Positions 1-42,789 of a DNA stretch of 42,789 nt are shown piece by piece. Under the pieces are notes generated by a model that searched no databases, was not told the origin of the DNA, and worked only from the letters and a program-made list of their open reading frames with translations. Position numbers and translations under genes: made by a program. This DNA comes from Oscillospiraceae bacterium (GTDB lineage Bacteria > Bacillota > Clostridia > Oscillospirales > Ruminococcaceae). The stretch spans positions 1 to 42,789 of the forward strand of contig JAIKWY010000136.1 in assembly GCA_024684395.1 (NCBI GenBank), read 5' to 3'. How positions within the stretch are numbered: the first letter of the stretch is position 1; each line of letters begins with the position of its first letter.

Positions 1-163
1 TATCTCAAAAAATGAGAAATGTCAAGGTGTTGTTGAAAGAGCATTTTTTCCTGCATCTGTTAATGAAGCCAGCCCATTCCGACGGTTCTTCCCCCTAAAA
101 TGCGATCTGCATGTGAATTGTTCGCATAGAAAACAAAATGCCATAAAAACAGCGCAATACCGC

Positions 164-192
164 TTGCAATTCTGCCCGATCTATGGTATACT
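164..192 (+). promoter_or_regulatory. Sigma-A promoter of the GH8 gene
   Basis: The -35 TTGCAA (164-169) and -10 TATACT (187-192) are separated by 17 bp, and a TG at 184-185 gives an extended -10. It lies just upstream of the AGGAGG ribosome binding site (216-221). Positions 1-163 are AT-rich and hold no gene I can support; the only structure seen there is a small TCTCA/TGAGA dyad at 3-17. Confidence 0.7.
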
Positions 193-227
193 ATGAGCAT
201 GAAACCCATCATCTCAGGAGGTTCAAA

Positions 228-1634
228 ATGAAAAGACGTATTGCTGCGATCCTGTCAGCCGCTGCGCTGGCTGTTCCGATGCTCATCTGTCCGACTGATG
301 CACAAGCATACTCCGTGCAGCCGCTTTCGGCGGAAACGCTGCATTATTATGAGGAATGGAAGGACACCTATCTGAAGACCGACCCGTATGTCTCAGGCGA
401 GCCGCAGTACTATGTGTTCTACGGCGATGAAAGCTATGAAGAAGCGCATACGACTGTAGAAGTGACCGTCTCCGAAGCGCACGGCTACGGGATGCTCATC
501 GCTGCGCTGATGGCCGACTATGACAGCGAAGCGCAGGAGATCTTTGACGGCATGTACCGCTATTATCTGGCGCATCCAAGCCATATTGCGCCCCATCTGA
601 TGGCATGGCAGCAGAGCGACAACGGGCACGAACTCTTTGATTCCAACGGCGCCGACTCCGCAACGGACGGAGACCTCGACATCGCCTATGCCCTGCTGTT
701 GGCAGACACGATCTGGGGTAGTGACGGCGATGTAGATTACCGGAAGGCGGCGGAGCTTGTCATCCATGACATCATGGAATATGACGTCAGCCACGAGGAC
801 GATATCCTTCGGCTCGGCGACTGGGCATATGATGTGGAGGAAGGCGACAAGTACTATACGGCGACCCGTGCTTCCGACTTCATCATACTCTATTTCCCGG
901 TGTTTGCGGATGTGACCGGCGATGTGCGCTGGACGCAGCTCTATGACAACACCTACAGCATCATCAACCATTTCGTAGACAAATATCAGACCGGGCTGCT
1001 GCCGGATTTCATCGTCAAGGATGCATCCGGCGAATGGATCCCCGCACCGGCGAATTTCCTCGAAAACGAAAATGACGGCGTGTATGAATACAATTCCTGC
1101 CGTGTCCCGTGGCGCATCAGCACCGATGCGATCGTCGGCGGGAATCCGGATGCAAAGCGCTTTGCAGAGACCATCAACGCCTTTTTCAAGGAGGAGACCG
1201 GCGGCGACCCCGAGGAGATCATGGCTGGCTACACGCCGGACGGCAAGGCGGTCGCCGACTGGGATGATCTGTGCTTCACCGCTCCGCTGATGCTCTCGGC
1301 AAAGGCAGCGGGCGATACGGGATTTCACGATACAATCCGGCAGGAAGTGCTGGACATCGGGGTGGATTCCTATTTCGGGAACACGATCGCCATGCTCTGC
1401 CTGATCACGGATGACGGCGGCTGGCTGGTGCCGGAGACTGGCAGACCGTCCGGCGATGTGAACGCCGACGGCGTGTCTGACCTGACAGACGTCATTCTGC
1501 TACAGAAGTGGCTCCTCGCCGTGCCGGATACGCATCTTCCGGACTGGAAGGCAGGCGACCTCAACAAGGACGATCATCTGGATATCTTCGACCTCGGACT
1601 GATGAAAAGGGCGCTCTTTGAAAGCAGGAAATAA
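228..1634 (+). CDS. Secreted GH8 endoglucanase/xylanase with C-terminal dockerin
   Basis: This 468-residue secreted glycosyl hydrolase of family 8 probably cleaves beta-1,4 linkages in cellulose, xylan or mixed-linkage glucan. An upstream in-frame ATG at 183 exists, but AGGAGG lies 6 bp before the ATG at 228, and a signal peptide ending near AQA (residue 27) follows directly. GH8 hallmarks are SEAHGYGM (82-89), with Glu83 as the expected general acid, and the family signature ATDGDLDIAYALLLA (145-159). The pattern YNSCRVPWR (288-296) also fits the family. Residues about 409-465 form a type I dockerin with two calcium loops (GDVNADGVSDLTD and GDLNKDDHLDIFD) and the LGLMKR ending, so the enzyme should dock on a cohesin. 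Family assignment is secure; the exact substrate cannot be read from sequence. Confidence 0.93.
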   Translation: MKRRIAAILSAAALAVPMLICPTDAQAYSVQPLSAETLHYYEEWKDTYLKTDPYVSGEPQYYVFYGDESYEEAHTTVEVTVSEAHGYGMLIAALMADYDSEAQEIFDGMYRYYLAHPSHIAPHLMAWQQSDNGHELFDSNGADSATDGDLDIAYALLLADTIWGSDGDVDYRKAAELVIHDIMEYDVSHEDDILRLGDWAYDVEEGDKYYTATRASDFIILYFPVFADVTGDVRWTQLYDNTYSIINHFVDKYQTGLLPDFIVKDASGEWIPAPANFLENENDGVYEYNSCRVPWRISTDAIVGGNPDAKRFAETINAFFKEETGGDPEEIMAGYTPDGKAVADWDDLCFTAPLMLSAKAAGDTGFHDTIRQEVLDIGVDSYFGNTIAMLCLITDDGGWLVPETGRPSGDVNADGVSDLTDVILLQKWLLAVPDTHLPDWKAGDLNKDDHLDIFDLGLMKRALFESRK

Positions 1635-1647
1635 TATATGTATATTC

Positions 1648-1682
1648 AACAGCGGCTGTACCCAAATGATACAGCCGCTGTT
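1648..1682 (+). terminator. Hairpin terminator after the GH8 gene
   Basis: A perfect inverted repeat (arms 1648-1660 and 1670-1682, 9-nt loop) starts 14 bp after the stop codon. No good T-run follows, so termination may be partial; the next gene has its own strong promoter. Confidence 0.6.
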
Positions 1683-1717
1683 ATGTTGCGCCATGTCAGA
1701 AAATGCAACATTTACTC

Positions 1718-1746
1718 TTGACAAAGCCACACGAAAGATGTATAAT
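1718..1746 (+). promoter_or_regulatory. Consensus sigma-A promoter
   Basis: A perfect TTGACA (1718-1723) and a perfect TATAAT (1741-1746) are separated by 17 bp. This is the strongest-looking promoter in the window and serves the dockerin protein starting at 1804. Confidence 0.85.
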
Positions 1747-1803
1747 ATAATTACAAAAACGTTTACGCTTTTTTGCATTTTTATGCAGATTGGAGGAATT
1801 GAC

Positions 1804-4071
1804 ATGAAGACAAGATGGATCGCATTGCTCACATCCAGCCTGATGCTGGCTGCTGCGGCTGGGGTGATGCCTGCACAAGCCGCTGACAAACCCGCAGAGG
1901 ATCCGCTCTTCGGCACGCTGCCCGACTGGGTGTCGACCGATTTTGTGGAGGCGCTCGATTTCCGCAACACCTACGGCAAGACCCATGTGGAGGACAATAT
2001 CATCTGTCTTGTCAGACCGATGATCGATTTCAGGACGGATGACTACAATGTCGAAATTTCCGGTACCATGACCCAGATCAATACCCCCGCCGGCTCAATG
2101 CCGCATATCTATGCGCTCGAGATCCCCGAAAAGCCGGATCCCGAGGACGAGGAGGCAATGGCGGCATACAAGGCGTACTGCGAGAAGCTGGGCAACTATA
2201 CCTACGACTACAGCTTCTTTACATCCTATGAAGGCAGAAAGACCAAGCAAGTCTACGAGGTGTGCCTCTACCGGGTGCTGGAGGGCTATGACCTGAACAT
2301 TGCATGGACGATGAAGGATGACGGCGAGGTGAAGACGACCGAGAAGTTCAGCTTCGAGAACAAGGACGGCACGACCGTCGAAACTGATATGTATGCATGG
2401 CTCCCGGACAGCGAGCCGGAGTTCAACTACTTCCTGGATACCTACAGCAACAGAGCGGCCGTGGTGGGCAATGCCGCACAGGGCGTCTATGTGGCCTATG
2501 CGGCTTCGGTGAATGCCAGCACGGGCGCTTCCCTGAAAATGGAGCAGTCCGGCGAAGGCAAGCTCAAGGAAGCGTTCACCTCCAGCTGCAACCGTGTTGA
2601 GCTGATCCCCCTGGATGGCGGCGGCAACAACTACATGATCCTCTATGCGCCGACTGCGGACGGCATGGTCGATGTCACCTGGACGCTCGGCAGAGAATGG
2701 AGCGACGAGGATCCGTTTGAGTTGGTGGAGCGCAGATATGAGATCTCCGACAACTGCACGCTGATCACGCCGATCAACAGGATCGACGGTCCCCAGACCA
2801 TCATCACGCTGCGTGATGCGGATACGGGCAATGTGATCGACCTCATGAACGTCTGCTATATCCAGGAGGAAGTGCACGGTCAGCCCTACGCCAGCAACCT
2901 GTACTATATGCAGACAAATCCCTGCTCGTTCAAGAAGGAGGATGTGGGTGTCTTTGATCCGACGCTCAGCTACTATGTCCAGCTCGGCTCGGATGCCGGC
3001 TGGTATGTCGATCCGAAGTTCGAGATCACTTCACAGAAGGACGACATCACGGAGGTCACCGGTACCCTGAAATGGGCGCCGAGCGGCGATGCGGACGGCA
3101 ACCGTACCTTCGGTCTGACGGACATCATCCTGCTGCAAAAGTATCTGCTCGGTCTCCAGAAGGCAGACATTGCTGACCTCGATGCCGTGGATTTCTTCCG
3201 TGACAATGTCATTGATGTATTTGACCTCGGCATGATGAAGCGTTCGCTGTTCAACAAGAAGAAGGCAGGCTATGTAGAGCCGAATGTGCCCTCCAGGTAC
3301 GGCGTTCCGATGTATGTGATCGCAGACGGTCTGGAGCTCCATGCAGGTCCCGATGATGCGACTGACGTCCTCGGTGTCATCCCGGAGTATGCGTCACTCA
3401 CCGAGCTTGGCTATATGAAGGACAATGACATCTGGGTCTACACGCAGTATCGTGGGACTTACGGCTGGATCCGCATTATGGACGATGAGGGAAAAACGGT
3501 GGTAGATTTCGAGATGGCTGCGGATAAGCCCGTCATCTATCTGTACCCCGAAGAGGAGACAGATGTGCATGTGGAGCTTGACCTGACCGGCATGGATCTC
3601 TCCACGACCTACCCGAGATACAACAACGGCTGGGATGTCACGGCATATCCGGACGGCTCCCTCCTGAACAAGGCGGACGGCACCCACCACAGATACCTCT
3701 TCTGGGATGCCGTGAACTGCCGCACGAGATACGACCTCTCCAAGGGCTTCTGCGTGGCAGGTGCCGACACGGAAGGCTTCCTCAAGGAGAAGCTCACCTA
3801 CATGGGTCTGACCGAGGACGAAATGAACGAGTTCATCGTCTACTGGCTCCCGAAGATGGAGCACAACGCCTTCAACCTCATCACCTTCCAGGGCGATGCC
3901 TACACAGATGCCGCAAAGCTCACCATCACGCCCGAGCCCGACAGTCTCTGCCGCATCTTCATGGTCTATGTACCGCTTGAAGAAGCTGTGGAGATCGAGC
4001 CGCAGGAGCTCCCGACCTTTGAACGCACGGGCTTTGCCGTTGTGGAATGGGGCGGCTCTGAACTCGGATGA
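1804..4071 (+). CDS. Secreted protein: unknown N-domain, internal dockerin, SH3-like segment, KPVIYLYPE module
   Basis: A 755-residue secreted protein. GGAGG at 1792-1796 selects the ATG at 1804 over upstream in-frame ORF extension, and a signal peptide ends near AQA (about residue 26). Residues about 30-425 match no family I recognise. A type I dockerin lies in the middle (about 428-485; GDADGNRTFGLTD and FRDNVIDVFDLGMMKR) rather than at the C-terminus. It is followed by an SH3-like segment (about 500-570, pattern ELHAGP...YGWIRI) and a C-terminal domain starting KPVIYLYPEEETDVHVELDL (575-594). The last two parts are closely repeated in the protein at 12983-14464. The dockerin implies cellulosome attachment; no catalytic residues can be assigned. 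The second dockerin loop is degenerate (FRDN replaces the usual DxNxD start). Confidence 0.88.
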   Translation: MKTRWIALLTSSLMLAAAAGVMPAQAADKPAEDPLFGTLPDWVSTDFVEALDFRNTYGKTHVEDNIICLVRPMIDFRTDDYNVEISGTMTQINTPAGSMPHIYALEIPEKPDPEDEEAMAAYKAYCEKLGNYTYDYSFFTSYEGRKTKQVYEVCLYRVLEGYDLNIAWTMKDDGEVKTTEKFSFENKDGTTVETDMYAWLPDSEPEFNYFLDTYSNRAAVVGNAAQGVYVAYAASVNASTGASLKMEQSGEGKLKEAFTSSCNRVELIPLDGGGNNYMILYAPTADGMVDVTWTLGREWSDEDPFELVERRYEISDNCTLITPINRIDGPQTIITLRDADTGNVIDLMNVCYIQEEVHGQPYASNLYYMQTNPCSFKKEDVGVFDPTLSYYVQLGSDAGWYVDPKFEITSQKDDITEVTGTLKWAPSGDADGNRTFGLTDIILLQKYLLGLQKADIADLDAVDFFRDNVIDVFDLGMMKRSLFNKKKAGYVEPNVPSRYGVPMYVIADGLELHAGPDDATDVLGVIPEYASLTELGYMKDNDIWVYTQYRGTYGWIRIMDDEGKTVVDFEMAADKPVIYLYPEEETDVHVELDLTGMDLSTTYPRYNNGWDVTAYPDGSLLNKADGTHHRYLFWDAVNCRTRYDLSKGFCVAGADTEGFLKEKLTYMGLTEDEMNEFIVYWLPKMEHNAFNLITFQGDAYTDAAKLTITPEPDSLCRIFMVYVPLEEAVEIEPQELPTFERTGFAVVEWGGSELG

Positions 4072-4087
4072 TGCGATCTTTACACAA

Positions 4088-4125
4088 CAAAACCTTCAGC
4101 TGCATAAACGCAGCTGAAGGTTTTT
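4088..4125. terminator. Bidirectional terminator between convergent genes
   Basis: Arms AAAACCTTCAGCTGC (4089-4103) and GCAGCTGAAGGTTTTT (4110-4125) flank a 6-nt loop. An A-run on the left and T-run on the right suit termination of both the + dockerin gene and the - CstA gene. Confidence 0.85.
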
Positions 4126-4142
4126 CTTTGCTATGAGAAGCA

Positions 4143-5597
4143 TCACGATAGTTCTGACGCCTCTGCTTTTTTGCCGCACCGCAAGACGAGCGCTGCATAG
4201 CCGACAGCAAGCACTGCTGCGATGATGTAGGCGGCGAGCCACGGAAGGCGGAACCCGATCTTTGCACTCAGGATATAGCTCGAAACAACGTACATGTAGA
4301 ACGAGCCCGGCAGGAGCGCCATGATGTAGGGCATCTTGTTCCTGCACATGTAGACGGTGATCATCGCAAAGGCAAACACGGCGATCACCTCGTTGCCCCA
4401 TGAGAAATACCGCCAGAGGATGTTGAAGCCGCTCGCATTGGATTTTGCAAAGAGCAAAATGGCAGCGACCGTTCCGAAGATAGGCAGTGCCAGCAGCAGG
4501 CTGTTCCGTTTCTTGCTTGTGTCGATGTGCAGTGCATCGGCGATCATGATGCGCAGAGAGCGCAGCGCCGTATCTCCCGAGGTGATCGGCAGAACGATGA
4601 CGCCGATCACGGCGATGGTGCCGCCCACCGTGCCGAGCATATCCTTGGCAACGATGCCGACAACGGATGTGGCGGAATCATGCAGCATATCATTCGTGGC
4701 AAGCCCCATCTTGACAGCGCCCATCGCTGCGGCAGCCCAGACCATCGCAATGAAGCCTTCGAGCGCCATCATGTTGTAGAACGTCATCCTGCCCTCGTGC
4801 TCATTCGCCATCGTGCGGGAGATGAGCGTTGCCTGCGTGGAATGGAAGCCCGATACGATGCCGCAGGCGACTGTCACGAAGAAGATCGGGATGAAGCGCT
4901 CGCCGTAAGGATTAACAAAGCTCACGCCGGTCTCCCAGATCTCACTCAGCTCATAGCCCTTGACGAACATGCCGGCAAAGATGCCCAAGGCAGAGAGCAG
5001 CAGCACGCCGCCGAAAACAGGATAGATGCGCCCGATGATCTTGTCGATCGGCAGCAGCGTCGCTATGATATAGTACAGGAAGATGACGCCGTAAACGATC
5101 CATGTCGCCGGTTCATGCAGCGTGCCTTCGCCGTGCAGCAGCTGCGTGACGAACAGATCGCCCGGTGTGAAGACGAACACCGTACTGAGCAGCAGGAGAA
5201 GCAGACAGACAAAGAAGTGATAGATGGTGTAGGCATATTTGCCGAGGAAACGCTGGATGAGACCGGGCATCTGTTCGCCGTCGCTGCGGACGGAGATCAT
5301 GCCGACCATGTAGTCATGAAAGGCACCGCCCAGCACGCAGCCGATCGGGATCGTGATAAAGGCGATCGGTCCGAAGAGGATGCCCTGAATCGGACCGAGG
5401 ATCGGTCCTGTGCCGGCGATGTTCAGCAGCTCGATCAGGCTGTTTTTCCAGCTTTTCATCGGCACATAATCCACGCCGTCATATTTTTCCTCAGCAGGCG
5501 TTTTCCGGTCGGAGGGTTTCATCACTTTTTCGCAGAACCTGCCGTAAAGTGACGCTCCGACGACCAAGATCACCAGTCCGATCAAAAACGTGATCAT
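4143..5597 (-). CDS. CstA-family carbon starvation / peptide or pyruvate carrier
   Basis: A 484-residue polytopic membrane protein of the CstA family, whose characterised members import peptides or pyruvate when carbon is scarce. Family signatures are NIAGTGPILGPIQG (59-72) and GGAFHDYMVGMISVRSDG (90-107), with many hydrophobic segments to the C-terminus. At 484 residues it belongs to the short clostridial-type CstA proteins, being much shorter than the roughly 700-residue E. coli protein. Its start overlaps the stop of the acetolactate decarboxylase gene by 4 bp (ATGA), so translation is probably coupled. That context suggests a carrier for pyruvate or a related metabolite, but the substrate is inferred. 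I leave the symbol blank because this subfamily's substrate is unsettled. Confidence 0.88.
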   Translation of the reverse strand: MITFLIGLVILVVGASLYGRFCEKVMKPSDRKTPAEEKYDGVDYVPMKSWKNSLIELLNIAGTGPILGPIQGILFGPIAFITIPIGCVLGGAFHDYMVGMISVRSDGEQMPGLIQRFLGKYAYTIYHFFVCLLLLLLSTVFVFTPGDLFVTQLLHGEGTLHEPATWIVYGVIFLYYIIATLLPIDKIIGRIYPVFGGVLLLSALGIFAGMFVKGYELSEIWETGVSFVNPYGERFIPIFFVTVACGIVSGFHSTQATLISRTMANEHEGRMTFYNMMALEGFIAMVWAAAAMGAVKMGLATNDMLHDSATSVVGIVAKDMLGTVGGTIAVIGVIVLPITSGDTALRSLRIMIADALHIDTSKKRNSLLLALPIFGTVAAILLFAKSNASGFNILWRYFSWGNEVIAVFAFAMITVYMCRNKMPYIMALLPGSFYMYVVSSYILSAKIGFRLPWLAAYIIAAVLAVGYAALVLRCGKKAEASELS

Positions 5598-6325
5598 CCT
5601 TTATCCCCCTTTTCAACATCTGCGATCTCCGACTGCATGGCATCCTTCAAAGAATAGGTATCGAACGACGGTTCATGCGGGAGCTGGATCTCGATACAGG
5701 TCTGCCGGCTGAACATAGCTGTACCGCTTTCCATCGTCAGATCATACACATGACCGCCGTGCTTCCTGTCTGCCGAAATGAAATGCAGATGCCAGCCGTC
5801 CACGTTGATGCCGTCCATATAATCAGGATAGTAGATGCCCACCAGAGAGCCGGGGATATTCCGGAACGTAAAGCTCTTTTGCAGATGCCCCATCATATCC
5901 TTCAGCGTGACGTGATGCGACCGCTGAGAGCCTACCGAACGTGCGGAGACCGCCGCAAAAACGCCGTCGATCCGCACGATGTGCATACTGTTGAGGCTGA
6001 AATCCTCATCAATGCGCATCGTCAGCTGCTCCTTCAGATCCTGGATATTCCCGATCTCCCCGAACGGTACCGTCTTGTCAGGATGCAGATACCCGACAGA
6101 CGCAAACGGAACGCCGGTGCTTTCCTGCTCTTCGATGACACTGCCGTCCGGGAGTGCCCTGTAGCAATGCCCGTCAATGACGATCATTTCACCGCCGAGG
6201 TCTTCAAACGTGCCGAGCCCGGTATTGCCGTGTGCCAACAGTTCGCCCACGCTGATCACCGATCTGGTGTAGCCGAGCGACAGAGCCTGTACGGTCGAGA
6301 CCTGAAAGATCTTTGTATTTTCCAT
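5594..6325 (-). CDS. budA: Alpha-acetolactate decarboxylase
   Basis: This cytoplasmic enzyme converts 2-acetolactate to acetoin plus CO2, diverting pyruvate-derived acetolactate from branched-chain amino acid synthesis to acetoin. The 243-residue length fits the family. Zinc ligands are visible as HLH (His179, His181) and His192 in the stretch WHLHFISADRKHGGHV. The AHGNTGLGTFEDLGGEM segment is also typical. An in-frame ATG at 6334 lies directly on the ribosome binding site, whereas AGGAAAGGA is 9 bp before the ATG at 6325, so I chose 6325. It overlaps the CstA-type gene by 4 bp and lies 65 bp after the ABM-fold gene. The family is also called alsD. No acetolactate synthase is present in the window. 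Confidence 0.92.
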   Translation of the reverse strand: MENTKIFQVSTVQALSLGYTRSVISVGELLAHGNTGLGTFEDLGGEMIVIDGHCYRALPDGSVIEEQESTGVPFASVGYLHPDKTVPFGEIGNIQDLKEQLTMRIDEDFSLNSMHIVRIDGVFAAVSARSVGSQRSHHVTLKDMMGHLQKSFTFRNIPGSLVGIYYPDYMDGINVDGWHLHFISADRKHGGHVYDLTMESGTAMFSRQTCIEIQLPHEPSFDTYSLKDAMQSEIADVEKGDKG

Positions 6326-6390
6326 GACATCCATTCCTTTCCTAATTCTGTTTCCTGCACAGCCAGCTTCACTGGCGTGTCACGACAGAC

Positions 6391-6693
6391 TCAGCCGGTG
6401 AGCTCCGTGATGTCAAACCGCCTGAACACTGTCTCCGTCACATACTCCTTCTTCAACTCGCCCAGCGCCTTGTAATGGGGCGTTTCCATATGCTTCTGCA
6501 CATCCTCCGGCGAGCGCCAGATCTCGAGGAGCACGAGCTCATTGTCATTCTCCGGGCAGAAAAAGTAGTCATACTTCTCATTCCCCTCCTCAGCCCGTGC
6601 CGCATCTGCGATCCCCTGCTGCAAGATCGCCTGGTAAAATGCGCTGCGTTTTCCATCCTTCACATGATAATGCACTTCTACGAATCGTTTCAT
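6391..6693 (-). CDS. Antibiotic biosynthesis monooxygenase (ABM)-fold protein
   Basis: A 100-residue protein of the ABM dimeric alpha/beta-barrel fold (YgiN / quinol monooxygenase-like). Visible hallmarks are the first strand KRFVEVHYHVKDGK and the LVLLEIWRSPEDVQKHMETPHYKAL pattern, split here as LVLLEIWRSPEDVQ then a conserved HMETPHY helix. The start at 6693 has GGAGGAG at good spacing; a longer in-frame extension would run into the upstream SDR gene and lacks family similarity. It overlaps the SDR gene by 4 bp (ATGA), so the two are probably coupled. The substrate is unknown; members act on quinols, polyketides or haem, and some have no known reaction. Confidence 0.85.
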   Translation of the reverse strand: MKRFVEVHYHVKDGKRSAFYQAILQQGIADAARAEEGNEKYDYFFCPENDNELVLLEIWRSPEDVQKHMETPHYKALGELKKEYVTETVFRRFDITELTG

Positions 6694-7430
6694 GCCTGAT
6701 CTCCTCCCTGTTCTGTCTGCGGAATGTCCAGACGCCAGCCGTGATCGCCGTGATAGATCATCTGCCGTGTCATACCGCCGTCGATGCAGATATTTTCGCC
6801 TGTGATGAAGCCTGCCTTGTCCGAGCACAGGAACAGCACCATGTTCGCAATATCGAGCGGTTCGCCCACTCGTCCACATGGCTGCTGGACCGCATCAGCG
6901 CCCGCATAGACCTGCCCTGTTGTGTCGATCCATCCCGGAGAGATGGAGTTGACCCGGATCCTGCCGCCCAGACTGACCGCAAGCGCATGTGTCAGCGCAG
7001 CGATGCCGCCTTTGGCAGCTGTATAGCTCTCGGTCTGCGGCTGGCTCATCCTGTCCCGTGACGAGGAGATGTTGATGATCGAGCCGCCCTCCCTGAAATG
7101 GGGCAGAAACAGCTTTGTCAGATAGAACGGCGCTGTCACGCCCACCGCCATAGCGTACTGGAACTCCTCATAGCTGCACTCGCTGATGCCTTTCATCAGA
7201 GGGAGCGCATTGTTGATGAGGATGTCGATATGCCCATGCTCCCGGATGACGCTCTCAGCAAAGCGCTCCAGCACGGCTTTGTCCGAGATATCGCCGACAA
7301 AATGCGGTCCCTCCGCCTTGTCGATCACACAGACCGCCGCTCCGTTCCTGCGAAATTCATCGGCGATGCATTTTCCGATGCCGTTTGCGCCGCCGGTGAT
7401 GACGGCTACCTTGTTTTCAAATCCAGCCAT
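6690..7430 (-). CDS. SDR-family NAD(P)-dependent oxidoreductase
   Basis: A 246-residue classical short-chain dehydrogenase/reductase, cytoplasmic, reducing or oxidising a carbonyl/alcohol with NAD(P). The nucleotide-binding TGGANGIG is at 12-19, NNA at 73-75, the active-site serine cluster SSS at 122-124 and YTAAK at 136-140 (Tyr136, Lys140). The SPGWIDT and ICIDGG segments complete the family pattern. The ATG at 7430 has a modest AGG-type site 9-10 bp upstream. It is the first gene of the likely operon with the ABM-fold protein, acetolactate decarboxylase and CstA. Acetoin or diacetyl reduction would fit the context but is only inference; the annotation 3-oxoacyl-ACP reductase-like is equally compatible. 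Confidence 0.92.
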   Translation of the reverse strand: MAGFENKVAVITGGANGIGKCIADEFRRNGAAVCVIDKAEGPHFVGDISDKAVLERFAESVIREHGHIDILINNALPLMKGISECSYEEFQYAMAVGVTAPFYLTKLFLPHFREGGSIINISSSRDRMSQPQTESYTAAKGGIAALTHALAVSLGGRIRVNSISPGWIDTTGQVYAGADAVQQPCGRVGEPLDIANMVLFLCSDKAGFITGENICIDGGMTRQMIYHGDHGWRLDIPQTEQGGDQA

Positions 7431-7459
7431 AGATGTACCTCATATCGGATATCGAAACA

Positions 7460-7498
7460 CATACCCTGTGAAAACACCGGGTGCTCTCACAGGGTATG
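7460..7498. repeat. Perfect 12-bp inverted repeat upstream of the SDR operon
   Basis: Arms CATACCCTGTGA (7460-7471) and TCACAGGGTATG (7487-7498) enclose a second small dyad, CACC-G-GGTG (7475-7483). It lies 30 bp upstream of the SDR start. It could be an operator, an RNA leader hairpin, or part of the repeat cluster that follows. Confidence 0.6.
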
Positions 7499-7542
7499 AA
7501 CTGCTCATACTGTTCCTCAAAACTATAATAGATAAAGCAGTC

Positions 7543-7621
7543 AGGGGGACGCAGTCCCCTTAAGATTCCCTTCCTTCCCCGCTTATGGGGAAGGTGCCGC
7601 CGAACGGCTGCGGAAGGGGTC
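7543..7621. repeat. REP/MITE-like structured intergenic repeat
   Basis: Nested dyads are packed together: AGGGG/CCCCT around 7543-7560, CCTTCCCC/GGGGAAGG (7573-7594, 6-nt loop), and a GC-rich CCGC...GCGG hairpin (7598-7614). All but the first are enclosed by CCCTTCC (7568-7574) and GGAAGGG (7612-7618). This three-way-junction shape resembles the short palindromic repeats scattered in clostridial gut genomes; only one copy is in the window, so repetition is inferred. Confidence 0.5.
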
Positions 7622-7693
7622 AAGCTTTATTTGTCTATCGGAGAAAAGGGGAGTCGTATCAGATACAGTTTTCACACTGAAACAGCTGCGCTG

Positions 7694-8638
7694 TCACACA
7701 CCGGGGAACTGGATCTTCTTGTATTTTTCGAGCTTTGCCGCAACGGTCGCACGCTTTTCGGGATCCATGAAGAAGCCGCCCTGCGTATCTGCGATCTCAT
7801 CGCAGTGAACGCCTCTGCCCTCTTCGGAGGTGCGGTCACGTTCCAGACCATTGGCTGCGATGACGAACTTCCACTTGCCGTCCTCTGTCTTGACCAGATC
7901 GCCGCCTGCACCGCAGACTGCACATTCGATCGGATACTGAAGCCCTCTCCACTGCGGCTCGCCCAGGCAGAGGCAGTTGCTGTGGCAGTTCGGGCACCAG
8001 CCTGCATCCGGTTCGCCCAGCCAGGTACGCTCAGCAGCGGGCGTGTTCAGGGACTTCATGATATTGGCGCCGATCTCTCTGGCACGCTCCAGCTGCTCCT
8101 CATGCAGGAGAACCTGCGCCGGTGCGGGCACCATTGTCGCCATGAACATATCCACGATCTTAAAGCTGTTGGAGAAGGTCGTTGCCTGCATACACTCAAG
8201 TGCCATCGACTGCCAGGAACGGCTCGAACCGCCCACAGCGATCAGCGCACCCACACGGTCACGGGGCGTGATAGCACCGATCTTGGTCAGGAATGCCGTC
8301 TCATAAGCGAGATTGCGGTGCATGAACTTCAGGAACAGCGAGGACGGCATCAGCGCATAGGTCGGTGCCGAGAAGATCACAGCATCCTGTTCGAGCAGCA
8401 CATCCATGATTTTCTTCTTATCGTCCATCTTGTCCAGCGAACAACCGGTATGCTTGCCCATCGACATGCCCATCGTGCAGGATGTACAGCCGGTGCAGTC
8501 CAGCAGCTCATAGTCTCTCAGATTGATCATCGTGATCTCTGCGCCCTGCTCCTGACAGACGAGCAGAGCCTCTTTCAGCAGGATCTCACTGTTGCTGTCC
8601 TTACGTCCGGCGGTAACGCCCATTACTTTAAACCCCAT
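7694..8638 (-). CDS. Iron-sulfur flavoprotein / NADPH-dependent FMN reductase family
   Basis: A 314-residue flavodoxin-fold protein, probably a cytoplasmic electron-transfer flavoprotein. The N-terminus (VMGVTAGRKDSNSEIL) fits the FMN phosphate-binding loop, and APTYALMPSS (91-100) is the second flavin loop. A compact cysteine cluster, Cys48-x2-Cys51-x2-Cys54 followed by Cys66, resembles the 4Fe-4S motif of iron-sulfur flavoproteins, but the last spacing is longer than usual. The C-terminal third adds Cys215/218/222/224 and Cys239/242, which look like a zinc-ribbon or second metal site. The start at 8638 is supported by AAAGGAGA; the 24-residue upstream extension carries promoter sequence. 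It has its own promoter, divergent from the PglX-like gene. Confidence 0.85.
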   Translation of the reverse strand: MGFKVMGVTAGRKDSNSEILLKEALLVCQEQGAEITMINLRDYELLDCTGCTSCTMGMSMGKHTGCSLDKMDDKKKIMDVLLEQDAVIFSAPTYALMPSSLFLKFMHRNLAYETAFLTKIGAITPRDRVGALIAVGGSSRSWQSMALECMQATTFSNSFKIVDMFMATMVPAPAQVLLHEEQLERAREIGANIMKSLNTPAAERTWLGEPDAGWCPNCHSNCLCLGEPQWRGLQYPIECAVCGAGGDLVKTEDGKWKFVIAANGLERDRTSEEGRGVHCDEIADTQGGFFMDPEKRATVAAKLEKYKKIQFPGV

Positions 8639-8697
8639 AGCATTCTCCTTTATACATAGTATTTTTGAGACCAGTAATTCGCTGCTCCTCACATTTA

Positions 8698-8726
8698 AGT
8701 ATAACGCCATTCCGCCAAAAAGTCAA
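8698..8726 (-). promoter_or_regulatory. Promoter of the flavoprotein gene
   Basis: On the - strand, TTGACT (8726-8721) and TATACT (8703-8698) are separated by 17 bp. The -35 lies only 5 bp from the -35 of the divergent + promoter. Confidence 0.7.
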
Positions 8727-8731
8727 GTGCC

Positions 8732-8760
8732 TTGACACGGTATCTCCGATATGTTACAAT
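8732..8760 (+). promoter_or_regulatory. Promoter of the PglX C-terminal-domain gene
   Basis: TTGACA (8732-8737) and TACAAT (8755-8760) with a 17-bp spacer are followed by an AGGAGG-type site just before the ATG at 8793. It shows the ORF is set up to be expressed as a separate gene. Confidence 0.75.
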
Positions 8761-8792
8761 AATACAGTAACACGACAAAAGGAGGGCTGCAC

Positions 8793-9680
8793 ATGGGCAG
8801 ACTGATCTCTGAGAAATACGCCGCATGGGAGCAGGAATGCGAAGCCCGCTTCCGGGATCTGAAAGCGAACGAAGAAGCGCTGAACCGCATCTTCATTGAC
8901 ATCTACGGCTTACAGGACGAGCTGACCCCGGAGGTCGAGGAAAAGGACGTCACCGTGCGCCGTGCCGGCCTCGGGCGGGAGATCCGGAGTCTCATCTCCT
9001 ATGCGGTCGGATGCCTGTTCGGGCGGTATTCTGTGGATGTGGAGGGGCTCTGCTATGCAGGCGGCGAGTGGGATGCGTCCAAGTACAGAACGATCATCCC
9101 GACCACGAGCAACGTCCTCCCAATATGTGATGACGAGTATTTCGAGGACGATCTGACTGCCCGTGTGATCGAGTTTATAGCAAAAATCTACGGCGATGAC
9201 ACGCTCGAAGAGAACCTGAAATTCATCGCCGATGCCCTCGGCGGCAAGGGTACGCCCCGGGAGGTCATCCGGAATTATCTGCTGACCGGCTTCTTTGCCG
9301 ATCATTGCAGGATCTACCAGAAGCGCCCGATCTACTGGCTGTTCAGCTCCGGCAAAAAGCACGGATTCAAGGCGCTTGTGTACATGCACCGCTGGCAGGG
9401 AACGACCGTTGCGACCGTCCGCACCGACTATGTGCATGAGCTGCAGGAGCGCTACCGGACACAGCTATCGCTCCTTGCCGATCAGATGCAGACAGCTCCG
9501 GCAAGTGATCATGTCAGGCTGAAAAAGCGGCAGGAAAAGCTCGTAGAGCAGCTTGCAGAGCTCAATGCCTATGAGGAAAAACTGCATCCTATCGCCAATC
9601 AGATGCCGGGCATCGACCCCGATGACGGCGTGAAAGCGAATTATGCGAAATTTGCGAATATTTTAGAGAAGATCCGCTGA
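8793..9680 (+). CDS. Stand-alone C-terminal domain of BREX methyltransferase PglX
   Basis: A 295-residue protein matching only the C-terminal part of PglX (BrxX), the roughly 1200-residue adenine methyltransferase of BREX phage defence. Diagnostic segments, from my knowledge of the family, are LNRIFIDIYGLQDELTPEV, ISYAVGCLFGRYSVD, EVIRNYLLTGFF, KRPIYWLFSSGKK and the ending IDPDDGVKANYAKF. No methyltransferase motif (NPPY or SAM-binding loop) is present, and no other pgl/brx gene adjoins it. It is not a random fragment: it has a sigma-A promoter, an AGGAGG site and a clean ATG. A coiled-coil-like stretch lies around 213-260. It may be a decayed BREX remnant, a target-recognition or partner-binding domain used on its own, or an inhibitor of PglX. 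Identity is strong; function is unknown. Confidence 0.82.
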   Translation: MGRLISEKYAAWEQECEARFRDLKANEEALNRIFIDIYGLQDELTPEVEEKDVTVRRAGLGREIRSLISYAVGCLFGRYSVDVEGLCYAGGEWDASKYRTIIPTTSNVLPICDDEYFEDDLTARVIEFIAKIYGDDTLEENLKFIADALGGKGTPREVIRNYLLTGFFADHCRIYQKRPIYWLFSSGKKHGFKALVYMHRWQGTTVATVRTDYVHELQERYRTQLSLLADQMQTAPASDHVRLKKRQEKLVEQLAELNAYEEKLHPIANQMPGIDPDDGVKANYAKFANILEKIR

Positions 9681-9777
9681 CCGAGCCTTTCGGATCGTAT
9701 TTTGAGAGATGGTCTGCAAATATTAAATATCATTTACTAAATAATGTTTCTTATTGTTGTATCCTATGAAAAAAAGC

Positions 9778-9826
9778 TTGCATTTTCCGGAATACTATGC
9801 TATAATAGGTGTATCATAGCATGATA
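9778..9826 (+). promoter_or_regulatory. Extended -10 promoter with operator-like dyad
   Basis: TTGCAT (9778-9783), 17 bp, then TGC plus TATAAT (9798-9806). Directly downstream, over the expected transcription start, is a 15-bp dyad TATCAT-AGC-ATGATA (9812-9826) that could bind a repressor. It serves the binding-protein gene at 9861. Confidence 0.7.
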
Positions 9827-9860
9827 GCCATGAATGATCGACAACAGGGGGGGATTGATC

Positions 9861-11411
9861 ATGAGATTCAAAAGACCGATCGCTTTCACCGCTGCGCTGC
9901 TCGTACTGGCAGGCGGTATCGGATCGTATTCCGATTCACTGCACGACAAAGCGCTGCGAAGCTACGCAAACCAGTTCGGTGATATCAACGGTGACGGCGA
10001 AGTCAACGCATCGGACGCAACGCTCATTCTGAGCTACTCCGCCTATCGCGGGACAGGCGGCGATCTGACGCTCGAAGCCTGGCTCCGTGGCAATGGCTAT
10101 GAGCCGGAGATCATGACCGAAGAACCAACAGACACAACTGAAACGTCCACCGATGAAACCGATCTGACTGATGGATCCGAAGAAATGACGGAAGCAGCTG
10201 AGATCGACCTTGAGAACAGCAACGATACGCTGACCGTCCTGGGCTGGAACATTGACCAGGTGCAGTACACGGATCATTATGCAGCGCACTACGCAGAGCT
10301 GGGCATTGATGTCGATTTCAAGGCGATCGCTTACATCGGCTACGAGATGCCGGAACAGCTCCAGACCTATGTGAACGGCGGCGAGGATGCCGATCTGTTC
10401 ATGGTGGAGCCTGACTGGATGTGGCAGGTCGCAGGAGATGACGGGCTCGCTATGCCCCTCTCCGAGCTGGGCATCACCGAAGCAGACTATGCCGATGCAT
10501 ATCCGTATGCCGTAGAGATCGGCAAGGACCAGAACGGTGAACTGATGGCAGCGGCAGCAGATATCTGCCCGGGCTTCTATGCCTATAACGCCGACCTTGC
10601 TGCCGAATACCTCGGCGTCTCCACACCGGAGGAGATGCAGGCAAAGGTCTGCGACTGGCAGACCTTTGAAGCGACCGCCGAGGAGCTGAAACAGGCATCC
10701 GGCGGCAGCGTGACCATCACAGCAACGATCGACGGCATGTGGAAAGCCTTCTCCACCAACACCGACTACAGCTGGGTCAATGACGGCAATATCGTGACCG
10801 ATCAGGCGGAAGTCTTCCTGAATATAGCAAGACGATTCAGCGGCAACGGCTATGTAGATCCGGAGCTCAACCAGTGGACAGATGACTGGTTCGACCTGAG
10901 CCAGAGCGACGACACGATGGGCTTCTTCTACTCATCCTGGACACTGTATCCGAGCGGCAGCTACGCCTATCCGAGCGGCAACTGGAAGATCGTCAAGGGT
11001 CCGGATGCGTTCTTCTGGGGCGGCAACTGGTTCTGCGCCGCATCAACATGCAATTCCAAGGCAGCTGCGGCAGACTTTCTCCGCACCTTCACGATAGATA
11101 AGGATCGGATGCAGGACTTCATGCTCGAACAAAGCGATCTGTTTGGCGACGGCTATTTCATCAGCAACAACCAGAAGGTCATCGCCGCACTCGAAGGCAG
11201 CAGCGACCTCCTCGGCGGTCAGGATCCGCTCCCCGTCATGGACGAAGTGGCAAAGAGCATCCGTTGGGACAGCACCAAAGCAAGCCCCTATGACCTCGAC
11301 ATCCGCAGCCAGTTCCCGTTCTCTTATAGCATCCGGTATGATGAGCCGGATGATGAACTCATCCAGTTCTACAAAGACTGCGTCCATTGCAGCTACGAAG
11401 AGCTGCAATAA
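9861..11411 (+). CDS. Secreted ABC-type sugar-binding protein with half-dockerin and no lipobox
   Basis: A 516-residue extracellular solute-binding protein, probably of the carbohydrate-binding family 1 type, from residue about 128 to the end. Its pattern (TLTVLGWNIDQVQY, GEDADLFMVEPDW, GFYAYNADLAAEYLGV, GYVDPELNQWTDDWF) fits sugar-binding proteins. Residues 40-60 (GDINGDGEVNASDATLILSY) are one dockerin/EF-hand repeat, followed by a Thr/Glu/Asp linker. The signal peptide contains no cysteine, so it is not a standard lipoprotein. A G-rich site lies 7 bp before the ATG at 9861; nine extra in-frame codons upstream are not needed. No permease or ATPase gene is adjacent. The half-dockerin might form a homodimeric dock or simply be a calcium-binding stalk. 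Confidence 0.85.
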   Translation: MRFKRPIAFTAALLVLAGGIGSYSDSLHDKALRSYANQFGDINGDGEVNASDATLILSYSAYRGTGGDLTLEAWLRGNGYEPEIMTEEPTDTTETSTDETDLTDGSEEMTEAAEIDLENSNDTLTVLGWNIDQVQYTDHYAAHYAELGIDVDFKAIAYIGYEMPEQLQTYVNGGEDADLFMVEPDWMWQVAGDDGLAMPLSELGITEADYADAYPYAVEIGKDQNGELMAAAADICPGFYAYNADLAAEYLGVSTPEEMQAKVCDWQTFEATAEELKQASGGSVTITATIDGMWKAFSTNTDYSWVNDGNIVTDQAEVFLNIARRFSGNGYVDPELNQWTDDWFDLSQSDDTMGFFYSSWTLYPSGSYAYPSGNWKIVKGPDAFFWGGNWFCAASTCNSKAAAADFLRTFTIDKDRMQDFMLEQSDLFGDGYFISNNQKVIAALEGSSDLLGGQDPLPVMDEVAKSIRWDSTKASPYDLDIRSQFPFSYSIRYDEPDDELIQFYKDCVHCSYEELQ

Positions 11412-11422
11412 CCCGGCACCCC

Positions 11423-11457
11423 AAAGGCTGTGTGACCTGACGGTCATACAGCCTTTT
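11423..11457 (+). terminator. Terminator of the binding-protein gene
   Basis: A 15-bp stem with one G-T wobble (arms 11423-11437 and 11442-11456) and a 4-nt loop ends in TTTT, 12 bp after the stop codon. Confidence 0.8.
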
Positions 11458-11490
11458 CGCTAAACACAGCCGCTCCAAAGGAGGTAAATC

Positions 11491-11844
11491 ATGGACAACA
11501 AGCCGATCGAAACACCCGAAGAACAAGCCAATGATCGCTTAGCCGCCGCCAAGAGGATCCTTGCAAAGGCACGAGCTGCTCACGAAAGGGATAAGCAGCG
11601 CCTCGAACAGGCGATGGAGGAGGCGCACAAAGCCGGCAAACCGCCTTTCGATGTCAAGGAGTTTCTGAGCTATTACCGCTATTTTGGCGCTTTCGGTCCC
11701 GGCACCTGGGATGGGGACATCTCTGAGATCAGTGAAGAATCGCTGTTCAGCTACAAATATCAGTATTACGTTGAGCATCCGGAGATGACATCCGCCCGTG
11801 AGCTTGCCATCTATCTGAATAAAAGGGAGAGTCAATGGGAGTAA
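11491..11844 (+). CDS. Small hypothetical protein upstream of Fe-ADH
   Basis: A 117-residue soluble, charged protein of no family I recognise. AAAGGAGG stands at proper spacing before the ATG at 11491. The first half (about 8-50) is a lysine/alanine/glutamate-rich probable helix (AAAKRILAKARAAHERDKQR). The second half carries an aromatic run (YYRYFGAFGPGTWDGD) and the pattern SLFSYKYQYYVEHPEM. There is no signal peptide or membrane segment. Its stop lies 2 bp before the likely start of the alcohol dehydrogenase, so the two are almost certainly co-transcribed. No promoter is obvious in the 30 bp after the preceding terminator, so read-through may supply transcription. Confidence 0.75.
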   Translation: MDNKPIETPEEQANDRLAAAKRILAKARAAHERDKQRLEQAMEEAHKAGKPPFDVKEFLSYYRYFGAFGPGTWDGDISEISEESLFSYKYQYYVEHPEMTSARELAIYLNKRESQWE

Positions 11845-11846
11845 TC

Positions 11847-12923
11847 ATGAAATACTACATGCCAACAAGAGTCTGGCAGGAGCCGGACTGCGTGAAACGC
11901 CACGCCGCAGAGATCGCCGCACTCGGTAGCTCTGCCCTGCTCGTCACCGGCAGACAATCTGCACGGAACAACGGATCACTCGAAGATGTCGTAAATGCCC
12001 TGACAACGCATGGCATCCGCTACACGGTCTTCGATCAGGTCGAGGAAAACCCGTCTGTGGAGACGGTCATGACGGCAAGGGATGCCGGGCTTGCCGCAGG
12101 TGCGGACTTTGTGATCGGCATCGGCGGCGGTTCTCCGCTCGATGCGGCAAAAGCCATTGCCGTGATGATGGCGCACCCGGACAAAGACTGGCACTACCTC
12201 TATGAAAAGGCGGAACCCTCCGCCCTGCCGGTCATTGCCGTCCCGACCACTTGCGGCACCGGCTCGGAGGTCACGGGCGTTTCGGTGCTCACCCGGCATG
12301 ACCTCGGGACAAAGGTCTCCATGACCCACAAGGTCTTCCCTGCCCTGGCGCTCGTGGATGGGAAATACCTGCTGTCGGCGCCGCACCAGCTCCTTGTCAA
12401 TACGGCTGTCGATGCCCTTGCGCATCTGATCGAGAGCGCCGTCAATGCCAGTGCAGATGCGTACAGCGATATGCTCGCATTTGCCGGTCTGCACGGCTGG
12501 CGTGCGCATCTGCCGTATCTGCAAGGCGAAACCGAGCTTAATGCCGAAGCGGCACAGCATCTCATGCATGTTTCGAGCCTTGCGGGCATGTCCATCGCCC
12601 AGACCGGCACGAGCATCCCCCATGCGCTGAGCTACATTCTGACCACACAGGGCGACATCCCGCACGGTGCGGCAGTCGGCATCTTTCAGGCGAATTTCCT
12701 GCAATTTGCAGAAGCGAGCCGCCGTGATGCGGTACTGCAAGCAGCAGGCTTTGCCGATGTTGATGCACTGCGGGAGACACTGCGTGGACTGCTCCATGTA
12801 CAGCCGGATCCGGCGCTGCTCGAACGCTCGGCGGAAAGCGTGCTTCACAACCCCGCAAAGCTCAAAAGCTGCCCGTATCCTGTGGACGAGCAGACCATGC
12901 GGCAGATCATCACAGATCTATGA
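11847..12923 (+). CDS. Iron-containing alcohol dehydrogenase
   Basis: A 358-residue group III (iron-activated) alcohol dehydrogenase that interconverts an alcohol or diol and an aldehyde or ketone using NAD(P). The dinucleotide-binding GIGGGSPLDAAK is at 91-102 and PTTCGTGSEVT at 133-143. Metal ligands are complete: Asp189, His193, His259 and His273 (in DALAHLIES, SIPHALSY and DIPHGAAVG). Two starts are possible: 11835, overlapping the upstream gene, and 11847. I prefer 11847 because a GGGAG site precedes it by 5 bp and the overlap disappears. The physiological substrate cannot be told; ethanol or butanol formation is common in such fermenters. Confidence 0.92.
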   Translation: MKYYMPTRVWQEPDCVKRHAAEIAALGSSALLVTGRQSARNNGSLEDVVNALTTHGIRYTVFDQVEENPSVETVMTARDAGLAAGADFVIGIGGGSPLDAAKAIAVMMAHPDKDWHYLYEKAEPSALPVIAVPTTCGTGSEVTGVSVLTRHDLGTKVSMTHKVFPALALVDGKYLLSAPHQLLVNTAVDALAHLIESAVNASADAYSDMLAFAGLHGWRAHLPYLQGETELNAEAAQHLMHVSSLAGMSIAQTGTSIPHALSYILTTQGDIPHGAAVGIFQANFLQFAEASRRDAVLQAAGFADVDALRETLRGLLHVQPDPALLERSAESVLHNPAKLKSCPYPVDEQTMRQIITDL

Positions 12924-12932
12924 GAGAGACGC

Positions 12933-12965
12933 AAAATGCGGAACGCTCATCACGTTCCGCATTTT
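12933..12965. terminator. Bidirectional terminator
   Basis: Arms AAAATGCGGAACG (12933-12945) and CGTTCCGCATTTT (12953-12965) form a perfect 13-bp stem flanked by A and T runs. It separates the convergent alcohol dehydrogenase and dockerin genes. Confidence 0.85.
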
Positions 12966-12982
12966 TGTATGTTCCTGTTAGT

Positions 12983-14464
12983 TTAGGATCCGATCTTAAC
13001 GCCGCCCCATTCCACAACGGTAAAGCCGCTGCGCTCAAAGGTCGGCAGCTCCTGCGGCTCGATCTCCACAGCCTCTTCAAGCGGGATATATGCCATGAAG
13101 ATGCGGCATTCGGTGTCCGGCGCAGGTGTGATGGTCAGCTTGGCGGTATCGGTGTAGGCATCGTCCTGGAATGCGATCAGGTTGAAGGCATTGTGCTCCA
13201 TCAGCGGCAGCCAGTAGACGATGAACTCGTTCATCTCGTTCTCGGTCAGGCCCATGTAGGTGCGCTTCTCCTTGCGGAACTGCTCCGTATTGCATCCGGC
13301 AACACAGAAGCCCTTCGAGTAATCAAATCTCGTGCTGCAATTCACGCTGTCCCAGAACAAGTATCTGTGGTGTGTCCCGTCTGCCTTGTTCAGCAGCGTG
13401 CCGTCCGGGTAGGCGGTCACATCCCAGCCGTTATTGTACTTCGGATAGGTCGTGTTGAGCTCCGATTCCGTCAGATCCAACTCCACATGCACATCCGTCT
13501 CCTGCTCAGGATACAGATAGATGACGGGCTTTGCGGGAGCCACCTCATAGATGACCGTCCGGTTGCCATAGTCATCAACTAATTTGATCCAGCCAGACTG
13601 CCCGTTGTATTCCGTAAACAGCCATTCGTCATTCCCTTCCTGATAGCCCATCTCCCTGAGTATCACGCCCTTTGGGAGGTACGTGATCCTGCGGGTCGTT
13701 TCGCTCGGACCAGCATAGAAAGTCAGCTTATCCTTCATAACAGAGAAGATCGTACCAAACTCGACCTGAACATCCGGTCTGATATAATTATCCCGTTGTT
13801 TGAGGATCCGCCGCTTCATCAGACCGAGGTCAAATACATCGACCTCGCCGTCCATATTCAGATCGGCAGCCCAGAAGTAGCCGTTCTGCTCCGCAGGCAC
13901 ACCGAGCAACCAGCGCTGGAGCATGATGACATCGGTCGTGCCGGTATCGCCGTCACCGTCAATATCGCCGTCCGGCACTGCAACATCGCCCTCCAGCGGG
14001 GGGAGTATCTCATCTGTCGTCTCTTCGATGATTTCATCAGGCGGCAGAGGGATGCCCGCTGTCGGCGGGAGCTCCTCATCTGTCGGATCTTCCGGCGGCA
14101 TCGTTTCGCCCTCGACCGGCGGAATGGTTGTCGTCGTAGTCGTTTCGGAAGGATCCTCTGCCATGTAGGTGCCGATCGGGTCGGTCATACGGTATTCCTC
14201 GGTGGTCGTCCATTCCGGATCTTCCGCCATCATGGTGCCGATGGGCTCCGTCTGTTCATTCACAGGCGTTGTGTACGGATCCTCCGCGATCATCGTGCCG
14301 ACGATCGGCTCGTCACAGGTCGTTGTGGTCGTTTCGCCGTTCTGGGTACGCTCCCCTGCTTCCTGCTCCTTCGCAGACGAGACCGCAGCCGTTCCGGCAA
14401 CAGCGACAGTACCGACAGCCACCGAAGCCAGCAGTGCAGAGATCTCCTTGGTGAATTTTCTCAT
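12983..14464 (-). CDS. Secreted dockerin protein with AEDP repeats, SH3-like segment and KPVIYLYPE module; candidate radical SAM substrate
   Basis: A 493-residue secreted protein. Its N-terminus (MRKFTKEISALLASVAVGTV) is a signal or leader-like segment. Next comes a Thr/Glu/Pro-rich region holding three copies of (V/I)GT(M/Y)xAEDP at 55-63, 75-83 and 97-105, with a lone Cys50 just before the first. Proline-rich linkers lead to a type I dockerin (about 166-220; GDIDGDGDTGTTD, DLNMDGEVDVFDLGLMKRR). An SH3-like segment (about 235-305) and the KPVIYLYPE module (312 to end) follow. The last two parts are near-copies of those in the 1804-4071 protein. The start overlaps the radical SAM gene's stop by 4 bp (ATGA), with AAAGGAGG upstream inside that gene. 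Modification of the repeat region by that enzyme is inference from coupling. Confidence 0.88.
   Translation of the reverse strand: MRKFTKEISALLASVAVGTVAVAGTAAVSSAKEQEAGERTQNGETTTTTCDEPIVGTMIAEDPYTTPVNEQTEPIGTMMAEDPEWTTTEEYRMTDPIGTYMAEDPSETTTTTTIPPVEGETMPPEDPTDEELPPTAGIPLPPDEIIEETTDEILPPLEGDVAVPDGDIDGDGDTGTTDVIMLQRWLLGVPAEQNGYFWAADLNMDGEVDVFDLGLMKRRILKQRDNYIRPDVQVEFGTIFSVMKDKLTFYAGPSETTRRITYLPKGVILREMGYQEGNDEWLFTEYNGQSGWIKLVDDYGNRTVIYEVAPAKPVIYLYPEQETDVHVELDLTESELNTTYPKYNNGWDVTAYPDGTLLNKADGTHHRYLFWDSVNCSTRFDYSKGFCVAGCNTEQFRKEKRTYMGLTENEMNEFIVYWLPLMEHNAFNLIAFQDDAYTDTAKLTITPAPDTECRIFMAYIPLEEAVEIEPQELPTFERSGFTVVEWGGVKIGS
14150..14302 (-). repeat. Three imperfect coding repeats GT(M/Y)xAEDP
   Basis: The repeat units lie at 14276-14302, 14216-14242 and 14150-14176 and encode VGTMIAEDP, IGTMMAEDP and IGTYMAEDP. 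They are separated by 11- and 13-residue Thr/Glu-rich spacers. Synonymous differences between copies suggest that the peptide, not the DNA, is conserved. Confidence 0.75.
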
Positions 14465-15441
14465 GATACCTTACCTCCTTTTTCTTTGGCAATTCCTTCA
14501 AGAACCGTTAATATCTGAACCTGCTCCTCCATGCAGGCTGCTTCCGAAATATCACGGACCGTCCCGGTGGTCGCCATCTTCCTGCACGCACAGGAATTGC
14601 GGCAATAATCGGCGATCTCACAGCCTTCGCAGCGCTCCGAACGCATGGAATAATCCGGATGTGCCGCTCGTGCCTTGTCCGCCTGGATCCCTGCTATCAG
14701 ATCGCCGCAGCAGAATGCCGGGATGTTCTGGAACTGTACACAGGGATAAAAGCTGCCGTCCCAGTTGATGAACAGCTTCTTTTTGCAGATCTCGCAGGTG
14801 CTGCGCTTCTGGTTCAGGATGTACTTCCGCTTGACAGCAAGCTCATACACGAACAGATCCTGGATCCCGGCGATCTTCTGCCATTGCTCCCGCATCAGGT
14901 CGCCGAAGCTGTCCGGATCATCCGGGACAAGAAAGGCATCCATCGCCGCAGAGACCTTCTTGACGCCCATTTCTTTCAGATACAGGATATTGTCATACAG
15001 ATGCGGCAGGCTCCGCTGTGTATACACGAGCTGCACCAGCGTTTCCGGCTGATACCGCAGCAGAAGCTTCAGGTGCTCGTCAAGCAGCGCCCTGTCTGCG
15101 CCTCGGTCATCACAGTCTGCCCCGTCATGGGACATGTTGATGATGATGCCCTTATCCGCACACCATGCGATGAACGCCTCATCGAGCAGCGTGCCGTTCG
15201 TCGTGATGACAAACTGTTTGGCTTTCAGGTTCTCACAGAAGTACATGACCTCGTTTTTATAGAGCAGCGGTTCCCCGCCGAAGAGATAGACCGTGCCCGC
15301 ATCGTTGCGGCGGTTGATGAACTCCGTGACCTTGTGCATGATCTCCGGTGTGATGCTGCCGTATGCCGTATTCAGATGCCGTTCATAGCAGTAGCTGCAA
15401 TGCAGATTGCATTTATTTGTCAGACTGATCGTGTAATCCAC
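14461..15441 (-). CDS. Radical SAM/SPASM peptide-modifying enzyme
   Basis: A 326-residue radical SAM enzyme, presumably cytoplasmic. The SAM-binding 4Fe-4S motif is Cys11-x3-Cys15-x2-Cys18 and the SAM-contacting GGEP is at 55-58. The C-terminal SPASM domain fits its consensus: Cys219-x9-Gly-x4-Cys234, Cys271-x2-Cys274-x5-Cys280-x3-Cys284, then Cys303, ligating extra 4Fe-4S clusters. SPASM enzymes include sulfatase-maturating enzymes and RiPP peptide maturases, so a peptide or protein substrate is expected. The start codon is GTG at 15441, with only a weak G-rich site. A good promoter sits 85 bp upstream. Its 4-bp overlap with the dockerin/repeat protein makes that protein the likely substrate; the chemistry cannot be predicted. 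No RRE domain, transporter or peptidase gene is adjacent. Confidence 0.9.
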   Translation of the reverse strand: MDYTISLTNKCNLHCSYCYERHLNTAYGSITPEIMHKVTEFINRRNDAGTVYLFGGEPLLYKNEVMYFCENLKAKQFVITTNGTLLDEAFIAWCADKGIIINMSHDGADCDDRGADRALLDEHLKLLLRYQPETLVQLVYTQRSLPHLYDNILYLKEMGVKKVSAAMDAFLVPDDPDSFGDLMREQWQKIAGIQDLFVYELAVKRKYILNQKRSTCEICKKKLFINWDGSFYPCVQFQNIPAFCCGDLIAGIQADKARAAHPDYSMRSERCEGCEIADYCRNSCACRKMATTGTVRDISEAACMEEQVQILTVLEGIAKEKGGKVS

Positions 15442-15525
15442 GGAAACACCCCATTCCTACGTTGCAGAACGCCCGGGCGCATTTTCGCAAAGAAATGTAC
15501 AAATGCAAATGGGATTCTTAGCTAT

Positions 15526-15554
15526 ATTATACATCTAATTTGTCGATAAGTCAA
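15526..15554 (-). promoter_or_regulatory. Promoter of the radical SAM-dockerin operon
   Basis: On the - strand, TTGACT (15554-15549) and TATAAT (15531-15526) are separated by 17 bp. Confidence 0.8.
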
Positions 15555-15630
15555 TAGCGATATGAATATTTCTGCACAAAATGTGGTTTTTTCTGATATT
15601 ACCCTGCCAGATCGGCAAGCCAATATATTA

Positions 15631-15659
15631 TTGACGTAATAACCATCCTATGCTATAAT
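15631..15659 (+). promoter_or_regulatory. Extended -10 promoter of the esterase gene
   Basis: TTGACG (15631-15636), 17 bp, TATAAT (15654-15659), with TG at 15651-15652 making an extended -10. Confidence 0.8.
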
Positions 15660-15745
15660 GGATACAAGCATCCCGGTCATCCGAATGCCTTGCAGCCCCC
15701 GCCGTACACATATGTATTTTGACGCTATAAAAGGAGTTGCTCAGT

Positions 15746-18418
15746 ATGAAACGATTTTTCGCAGCTGCCCTTGCTGCCGCTATGGCGCTTCCCGCCCTGC
15801 CGCTCCATGCAGATGCTGCCACACTGCTCACCAAACGCTTCGACTTCGGCGGAGCGGGCGTGGCGGACGGCTATATCGGCGTATCCGCAGCAGACGGCTA
15901 TACGTCCGCCAAAGGCTACGGCTTTGCCAATACCGGTGCCGTCGAAGATGTCTCCGCAAGCGGAACAGGCGCCCTGTCGGATGCAGTCCGGTTCAACAAA
16001 GACGTGCCGAACCACGTATTCAACCTCGACCTGCCGACCGGCGTGTACAAGATCACCGTCACGACCGGTGACGTCCGCTCCACGACGATCGTGGCAGAGG
16101 GCGTGCCGCAGCTCTATTTCCTGACCGGCAGCAATGCGGTCGATTCCTTCACCATCCCCGTGACGGACGGTCAGCTCAACATCTATGCCGGTGCCGGCGT
16201 GGGGACGGAGTTTTCCATCAGTGCGCTCGAGATCGAACAACTCTCCACGGGGGCAGTGACAAAACCGACCATCTGGGTCGGCGGCGATTCCACGGCGGCA
16301 AGCTACTACAACATTTCCGAGGATGCGACGCACGGCTGGGGGCAGTATCTGAGCCGGTATGTGGATACGAATCGCTATGACGTGCGGAACATCTCCGCCA
16401 GCGGCATCACCTCCGCCGATCTGAGCGGCTATCTGTTCCAGACCGCCGAGCATTACGGAAAAAGCGGGGACATCCTGCTCTTAGCCGTGGGGCTCAATGA
16501 TTATGCGAAGGCATACAATGCGCATCCGGATGCGCCGGATCCGACCGACTACAAAGCCAATATGACCGCCATGATCCGGAGCGCCAAGGAGAAGGGCATG
16601 ACCGTCTATCTCGTGAAGCAGCACGGCGGCAAGAGTGACCTCGCCAAGTATCCGCTCCCGTCATCCATGTGGTTCGGTCAGGCGATCGACGAGCTCGCAG
16701 AGGCTGAGGATGTCGGCGTGATCGACCTGTACCGTCCGTGGCTCGAGTTCTCGCTGGACAATGCCTATTTCGAGATGCAGGAGTATTATACGGACGATGC
16801 GCTCCACCTGAATGCCCTTGGTGCTGACAAAATGGCAGAGATGGTGAGCGAGCAGCTCTTCCCGCAGGAGGAGCCGTTCACATGCAGCGTGACCTATCAT
16901 TCTGACACCGCCCCGACGGCTGTCTACGAGACCGAGGTCTCCGGCAAAGCGGTCTCCAACCCGCACAAGGGCTTCGTCATGACCGCCTACACGCCGTACA
17001 TGATCAGCGATGCGTTCCAGTACGGCATCGGAGGTTCTGCGGACAACCATGCCTGGGATGTAGTGACGATCGTGAGCGGTTCGCCCCACTGGAATGACCT
17101 GAACCCGGAAAATGGCGTCTACAACTGGGATGAGATCGACGCCATGCTCGATGCCTGTGAGGAACACGGGCTGACCTACTGCATCCGCATCATGCCATAT
17201 TCGTCCTACTTGGGCGAAGACTATGTGCCGCAGTGGGTCTATGACGCAGGTGCCCAGAAATACACGGCGCCCTCCCGTGATGATCCCGGAGAGCAGGTCG
17301 TTTTCCCGAAATGGGATGACCCGATCTATTTGCAGGCACACAAGGACTTTGTCAGGGCGCTGGCGGAAAAATATGACGGCGATCCCCGGGTGGAACTGAT
17401 CGACGTCCGTCCCTTCGGCGATTACGGCGAATGGCATAATTCCTTCGCAGTCGGAGAGTTCATGCCGTCTATAGAGATCCAGAAGGACATGCTCGACTGC
17501 TATGCAGATGCCTTTGACAAGACGCTGCTCGTGCTGCCCTCGAATGCACGGGGCGAGATCTATCAGTATGCGCTCTCGCTCGGCATCACCAAGCGGGATG
17601 ACGGTCTCATCTCCATCCCGAATGCGGAGTGGAGCCTGCGACCGGCGTACCGTGCGAACATGCCCGTTGTCGGCGAGAATTACTGGCCGTATGCGTGGAT
17701 GCGGGATGCTGTGCGGAAGAATGAATACTCCTACGTGAACTGGACGCCGCAGCGCTTCCGGGAGACGATCGAGATCCCGCACATGTCCATTTTTGCACTC
17801 GATCAGGACAGCAATTGCAGCTACGGCTTCTACCTGGAGCAGAAGGATGTCATCGACGAGATGTGCAACCGCATCGGCTATCATTTCACGGTCACATCCG
17901 CCGCCCGCTATGACAACAAGCTCGTGGTCAGGATCAAAAACACCGGGCTTGCCCCCTGCTTCTTCAACATCGACCTGTGTGCAGAGATCATGGATGAAAA
18001 CGGCAAAAAGACCGCCGATCTCGGGAAGCCCATCCGCATCGAGAAAGCCTCCTTCCACGACGGACAGGAAAAGGAGTTCCTGTTTGCGTACAGCGGCACA
18101 CTGGACAAGAATGCGACCATCTGCCTTGCCATGTACGACTGCGACAACCCGCTCGTGCAGGGCAAGGATCCTACCGTGCGGTTCGATAACAAGAACACGC
18201 TGCCCGATAACCGCCTGCAACTGGTGCAGACAGACTTTGTGGACGGTGACGTGGATCTGGACGGCAGCTTTGATCTTGTGGATGTCGTGCTGCTGCAAAA
18301 GTGGCTGCTCGCCGTGCCGGGTGTGCATCTTTCCGACTGGAACGAAGCCGACCGCAATGCAGATGAGAAGCTGGACGTGTTCGACCTCGGTCTGATGAAG
18401 CAGATGCTGCTGCACTGA
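15746..18418 (+). CDS. Secreted SGNH (CE12-like) esterase fused to DUF4832-like domain, with dockerin
   Basis: An 890-residue cellulosomal protein. The ATG at 15746 follows AAAGGAG by 9 bp; a TTG nine bases upstream is ignored. A signal peptide ends near ADA (about residue 24). Residues about 28-165 form a beta-rich domain like those preceding rhamnogalacturonan acetylesterases. Residues about 172-372 are an SGNH hydrolase: GDST (Ser182), a central Gly in ISASG, GLND (Asn251) and DALH (Asp351, His354), resembling family CE12 pectin esterases. Residues about 400-800 begin NPHKGF and include YNWDEIDAMLDACEEHGL and GDYGEWHN, fitting the DUF4874/DUF4832 TIM-barrel group. The C-terminus is a type I dockerin (GDVDLDGSFDLVD, DRNADEKLDVFDLGLMKQ). 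Probable role: deacetylating and perhaps cleaving pectin side structures. The second activity is unproven. Confidence 0.88.
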   Translation: MKRFFAAALAAAMALPALPLHADAATLLTKRFDFGGAGVADGYIGVSAADGYTSAKGYGFANTGAVEDVSASGTGALSDAVRFNKDVPNHVFNLDLPTGVYKITVTTGDVRSTTIVAEGVPQLYFLTGSNAVDSFTIPVTDGQLNIYAGAGVGTEFSISALEIEQLSTGAVTKPTIWVGGDSTAASYYNISEDATHGWGQYLSRYVDTNRYDVRNISASGITSADLSGYLFQTAEHYGKSGDILLLAVGLNDYAKAYNAHPDAPDPTDYKANMTAMIRSAKEKGMTVYLVKQHGGKSDLAKYPLPSSMWFGQAIDELAEAEDVGVIDLYRPWLEFSLDNAYFEMQEYYTDDALHLNALGADKMAEMVSEQLFPQEEPFTCSVTYHSDTAPTAVYETEVSGKAVSNPHKGFVMTAYTPYMISDAFQYGIGGSADNHAWDVVTIVSGSPHWNDLNPENGVYNWDEIDAMLDACEEHGLTYCIRIMPYSSYLGEDYVPQWVYDAGAQKYTAPSRDDPGEQVVFPKWDDPIYLQAHKDFVRALAEKYDGDPRVELIDVRPFGDYGEWHNSFAVGEFMPSIEIQKDMLDCYADAFDKTLLVLPSNARGEIYQYALSLGITKRDDGLISIPNAEWSLRPAYRANMPVVGENYWPYAWMRDAVRKNEYSYVNWTPQRFRETIEIPHMSIFALDQDSNCSYGFYLEQKDVIDEMCNRIGYHFTVTSAARYDNKLVVRIKNTGLAPCFFNIDLCAEIMDENGKKTADLGKPIRIEKASFHDGQEKEFLFAYSGTLDKNATICLAMYDCDNPLVQGKDPTVRFDNKNTLPDNRLQLVQTDFVDGDVDLDGSFDLVDVVLLQKWLLAVPGVHLSDWNEADRNADEKLDVFDLGLMKQMLLH

Positions 18419-18434
18419 ACATACGGTATCCAAC

Positions 18435-18462
18435 AAGAGCTCCCGGCATGTCGGGAGCTCTT
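18435..18462. terminator. Bidirectional terminator
   Basis: Arms AAGAGCTCCCG (18435-18445) and CGGGAGCTCTT (18452-18462) with a 6-nt loop lie between the convergent esterase and helicase genes. Confidence 0.8.
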
Positions 18463-18470
18463 TCATCATG

Positions 18471-20747
18471 TTAATAAACAGCTTCGTCAGACGCCATGTC
18501 CAGTGCCTTATTTTCCTGGATATTGCACCATTCCCGCACACGCTGTTTCATCTCCTCGATGCCGAGCACACCGCAGGCAAAGCCCTTCCGCACGAGCTCC
18601 GGCGGGAGATATTCATCATATTTCTCAAAGAGCGGCACCTCGTTCGGATAGACGAGTTCCAGCGGATCAATGGGCTTCCGGATCTCCTCTGCCAGCACGG
18701 CAAAGAACGCATCCCGGGTCAGCGGCATAGAAAACTGGATGAAGTAGGGACGGGAAGGATCCAGCCCCTTGATGCCGAGCCGATCCTTGCAGCGCAGCTT
18801 CAGGAACCGCTCCAGCGCCAGAAAGGCATACGTTCCGAGCCACGGGAACAGGCACCACATATCTCCGCCCAGGTTCACAAGGATCTCCTCGGTCACGGCG
18901 GCATTCCGTGCCGTCTCCCTTGCCTGAGCAAGGCGGCGGACGGCATTCTGCATCAGATAGGGATAGCTTTTGTCCTCCCGCAGCACCTGCCGCATCCGGA
19001 GCAGGATCTTTGTGTGGATGTCGCCGGGACATTCCCCGAAATACGCCGGCACCTTGCCCTTGACGGGCTCGCAGTAGACCAGATGCCGCTTGTGATCGAC
19101 CTCTTCCACGATCCAGACATGTCCCGCAATGGCGATCTTTTCCCCGGGCGGCGGCGGCATGACGAGCGTGCCGAGCTCCTGCGACTCGCAGCGGACGGTG
19201 TACTCCTCATTCTCCTGAAAGACGGCATAGAACTTGAAGGAGTTGATGACCCTCTCCCCTGCCAATCCGACGATCAGTCCGCCTTCCTCCGTGCGCTGGA
19301 TGTGATCCTGTTCGAGCAGATGCCGCAGCAAAATGCGGTAATCCTCCTGCGTGATATGGCGGAAGACCTGCAAGGTCAGCACACGCTGTGCCAGTGCCGC
19401 AGGCGTCAGCTCACCGCAGGACGCAAGTGTGCTCATCGTCTGATGATACAGCAGGCTATACGGCAGCCGATCCAGTCTCGGCGGCTCGACCCAGCGCTCT
19501 TCGATATAGACCTGCACCAGAGCGATGCCCTGCAACAGCCGCCACGGGATGGTCTCCGGGAGCATTGCCCTCGGCTCGGGCATTTCCTCCCGCATCACGA
19601 ACCACATCTCCGGCGGCAGATCCCGTCTGCCCGTCCTCCCCATGCGCTGCAAAAAGGATGAGACCGTAAACGGCGCATCCACCTGAAATGCCCGTTCGAG
19701 CCTTCCGATGTCGATGCCCAGTTCAAGCGTGGCGGTCGTGACCGTTGTCATATACATATCCTCGTCCTTCATGGCGGTCTCCGCCGTTTCCCGGAAGGAA
19801 GCAGACAGATTCCCATGATGGATGAGGAAGCGGTCAGGCTCATGCTTTGCTTCGCAATAGGAGCGCAGCGTCGTGGTCACAGCCTCGCACTCCTCACGGG
19901 AATTGACGAACACCAGACATTTCTTCCCGAGCGTATGCTCAAAGATATAGCCGATGCCCGGGTCTGCATTCTGCGGTGCCGGATCCGTCACCATTTCCGG
20001 GAGTTCGAGCGCAGTGACCGGCGCTTCACCGTCGGATGTCTGCTTGCTGCCGGTATAGAAATGCTCCATCGAAAGCCGCCAGCGGATGCCCTTGGCTTCG
20101 ATCTTCGGAACGAATGTCGTCCTGCCCGTTCCGGCAGACAGAAAGCGCCCCGTTGCCTCCGGGTCGCCGATCGTCGCAGACAGCCCGATGCGGCGGGGGT
20201 TCACGTTTGCCGCACGGCAGAGCCGTTCGATCAGGCAGATCGTCTGCCCGCCCCGGTCGCCCCGCATGAGGGAATGCACTTCGTCAATGACGATGAACCG
20301 CAGATCCCCGAACAGCTTGGACACGGCTGCGTGCTTGTGCAGCAAAATCGCTTCGAGGGATTCGGGCGTGATCTGCAAGATGCCGGAGGGATGCTTCATC
20401 AGCTTGTTCTTATGCGACTGCGACACATCGCCGTGCCAGTGCCAGACGGGGATGTCCGCCTCCTCGCATAGTTCATTCAGACGGGAAAACTGGTCGTTGA
20501 TGAGCGCTTTCAGAGGTCCGATATAGATCGCACCGACCGACTTCGGCATGTCCTCGGAAAAGAGCGTCAGGATCGGAAAGAACGCCGCCTCCGTTTTACC
20601 GGAGGCAGTGGAAGCAGTCAGCAGGACATTCAGATCCGTGTTGAAGATGGCATCCCCTGCCGCCGCCTGGATCGCCCGCAGCGACTCCCAGCCGTTCCGG
20701 TAGATAAAGTCCTGGATAAACGGCGCATAGCGGTCAAATACGTTCAT
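18471..20747 (-). CDS. sngC: Shango-like SngC: Lhr-type SF2 DEVH helicase
   Basis: A 758-residue superfamily 2 helicase. Walker A is STASGKTEA (46-54, Lys51), the DEVH box is at 155-158, motif III SAT at 190-192, and motif VI QRMGRTGRR at 367-375. The C-terminal half beyond about 400 matches the extension of Lhr/BrxHI-like helicases rather than a known nuclease. AAAGAGG lies 6 bp before the ATG; the gap from the ATPase stop is 11 bp, so it is the last gene of a three-gene operon. The trio TerB protein, DUF2791 ATPase and DEAD/DEAH helicase is the composition of the Shango anti-phage system. Related helicases (BrxHI) occur in BREX. The exact system label comes from gene content, not a search. 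Confidence 0.88.
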   Translation of the reverse strand: MNVFDRYAPFIQDFIYRNGWESLRAIQAAAGDAIFNTDLNVLLTASTASGKTEAAFFPILTLFSEDMPKSVGAIYIGPLKALINDQFSRLNELCEEADIPVWHWHGDVSQSHKNKLMKHPSGILQITPESLEAILLHKHAAVSKLFGDLRFIVIDEVHSLMRGDRGGQTICLIERLCRAANVNPRRIGLSATIGDPEATGRFLSAGTGRTTFVPKIEAKGIRWRLSMEHFYTGSKQTSDGEAPVTALELPEMVTDPAPQNADPGIGYIFEHTLGKKCLVFVNSREECEAVTTTLRSYCEAKHEPDRFLIHHGNLSASFRETAETAMKDEDMYMTTVTTATLELGIDIGRLERAFQVDAPFTVSSFLQRMGRTGRRDLPPEMWFVMREEMPEPRAMLPETIPWRLLQGIALVQVYIEERWVEPPRLDRLPYSLLYHQTMSTLASCGELTPAALAQRVLTLQVFRHITQEDYRILLRHLLEQDHIQRTEEGGLIVGLAGERVINSFKFYAVFQENEEYTVRCESQELGTLVMPPPPGEKIAIAGHVWIVEEVDHKRHLVYCEPVKGKVPAYFGECPGDIHTKILLRMRQVLREDKSYPYLMQNAVRRLAQARETARNAAVTEEILVNLGGDMWCLFPWLGTYAFLALERFLKLRCKDRLGIKGLDPSRPYFIQFSMPLTRDAFFAVLAEEIRKPIDPLELVYPNEVPLFEKYDEYLPPELVRKGFACGVLGIEEMKQRVREWCNIQENKALDMASDEAVY

Positions 20748-20758
20748 ACAAACCTCTT

Positions 20759-22069
20759 TCAGATCTCAAATTCTGCAAACTCTGACGCTGCCGCTTCCGC
20801 ATCGGCATCCGGCTGTGCGACACAGATGCCGCCGGAGCGGATCATTTCGGTGATCGAAAGCGCCGGCTGCTGATAGCTGATGTCGAGCAGCTCGATGAAA
20901 TCCCGGATGACCTCACGGGGCGTGATGTGCGAATCTGCGCCGATCCTGCCAAATTCCGTCTGGATGAACAGGATCAGTTCCTCCTGCGTGATGCGCTGTT
21001 CATAGCCGTAAAGCTGCACATGGATGTCGGCGAGCTTCTCGGTCAGCACCAGCATCTCCTCATAGGTCAGCGGTACGAGCCGGATGACAGGGGCAAGCAT
21101 GTCCTTCATGCCTTCCCTGCCGAAGCGCCCCTCCGCCAGACGGGAGCGCAGCGCTTCATAGCTGAAGATGCCCCGCCTTGTGTCCTCGATGCACTGCGGC
21201 GTCCCGCCCATGATGATGCCCATATAATGCGCTTTTCCCTGCAATGTATCGTTGTACATGGTCAGGATCTTCTCATAGTTGTTCTGCCGGGTGACGGAAT
21301 TGGTGATCTTGTAGAGGTTCACCAGCTCGTCGATCAGGATGAGCATACCGCTGTAGCCGGCTTTTTTCAGGAACAAAGCGAAGATCTTGAGATAATCATA
21401 CCAGTCATCGTCAGTGATGATGATATTGACCCCGAGCTCCTGTTTCGCCTCTGTTTTCGTGCCGTATTCGCCCCGGAACCACTTGACGACCTTCGCCTTG
21501 GTCTCATCATCGTCATTTGTCACGGCATGATAATACATCGTCAGGAGCTTCGCAAAATCGAAGCCGTGCACCAGCTCGTTCAGGCTGCTGATGACCGAAA
21601 AGATCCGCTGCTCCACCTGCTTTGCAAAATCAGGCGCATCCGGGCTGCACTGTGCTGCGGTCTCTGCCTGCACGCTGCTGATCCATTTGTCCAGGATCAG
21701 CGTCAGCGCACCGCCCTCGGGACGCACCTTCGTAGACATGTTCCGGACGAGCTCCTTGTAGGTGGCAAGTCCCTGCCCCTTGGTGCCATGCAAACGGCGC
21801 TCCGGCGACAGATCGGCATCCAGCACCACAAAATTGCGATCCATGGCATGTGCCCGGATGGTCTGGAGCAAAAAGCTCTTGCCGCTGCCGTATTTTCCGA
21901 CGACGAAGCGGAAGGAGGCGCCGCCGTCCGCAATGATCTCCACATCATGCAGCAGAGCGTCGATCTCCTGCGTTCTTCCGACGGTGATATAGGGCAGACC
22001 CACCCTCGGCACAACGCCGCCTTTCAGCGAGTTCATCATAGCGGAAGCGATCCGCATAGGTATCATCAT
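20759..22069 (-). CDS. sngB: Shango-like SngB: DUF2791 (BrxD-like) P-loop ATPase
   Basis: A 436-residue STAND/AAA-like ATPase of the DUF2791 group that includes BrxD. The N-terminal PRVGLPYITVGRTQEID segment precedes Walker A GKYGSGKS (58-65). Walker B is LILIDE (243-248), in GMLILIDELVNLYK. The start at 22069 makes an ATGA overlap with the TerB gene stop, implying translational coupling; 20 more in-frame codons upstream lie within the TerB gene and look spurious. In Shango this subunit works with the TerB protein and helicase; the mechanism is not established. Homologues in BREX are paired with a BrxHI helicase, which mirrors the downstream gene here. Confidence 0.9.
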   Translation of the reverse strand: MMIPMRIASAMMNSLKGGVVPRVGLPYITVGRTQEIDALLHDVEIIADGGASFRFVVGKYGSGKSFLLQTIRAHAMDRNFVVLDADLSPERRLHGTKGQGLATYKELVRNMSTKVRPEGGALTLILDKWISSVQAETAAQCSPDAPDFAKQVEQRIFSVISSLNELVHGFDFAKLLTMYYHAVTNDDDETKAKVVKWFRGEYGTKTEAKQELGVNIIITDDDWYDYLKIFALFLKKAGYSGMLILIDELVNLYKITNSVTRQNNYEKILTMYNDTLQGKAHYMGIIMGGTPQCIEDTRRGIFSYEALRSRLAEGRFGREGMKDMLAPVIRLVPLTYEEMLVLTEKLADIHVQLYGYEQRITQEELILFIQTEFGRIGADSHITPREVIRDFIELLDISYQQPALSITEMIRSGGICVAQPDADAEAAASEFAEFEI

Positions 22070-23562
22070 GGCTGTATCATTCCTTTCAGCTCGTCTGTAT
22101 AGTCCTCGATCAGCTCCGGTACATCGCACGCATCGTCGATCACGGTATCCCCGAAGCGATCGAACAGCTTCTCATTCACCGCTTCCGTCAGTACCGAGGG
22201 CAGCTTGCCGGCGTCCTTTGCCGCCTGCCGCCAGTCGCCGCCGTAGAGCAGCGCCTGTAGGAAACGATACTCCTCCGGCGCAAGCGGCAGATCCGAGGTC
22301 GGCTCGGGCACATCCTGCACAGGTTCCGGCTGCGGCGCCACGGGTTCCGGCTTTAATCGTTCTTCCTCCTCGACAAGCAGCTTTTCCCGGGTCACATCCG
22401 CAGCGGCACGGATGTCAGAAAGCCGTGACAGGTCGATGTTGATAACAGGGCGCTCCAGCTCACGCTGCTCCGCTTCAACGGCATCGAGCGCCTTCTGCAC
22501 CGTATCGGAAAGCAGCTTCGTCATCTTCGGCGGCGTGAGCGGCTTGAGTCCTGTACGGGTGCGCATCGCAAAATCCACCGCACGCAGCAGTGCGCCGATA
22601 TGGATATTCTGGTGCAGTCTGCCAAAGTAGCGCTTGCAGAACCAGACGCCGTGCCGCACATGATAGTGATGGATCTCATTGACGGCGATATGTCGGTCAT
22701 CGGGTCGTCTTTCGTGATAGAAGACCGCATTCCGGAACACGGAAAACTGCACCTCGGTCATCCTGCCGAAGATCTCCTCGCAGTACGACACATTCCCATG
22801 CAGCCGGTAATTCTCCGCCATCATCCGGAAGGTCATGCAGGCGGCTTTGCAATAGGCATCACGGTGCTTTTTCAGGATGACGGAGCGTTCGGTCTTGTAG
22901 GAGGACAATGTCTGCAAAGCGCCGAACAGCGTCTCATCCGGCTGTTCCGCATCATGCATCAGAATGACGACCGCTTCCTCATACCGTTCCTCCTGCGAAC
23001 CCCGGAGCAGCGCCGGATCGAGCCCGTAAAACAGCACATAGTCCCGCATCCACGTTTCGAGGTTCAGGCGGATCTTCGGGAACACGCTCAGAAACTGATA
23101 ATGCTCCTTCACGGCACAGAATTTCCGGAAGCCGTCCTCGGCATCCTCACAGCCGACCCCGGCAATGAGTTCATACAGGTACACATACAGAAAAGACAGG
23201 CATACATCCGGGAAATCGCCTTTCCGGACGGATGTACGCCATGTAAAATACGCTCTGAGCTCCGCATTGGTCATGTCGGCATAGGTGGGATAATACCGGT
23301 CAAAATGCACCGGCTGTGCATCGTCATCCTCATACTCCGCCATGAACCGTGCCTGCTGGAGGAACAGCCACTCCCGTGACTTTCCGATCGCTTCGGAGGT
23401 GTAGGCAAGGCGGCGCATCTCGATGATCTTTTCGGGGGTCTGGAGGGTGTTCTCAGGCTGTCCGCACGGCGCAGCAGCACCTGCCGGACGTCTGTCCTTC
23501 TGCACGAACCGCCCCGGACGATAGATGATCGGCTCATCCTGATAGATCTTGTCATTCGCCAT
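22066..23562 (-). CDS. sngA: Shango-like SngA: TerB_N / TerB_C domain protein
   Basis: A 498-residue cytoplasmic protein and first gene of the operon. The N-terminal TerB_N domain is recognisable from YYPTYADMTNAELRAYFTWR followed by VRKGDFPD and LYVYLYELIAG (roughly 90-150). A long helical middle and a Pro/Glu/Val linker (about 370-400) lead to a TerB_C-like end (LAPEEYRFLQALLYGGDW, NEKLFDRFGDTVIDD). TerB proteins were named for tellurite resistance, but in this gene context the known role is phage defence. The start at 23562 has GGAGGAGG 8-9 bp upstream; the 50-residue upstream extension covers the promoter. The divergence from well-studied proteobacterial Shango is probably large. Confidence 0.85.
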   Translation of the reverse strand: MANDKIYQDEPIIYRPGRFVQKDRRPAGAAAPCGQPENTLQTPEKIIEMRRLAYTSEAIGKSREWLFLQQARFMAEYEDDDAQPVHFDRYYPTYADMTNAELRAYFTWRTSVRKGDFPDVCLSFLYVYLYELIAGVGCEDAEDGFRKFCAVKEHYQFLSVFPKIRLNLETWMRDYVLFYGLDPALLRGSQEERYEEAVVILMHDAEQPDETLFGALQTLSSYKTERSVILKKHRDAYCKAACMTFRMMAENYRLHGNVSYCEEIFGRMTEVQFSVFRNAVFYHERRPDDRHIAVNEIHHYHVRHGVWFCKRYFGRLHQNIHIGALLRAVDFAMRTRTGLKPLTPPKMTKLLSDTVQKALDAVEAEQRELERPVINIDLSRLSDIRAAADVTREKLLVEEEERLKPEPVAPQPEPVQDVPEPTSDLPLAPEEYRFLQALLYGGDWRQAAKDAGKLPSVLTEAVNEKLFDRFGDTVIDDACDVPELIEDYTDELKGMIQP

Positions 23563-23596
23563 CCCGCACACCTCCTCCCAGTGTTCTCTATCTTCT

Positions 23597-23625
23597 ATTC
23601 TATCATATTTCCGGAAAAAAATCAA
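23597..23625 (-). promoter_or_regulatory. Promoter of the Shango-like operon
   Basis: On the - strand, TTGATT (23625-23620) and TAGAAT (23602-23597) are separated by 17 bp, with a TG one base before the -10 (extended). Confidence 0.7.
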
Positions 23626-23665
23626 GAGCAAAGGAGAACATTTTTTCGATTTCAGAGAAACAAAA

Positions 23666-23705
23666 CACATAGCCAATTGCCCTATCCCATGCAATTGGCT
23701 ATGTG
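23666..23705 (-). terminator. Terminator hairpin 2 after the GH5 gene
   Basis: A perfect 15-bp inverted repeat (CACATAGCCAATTGC / GCAATTGGCTATGTG, 10-nt loop) is followed on the - strand by TTTTGTTT. It stops transcripts from the GH43-GH5 operon before they enter the Shango promoter. Confidence 0.8.
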
Positions 23706-23715
23706 AATGCAAAGA

Positions 23716-23746
23716 GATCCCCCCGATCTGTCCGATCAGGAGGATC
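23716..23746 (-). terminator. Upstream hairpin 1 after the GH5 gene
   Basis: Arms GATCCCCCCGATC (23716-23728) and GATCAGGAGGATC (23734-23746) show two C-A mismatches as + RNA but two U-G wobbles as - RNA. The hairpin is therefore fully paired only in the transcript of the GH43-GH5 operon, acting there as a tandem terminator or 3-prime stabiliser. Confidence 0.6.
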
Positions 23747-23775
23747 TGTGTCAGATGGTAATTCTGCGAACTGAC

Positions 23776-25275
23776 TTAACTGTGCAAAACGATCTGTTTG
23801 AGCAAGCCCAGGTCAAAGATATCGACCTCGCCGGAGCCGTCCAGATCGGCAGCTTCGCCGTCACAGGCTGTATCCACGCCGAGCAGCCAGCGCTGGAGCG
23901 TCACGACATCCAGCACATTCACGGCGCCGTCCTTGTTTACGTCTCCCCTTCTCTGCTGGGGTTCGGTCGGTTCTTCGGTCGGTTCTACAGTCGGCTCCTC
24001 AGTCTCAGGCTCCGTTGCCTCTGTCGTTTCCTCTGTGGGAGGCTCGGTCGGCTTGGCGGACGGGTCAAATCCCGTGATCTCGTGGAACGCCTTGCTCAGC
24101 TCACGGTCGGAAAGCTGACAGGTCGTGCGGTTATAGTGACCATTGATCGTGTCATCCGGATACTCGCTTGCCTGCGGTGTTGCCCAGAGAACCGGGCACA
24201 TGTTCCGCTCATAGGCAGCCTTGCAGACGGAGCTCAGGAACTTGCGCACGGAATCCTTATCCTTGGTCACGGTCGGGCAGCCGTATTCGCCGATGATGAC
24301 CGGGATGCCCTTATCGACATAATTGGTCTTCATCATGTCCATGTTGGTGTTCAGCTCGTTATAGTCATCGTTTGTGCCCCATGTGGTGCGGGCGCTTGCC
24401 CAGGATTCATCCTTTTCAAGGATCGCAAATCCGACCGGCGTATAGTAATGCACGGAAACTGCCATGCGGTTCGCAGGGTCATCCGGCATCTTGAAGAGCG
24501 GGTCGCAGGTGCGGTCAAATCCTGTGTTATAGCCGGAAATGAGCAGATGCCGCTTCGGATTGTTGCCGCCGGAGGAACGGATCACATCCACGAATTTCTG
24601 GTTGATCCGGTTGCAGAGCGCATAGGACTGCGCCTTCTGCGTATCGTTGCCGCTCCACGGATTCCAGATGGATTCCCAGCCGAGCTCCTCATTCTGGGAC
24701 TCGAACATGAGGTGGTCGTCATAATCCTTGAAGGCATCGGCGATCTGTGTCCACATGATCTCATAGCGCCGCATACAGCCGGTCTCGTCCTCCGGGAATT
24801 TGTTCACCCAGCCGTTGTCATAGTGGATGTTGATGATGCAGTACATGTCTGCGTCGATCACCCAGTCCACGATCTGCTGCACACGGGCAGTATATTCCGG
24901 GCTGATCGTATAGTTTCCGTCCTCCGACATCATATTCGACCATGCCACCGGCACACGCACGACGCCGAATCCCTCGTCCGCCATGCCCTGGATCATGGGC
25001 TGTGTGATGATCGGGCTGCCCCATGCGGTCTCGTAGTCCTTGACCTCCATGATGCCGTCGCCCCACTGCACATCGACGTCTTTGATCCAGTCACCGCACG
25101 CTTCCATCGTGTTGCCGAGGTTGATGCCGATCCCCATCTCACGCACAAGCTCCATTGTTGTGATGTCACGCATCCCGCCGTTCTTCTCCGGTGCAGCACT
25201 TACCCCTGCGCTGCCCATTGTGCCGAATGCCATCAAACCGGCAAGAACTGCCGCTATCAGTTTGTTGTGATGCAT
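23776..25275 (-). CDS. Secreted GH5 endoglucanase with dockerin
   Basis: A 499-residue extracellular cellulase of glycosyl hydrolase family 5, probably subfamily GH5_4. A signal peptide ends near VSA (about residue 27). Catalytic features are GINLGNTMEA (50-59), the acid/base Glu196 in FESQNEEL, VHYYTP (275-280) and the nucleophile Glu330 in IIGEYGCP. A Thr/Glu/Pro linker (about 407-440) leads to a type I dockerin (GDVNKDGAVNVLD, DLDGSGEVDIFDLGLLKQ). AGGAGG lies 8 bp before the ATG, and only 10 bp separate it from the upstream GH43 stop, so the two form an operon. Expected substrates are cellulose, xyloglucan or mixed-linkage glucan. Confidence 0.93.
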   Translation of the reverse strand: MHHNKLIAAVLAGLMAFGTMGSAGVSAAPEKNGGMRDITTMELVREMGIGINLGNTMEACGDWIKDVDVQWGDGIMEVKDYETAWGSPIITQPMIQGMADEGFGVVRVPVAWSNMMSEDGNYTISPEYTARVQQIVDWVIDADMYCIINIHYDNGWVNKFPEDETGCMRRYEIMWTQIADAFKDYDDHLMFESQNEELGWESIWNPWSGNDTQKAQSYALCNRINQKFVDVIRSSGGNNPKRHLLISGYNTGFDRTCDPLFKMPDDPANRMAVSVHYYTPVGFAILEKDESWASARTTWGTNDDYNELNTNMDMMKTNYVDKGIPVIIGEYGCPTVTKDKDSVRKFLSSVCKAAYERNMCPVLWATPQASEYPDDTINGHYNRTTCQLSDRELSKAFHEITGFDPSAKPTEPPTEETTEATEPETEEPTVEPTEEPTEPQQRRGDVNKDGAVNVLDVVTLQRWLLGVDTACDGEAADLDGSGEVDIFDLGLLKQIVLHS

Positions 25276-25285
25276 ATGATACCTC

Positions 25286-26599
25286 CTATTTCATAAAGAC
25301 AAATGCTTCCAGTTCCAACAGATCACGCTGCGCAAACATCCCCGCAGCCCAGCCGTGAACGGCATGTTCGATGCGAAAATAAACGCTGTGACGCCCTGCC
25401 ACAGGTCTGACAGATGCCGTATAAACGCCGTCATGCGAGTCCGTCAGGCAGATGCCGATCTCCTCGCCGTCCTCGCTGTCCAGCAGAATATGGATCTCCG
25501 CCTTGCAGCCGGTGCCTTTCACCCGGAACGAGCAGGTCATGTCCGAATGCGAATGATCCTCGCCGAAGTCGAAGTACTTGTACCCGATCACGCTGCCGTG
25601 ACGGAGATGTGTCACGATGCGGGTGAACACATCCAGCTCCGTGATGAAGCAGCCGCCCTTCAGGACACAGGCAATGTCGGCGGGCGTGATCGCATACGGA
25701 TCCAAGGCATCCGCAAAACCCAGCGAGGACATCTCCACTTGCGGGATCGAACCGTCCGGCAGGATCTCCACCCGTTCCGCACACGCACGGCGTGACATGA
25801 TGGTGTTGTTCGTCATGCGGTGGTAGAAGATGTACCACTGCCCGTTCAGGCAGCAGAGCGAGCCGTGGTTGTTGCCGCCGGGATAGTCCTCGCTGTTGCG
25901 GATGATCGTCCCCATCCGGACAAAACCGCCATCCGGTCTGTCGGAAACAGCATAGTTCAGATCGCAGCCGTTCCGGGGGGAATAGATCAGATAATATTTG
26001 CCGCCGATCCTGCGTGGAGAGCTTGCCTCGAAGTAATCGTCCGGCGCAGTCCCCTGCGGGATGAGATCGGCTTTGTGGGAGGCTTTCTTTACGGTATACA
26101 TATCCGTATCGAGCTCGCAGAAATGACTCCGCTCATAGCCGTAGTACAGATATGTCCTGCCGTCATCATCGACCAGGACACCGGGGTCGTTGAAGATGCC
26201 GTCATCGCCTGCATCTGCATCGTCATACACATAGCGGGACAGAAGCGTGAACGGTCCCTCGGGATGATCGCCGACGGCGACACAGCCCTTGGCGCCCAGG
26301 ATATAGGCATAGAGATAATACTTCCCGTCCTTCTCGACCACATCCGGCGCATACAGCTCCCGGTCTGTCCAGTCGGTATCAGCCTTGTGTCCCTCCGTAT
26401 CCCGGGTGGAAAAGCTGATACCGTGACAGCTCCAGTGGCTCAGGTCTGACAGGGGGGCTGACCAGACCTTGAGCTTGTGATCACAGAACGCATCAGAACC
26501 TGCACGATCATGCGAACCGTACAGATAGACACGGTCGCCGAACACACGGGGCTCACCGTCCGGGATGTATTCCCAGAGCGGCAGAAATGGATTTGCCAT
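25286..26599 (-). CDS. Cytoplasmic GH43 family beta-xylosidase/arabinofuranosidase
   Basis: A 437-residue five-bladed propeller glycosidase of family 43 plus a C-terminal beta-sandwich (about 310-437) resembling a CBM6-type module. Family pattern: NPFLPLWEYIPDGEPRVF with base Asp14, VYLYGSHD, ELYAPDVVEKDGKYYLY, FNDPGVLVDDDGRTYLYYG (pKa-modulating Asp) and EASSPRRIGGKYYLIYS (acid Glu). There is no signal peptide, so it acts on imported oligosaccharides. The ATG at 26605 sits on the AAGGGGG site; the ATG at 26599 has 7-bp spacing and is preferred. It is the first gene of the GH43-GH5 operon and diverges from an AraC regulator. The exact glycoside specificity is not determinable here. Confidence 0.9.
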   Translation of the reverse strand: MANPFLPLWEYIPDGEPRVFGDRVYLYGSHDRAGSDAFCDHKLKVWSAPLSDLSHWSCHGISFSTRDTEGHKADTDWTDRELYAPDVVEKDGKYYLYAYILGAKGCVAVGDHPEGPFTLLSRYVYDDADAGDDGIFNDPGVLVDDDGRTYLYYGYERSHFCELDTDMYTVKKASHKADLIPQGTAPDDYFEASSPRRIGGKYYLIYSPRNGCDLNYAVSDRPDGGFVRMGTIIRNSEDYPGGNNHGSLCCLNGQWYIFYHRMTNNTIMSRRACAERVEILPDGSIPQVEMSSLGFADALDPYAITPADIACVLKGGCFITELDVFTRIVTHLRHGSVIGYKYFDFGEDHSHSDMTCSFRVKGTGCKAEIHILLDSEDGEEIGICLTDSHDGVYTASVRPVAGRHSVYFRIEHAVHGWAAGMFAQRDLLELEAFVFMK

Positions 26600-26611
26600 A
26601 TACATACCCCC

Positions 26612-26705
26612 TTGCAGTTTGTTTCATTCTGTGTTATACTTATTATAAACGAGAACTGTCGGAAATGATAGAACAAATCCGACAAAAACCAGGACAAATC
26701 CGACA
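26612..26705. promoter_or_regulatory. Divergent araC-type / GH43 control region with 21-bp-spaced direct repeats
   Basis: A + promoter for the regulator: TTGCAG (26612-26617), 17 bp, TG-T-TATACT (26632-26640). A - promoter for GH43-GH5: CCGACA (26662-26657) and TATAAC (26638-26633) with an 18-bp spacer. Two identical sites ACAAATCCGACA (26673-26684 and 26694-26705) are in direct repeat with 21-bp spacing, two helical turns. An inverted half-site TGTCGGA (26657-26663) overlaps the GH43 -35. The arrangement fits activation of GH43-GH5 and autorepression by an AraC dimer. Confidence 0.65.
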
Positions 26706-26720
26706 TGAGGAGGTCTGCCT

Positions 26721-27578
26721 ATGTTCCGTATGCCGCTCGAAGCATTTACACAGGATGAGAGCTTCCCGTTCTTCATCCAGTACGGAGAACACGAGGAAGC
26801 CATGTATCTGCACGGGCATGATGCCTATCTGGAGCTGGTCATCGTGCTGTCGGGTCATGCCGTGCATGTGGTGGACGGGGAGCGCTATGCCATCGAAAAA
26901 GGCGATGTTTTCGTCGTCGGCGAGGATACGGAGCACGGCTATGACGACCCGGAGGATTTCCGCATCTGCAATATCATGTTCCGGCGGCGCTTCCTCGATC
27001 TGAATGCGCTCGATATTGCCGGGACACCGGGCTTTCAAGCGCTGTTCGTCCTCGAACCGCAGCGCTCCCGGGACACGGGCTTCACGAGCCATCTGAAGCT
27101 GCCGCCGTCCGAGCAGCTCCGCATCGAAGCCATGATCACCTCCTTGCATGACGAGTACCACGGTCATACGCCCGGATGGCAGACGATGGTGCGGGCGGAG
27201 TTCCTGCGCCTTGCCGTGGCGCTTTCCCGGCTCTATGATACAAGCCGCATCGGTCGGAATGCCGGTATCGTGAAGCTGGCGCCGGCACTTGCCTGCATCG
27301 AGGCAAATTTCCGGGAGGATCTGACCGTCGCCGAGCTTGCGGCGATGTCGCACTACTCCGAGCGGCAGTTTTTGCGCCTGTTCCGGGAAGCGACCGGCTG
27401 TCTGCCGTTGCAGTACATCACACGGCTCCGGTTGCAGGCAGCGTGTACGCTCCTGAAAAACTCCGACATGACGGTGACGGAGATCGCCCTGCACTGCGGC
27501 TATGCGGACAGCAGCTATTTCAGCAGGCTGTTTCAGCGGGAGTACGGCATCTCGCCTCGGAATTACCGGAAAACGTGA
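26721..27578 (+). CDS. AraC/XylS family transcriptional regulator
   Basis: A 285-residue regulator. The N-terminal cupin-type sensor (about 10-90; YLHGHDAYLELVIVLSGHAV, then IEKGDVFVVGEDTEHGY) should bind a sugar. The C-terminal two-helix-turn-helix AraC domain occupies about 190-283 (LTVAELAAMSHYSERQFLRL, then VTEIALHCGYADSSYFSRLF and the ending YGISPRNYRK). GAGGAGG precedes the ATG at 26721. It is divergent from the GH43-GH5 operon, with candidate operator repeats between, making it the probable local activator responding to arabinose, xylose or an oligosaccharide. The inducer is inferred. Confidence 0.92.
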   Translation: MFRMPLEAFTQDESFPFFIQYGEHEEAMYLHGHDAYLELVIVLSGHAVHVVDGERYAIEKGDVFVVGEDTEHGYDDPEDFRICNIMFRRRFLDLNALDIAGTPGFQALFVLEPQRSRDTGFTSHLKLPPSEQLRIEAMITSLHDEYHGHTPGWQTMVRAEFLRLAVALSRLYDTSRIGRNAGIVKLAPALACIEANFREDLTVAELAAMSHYSERQFLRLFREATGCLPLQYITRLRLQAACTLLKNSDMTVTEIALHCGYADSSYFSRLFQREYGISPRNYRKT

Positions 27579-27581
27579 TGG

Positions 27582-27598
27582 GGCAGCGATGCGCTGTC
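27582..27598 (+). terminator. Weak hairpin after the AraC regulator
   Basis: A 7-bp stem with one G-T wobble (GGCAGCG-ATG-CGCTGTC) lies just after the stop, but it is followed by A rather than T residues. It is a poor terminator and may only separate transcripts weakly. Confidence 0.3.
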
Positions 27599-27643
27599 AT
27601 GAATAAAAAAAATAGATCTTCGTGTATTTTTATAACTTTTCAC

Positions 27644-27672
27644 TTGATTTTACTGCCGTTTTATGTTATAAT
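27644..27672 (+). promoter_or_regulatory. Promoter of the SipW/TasA-like operon
   Basis: TTGATT (27644-27649), 17 bp, TATAAT (27667-27672), with TG at 27664-27665 giving an extended -10; GGAGG then precedes the ATG at 27704. Confidence 0.8.
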
Positions 27673-27703
27673 AAATATGTATACATTGAATGGAGGTGGT
27701 ACC

Positions 27704-28417
27704 ATGCAAAAGCATAAATTACGCCTGCTGGCAGTTTCCATAGCTTCCCTTACGATCATCGCAGGGATCGCTGCGTATTTTTCAAGCAGCGACATGGTGA
27801 CCAATTCCTTTGAAGCCAGTGCGCTGCGGATCCGCATCCAGGAACCGAGCTGGCATGACAACCCCACGATCGTCCCTGATCAGCAGGTGGACAAGGATCC
27901 CTATATCCTCAATACGGACGAGACCCCTGCCTATGTGTTCCTGCTGGTCACAGTGCCGGCACAGGAAGTCAGTGTCGAGGACGACCAGCCGGATGCGGAT
28001 AAGGGCAAGCTCCTTGGTGACGAGCCGCAGAACGTTCCGCTGTTCCGGTTCATCAACAGCAGTGGTGAATATACCGCCGATCCGTTCAGCACGGAACAGT
28101 GTTACAACGGCGGGTGGTATTTCATGGAGATGACGCCGGTCACGGACGATACCGGGACGGTGCGGGATTATACCTATCTCTACGCTTATACCGGGGATAA
28201 TCAGGGCAATACGATGGCAGTGCTGAACCCCGGCGAGCGGACCGCAACGCCACTCTTCAACAAAGTGCTGTTCTGCAATGCCCGTGAGGATGATACATTG
28301 CCGGGGAGCCGCCAGACCATCGGGATCGAAGCGCTTGGCATCCAGACCGAACACCTGCGTTCCTCGGGACAAACAGAAACGGAAGCTGAAATCATATGGC
28401 AGTATCTCAAAAAATAA
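27704..28417 (+). CDS. SipW-dependent TasA/camelysin-like secreted protein 1
   Basis: A 237-residue surface protein. Its N-terminus (KLRLLAVSIASLTIIAGIAA, then YFSSSDMVTNSFEA) is the SipW-type signal: a hydrophobic core followed by a conserved phase where cleavage occurs near AAYFSS. The rest is beta-rich and acidic, like TasA or camelysin fibre subunits. The start at 27704 has GGAGG; 87 extra in-frame codons upstream cover the end of the previous gene and its promoter. It is followed within the operon by the dedicated signal peptidase, which overlaps its 3-prime end by 22 bp. Probable role: secreted subunit of a surface fibre or biofilm matrix. Assignment rests on the signal and context, not on clear TasA domain similarity. 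Confidence 0.82.
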   Translation: MQKHKLRLLAVSIASLTIIAGIAAYFSSSDMVTNSFEASALRIRIQEPSWHDNPTIVPDQQVDKDPYILNTDETPAYVFLLVTVPAQEVSVEDDQPDADKGKLLGDEPQNVPLFRFINSSGEYTADPFSTEQCYNGGWYFMEMTPVTDDTGTVRDYTYLYAYTGDNQGNTMAVLNPGERTATPLFNKVLFCNAREDDTLPGSRQTIGIEALGIQTEHLRSSGQTETEAEIIWQYLKK

Positions 28418-28926
28418 GAACACATCCGGTACTCGCATTCTGCAAAAAGCTGAGCGGGATCATCGTCTCGGTGCTGACAACCGCCATCATCGTGACCGCA
28501 GCGGTCATTATCGCACTGTTTTTTGCAAAGATCAAACCGTATGTCGTGGTTTCCGGTTCGATGGAGCCGGCGATCCACGTCCACAGCGTGTGCTTTGTCA
28601 ATGAAAATGTCCCGCTGGAAGACATCGTTCCGGGGGATGTGATCTCGTTCCGGATGGACGAGAATATGCTTGTCACACACCGTGTCACCGCCGTTTCCGA
28701 CGGCTCCTGCACGACAAAGGGGGATGCCAATAGCATCGAGGATGCATCGCCCGTCACCGCAAGCAATTACATCGGCAAGACGGTCTTTGTCGTGCCGAAG
28801 ATCGGCGCCGTCATGGTCCTGCTGCACACCACTTGGGGCAGGATCGCCGCAGGCGGCATTATCATCCTGCTGTTCATCCTGAGCTTTATCAGCAAAGAGA
28901 AGCCGGAGCAGGAATCATCTGAATAA
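28396..28926 (+). CDS. sipW: SipW-type signal peptidase I
   Basis: A 176-residue membrane serine peptidase of the ER/archaeal type, which removes signal peptides from TasA-like proteins. Membrane segments lie at about 21-44 and 150-168. The catalytic SGSMEP box places Ser55, and THRV places His95, in the position occupied by Lys in the usual bacterial enzymes; GDVISF and KGDAN boxes are also present. The reading frame overlaps the previous gene by 22 bp, so the start ATG at 28396 may depend on coupled translation because no good ribosome site is visible. It lies between three likely substrate genes on + and a fourth at the right edge on -. Confidence 0.92.
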   Translation: MAVSQKIRTHPVLAFCKKLSGIIVSVLTTAIIVTAAVIIALFFAKIKPYVVVSGSMEPAIHVHSVCFVNENVPLEDIVPGDVISFRMDENMLVTHRVTAVSDGSCTTKGDANSIEDASPVTASNYIGKTVFVVPKIGAVMVLLHTTWGRIAAGGIIILLFILSFISKEKPEQESSE

Positions 28927-28942
28927 AAGGGAGGGAAAAGCT

Positions 28943-29761
28943 ATGGACAAGTCAAAACTGAAAACGTCTGCACTGCTGATCAGCCTTGCAGCGCTGGCTG
29001 TCATTGGCGGTACCGCAGCTTTCCTGACCAGCAGCGATATGGCTGCCAACCAGTTCACTGTGGGCAAGGTCGATCTCAAGATCGAGGAGAAATTCGATGA
29101 TGAGAAGACCCTTGCTGCGGGAGAGAAGATCCAGAAGCAGCCGTGGGTCAAGAATACCGGCACGGTCGATCAGCTGTTCTTCGTGGAGCTGTATGTCCCC
29201 TGCATGGAGGTCACGTTCCTCGATACCAACGGGCAGCGCATCGCACCGGAGGGGACGACGCCGCAGAATGCTGCGGAATACCGTCAGATGGGCGAGATCT
29301 TCGACCTGATCGCCGAAGGCGACCCGGAAAAGGCATATCTCACATCGCCTGACGCTTCCCTGCTGCAAAACTATGAGCTGTCCTACAATACCGGCACAGC
29401 TTCGGATGCCGGTTGGATCTATCTTGAACAGACGCAGACGGCTGTCACCTTCCAAAGCAAGTCGGGATTCCAGGACGGGACTTATAACGCCTATCTGTTT
29501 GGCTACAGCGGCACGGTCGGCGCCGGTCACAAGACGATCCCGCTCTTTGACGAGCTCAGGCTCCGCAGCTTCATTGATGCGGAAGCGGATCCCGAAGCGC
29601 TCAGTCAGGTCTCGGTGGTCGCCTATACGCTCCAGGCGGATGAGCTGGATGTGTCCGGCCTCACCGGAAACGGCAAAACCGCCCTATACACGAATGATGA
29701 CCTCCGGAAGATCTTCACCATCTGTCATAACAAAGCCGAAACGGCACAAGGGGGCGCATAA
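28943..29761 (+). CDS. SipW-dependent TasA/camelysin-like secreted protein 2
   Basis: A 272-residue secreted protein with the SipW signal pattern LISLAALAVIGGTAAFLTSS then DMAANQFTVGKVDLKIEE, which closely matches camelysin/TasA N-termini. The following segment KIQKQPWVKNTGTVDQLFFVELYVP fits the beta-sandwich of this family. GGGAGGG precedes the ATG at 28943, 16 bp after sipW. It is likely a fibre subunit or accessory protein. It shares the signal with the two neighbours but little else, so the three are probably distinct subunits rather than recent duplicates. Confidence 0.85.
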   Translation: MDKSKLKTSALLISLAALAVIGGTAAFLTSSDMAANQFTVGKVDLKIEEKFDDEKTLAAGEKIQKQPWVKNTGTVDQLFFVELYVPCMEVTFLDTNGQRIAPEGTTPQNAAEYRQMGEIFDLIAEGDPEKAYLTSPDASLLQNYELSYNTGTASDAGWIYLEQTQTAVTFQSKSGFQDGTYNAYLFGYSGTVGAGHKTIPLFDELRLRSFIDAEADPEALSQVSVVAYTLQADELDVSGLTGNGKTALYTNDDLRKIFTICHNKAETAQGGA

Positions 29762-29763
29762 CG

Positions 29764-30417
29764 ATGACGACAAAACGCAAAAGGGCTTTGCTTGCCGTGG
29801 GAGCGCTCTCCTTGGCGGCGATGGGTGTCGGCATTCTGCTTGCCTACTTCGCCGGAACGGACGACCAGCCGAACCTCGTCGGGATCGGTGAGGATAAGAT
29901 CGTGGTCACGGAAGCCTTCACGCAGCCCAAGCAGACGCTGGAACCATTTATCTACCGAAAGCTGGTAAAGATCCAGAACACCGGCAGTGTTCCCTGCTAT
30001 ATCCGGGTACGGCTCGATTTTTCCAACTCGACTGTACAGAATGCTGCTTCCTTCTCCTATGCGAATGCTGATTCCGACACGCCGCCGGCGGAAAGCACCT
30101 TCCAGAGCGCTGTGATCGCCGAGGGCAGCAATTACTATATCCATCCCGATCATCTCCCGGAAGACTGGGTGTACGTCTGGGAGAAAAGCCCGACGGATCC
30201 GGCAGTTACCTATGGCTATTACTACTACACGAAGCCTGTCGATCCGGAGAAATCGACCTCTGCACTGCTTTCCTGGGTCAGGATGGCTTACGAGGACAAC
30301 GCCGATATCCAGGCGCATGATCTGTATGTCTATGCAGAATCGGTGCAGACCGTGGATGTTGGCACCAGTACAGAATATGCTGACTGGAAGGACGCCTGGC
30401 ACAAGTTCGCCGGGTAA
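29764..30417 (+). CDS. SipW-dependent-type secreted protein 3
   Basis: A 217-residue secreted protein, last of the operon, starting 2 bp after the preceding stop. The N-terminus (RALLAVGALSLAAMGVGILL, then AYFAGTDDQPNL) is a SipW-like signal. Downstream, PFIYRKLVKIQNTGSVPCYIRV matches the conserved core of TasA-like proteins where a subunit lists the contact strand. The ORF ends in a strong bidirectional terminator. No other domain is recognised. Its role as a third matrix or fibre component is inferred from signal and operon. Confidence 0.82.
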   Translation: MTTKRKRALLAVGALSLAAMGVGILLAYFAGTDDQPNLVGIGEDKIVVTEAFTQPKQTLEPFIYRKLVKIQNTGSVPCYIRVRLDFSNSTVQNAASFSYANADSDTPPAESTFQSAVIAEGSNYYIHPDHLPEDWVYVWEKSPTDPAVTYGYYYYTKPVDPEKSTSALLSWVRMAYEDNADIQAHDLYVYAESVQTVDVGTSTEYADWKDAWHKFAG

Positions 30418-30437
30418 CAATTGCATATGGATAAAAG

Positions 30438-30470
30438 AACCCCCTCAGATCTTTGGGATCTGAGGGGGTT
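30438..30470. terminator. Bidirectional terminator between the two surface-protein operons
   Basis: A perfect 14-bp stem (AACCCCCTCAGATC / GATCTGAGGGGGTT, 5-nt loop). On the - strand it is followed by CTTTTAT, so it ends the giant SpaA gene as well as the SipW operon. Confidence 0.85.
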
Positions 30471-30480
30471 AGTGGTGGTT

Positions 30481-33400
30481 TTATGGATTCGCATTGTATT
30501 CGAGATAATCACCTTTGCGTTTATAGTGATTTCCGTTTGCATCTACTAGATCAACGCCATTAAGTGCGTTTGCTAAGTTGGAGTTGTTCTTGAATATATT
30601 GTTATTTTGCCATGCGTTATCTTTATTCCAAGACCATGTTGCGAATGCCTTCTTAAATTCCTGAGCAGTAATTGCAGTGCAATTCTGGAACATGTTCTCG
30701 ACATTGTAGATGTTGGAGAAGTCACCGGAGAGATTCAGATGCTCAAGAGCAATACAGTTAGAGAACATCTGCTTAGCCTGCGCCGACTGATATGTCTTGT
30801 CCGAATTCGGTGCATAATAATTGACATACGGGGCAGCGGAGGTATCAATGTCCATGGTGACGGTTGTCAGATACTGGCAATCAAAGAACATTCGGCTCAT
30901 GTACATATAGTCAGAAGACTTATATGTCCTGTTCAGCTTAAATTCAGTGATATGCGTACCCTCAAACATGTAACCTGTCATCGTCATACCGGACAGATCC
31001 CAGTCATACATGCCGCTCACATCTTCAAGCGTAGAATACTTATTGAAGAGCTTAGGCGTGTTTCTATAATCTACGGAGTGGAACTCGGCATAAACAGACC
31101 CCTTTGAAGGCTCCTGAGTATCTCTGTCAACCGTGTACCAGAATACCTCTGTACCGATCGCATAGAATCTGATCAGATCAGGATAAGGACTTCCCTCAGT
31201 ATAGTTCCCTGCATAGGAATCATAGGTAAGCCTGTCATTTTCCGCAGCAAGTTCCCATCCATCCGCATTGCCTTCCTTGAACGCTGTGATGTTGGTAGCG
31301 TTCACACTTGACAAACTGCCGGTCACGCACGGATTATTGCTGTTCCAGATACCGTTGTTAGAGAATGCCGGTGTATTAGCGACCATGATCACTCTTGCTT
31401 TGAGCGGTCTGACAGTGATCTTTTCCACCTGCGCCTGGAACGTGAAGGAGTTGAGCAGATCAATATGCTCTGCCATATCCCGCATCTTCTCCGTTTTGAG
31501 TGCATCCGTCACATAATTCGGATACGTCCCGTTGAAGATGAATGCCTGGAGTTCCTCTTCGTTCTTGAACAGCACCAGATCCTGGTTGCTGTCGAGCATC
31601 GGTCTGCCGTCACTGTCGAGCAGATACCAGCCGGACATATCATAGTTTTCGGGATCGTTGACCTTCAGGTTGGAGGTATATGCGTCGTTCTCCATCGTCT
31701 TGGTGACTGTTCCGTCATCCGCATCCTTCTTGTAGATAAGTGCTACGGAAGTGACATCCTGCAGCTTATTATCGGTATTTGCATACGGGAAATAGGTCTT
31801 GTTCGTCACATCATTACGCAGGACAACACGCTTCCGGACATCGGCTTTACGTTCACTGAACGTCAGTGCCAGTTCGCCGCTGACCATACTGGTGTCCTCA
31901 ATGTCATATGCATTGAAGTTCGGATCCTCGCTGTAGCCGACGTCGATCGAGATCGACTGTCCTGCAAGTGCATCAGGGTCTTCCACCGTGACATACAGCT
32001 TGCCTGTTGACGGATCATAGCTGACTGCCGTGATCGGCGATTTCAGAGCGGTACTGAACCGGATCCGGGACAGATCTTCCGCTTCAAACTTCTTCTGCTT
32101 CTCGGTGTTATAGCTGAGCACCGCCTCGAAATCGTCATTTCCTGCCAGCAATGCTGCCTTGAGGTCGATCTCGTAGGTGTTGTTCGTATGCCCTTCCACC
32201 TGCACAAGCGGTTTGTAGAGCGGCTTGAACGCTGTGATGTACTCCTGTCCGGGGAGCTGGTTATCTGCGAACGAAACATGGCTGAAACTGTCATAGCGCT
32301 CGATGTCATTGGTGTACTTGACGTGGAACGTCACCATTTCGCCGAAGGTCGAATCACCGCCTGACAGATCGCAGAACGCCGTCCAGGGCGCATTGGCAGA
32401 ACTGCCGTTGATGTCATACTTGTCGTTGTCGCCCGAAACGAGTGTCGAGGTCGGCGTGTTCGTGCCGGCGCTCTTGACCTTGACCGTGCCGCTGCCGGTC
32501 ACCATCTCCAGATCAACACAGCTGTAGCGGGAGACCGGGAGCTCCTCGATCAGGTACTGTCCGACATCGACATTGGTCATCGCCGTGCCGAACGTGTTCG
32601 GGTCGGAGAGATGCACAGCCAGTGTGTATTCCCTGCCGTCCTTTGTGTAGTTTTGGGTGCCCTTGGTGTAGTCCACCGTTTCACCGGCTTCCGTTTCCTT
32701 CAGACCATAGATCCGGAACAGGAAGGTCGGATCACCGTATGCTGCGAAATAGCTTGCATCCGGGATCTCCTTGTCGATGATGATCGCTGCCTGTGCCTTG
32801 GGATCCTCGCATTTCAGGAACTGGTTGTCGCAGTTATAGGCGTTGACGGTAAAGACAACGTCATCTGCAAGACCATAGCCCTCCGGCGGGACAGTCTCAT
32901 GGAAGTAATAGGAATCCCACTCGAGACCACGCACGACGAATCGTCCGCCTTCGTCCGCTGTCACATAGGTCAGTGTCACGCATGAGAGCTCTTCTTGCGT
33001 GATGTCACGGTATTTCTTCATGGCATCGTCATAGACCTGACTTCTGTCCTTGGATACCGCATAATAAGTCAGACGTGCATCGTTGGGATCGAGGCTGTTG
33101 CCATAATCTGCCTCAAATGCGCTGTTTCCCGAAACACCCACGACTCTGCCTCTGTTGCTCTCTTCATAGCTGAGCGTCACAGCATAGCCGTTTTCGAGCT
33201 GAAATTCGATATGGCTCTTGTCGATGACCGTGAAGCCGGTCACGAGGAACTCCTTTGTGGAAACGGCGCCGGTCAGTCCGCCGACACGCAGCATCGGTAC
33301 AGATGCCACCTGCTCATTCGTCTTTGTGTACAGATTGAACTGCGCACCGAAGAGCTTGGTATGCTCGTCGTTGACGGCTTCCTTTGCCTGCTTGTAGAGC

Positions 33401-36400
33401 CAGATCTTGCCGTAGGTCTTGTCATTCGTCATGTTGACCTCGATGGTCGAACCGACGTTGTTGACATCGACCACAAAGAATTGCGGCGTAGTATCCTGCT
33501 GATAACCGGAAGGCGCCTTGACTTCGTAGAAGTAGTACACGCCCCAGTCAAGTCCGCTGACAGTCTCCGTGGCGCCGAGAGCCGGGTCAAAGCTCGTTTT
33601 CAAGCCCTGCTTGATGACTGTATCGACACCCGCCTTCGGCTTGCCGTCCTCGAAATGATCGGAAAGGATCACATCATCCTGAGTCAGGCTGAGCTTGCTG
33701 AGCCAGTCCTTACGCTCTGCCGCCGTAAGGACATTGATCTCCGCCTGGGTCAGACCAAAATGGCTGATGAGAGCGGCATTTTCTTCTGCTGTCGTAAATT
33801 CCACGCGGTACAGCGTGAAATTTCCGTCCGTCAGACCAAGGTTGTTCGCATTTTTCTTCAGCAGCCTTGCTTCGCCTTCTTTGCGTTCATCACGGTGCAT
33901 GGCGTAGAAGGTGTGATAGACGACCTCTTCCTCGCCATCGTCGTTCAGACGTGTGGTAGAATTGGCTGCCAGCGTTTCAGCTGAAAGAACGATGATCTGG
34001 TTATTCTGCTCATGCTTCGTGTCCATTTCTGTCCACGTTTCCCAAAGGGCACTGTCGTTGTTCCACTTGTAGCCCTTGGGCGGCTTTGCCTCGTAGAGCA
34101 GATAGGTGCCGAACGGGAGATCCCGGATGCTCGCCTGACCGGAGATGTCGGTCTCGACCGTTCTTACAAGCGTCCAGCAAGCTGTGAAGTCCGTGGAGGT
34201 CGTGTTGCCTCTTGCATTGTCTGCGATCTCCTTGGCATGGGCAAGCTGTACGTCATCATTGAGCCGGAATACGTAATAGGTCGCATAGCCGAGGTAGTTC
34301 TCGGGGTTGACTTCCTCCGTCTTGTTGAGCTCGATGTTGCTGAGCACTTCGTCATCGTACAAGCTCAGGATGTCGAGGGTATCGGTCTGCCCCTCCCCTT
34401 CACCGCCTGCTGTTCCGAAGCGGAGCTGTCTGTTCCCGTCGATCGTGGAAGCCGATACACGGAAATAGTGCTTGTCGGTATCCAGCAGGAAGCCGGTCGG
34501 TGCCTTGACTTCTTGCAGATAGTACACACCATAGCCGATGTTATCCACAAGGATCTGACCGGCCTTATCGCCGATCTTCTGACTTTGCAGTTCAGAGGTC
34601 AAGCCGCTGCTGCCGGTAAGACCGCTGTAGATATACGTCTGTTTGGTCGCATCATAGCTGAAATAGAGCTTGGACTCGGAGCCGTCGCTTTCCACATAGT
34701 AGATGCTGTAAACGGCGTCGCTGACGAGCGTTTTGCCGTCTACGCCATCGACCTTCTGGAACTTGGCAGAAGCCTGCTCGATTGGTTCGTCCTCGACAAC
34801 GATGCGTCCGGTCTTCACGAGCTCCTCTGCTGCGATCCTTGAAAAGCCTGTTTCATTCTGGATCTCAAATACAGGCAGATGGGTATTCTTAAAGAACTCC
34901 GGCACATCCTCAAACAGCAGATAATAGCTGCTCTGATCATCCAGTCCGGTCACATTCAGAACACCGGAGCCGTTGGGACTGATCGTGGTCTTGTCATCCG
35001 AATTGGACGAGAGCGTGTAGTTTCCGTTATCTCCAGTGAAACGGCAGAGAATATCGTTGGCGGAGATCTCCTCGCCGACCTTCTTGTAAACATGATAGCT
35101 TACGCCGCTTGTCTGCGGAGACTTCCGGAAAGCCCTGAGCGAGATCGAGCTCTTGTCTGCCACGGAGAAGGAATAGGCATCCGTATCGTTCTTGGCAGCA
35201 GCAACATAATAGGAACCAGCCGGCAGATCGGAGAGCGTAACGCTTCCGCTGCTGAAGGTAAAGCTGTCCTCGTTGCCCTCTTCGGGATCGTAGACATAGG
35301 CGCCCCGCTCGTTATCATAGCGGAGGTGATCGACGGGCTCGCCGTCAGGATCATATACATGGAACACCTGGCTGCTATCTACCGGCGTCTTGCTGCCGTA
35401 GATGTCGGGATAGTCGTTGTATTCGACATTGTTGACGATCAGATATTCCCGTGCCAGTTCTTCCGGCGTTTTCAGTCCGACGGAATAATAATAGACAGCA
35501 TTGTCATCTGAGATCACACGGAAACGGTAGGCGCCGTCATCAAGCTCATAGCCGAGCGGTGCCTTGGTCTCCTTGTAATAGAAGATGCCGGGCGCAAGAT
35601 CCAGACGCAGGATGCCGCTGAGATCGACCTCCATGTCCTTCATGGACTTCTGGACGTTCTGCGCAAGGCGCTTGTTGAAATCGAAGTACTTGACGATGTC
35701 GGTCTCCTGACATGTGCCGCTGTTGTATACCGTGAACTGCGCACCTGTCAGACGCTTGCCGCTCTTGGAGCTGACCTTTTCCAGCTCGACCGAGTGGTTC
35801 AGGATGACCATTGTGCGGTTGCTGACGGAGTACATCGGGAATTCAACGCCCAAGTTATCTTCACCCTGTGCAAAGACATGGGTGTCGTTATAGGTGGCAC
35901 GGTTGTTGATGACGTGCTCGATTTCGCTGGAATTGACGATCTCCGGCGCACGCATGTTCAGATCAGCTGTGAGCTTCAGATACTGATCTGGCACGACATA
36001 ATCGCCCTTGAACAGGATCGCTACGGCATAGACGTTCTCTTTGCCTATCAGCCATTCCGAACCGCTCTGCGTGGCTTTCTTCCAGCCATCCTCGAGGTTC
36101 ATGATCTTGTTCTTTAAGGTATTGTAATAGCCAAGATCCAGATTGTACTGGTCGATCTGCTCCTGGGTCAGCTCGTCATCGCCGCCGGCGGAGGTTTCGC
36201 CGTACTTCTGGAAATTCTCGACCGCTGTTCTGATCGTCTCGTTGGTATGGCGGTAGTCAAACGGATCTGAGATGTTCTGGTTATCCGTGACATCGTTCCG
36301 CATCAGATAGTACACTTCCGGCACATAGGAACCGTCAGGATAGCTGTCGGCATCGAAGCTGACCGATCTGACCTCGCCAAGCCAGTTCGCATCCTCACAA

Positions 36401-39327
36401 TCCTCCACGATATCCAGCATGAGCGGGTCAATGACATGCTCGCTGTCGGATGTCAGGCGGTGGAACGCCATCTGGTAGGTGTACTCCGAGGTCATGCGGT
36501 TGGTACCCTGATCGAGGTAGTCGGTGTTATTGCCATCGACTGTGACGCTGTTGTCAAATACCCAGTCGTTGTAGTAGCTCTTGACATGCTTGACGCACTC
36601 ATTGCTCTTCTGGGAACCCATTGCATTGAGGGTAACGGTGTCCGTTGCCTTGGACATCTGCTTATCAAAGCCGTAAGGGTTGTTGCCGGCTGTCAGGAGC
36701 GTCTTGTTTTCCGTGGCGCTGAGCTTGACATTGTCATCGAGCACCGTGACATAGGTCGTGGCTGTGAAATTGTGTACCGCTTCATTCAGTGCTTTCACCT
36801 GTGCGAGCGTGATCTCGGCGGGATAAGAGAAATTACACGAGGTAAGGTCATCCATCTTCAATGCAAAGGAATCAAAATTGAACTCCGCACAGATGGAATT
36901 GGTCGCTTCATCGTAGTAGAAGGATACGGCGTTTTCTGCAAATACATCCTCCTTGGTGATGAGCTCGCCGGTACCCTGCAATACTGCGGAGAACTCGAAG
37001 GACTCCCGCACTGCCTGCTGCCATCCGGCAGAGGGGGTGACGTGATCCGGCAGCTTGGAGCATACGATAAAGTGGTTCATGCCCTTCTCGGAGTCGGACT
37101 TTACGGTGCCGCCTGCCGAGATAGTCGTGGTGTAATAATCGCTCGGTGAGAAGCCTGCCGGCGGTTCTTCTCCGGCGGCTTCCAGCTCTGACAGCGCATC
37201 ATGGAACGCGAAGCGCTCGATCTTTGCCGAAGAGTCGATCACCGTTGTAGAATCACGCAGCCAGGTGTTGGAATGCTTGGAATCATTCAGACGATAGGTA
37301 TAGGTATCCGCCAGTTCGTAATTATAGGCATCCTCCGGAGCGTTGCTCGCTCTGACATACTGCTTGCGGTTGAAGGTATTTTTCAGGCGGGTACCTGTGT
37401 TGGTGTTTTCATGACGGTATTTTTTTCCGTTTTCTGTCACAGTATCATGTTCAGAGCTGTTGTCGATATAGACCGCATCCATATCTTCCTCATGGACATT
37501 ATACCGGATGTCCACGCTGACATCGACTTTGGTACGGATGGCAAGATCACGGATCACGATCTTGATCTCGTCGATACCCTCCGGGAGGAAGATCTCAGTG
37601 GGCGCGATCGTATTGCCGCCGCCGATACGGTAAAAGGCGCCGTCTTCATGTCTGCCGTACAGGTCGAAATCAAAGCCGTGCAGATTCTCGGTCTGCCCGG
37701 TGACGGTATTACCATCCACGAGCTTTTCGACCTTGACACGGACAAAATCATACTCGTCAAAGCCAAGGACACGGTCCGGCTTCTCCGACAGATTCTCGAT
37801 CCAAGGTGCAGCATCCTCGAAGATCAGGTCATACCACAGTGCCTCCTCCAATTCGCCGTTCTTGATCTTCGCCTGGTTGGTCGTCGCATCAAGATGATAG
37901 GTCACGACCTTGCCATTGAAGATGGTATCGTACAGAAGCTGGTTCTGGGGGCTGTAATGCTTGGCGTGGATATCATAGATCACGCCGTTGTATTTATGAG
38001 AATTGTAGATCTCATACTTGTTATGCTTCTCCAGCCAGTCACCCTCGCCGATATGCTGGATATCCTCCTTGGAGACTTCGTGTGCCGCCTTATCCGTCAG
38101 CACGACGGGCGTGGATTCGTCGTTGTAGGTCGGGATGAAATAGTCCTGTAACTCGATCCGGAGCGGTGTCTCAGAAAGAATGCTGTTCAGAACGCCGACA
38201 CGGTAGATGCTGCTGTAGCTTTCGCCTGATTTCAGATCAATGTCTGATTTACCCTTGAAATCATAGAAGCCGTAGAGCGTCTGCGGACCGTCCGGTGTGT
38301 TGATGGTATATTCCGCCAGAGATACATGCGAACCGTTTTTGTCCACGATCATGATAGAGCTTCTGAGCTCCTCCGGAACGTTCAGTGCAATGAAATGATC
38401 CGCCTTACGGATGCCTCTTGCATTGCGGTTCGTGTCCTGCTCATCCTGATCCTGCGTGATATAGTGCGCATTCATATCGGGATCGGCGGGATCAGGCTGC
38501 GGATCCGGCTCATTCGGATCATTCGGGTTATTCATCCACTCCGTCAGACCCTCCAGACCGATCATAGAATAATAGCCACGCCAGTCGTAGTCGGTATTCA
38601 TGTTGTTGGCATCGAGATCCTCGATCTTCTGGCAGACGATCTTGACCTCATTCTCATCCTTCACGGATTCATAATGGAAGTGGATGGGATTCGTATTCAG
38701 CTCGACCTGCTGCGTGTTGCCGGTCGGTTCGCCGTTCTCCATCTCGACCTCGGTGACAACGCAGGATGTTTTCAGATCAATGTCATACTGATTGATGGCA
38801 TCACGGGATTTGAACTGCCAGGTAAAGGTCGTCTCGTTGTTGGAGGTGACCTTCACCTTGTTGGTGAAGGTGTACTTATCCTCGCCCGGTACCTTCTGGA
38901 TGTCCCAGGTCTTCACAAGGTTCGGGTCGTTCATGCCCATGTCGATGACGCCGTCACGGATCAGGCTGTCCATGCCTTCGATGGTAAAGGTCAGGTTGCC
39001 GGGTTCGATCGCTTTTCTCAGATTGAAGGAGAATGTCGTTTTCAGGACCGGATTTTCGGAGACAAGCTCCGTCAGTTTCAGATCCTTGCCGCCGTTTGTC
39101 AGCTCGACGATACGGGAAGGATCCGCCGGGTGCGTTGTCCCGTCATCTGCCTGACCGTCTGCGATCAGCTCGGAGATGTCCCACTTGAAGCCTACTGCAT
39201 AATCCTTGGCGGCAGCGGCTGCACGCAGAAATGCCTGATTGTCGGGGGTAAAGATCAGATTCACGAAATACAGGGACACCACGATGGCGATCAATGCCGC
39301 AATAAAACGATCTGAAAGCTTTGTCAT
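30481..39327 (-). CDS. Giant SpaA/Cna_B-repeat surface adhesin or pilin-related protein
   Basis: A 2948-residue intact surface protein. The ATG at 39327 has an AGGGGCGG-type site; a longer in-frame start at 39414 covers the upstream operator. An N-terminal membrane segment (about 8-30) exports it. Residues about 40-1150 are a large beta-rich region of no clear family. About 1170-2210 hold some seven SpaA-type prealbumin-like repeats, each ending in patterns such as YYKETKAPLGYEL, YYLQEVKAPTGFLL, YLLYEAKPPKGYKW, YYFYEVKAPSGYQQ and YYFHETVPPEGYGL; the E of KET/YEVKAP is the usual isopeptide catalytic residue. The last roughly 200 residues resemble DUF285 (MFSNCIALEHLNLSG, MFQNCTAI). No LPXTG-type anchor is visible at the C-terminus (YLEYNANP). 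It may bind plant fibre or assemble with the sortase genes upstream. Confidence 0.87.
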   Translation of the reverse strand: MTKLSDRFIAALIAIVVSLYFVNLIFTPDNQAFLRAAAAAKDYAVGFKWDISELIADGQADDGTTHPADPSRIVELTNGGKDLKLTELVSENPVLKTTFSFNLRKAIEPGNLTFTIEGMDSLIRDGVIDMGMNDPNLVKTWDIQKVPGEDKYTFTNKVKVTSNNETTFTWQFKSRDAINQYDIDLKTSCVVTEVEMENGEPTGNTQQVELNTNPIHFHYESVKDENEVKIVCQKIEDLDANNMNTDYDWRGYYSMIGLEGLTEWMNNPNDPNEPDPQPDPADPDMNAHYITQDQDEQDTNRNARGIRKADHFIALNVPEELRSSIMIVDKNGSHVSLAEYTINTPDGPQTLYGFYDFKGKSDIDLKSGESYSSIYRVGVLNSILSETPLRIELQDYFIPTYNDESTPVVLTDKAAHEVSKEDIQHIGEGDWLEKHNKYEIYNSHKYNGVIYDIHAKHYSPQNQLLYDTIFNGKVVTYHLDATTNQAKIKNGELEEALWYDLIFEDAAPWIENLSEKPDRVLGFDEYDFVRVKVEKLVDGNTVTGQTENLHGFDFDLYGRHEDGAFYRIGGGNTIAPTEIFLPEGIDEIKIVIRDLAIRTKVDVSVDIRYNVHEEDMDAVYIDNSSEHDTVTENGKKYRHENTNTGTRLKNTFNRKQYVRASNAPEDAYNYELADTYTYRLNDSKHSNTWLRDSTTVIDSSAKIERFAFHDALSELEAAGEEPPAGFSPSDYYTTTISAGGTVKSDSEKGMNHFIVCSKLPDHVTPSAGWQQAVRESFEFSAVLQGTGELITKEDVFAENAVSFYYDEATNSICAEFNFDSFALKMDDLTSCNFSYPAEITLAQVKALNEAVHNFTATTYVTVLDDNVKLSATENKTLLTAGNNPYGFDKQMSKATDTVTLNAMGSQKSNECVKHVKSYYNDWVFDNSVTVDGNNTDYLDQGTNRMTSEYTYQMAFHRLTSDSEHVIDPLMLDIVEDCEDANWLGEVRSVSFDADSYPDGSYVPEVYYLMRNDVTDNQNISDPFDYRHTNETIRTAVENFQKYGETSAGGDDELTQEQIDQYNLDLGYYNTLKNKIMNLEDGWKKATQSGSEWLIGKENVYAVAILFKGDYVVPDQYLKLTADLNMRAPEIVNSSEIEHVINNRATYNDTHVFAQGEDNLGVEFPMYSVSNRTMVILNHSVELEKVSSKSGKRLTGAQFTVYNSGTCQETDIVKYFDFNKRLAQNVQKSMKDMEVDLSGILRLDLAPGIFYYKETKAPLGYELDDGAYRFRVISDDNAVYYYSVGLKTPEELAREYLIVNNVEYNDYPDIYGSKTPVDSSQVFHVYDPDGEPVDHLRYDNERGAYVYDPEEGNEDSFTFSSGSVTLSDLPAGSYYVAAAKNDTDAYSFSVADKSSISLRAFRKSPQTSGVSYHVYKKVGEEISANDILCRFTGDNGNYTLSSNSDDKTTISPNGSGVLNVTGLDDQSSYYLLFEDVPEFFKNTHLPVFEIQNETGFSRIAAEELVKTGRIVVEDEPIEQASAKFQKVDGVDGKTLVSDAVYSIYYVESDGSESKLYFSYDATKQTYIYSGLTGSSGLTSELQSQKIGDKAGQILVDNIGYGVYYLQEVKAPTGFLLDTDKHYFRVSASTIDGNRQLRFGTAGGEGEGQTDTLDILSLYDDEVLSNIELNKTEEVNPENYLGYATYYVFRLNDDVQLAHAKEIADNARGNTTSTDFTACWTLVRTVETDISGQASIRDLPFGTYLLYEAKPPKGYKWNNDSALWETWTEMDTKHEQNNQIIVLSAETLAANSTTRLNDDGEEEVVYHTFYAMHRDERKEGEARLLKKNANNLGLTDGNFTLYRVEFTTAEENAALISHFGLTQAEINVLTAAERKDWLSKLSLTQDDVILSDHFEDGKPKAGVDTVIKQGLKTSFDPALGATETVSGLDWGVYYFYEVKAPSGYQQDTTPQFFVVDVNNVGSTIEVNMTNDKTYGKIWLYKQAKEAVNDEHTKLFGAQFNLYTKTNEQVASVPMLRVGGLTGAVSTKEFLVTGFTVIDKSHIEFQLENGYAVTLSYEESNRGRVVGVSGNSAFEADYGNSLDPNDARLTYYAVSKDRSQVYDDAMKKYRDITQEELSCVTLTYVTADEGGRFVVRGLEWDSYYFHETVPPEGYGLADDVVFTVNAYNCDNQFLKCEDPKAQAAIIIDKEIPDASYFAAYGDPTFLFRIYGLKETEAGETVDYTKGTQNYTKDGREYTLAVHLSDPNTFGTAMTNVDVGQYLIEELPVSRYSCVDLEMVTGSGTVKVKSAGTNTPTSTLVSGDNDKYDINGSSANAPWTAFCDLSGGDSTFGEMVTFHVKYTNDIERYDSFSHVSFADNQLPGQEYITAFKPLYKPLVQVEGHTNNTYEIDLKAALLAGNDDFEAVLSYNTEKQKKFEAEDLSRIRFSTALKSPITAVSYDPSTGKLYVTVEDPDALAGQSISIDVGYSEDPNFNAYDIEDTSMVSGELALTFSERKADVRKRVVLRNDVTNKTYFPYANTDNKLQDVTSVALIYKKDADDGTVTKTMENDAYTSNLKVNDPENYDMSGWYLLDSDGRPMLDSNQDLVLFKNEEELQAFIFNGTYPNYVTDALKTEKMRDMAEHIDLLNSFTFQAQVEKITVRPLKARVIMVANTPAFSNNGIWNSNNPCVTGSLSSVNATNITAFKEGNADGWELAAENDRLTYDSYAGNYTEGSPYPDLIRFYAIGTEVFWYTVDRDTQEPSKGSVYAEFHSVDYRNTPKLFNKYSTLEDVSGMYDWDLSGMTMTGYMFEGTHITEFKLNRTYKSSDYMYMSRMFFDCQYLTTVTMDIDTSAAPYVNYYAPNSDKTYQSAQAKQMFSNCIALEHLNLSGDFSNIYNVENMFQNCTAITAQEFKKAFATWSWNKDNAWQNNNIFKNNSNLANALNGVDLVDANGNHYKRKGDYLEYNANP

Positions 39328-39355
39328 CTGAGCCGCCCCTTTCCTCTGAAATTTA

Positions 39356-39371
39356 CTGTACCCCGGTACAG
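39356..39371. promoter_or_regulatory. 16-bp palindromic operator candidate before the giant SpaA gene
   Basis: CTGTACC-CC-GGTACAG is a perfect 7-bp dyad with a 2-bp centre, 29 bp upstream of the ATG at 39327 and just before its ribosome site. A repressor or RNA hairpin here could control the 8.8-kb gene. I cannot place a convincing promoter in 39372-39530. Confidence 0.5.
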
Positions 39372-39390
39372 CATCTGAACTGCGTAAATG

Positions 39391-39427
39391 CAAAAACGCA
39401 CCCAATTCCCCCAAAGGATCAGGTGCG
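39391..39427 (-). terminator. Weak terminator-like hairpin between sortase and giant gene
   Basis: CGCACC/GGTGCG arms (39397-39402 and 39422-39427) enclose a 19-nt loop and are followed by TTTTTG on the - strand. The stem is only 6 bp, so it may attenuate rather than stop transcription from the sortase gene. Confidence 0.35.
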
Positions 39428-39530
39428 CTGCTGAGCGAAACGATTTCGCCCTGTATTCTTCATGCTTTCTATCGCACAGAAAATTCTGTGAAATGATCCT
39501 GTTCAGCCGGGATCTATGGGGAAGATCCGG

Positions 39531-40307
39531 CTATTCAATTATCCCTGCCACGATCCCTCTTGCATCGTCGTACTCATAGGTACATGTGGAGAGGAGCAGC
39601 AGATGCAGATCTGACCTTTCGCACAGATCGTCAGCGGTCACGCCCGCTGTGTGATCGGCAGCTTCCAGAAGCTGTGTCAGATAGGCTTTTTTATCATCAT
39701 CTGTAAGCAGGTCGGTGCGGTATACCTGCGACGTGCTCGGCACATTCAGGTAGGCAAAGAACACGACCCTGTGAACACCGTCATGCAGCGTGAGCGTCCC
39801 TTCCGGATGCGCCTGCATGAACGCTTCGTCCTTGAACAGCGCAATATCCGCAAACATACGCTGTTTTGTCATATGATGCGCATACACGATGGAATTGAAC
39901 CCGGAAAGATCCGCAGCACAGCGGCAGTCCAGAAACGGACACCCGAGCTCGTAATTGTACTGACCGTCAAACCCGTTGTGCAGATAGAAGTCATTGTCCG
40001 CCGCCTGCGCTATGGGATGGTCGATGTGGGTGCCGGGAATGGTGATCCAGCCTGCCACGGAGGGATTGATCTCCGCTGCTTTCAGGAGCGGATCCTCCGG
40101 TGCATCTGCATCGGGAGCCGTTTCCGGCGTTTTTCCGGCAGGTCCCTGCGGAACGGGTCGGATGGTATCGAACATGCTCCGCTGTTCGCTGTCCGCAGCC
40201 GCAAGCTCCTGCTCCGGACGTATCACATCACCGTAATACCGCCATCCGCAGTAGACAAGTGCCACCAGGAGCACGATCACGATACCGGTCAGGATGCGTG
40301 TTTTCAT
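39531..40307 (-). CDS. srtB: Class B sortase
   Basis: A 258-residue membrane-anchored cysteine transpeptidase that attaches sorting-signal proteins to the cell wall or joins pilin subunits. The N-terminal anchor is at about 6-24. Class B signatures are NPSVAGWITIPGTHIDHP (81-98), the histidine of YAHHM (His144), LLLSTCTYEYDDAR with Cys242 and Arg250, and the class B helix insertion around 150-170. The ATG overlaps the preceding surface-protein stop by 4 bp (ATGA), and its ribosome site lies inside the lysine-rich tail of that gene. Its probable substrate is that anchored protein (SPLTG near its C-terminus). Confidence 0.93.
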   Translation of the reverse strand: MKTRILTGIVIVLLVALVYCGWRYYGDVIRPEQELAAADSEQRSMFDTIRPVPQGPAGKTPETAPDADAPEDPLLKAAEINPSVAGWITIPGTHIDHPIAQAADNDFYLHNGFDGQYNYELGCPFLDCRCAADLSGFNSIVYAHHMTKQRMFADIALFKDEAFMQAHPEGTLTLHDGVHRVVFFAYLNVPSTSQVYRTDLLTDDDKKAYLTQLLEAADHTAGVTADDLCERSDLHLLLLSTCTYEYDDARGIVAGIIE

Positions 40308-41329
40308 TTTTTATCACGCTTTTTCTTCTTGTCCAGCACGATGAGCAGGAGCATCAGAATGATCATCCCGCTCAGGACCCCCATAGCGATCAGCCACGGT
40401 TTGCCGTCCTTGGCAAGATAGCCTGTCAGCGGCGAATCCCAGAAGCCTCCGTCATTAGGCGGCGCTGTCGTGGTCGTCGTGACAGTGGTCTCTGTCGTAG
40501 ATGCCGTGGAGCTGCCGGATACCTCGGTATCGGTATTCTGCTTGATCTCTGTAGCCTGTCCCGTCGATGTCTCGGTGACATCTGTATATTGATCCACAGG
40601 CGAAGTGCTCGTGCCGGTGGCATCGGTCGCGTCGCCCATCGGTGTCGTTGTTGTGCCTGTGTCTTCGGTATAATCGTCTGTCGGGGCGGTGGTCTCCTGT
40701 ACATCCGTCTCTACCGGGAAGATGGAGGCGAAGAAGATCCACTTGAACTCGATCTCGCCCTCTGCATGACCCGAAGGTCCGGGACCTACCAGCACATGCT
40801 CACCATTCTTGTCAATGAGCCGGTGCCCGTTGTCCACGTTCTGGATCACGTCGATGTCGTCCCAGATGACTTCGGCTTTCAGGACATGGGTATCCCCCGG
40901 CGCATAAAAGCCGGTGTTATAATACATATCGCTCAGGTCGATATTGCCCTTGCCGTTGACATCGCCCTTGTAGAACTCTCTGCCGTCCAGATAAAAGGTG
41001 CAGGTACAGCCTTTTTCAAGGTCGATCTCCCCTGCCTTATACAGCGGTTCTACATAGAAATAAATATAATAGGATGCATCCTCCCGCAGATTCATGAGCT
41101 GGACCGTTTTGGAATAGGTCACGCCGTACTGCATATCCTCTACGTGGAAGAAGTATTCGCCTGTTGCGCTGTTGACAGCATTGCCGTCAGAATCGAGCGC
41201 TGCCAGCCGCTCCGGAAGCCCCTTTACAGCACCCGGCGGTAAAGCGACCTCCGCAGAAGCCGGAAGGCTGCTGCAGGAAAGAAGGAGAAGGCCGCTTAAC
41301 AGCGCTGCAAATATTCTTTTTGCACGCAT
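40304..41329 (-). CDS. TM-anchored surface/pilin-like protein with SPLTG sorting-type motif
   Basis: A 341-residue surface protein. The N-terminal signal (LLSGLLLLSCSSLPASA) contains LLSC, so it may be a lipoprotein or have an ordinary Sec signal. Residues about 40-205 contain a beta-rich domain; segments such as FYAPGDTHVLKAEVIWDD and GEIEFKWIFFASI fit a family of Firmicute/actinobacterial pilin-like surface proteins. A Thr/Ser/Asp-rich stalk (about 210-295) follows. The C-terminus has SPLTG, a spacer, a membrane helix (about 313-330) and KKKKRDKK, the layout of a sortase sorting signal. AAGGAGGAGG precedes the ATG at 41329. It overlaps the sortase gene downstream and is 55 bp after the TasA-like gene, with no terminator between. 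Confidence 0.85.
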   Translation of the reverse strand: MRAKRIFAALLSGLLLLSCSSLPASAEVALPPGAVKGLPERLAALDSDGNAVNSATGEYFFHVEDMQYGVTYSKTVQLMNLREDASYYIYFYVEPLYKAGEIDLEKGCTCTFYLDGREFYKGDVNGKGNIDLSDMYYNTGFYAPGDTHVLKAEVIWDDIDVIQNVDNGHRLIDKNGEHVLVGPGPSGHAEGEIEFKWIFFASIFPVETDVQETTAPTDDYTEDTGTTTTPMGDATDATGTSTSPVDQYTDVTETSTGQATEIKQNTDTEVSGSSTASTTETTVTTTTTAPPNDGGFWDSPLTGYLAKDGKPWLIAMGVLSGMIILMLLLIVLDKKKKRDKK

Positions 41330-41384
41330 CGTGCCGCCTCCTCCTTATCTAAAAATTCGTTAAGTATGAAACCGGATCACTGAC

Positions 41385-42785
41385 TCAGGTCCATGTGATC
41401 GAATCGATCTCCTTGCCGCTCATGGTAGCAGCAGCGGACGCACCGGTGTCGCCGAACGGCTTAGCGGAAGGCAGCAGTTCATTGCCCTCCTGATCGAGGG
41501 TGACCTGTACGCTGTCAAGAACAACGTTGATATCATAAGTCAGATCAACATACGCCAGCTGTGTAACTGCATCAGACATAGTCACAGAATCGATCAGCTT
41601 CGGCGATGTCTCACCAGCCTCAAGGTCATTCTTCAGATAGAAGTGACCGACCGGCAGACCATTGGAGATCGAAGTTGCGTCATTCTTATACGTCCAATTG
41701 GAAGCCCAGCCATCTGCAAGCTTGATATAGAATACAACATCATCCGCAGTACCTGTAGTTGTATCAGAAGCATCTGTCGGATCATAGGTCAGCTTAATAT
41801 ATGTTGCTTCAGCCGGGCTTGCAGAATCTGCCCAGGTACCACTTGTCAGAGTACCAAATGCAGTGCTCAGCATAGCCTTTGTTGCAGCCAGATCAGACTC
41901 CTTGGTAGTCTTGATCTTGATCTTGTCCGCAGCCAGTGCGGTCACGACCGATCCTGTCCCGGCAGCGCCCTCCTCTACGGCTCCATCCGGAAGGTAAACA
42001 GTCGCATTTGTGCCGTTGACCACATCAGTAACAAGGGCATAATATTTGTTATCCTTATAATAATAGCCGGAATACTTCACGGTTGCATTGCCAGTGCCCT
42101 CATAAACTGTTCTTCTGAAGATGTAAAGACCCTCAGCAGTCGGCTTGAACTGGTCATTGCCGGAATAATCAGGATTCGTCACATCACCGGACTTCACATT
42201 CTGTGCATCGACATCGACGGCTATACCTGCTGCAACGACCAAAGCACCGCCCGCCTGGATGAGCGAAACCTCATTTGCGTGCTTGACACCGTTGGAATCG
42301 GTATACTCCTCAGCATTCAGCTCGACAGCAGTCTCTGTGCCCGGGATCGTCGGATATGATACCTTGAAATCAGTCAGATCATACGCATCCGAACCAGTTC
42401 CCTGTGTGGTTGTAGTCGCAGTTCCGAGCGTGATCGCCTGACCGCCATAAGTCTTGATCTTCAGCATATTTTCGATCTGGACACGTACCAGAGCGTCAAT
42501 GTTGCCGGTGTTGACAACAGAAACGTCCTTGTTGACCTCCTGACCGGGGGTCATGTTCTCCGGCGGCGTAAAGTCCTCGACGATGCTCACGCCGTAATCA
42601 GCATTTGCTGTCAGACGGTTCGTTACCTCATCCTGAGAGGTGAACCACGCAAATGTTTGCCGTGCAAATAAAATGATTAGGCGATTTTTGACGATTCTGC
42701 GGCGATTTTCGCTGAACTTGCAACGAAATGAAAAAGACGTTTTTGAGGGATGAGATGTGATGAGAGAAAAGCAAAAACAGCACAA
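41385..42785 (-). CDS. TasA/camelysin-like secreted protein, 5-prime end incomplete or disrupted
   Basis: The frame stays open to the window edge, but recognisable protein begins near 42656 with TFAWFTSQDEVTNRLTA, the mature-side part of a SipW-dependent signal. The conserved follow-up YGVSIVEDFTPPENMTPGQE and VVNTGNIDALVRVQIEN fits TasA/camelysin. About 420 residues of Thr/Gly/Ala-rich beta protein follow, ending SGKEIDSITWT. Upstream of TFAWF the normal ATG and hydrophobic signal core are missing: no ATG exists in this frame within the window, and the translation (CKFSENRRRIVKNRLIILF) is not signal-like. Possible causes are a truncated gene, a recombination junction, an assembly edge, or a start beyond the window. 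It would otherwise be the main fibre subunit of the - operon. Confidence 0.7.
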   Translation of the reverse strand: MCCFCFSLITSHPSKTSFSFRCKFSENRRRIVKNRLIILFARQTFAWFTSQDEVTNRLTANADYGVSIVEDFTPPENMTPGQEVNKDVSVVNTGNIDALVRVQIENMLKIKTYGGQAITLGTATTTTQGTGSDAYDLTDFKVSYPTIPGTETAVELNAEEYTDSNGVKHANEVSLIQAGGALVVAAGIAVDVDAQNVKSGDVTNPDYSGNDQFKPTAEGLYIFRRTVYEGTGNATVKYSGYYYKDNKYYALVTDVVNGTNATVYLPDGAVEEGAAGTGSVVTALAADKIKIKTTKESDLAATKAMLSTAFGTLTSGTWADSASPAEATYIKLTYDPTDASDTTTGTADDVVFYIKLADGWASNWTYKNDATSISNGLPVGHFYLKNDLEAGETSPKLIDSVTMSDAVTQLAYVDLTYDINVVLDSVQVTLDQEGNELLPSAKPFGDTGASAAATMSGKEIDSITWT

Positions 42786-42789
42786 CCTC

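Follow-up and report, generated by a model that had tools for sequence, protein, structure and literature searches.

Why should the gene of a radical SAM enzyme overlap that of a protein probably destined for the cellulosome? The question is raised by two genes on the minus strand of a 42,789-nucleotide contig from an Oscillospiraceae bacterium, the whole of which is referred to here as the window. The upstream gene (14461-15441, GTG start) encodes an enzyme of 326 residues, and the downstream gene (12983-14464, minus strand) encodes a protein of 493 residues that was identified from its open reading frame, Pfam matches and comparison across the clade as a secreted dockerin protein, and is the proposed substrate. 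As an earlier note on this DNA had pointed out, start and stop codons are joined in a 4-bp ATGA overlap (14461-14464, minus strand), with AGGAGG at 14474-14479.

The enzyme belongs to the radical SAM superfamily (Pfam Radical_SAM, 55.3 bits against a cut-off of 29.5). Its cluster motif CX3CX2C (residues 11-18; 15388-15411, minus strand) has cysteines at residues 11, 15 and 18, and eight further cysteines, at 216, 219, 234, 271, 274, 280, 284 and 303, form the SPASM region (14533-14796, minus strand), with a spacing that we take to be of the anSME type. Both patterns, read as complete in the earlier note, were invariant in all 14 sequences of a clade alignment that included the window enzyme, as were Cys 245 and Cys 286, which have been given no place among the cluster ligands. 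The Pfam SPASM score (18.0 bits) lies below its cut-off of 21.5, and the window enzyme is a SPASM enzyme by cysteine pattern and fold only. An AlphaFold model (mean pLDDT 91.6) had as its nearest solved folds 5why, anSMEcpe, ChlB and TigE, the best of these being SPASM maturases; 5why, like 5wgg, is presumably CteB. Because only ten residues precede the first cluster cysteine, the enzyme lacks an N-terminal RRE.

When 84,980 species genomes were scanned, the enzyme clade comprised 52 loci at 46-80% identity, labeled mostly Ruminococcus or Oscillospiraceae; strains carrying the enzyme include R. flavefaciens ATCC 19208 and Y1, together with YAD2003 and MC2020, and the window's own genome has a single enzyme of the clade. 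The pair of enzyme and dockerin gene noted in the window recurs across these genomes, with the partner as the next gene directly 3′ in 50 of the 52 loci. Its start lay within 95 nt (range -16 to +95 nt over the 50, with 28 at -3), in a count that recognized partners by a leader expression with K3 and F4 fixed. A search that accepted any downstream open reading frame, using no leader expression, returned the same partner protein at 13 of 17 clade loci; of the four exceptions, L073 stops inside the leader, L077 lay beyond the search bounds and was later recovered, and L083 and L084 are partnerless. Two paralogues, L137 and L138 (46-47% identity), have no adjoining partner. Apart from the cluster that groups the partners with other dockerin proteins, no neighbor family was common to more than 5 of 43 loci (open reading frames of at least 100 aa), and in the same set no gene for a transporter or protease was widely shared near the enzyme. 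None of the eight locus genes scanned with Pfam resembles a peptide transporter or protease, in agreement with the earlier note; they include one solute-binding protein and one 117-aa open reading frame with no Pfam match. Judged by gene order, the two genes remain side by side throughout Ruminococcus, whereas their other neighbors change. A second radical SAM family, at ∼25-35% identity (e.g., L044, L085-L089), has different surroundings and no downstream leader protein in the stretch read, and was rejected as unrelated.

Partners that are not ended by a contig edge share one layout, a leader followed by Gly-centered repeats and then a dockerin. The leader, also the presumed signal peptide, occupies residues 1-31 in the window protein (MRKFTKEISALLASVAVG...VSSA; 14372-14464, minus strand; cleavage site placed by eye) and follows the pattern M-x-K-F-(TK)-x-I. 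That the N-terminus is leader-like was well founded: among 51 partners, M1, K3, F4 and I8 are invariant, T5, K6, L11 and A13 are kept in at least 90%, and mean identity is 0.825 over the first 12 residues versus 0.329 for the rest. In two sets of GH9 enzymes from related genomes, the leader had identities of 0.36 and 0.30 versus 0.82 and 0.85 for the rest, so that the partners, with a leader conserved far above the remainder, show the reverse pattern. An AxA-like site was present in 51 of 51 partners under a permissive pattern, and the signal is of Sec type. Partner homologues that regularly occur without the enzyme would have spoken against the earlier note; in 396 genomes of the family, the leader pattern had 11 exact matches, and all 11 were directly behind the enzyme gene, an outcome in the note's favor. 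One match falls in the window's own genome.

The dockerin of the window protein is of type I (13802-13969, minus strand; Pfam Dockerin_1, 34.2 bits against a cut-off of 22.9), which upholds its description as a secreted dockerin protein. Dockerin_1 was matched in 37 of 51 partners and 2 end before it; in the remaining 12 a paired Ca-loop could be recognized by eye, with only the first half in L119. The partners carry dockerins that clearly belong to more than one class, and by eye these resemble groups 1, 4 and 6 as these appear in the available text of a survey of R. flavefaciens FD-1 (PMC2930009). Cohesin matches were obtained in 15 of 15 enzyme-bearing genomes versus 20 of 28 hand-picked enzyme-free genomes, and since enzyme-free relatives also have cohesins, this link is one-sided. 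Beyond the dockerin, the window protein has an SH3-like stretch (13583-13726, minus strand; Pfam SH3_3 at 15.7 bits, under the cut-off of 27) and a C-terminal KPVIYLYP domain that has no Pfam match (12995-13531, minus strand), for which the structure model was unusable (pLDDT 49.5). The latter domain is optional, being present in 3 of 51 partners, and it also occurs in the protein encoded at 1618-4071, next to which no such enzyme lies.

Between leader and dockerin lies the proposed modified region, a linker (13973-14317, minus strand) with six Gly-centered repeats. Three of these, GTMIAEDP, GTMMAEDP and GTYMAEDP (Gly at residues 56, 76 and 98), are the AEDP repeats of the earlier note, and three are further, degenerate copies (Gly 119, 137 and 159); the six Gly codons begin at 14299, 14239, 14173, 14110, 14056 and 13990. 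The copies are there as described, but AEDP is not what is conserved. Counterparts in relatives read GTMMAAE, AGVPLPPDE, IGTQV and the like, and the shared repeat is roughly PP-x-[AIVME]-G-[TVDE], in which the constant residue is Gly; at 102 of 115 places, PP[LTMVFIA]x is followed by Gly. The pattern ATGGCNGARGAYCC was listed at 30 places in 13 of 38 genomes of the genus, by eye 12 GH9-like, 4 elongation factor Ts-like, 2 the window's own and 12 others, and Pfam confirmed two GH9 proteins and one elongation factor Ts among them. Among those 12 others, three (L009, L018 and L022, one of them a dockerin protein) have MAEDP within or bordering a linker rich in Thr, Glu and Pro; they come from two genomes (G007 and G024; 77% and 88% complete) that have no enzyme match at E 1e-15. 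Because relatives keep Gly, and MAEDP turns up in unrelated proteins and in linkers of enzyme-free genomes, AEDP was dropped as the defining motif. The earlier reading of the locus as a whole is partly supported.

Using an expression composed only after the partners had been inspected, we counted three or more Gly motifs before the dockerin in 34 of 35 scored partners versus 1 of 20 scored other dockerin open reading frames of the window's own genome. Dockerins were located here with a small HMM built from three window proteins, which scored 35 of the 51 partners and 20 of 30 fetched controls, these being drawn from the at least 149 dockerin matches of that genome (150 of 312 candidates scored). 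When the HMM was left out, 47 of 49 partners of at least 150 aa had three or more counts. The Gly motif persists across linkers that differ widely in composition and is uncommon among the other dockerin proteins scored. Together with the constant pairing and the near-fixed leader, this suggests that in rumen Ruminococcus the enzyme chemically modifies its partner's repeats.

We consider it probable that the two genes form a cassette for post-translational modification, in which the enzyme acts on the partner's repeats ahead of export by Sec and the modified protein is displayed through its dockerin; the modification, its site and its chemistry are parts that we infer. In the cytoplasm, the SPASM enzyme would recognize its partner as a nascent or still unfolded chain, with the MxKFTKxI leader as the probable recognition element. 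A 5′-deoxyadenosyl radical would then abstract hydrogen from the Gly of the X-G-T/V/D/E repeats or from an adjacent position, leaving a modification that requires no Cys at several repeat sites. The modified partner would then be exported by Sec, the leader removed by signal peptidase, and the modified linker positioned by the dockerin on the cellulosome or a cell-surface scaffold. No single chemistry is obvious, because the residue before Gly varies; our first choice would be chemistry at the backbone C-alpha, either epimerization or an ether or C-C cross-link to a neighboring Thr.

Since dockerin and leader are equally constant, placing the modification in the repeats, rather than in either of these, rests on analogy. 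The enzyme might act on leader or dockerin, with the Gly repeats a plain spacer or a glycosylation or binding repeat. The leader is present in all 51 partners and the dockerin in those not ended earlier (partly by eye), and the linkers are rich in Thr, Pro and Glu, as ordinary linkers are. We nevertheless regard this as unlikely, if still worth weighing, given the differing dockerin classes of the partners, the one clade enzyme for so many dockerins in the window's own genome, and a Gly motif that is retained as linkers vary yet rare in other scored dockerin proteins.

The analogy comes from TvgB, the nearest functional precedent, known here by description rather than by sequence. In the available text of the report on Halomonas anticariensis TvgB/TvgA, this peptide-modifying radical SAM enzyme acts at several sites of Cys-free TVGG repeats, accepts short synthetic substrates made up of four repeats, and turns the Val before Gly into cyclopropylglycine (PMC9062424). 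As far as that text describes, TvgA is accompanied by genes for a dioxygenase and a peptidase/transporter, whereas the partner is a full secreted dockerin protein that has no such conserved genes. The repeated, mostly Cys-free X-G motif and the SPASM-type enzyme would suit a similar cyclopropane on the aliphatic residue before Gly, at -2 Da per site, and TigE (PDB 8vpo), an enzyme whose substrate repeats contain I-G, ranks 16 among structural matches to the window enzyme; it is, however, longer (472 versus 326 aa) and a weak match by sequence (E 2e-5). The position before Gly, Val in the TvgB substrate, is variable in the partners: Ile or Val in only ∼24% of Gly contexts, with Ala at 0.27, Glu at 0.09 and Met at 0.08. 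Since roughly one copy in four has Ala there, cyclopropylglycine would hardly serve as the product at every site, and we give this chemistry little probability.

The true substrate might instead be a sulfatase or some unlinked peptide, the enzyme being only co-transcribed with the dockerin gene. Anaerobic sulfatase-maturating enzymes act on whole proteins before export and do so without an RRE; anSME (4k37) is close in fold and size (370 versus 326 aa), and the two orphan paralogues also fit such a role. The sulfatase_rSAM model of NCBIfam, however, scores the window enzyme at 47.2 bits, far below its cut-off of 349.45, and the sulfatase-type motif [CS]x[PA]xR (CxPxR in the anSME targets) occurs in 0 of 51 partners, which bears on the sulfatase that the earlier note had named as a possible unrelated substrate. 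The adjacency persists while remaining neighbors change and the leader pattern was found only with the enzyme, which makes this explanation quite improbable.

By profile, the nearest systems are PapB and CteB, both far under membership cut-offs. Among NCBIfam models, PapB (NF047865) scores highest against the window enzyme (96.2 bits over nearly full length; cut-off 340), and it is matched by all 14 clade members; CteB (5wgg/5why), longer at 453 aa, matched from residue 102 and a thioether former according to its entry title, leads the PDB matches both by sequence profile (5.7e-22) and by fold. These matches, and a Cys in 22 of 49 linkers, could indicate thioethers of the ranthipeptide or sactipeptide type, which we think very improbable: 27 of 49 linkers are Cys-free, a single Cys is all that 14 of the other 22 contain, and PapB, a multi-site maturase, requires Cys-Xn-Asp/Glu in its substrate according to the available text (PMC9413430), a motif absent from most partner linkers. 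Aromatic cross-links (PQQ, streptide, cyclophane) and spliceotide chemistry were set aside because Tyr (39 of 49 linkers) and Trp (17 of 49) hold no fixed repeat position.

Returning to modification of the repeats, the pair shares with RiPP systems a conserved leader and a variable repeated core beside a maturase gene, and the short precursor peptide with dedicated protease or transporter is absent (complete partners of 165-611 aa; 43 loci, open reading frames of at least 100 aa). A bolder version, which we find conceivable but would not favor, is that Ruminococcus cellulosomes include a protein whose linker undergoes, at numerous X-Gly positions, a new radical chemistry that uses no Cys or aromatic partner, giving a protein-scale, surface-docked relative of RiPPs. 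Minimal products, consisting of leader, repeats and dockerin alone, would on this account make the modified segment itself the functional payload displayed on the fiber-degrading complex.

No radical SAM-modified dockerin protein was found among the titles and abstracts listed in searches of the openly licensed PMC literature. The available text of the R. flavefaciens FD-1 survey reports 222 dockerins and puts at 118 the dockerin proteins that contain unknown regions, and in it no radical SAM link is drawn and SAM occurs 0 times as a word (PMC2930009). If the proposed cassette is correct, a component of the cellulosome would be subject to radical SAM modification, and a SPASM-type family would act on a large Sec-exported protein whose leader doubles as signal peptide. 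The enzyme, at 326 aa, would be a multi-site peptide-modifying enzyme independent of Cys, and a biochemical function would be in sight for part of the large set of unknown dockerin proteins in R. flavefaciens.

The enzyme (15441-14461, minus strand; 326 aa by ORF reading) contains CX3CX2C and the whole SPASM cysteine spacing, as the earlier note had read from the DNA; Pfam called Radical_SAM at 55.3 bits, with SPASM falling below its cut-off. The ATGA overlap described in that note was also borne out, the stop of the enzyme gene overlapping the start of a dockerin protein on the same strand (14464-12983, minus strand; 493 aa by ORF reading), here termed the partner. The N terminus of the partner resembles a signal peptide, and the protein also holds a Dockerin_1 module (Pfam, 34.2 bits), a weak SH3-like stretch by Pfam, and an unnamed C-terminal domain that opens with KPVIYLYP. 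Its linker, the Gly-centered stretch before the dockerin, holds the three GT(M/Y)xAEDP repeats previously noticed, which are real in the sequence, with three degenerate copies behind them to make six repeats in total. The protein encoded at 1618-4071 (plus strand) shares the SH3-like stretch and KPVIYLYP C terminus (69% identity over that part), has a dockerin-like stretch by eye with no Pfam match at E 1e-4, and is without the repeats or the conserved N terminus (leader) of the partner.

The copy at 14461-15441 is the sole member of the enzyme clade (relatives at ≥46% identity) in its own genome, and close copies (78-100% identity) were found in 4 of 38 genomes of the genus. The family sample, in which five candidates were scored per genome where more than five arose, contained 14 loci at ≥46% identity in 12 of 396 genomes, and matches of any kind at E 1e-20 in 21 of 396, the rest being 25-35% identical. 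In 84,980 species genomes, a collection overlapping the family sample so that the counts are not independent, a pattern-led scan detected 66 loci, of which 52 (L091-L142) were 46-80% identical and nearly full length, and 13 were at ≤36%. The 52 loci are labeled Ruminococcus, the records including R. flavefaciens ATCC 19208, MA2007, YL228, Y1, YAD2003, YRD2003, XPD3002 and MC2020, or come from MAGs labeled Oscillospiraceae, Clostridiales, Clostridium or, once, Alistipes. Cohesin matches were present in 15/15 enzyme-bearing genomes and in 20 of 28 hand-picked enzyme-free ones, and thus accompany the enzyme without predicting it.

When partners were recognized by a leader expression with K3 and F4 fixed, a gene with the same leader was next on the same strand in 50 of 52 loci; its start lies between -16 and +95 nt relative to the enzyme stop (-3 in 28 of the 50). 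Contig ends cut the partners of L091 and L098 and, later in the gene, those of L093, L119 and L125. In the other two loci, L137 and L138, the enzyme is a paralogue, and the same genomes carry regular pairs (L132 and L131). These paralogues (5001-5951) are 46-47% identical to the enzyme, with no leader protein nearby and a large membrane-protein-like gene, MMPL-like by eye, on the opposite strand. A separate look taking any downstream ORF found the same plan in 13 of 17 clade loci; among the other four, L073 ends inside the leader, L083 and L084 (the same as L137 and L138) are partnerless, and L077 lay beyond the search bounds, its partner being found separately. Neighbor comparison of 43 of the 52 loci (ORFs of at least 100 aa) placed partners and other dockerin proteins in one component spanning 39 loci, and no other component was common to more than five, so the enzyme and partner genes travel as a cassette. 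At L143, a 30-residue fragment at 77% identity, the first ∼30 enzyme codons, from position 1677, are fused to the last part of a dockerin-like stretch; a single deletion seems to have removed the cassette here, unless the contig is misassembled.

The leader, M-x-K-F-(TK)-x-I, was examined in 51 partners (50 and that of the window). M1, K3, F4 and I8 are invariant, and conservation reaches at least 90% at T5, K6, L11 and A13. Residues 1-12 share a mean pairwise identity of 0.825, which falls to 0.329 beyond aligned position 28 (1176 pairs). GH9 sets from related genomes reverse this: identity over residues 1-12 is 0.36 and 0.30, compared with 0.82 and 0.85 for the proteins as a whole, in sets of 7 and 5 proteins whose starts were picked by a simple rule and of which two members were confirmed as GH9. 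Searched as DNA, the leader pattern matched once in the own genome and, across the 396 family genomes, at 11 places, all immediately following the enzyme gene. G223, the remaining one of the 12 genomes with the enzyme, carries MRKFTNEI, a variant outside what the pattern can match. Allowing one mismatch gave five matches in the 38 genus genomes, four behind the enzyme and a fifth that hits a stop and does not encode a leader protein. A permissive pattern found an AxA-like signal peptidase site in 51/51 partners. These features are those expected of a recognition leader doubling as a Sec signal, a role in recognition being what we infer from the sequences.

Linker contexts aligned on Gly (428 distinct, or 435 with slightly different bounds) were enriched upstream for Pro at -4/-3, Leu at -2 and Ala, Ile, Val or Met at -1, where Thr and Pro were strongly depleted, and downstream for Val, Asp or Thr at +1, Met or Val at +3, Pro at +4/+5 and Asp at +6. 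Anchored on PP[LTMVFIA]x, Gly came next in 102 of 115 places, and so Gly is the constant residue; AEDP, by which the earlier note named the repeats, is one lineage's form of the downstream part. By simple count, at least three motifs lay within 130 residues before the dockerin in 34 of 35 scored partners, compared with 1 of 20 scored dockerin ORFs of the own genome with either flank counted (20 scored from 30 fetched, the genome having at least 149 dockerin matches), a contrast rather than a blind test, since the repeat expression was composed after the partners were seen. Five further window ORFs with a dockerin or dockerin-like stretch scored 0-2. Of the 49 linkers bounded by a dockerin, 27 are Cys-free, 32 Trp-free and 10 Tyr-free; the 22 Cys-bearing linkers have one Cys in 14 cases and nine in two close relatives. 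Three other proteins also have MAEDP within or at linkers rich in Thr, Glu and Pro (L009, L018 and L022, the last a dockerin protein), in genomes with no enzyme match at E 1e-15.

Pfam detected Dockerin_1 in 37 of 51 partners; two others are cut off before the dockerin, and 12 have a paired calcium loop by eye, of which L119 retains the first half only. Simple patterns sorted the dockerins into FDLxxMK (23), MQxxxNP (5) and DKY (9) types, with 14 unsorted, the three types resembling by eye groups 6, 1 and 4, respectively, of the R. flavefaciens FD-1 dockerin survey (PMC2930009). The dockerin of the window partner is, by eye, like those of the window's GH8, GH5 and GDSL-lipase-like proteins. 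Since 26 of 46 complete partners are at most 290 aa, and KPVIYLYP occurs in 3 of 51 (and in the protein at 1618-4071), the C terminus is optional, and the constant set is leader, repeats and dockerin.

Elsewhere in the window, an SBP_bac_8 solute-binding protein (9834-11411, plus strand) has an apparent half dockerin right behind its signal peptide, which scores 21.3 bits for Dockerin_1, slightly under the cut-off. At 8793-9680 (plus strand), a 295-aa ORF matches the model for BREX-1 PglX in its C-terminal part alone (368 bits, under the cut-off of 500; E 9e-110), and is apparently a stand-alone fragment. A 2977-aa surface-protein-like ORF (30481-39414, minus strand) has four SpaA-type domain matches, and the ORF behind it (39531-40307, minus strand) is sortase-like by eye, with no Pfam match at E 1e-4.

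The AlphaFold model of the enzyme, built from 14 sequences, is confident (pLDDT 91.6), its nearest solved folds being 5why, anSMEcpe, ChlB and TigE; profile comparison gave 5wgg (5.7e-22) and anSME (5.8e-14). We take 5why and 5wgg to be CteB. All 14 aligned clade members matched NCBIfam PapB, which was the top match of the window enzyme with 96 bits where the cut-off is 340, and no family exceeded its own cut-off among the best 25 of its 78 matches. Only ten residues precede the first cluster Cys, too few to accommodate an N-terminal RRE. Two further cysteines, Cys245 and Cys286, are invariant in the 14 aligned sequences and surplus to the eight auxiliary ligands; they are of interest as mutation targets because radical SAM epimerases rely on a critical Cys, as described in section 9 of PMC8326336.

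A maturase gene, a fixed leader and a variable repeated core constitute RiPP logic, although the product here is a full secreted protein, and no protease or transporter gene is conserved. The best analogue is TvgB, a radical SAM enzyme described in passages of PMC9062424 as acting multiply on TVGG repeats, short synthetic peptides included, to form cyclopropylglycine from Val. That chemistry cannot be general here, because the residue before Gly is most often Ala. For Cys-free chemistry, sections 9 and 12 of PMC8326336 offer precedents that include epimerization and an ether cross-link involving Thr. We consider it very probable that the partner is the enzyme's substrate at all, and somewhat favor a scheme in which the enzyme would modify it at the X-Gly repeats, the modified protein would then be exported via Sec, and the dockerin would display it.

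Our search of openly licensed PMC literature found nothing linking radical SAM, SPASM or RiPP to dockerins, cellulosomes or R. flavefaciens. Passages of the R. flavefaciens 007 extracellular proteome study discuss pilin modification, and contain no mention of modification of dockerin proteins (PMC3672088). What is unusual here is a SPASM-type maturase with a protein-sized, cellulosome-directed putative substrate.
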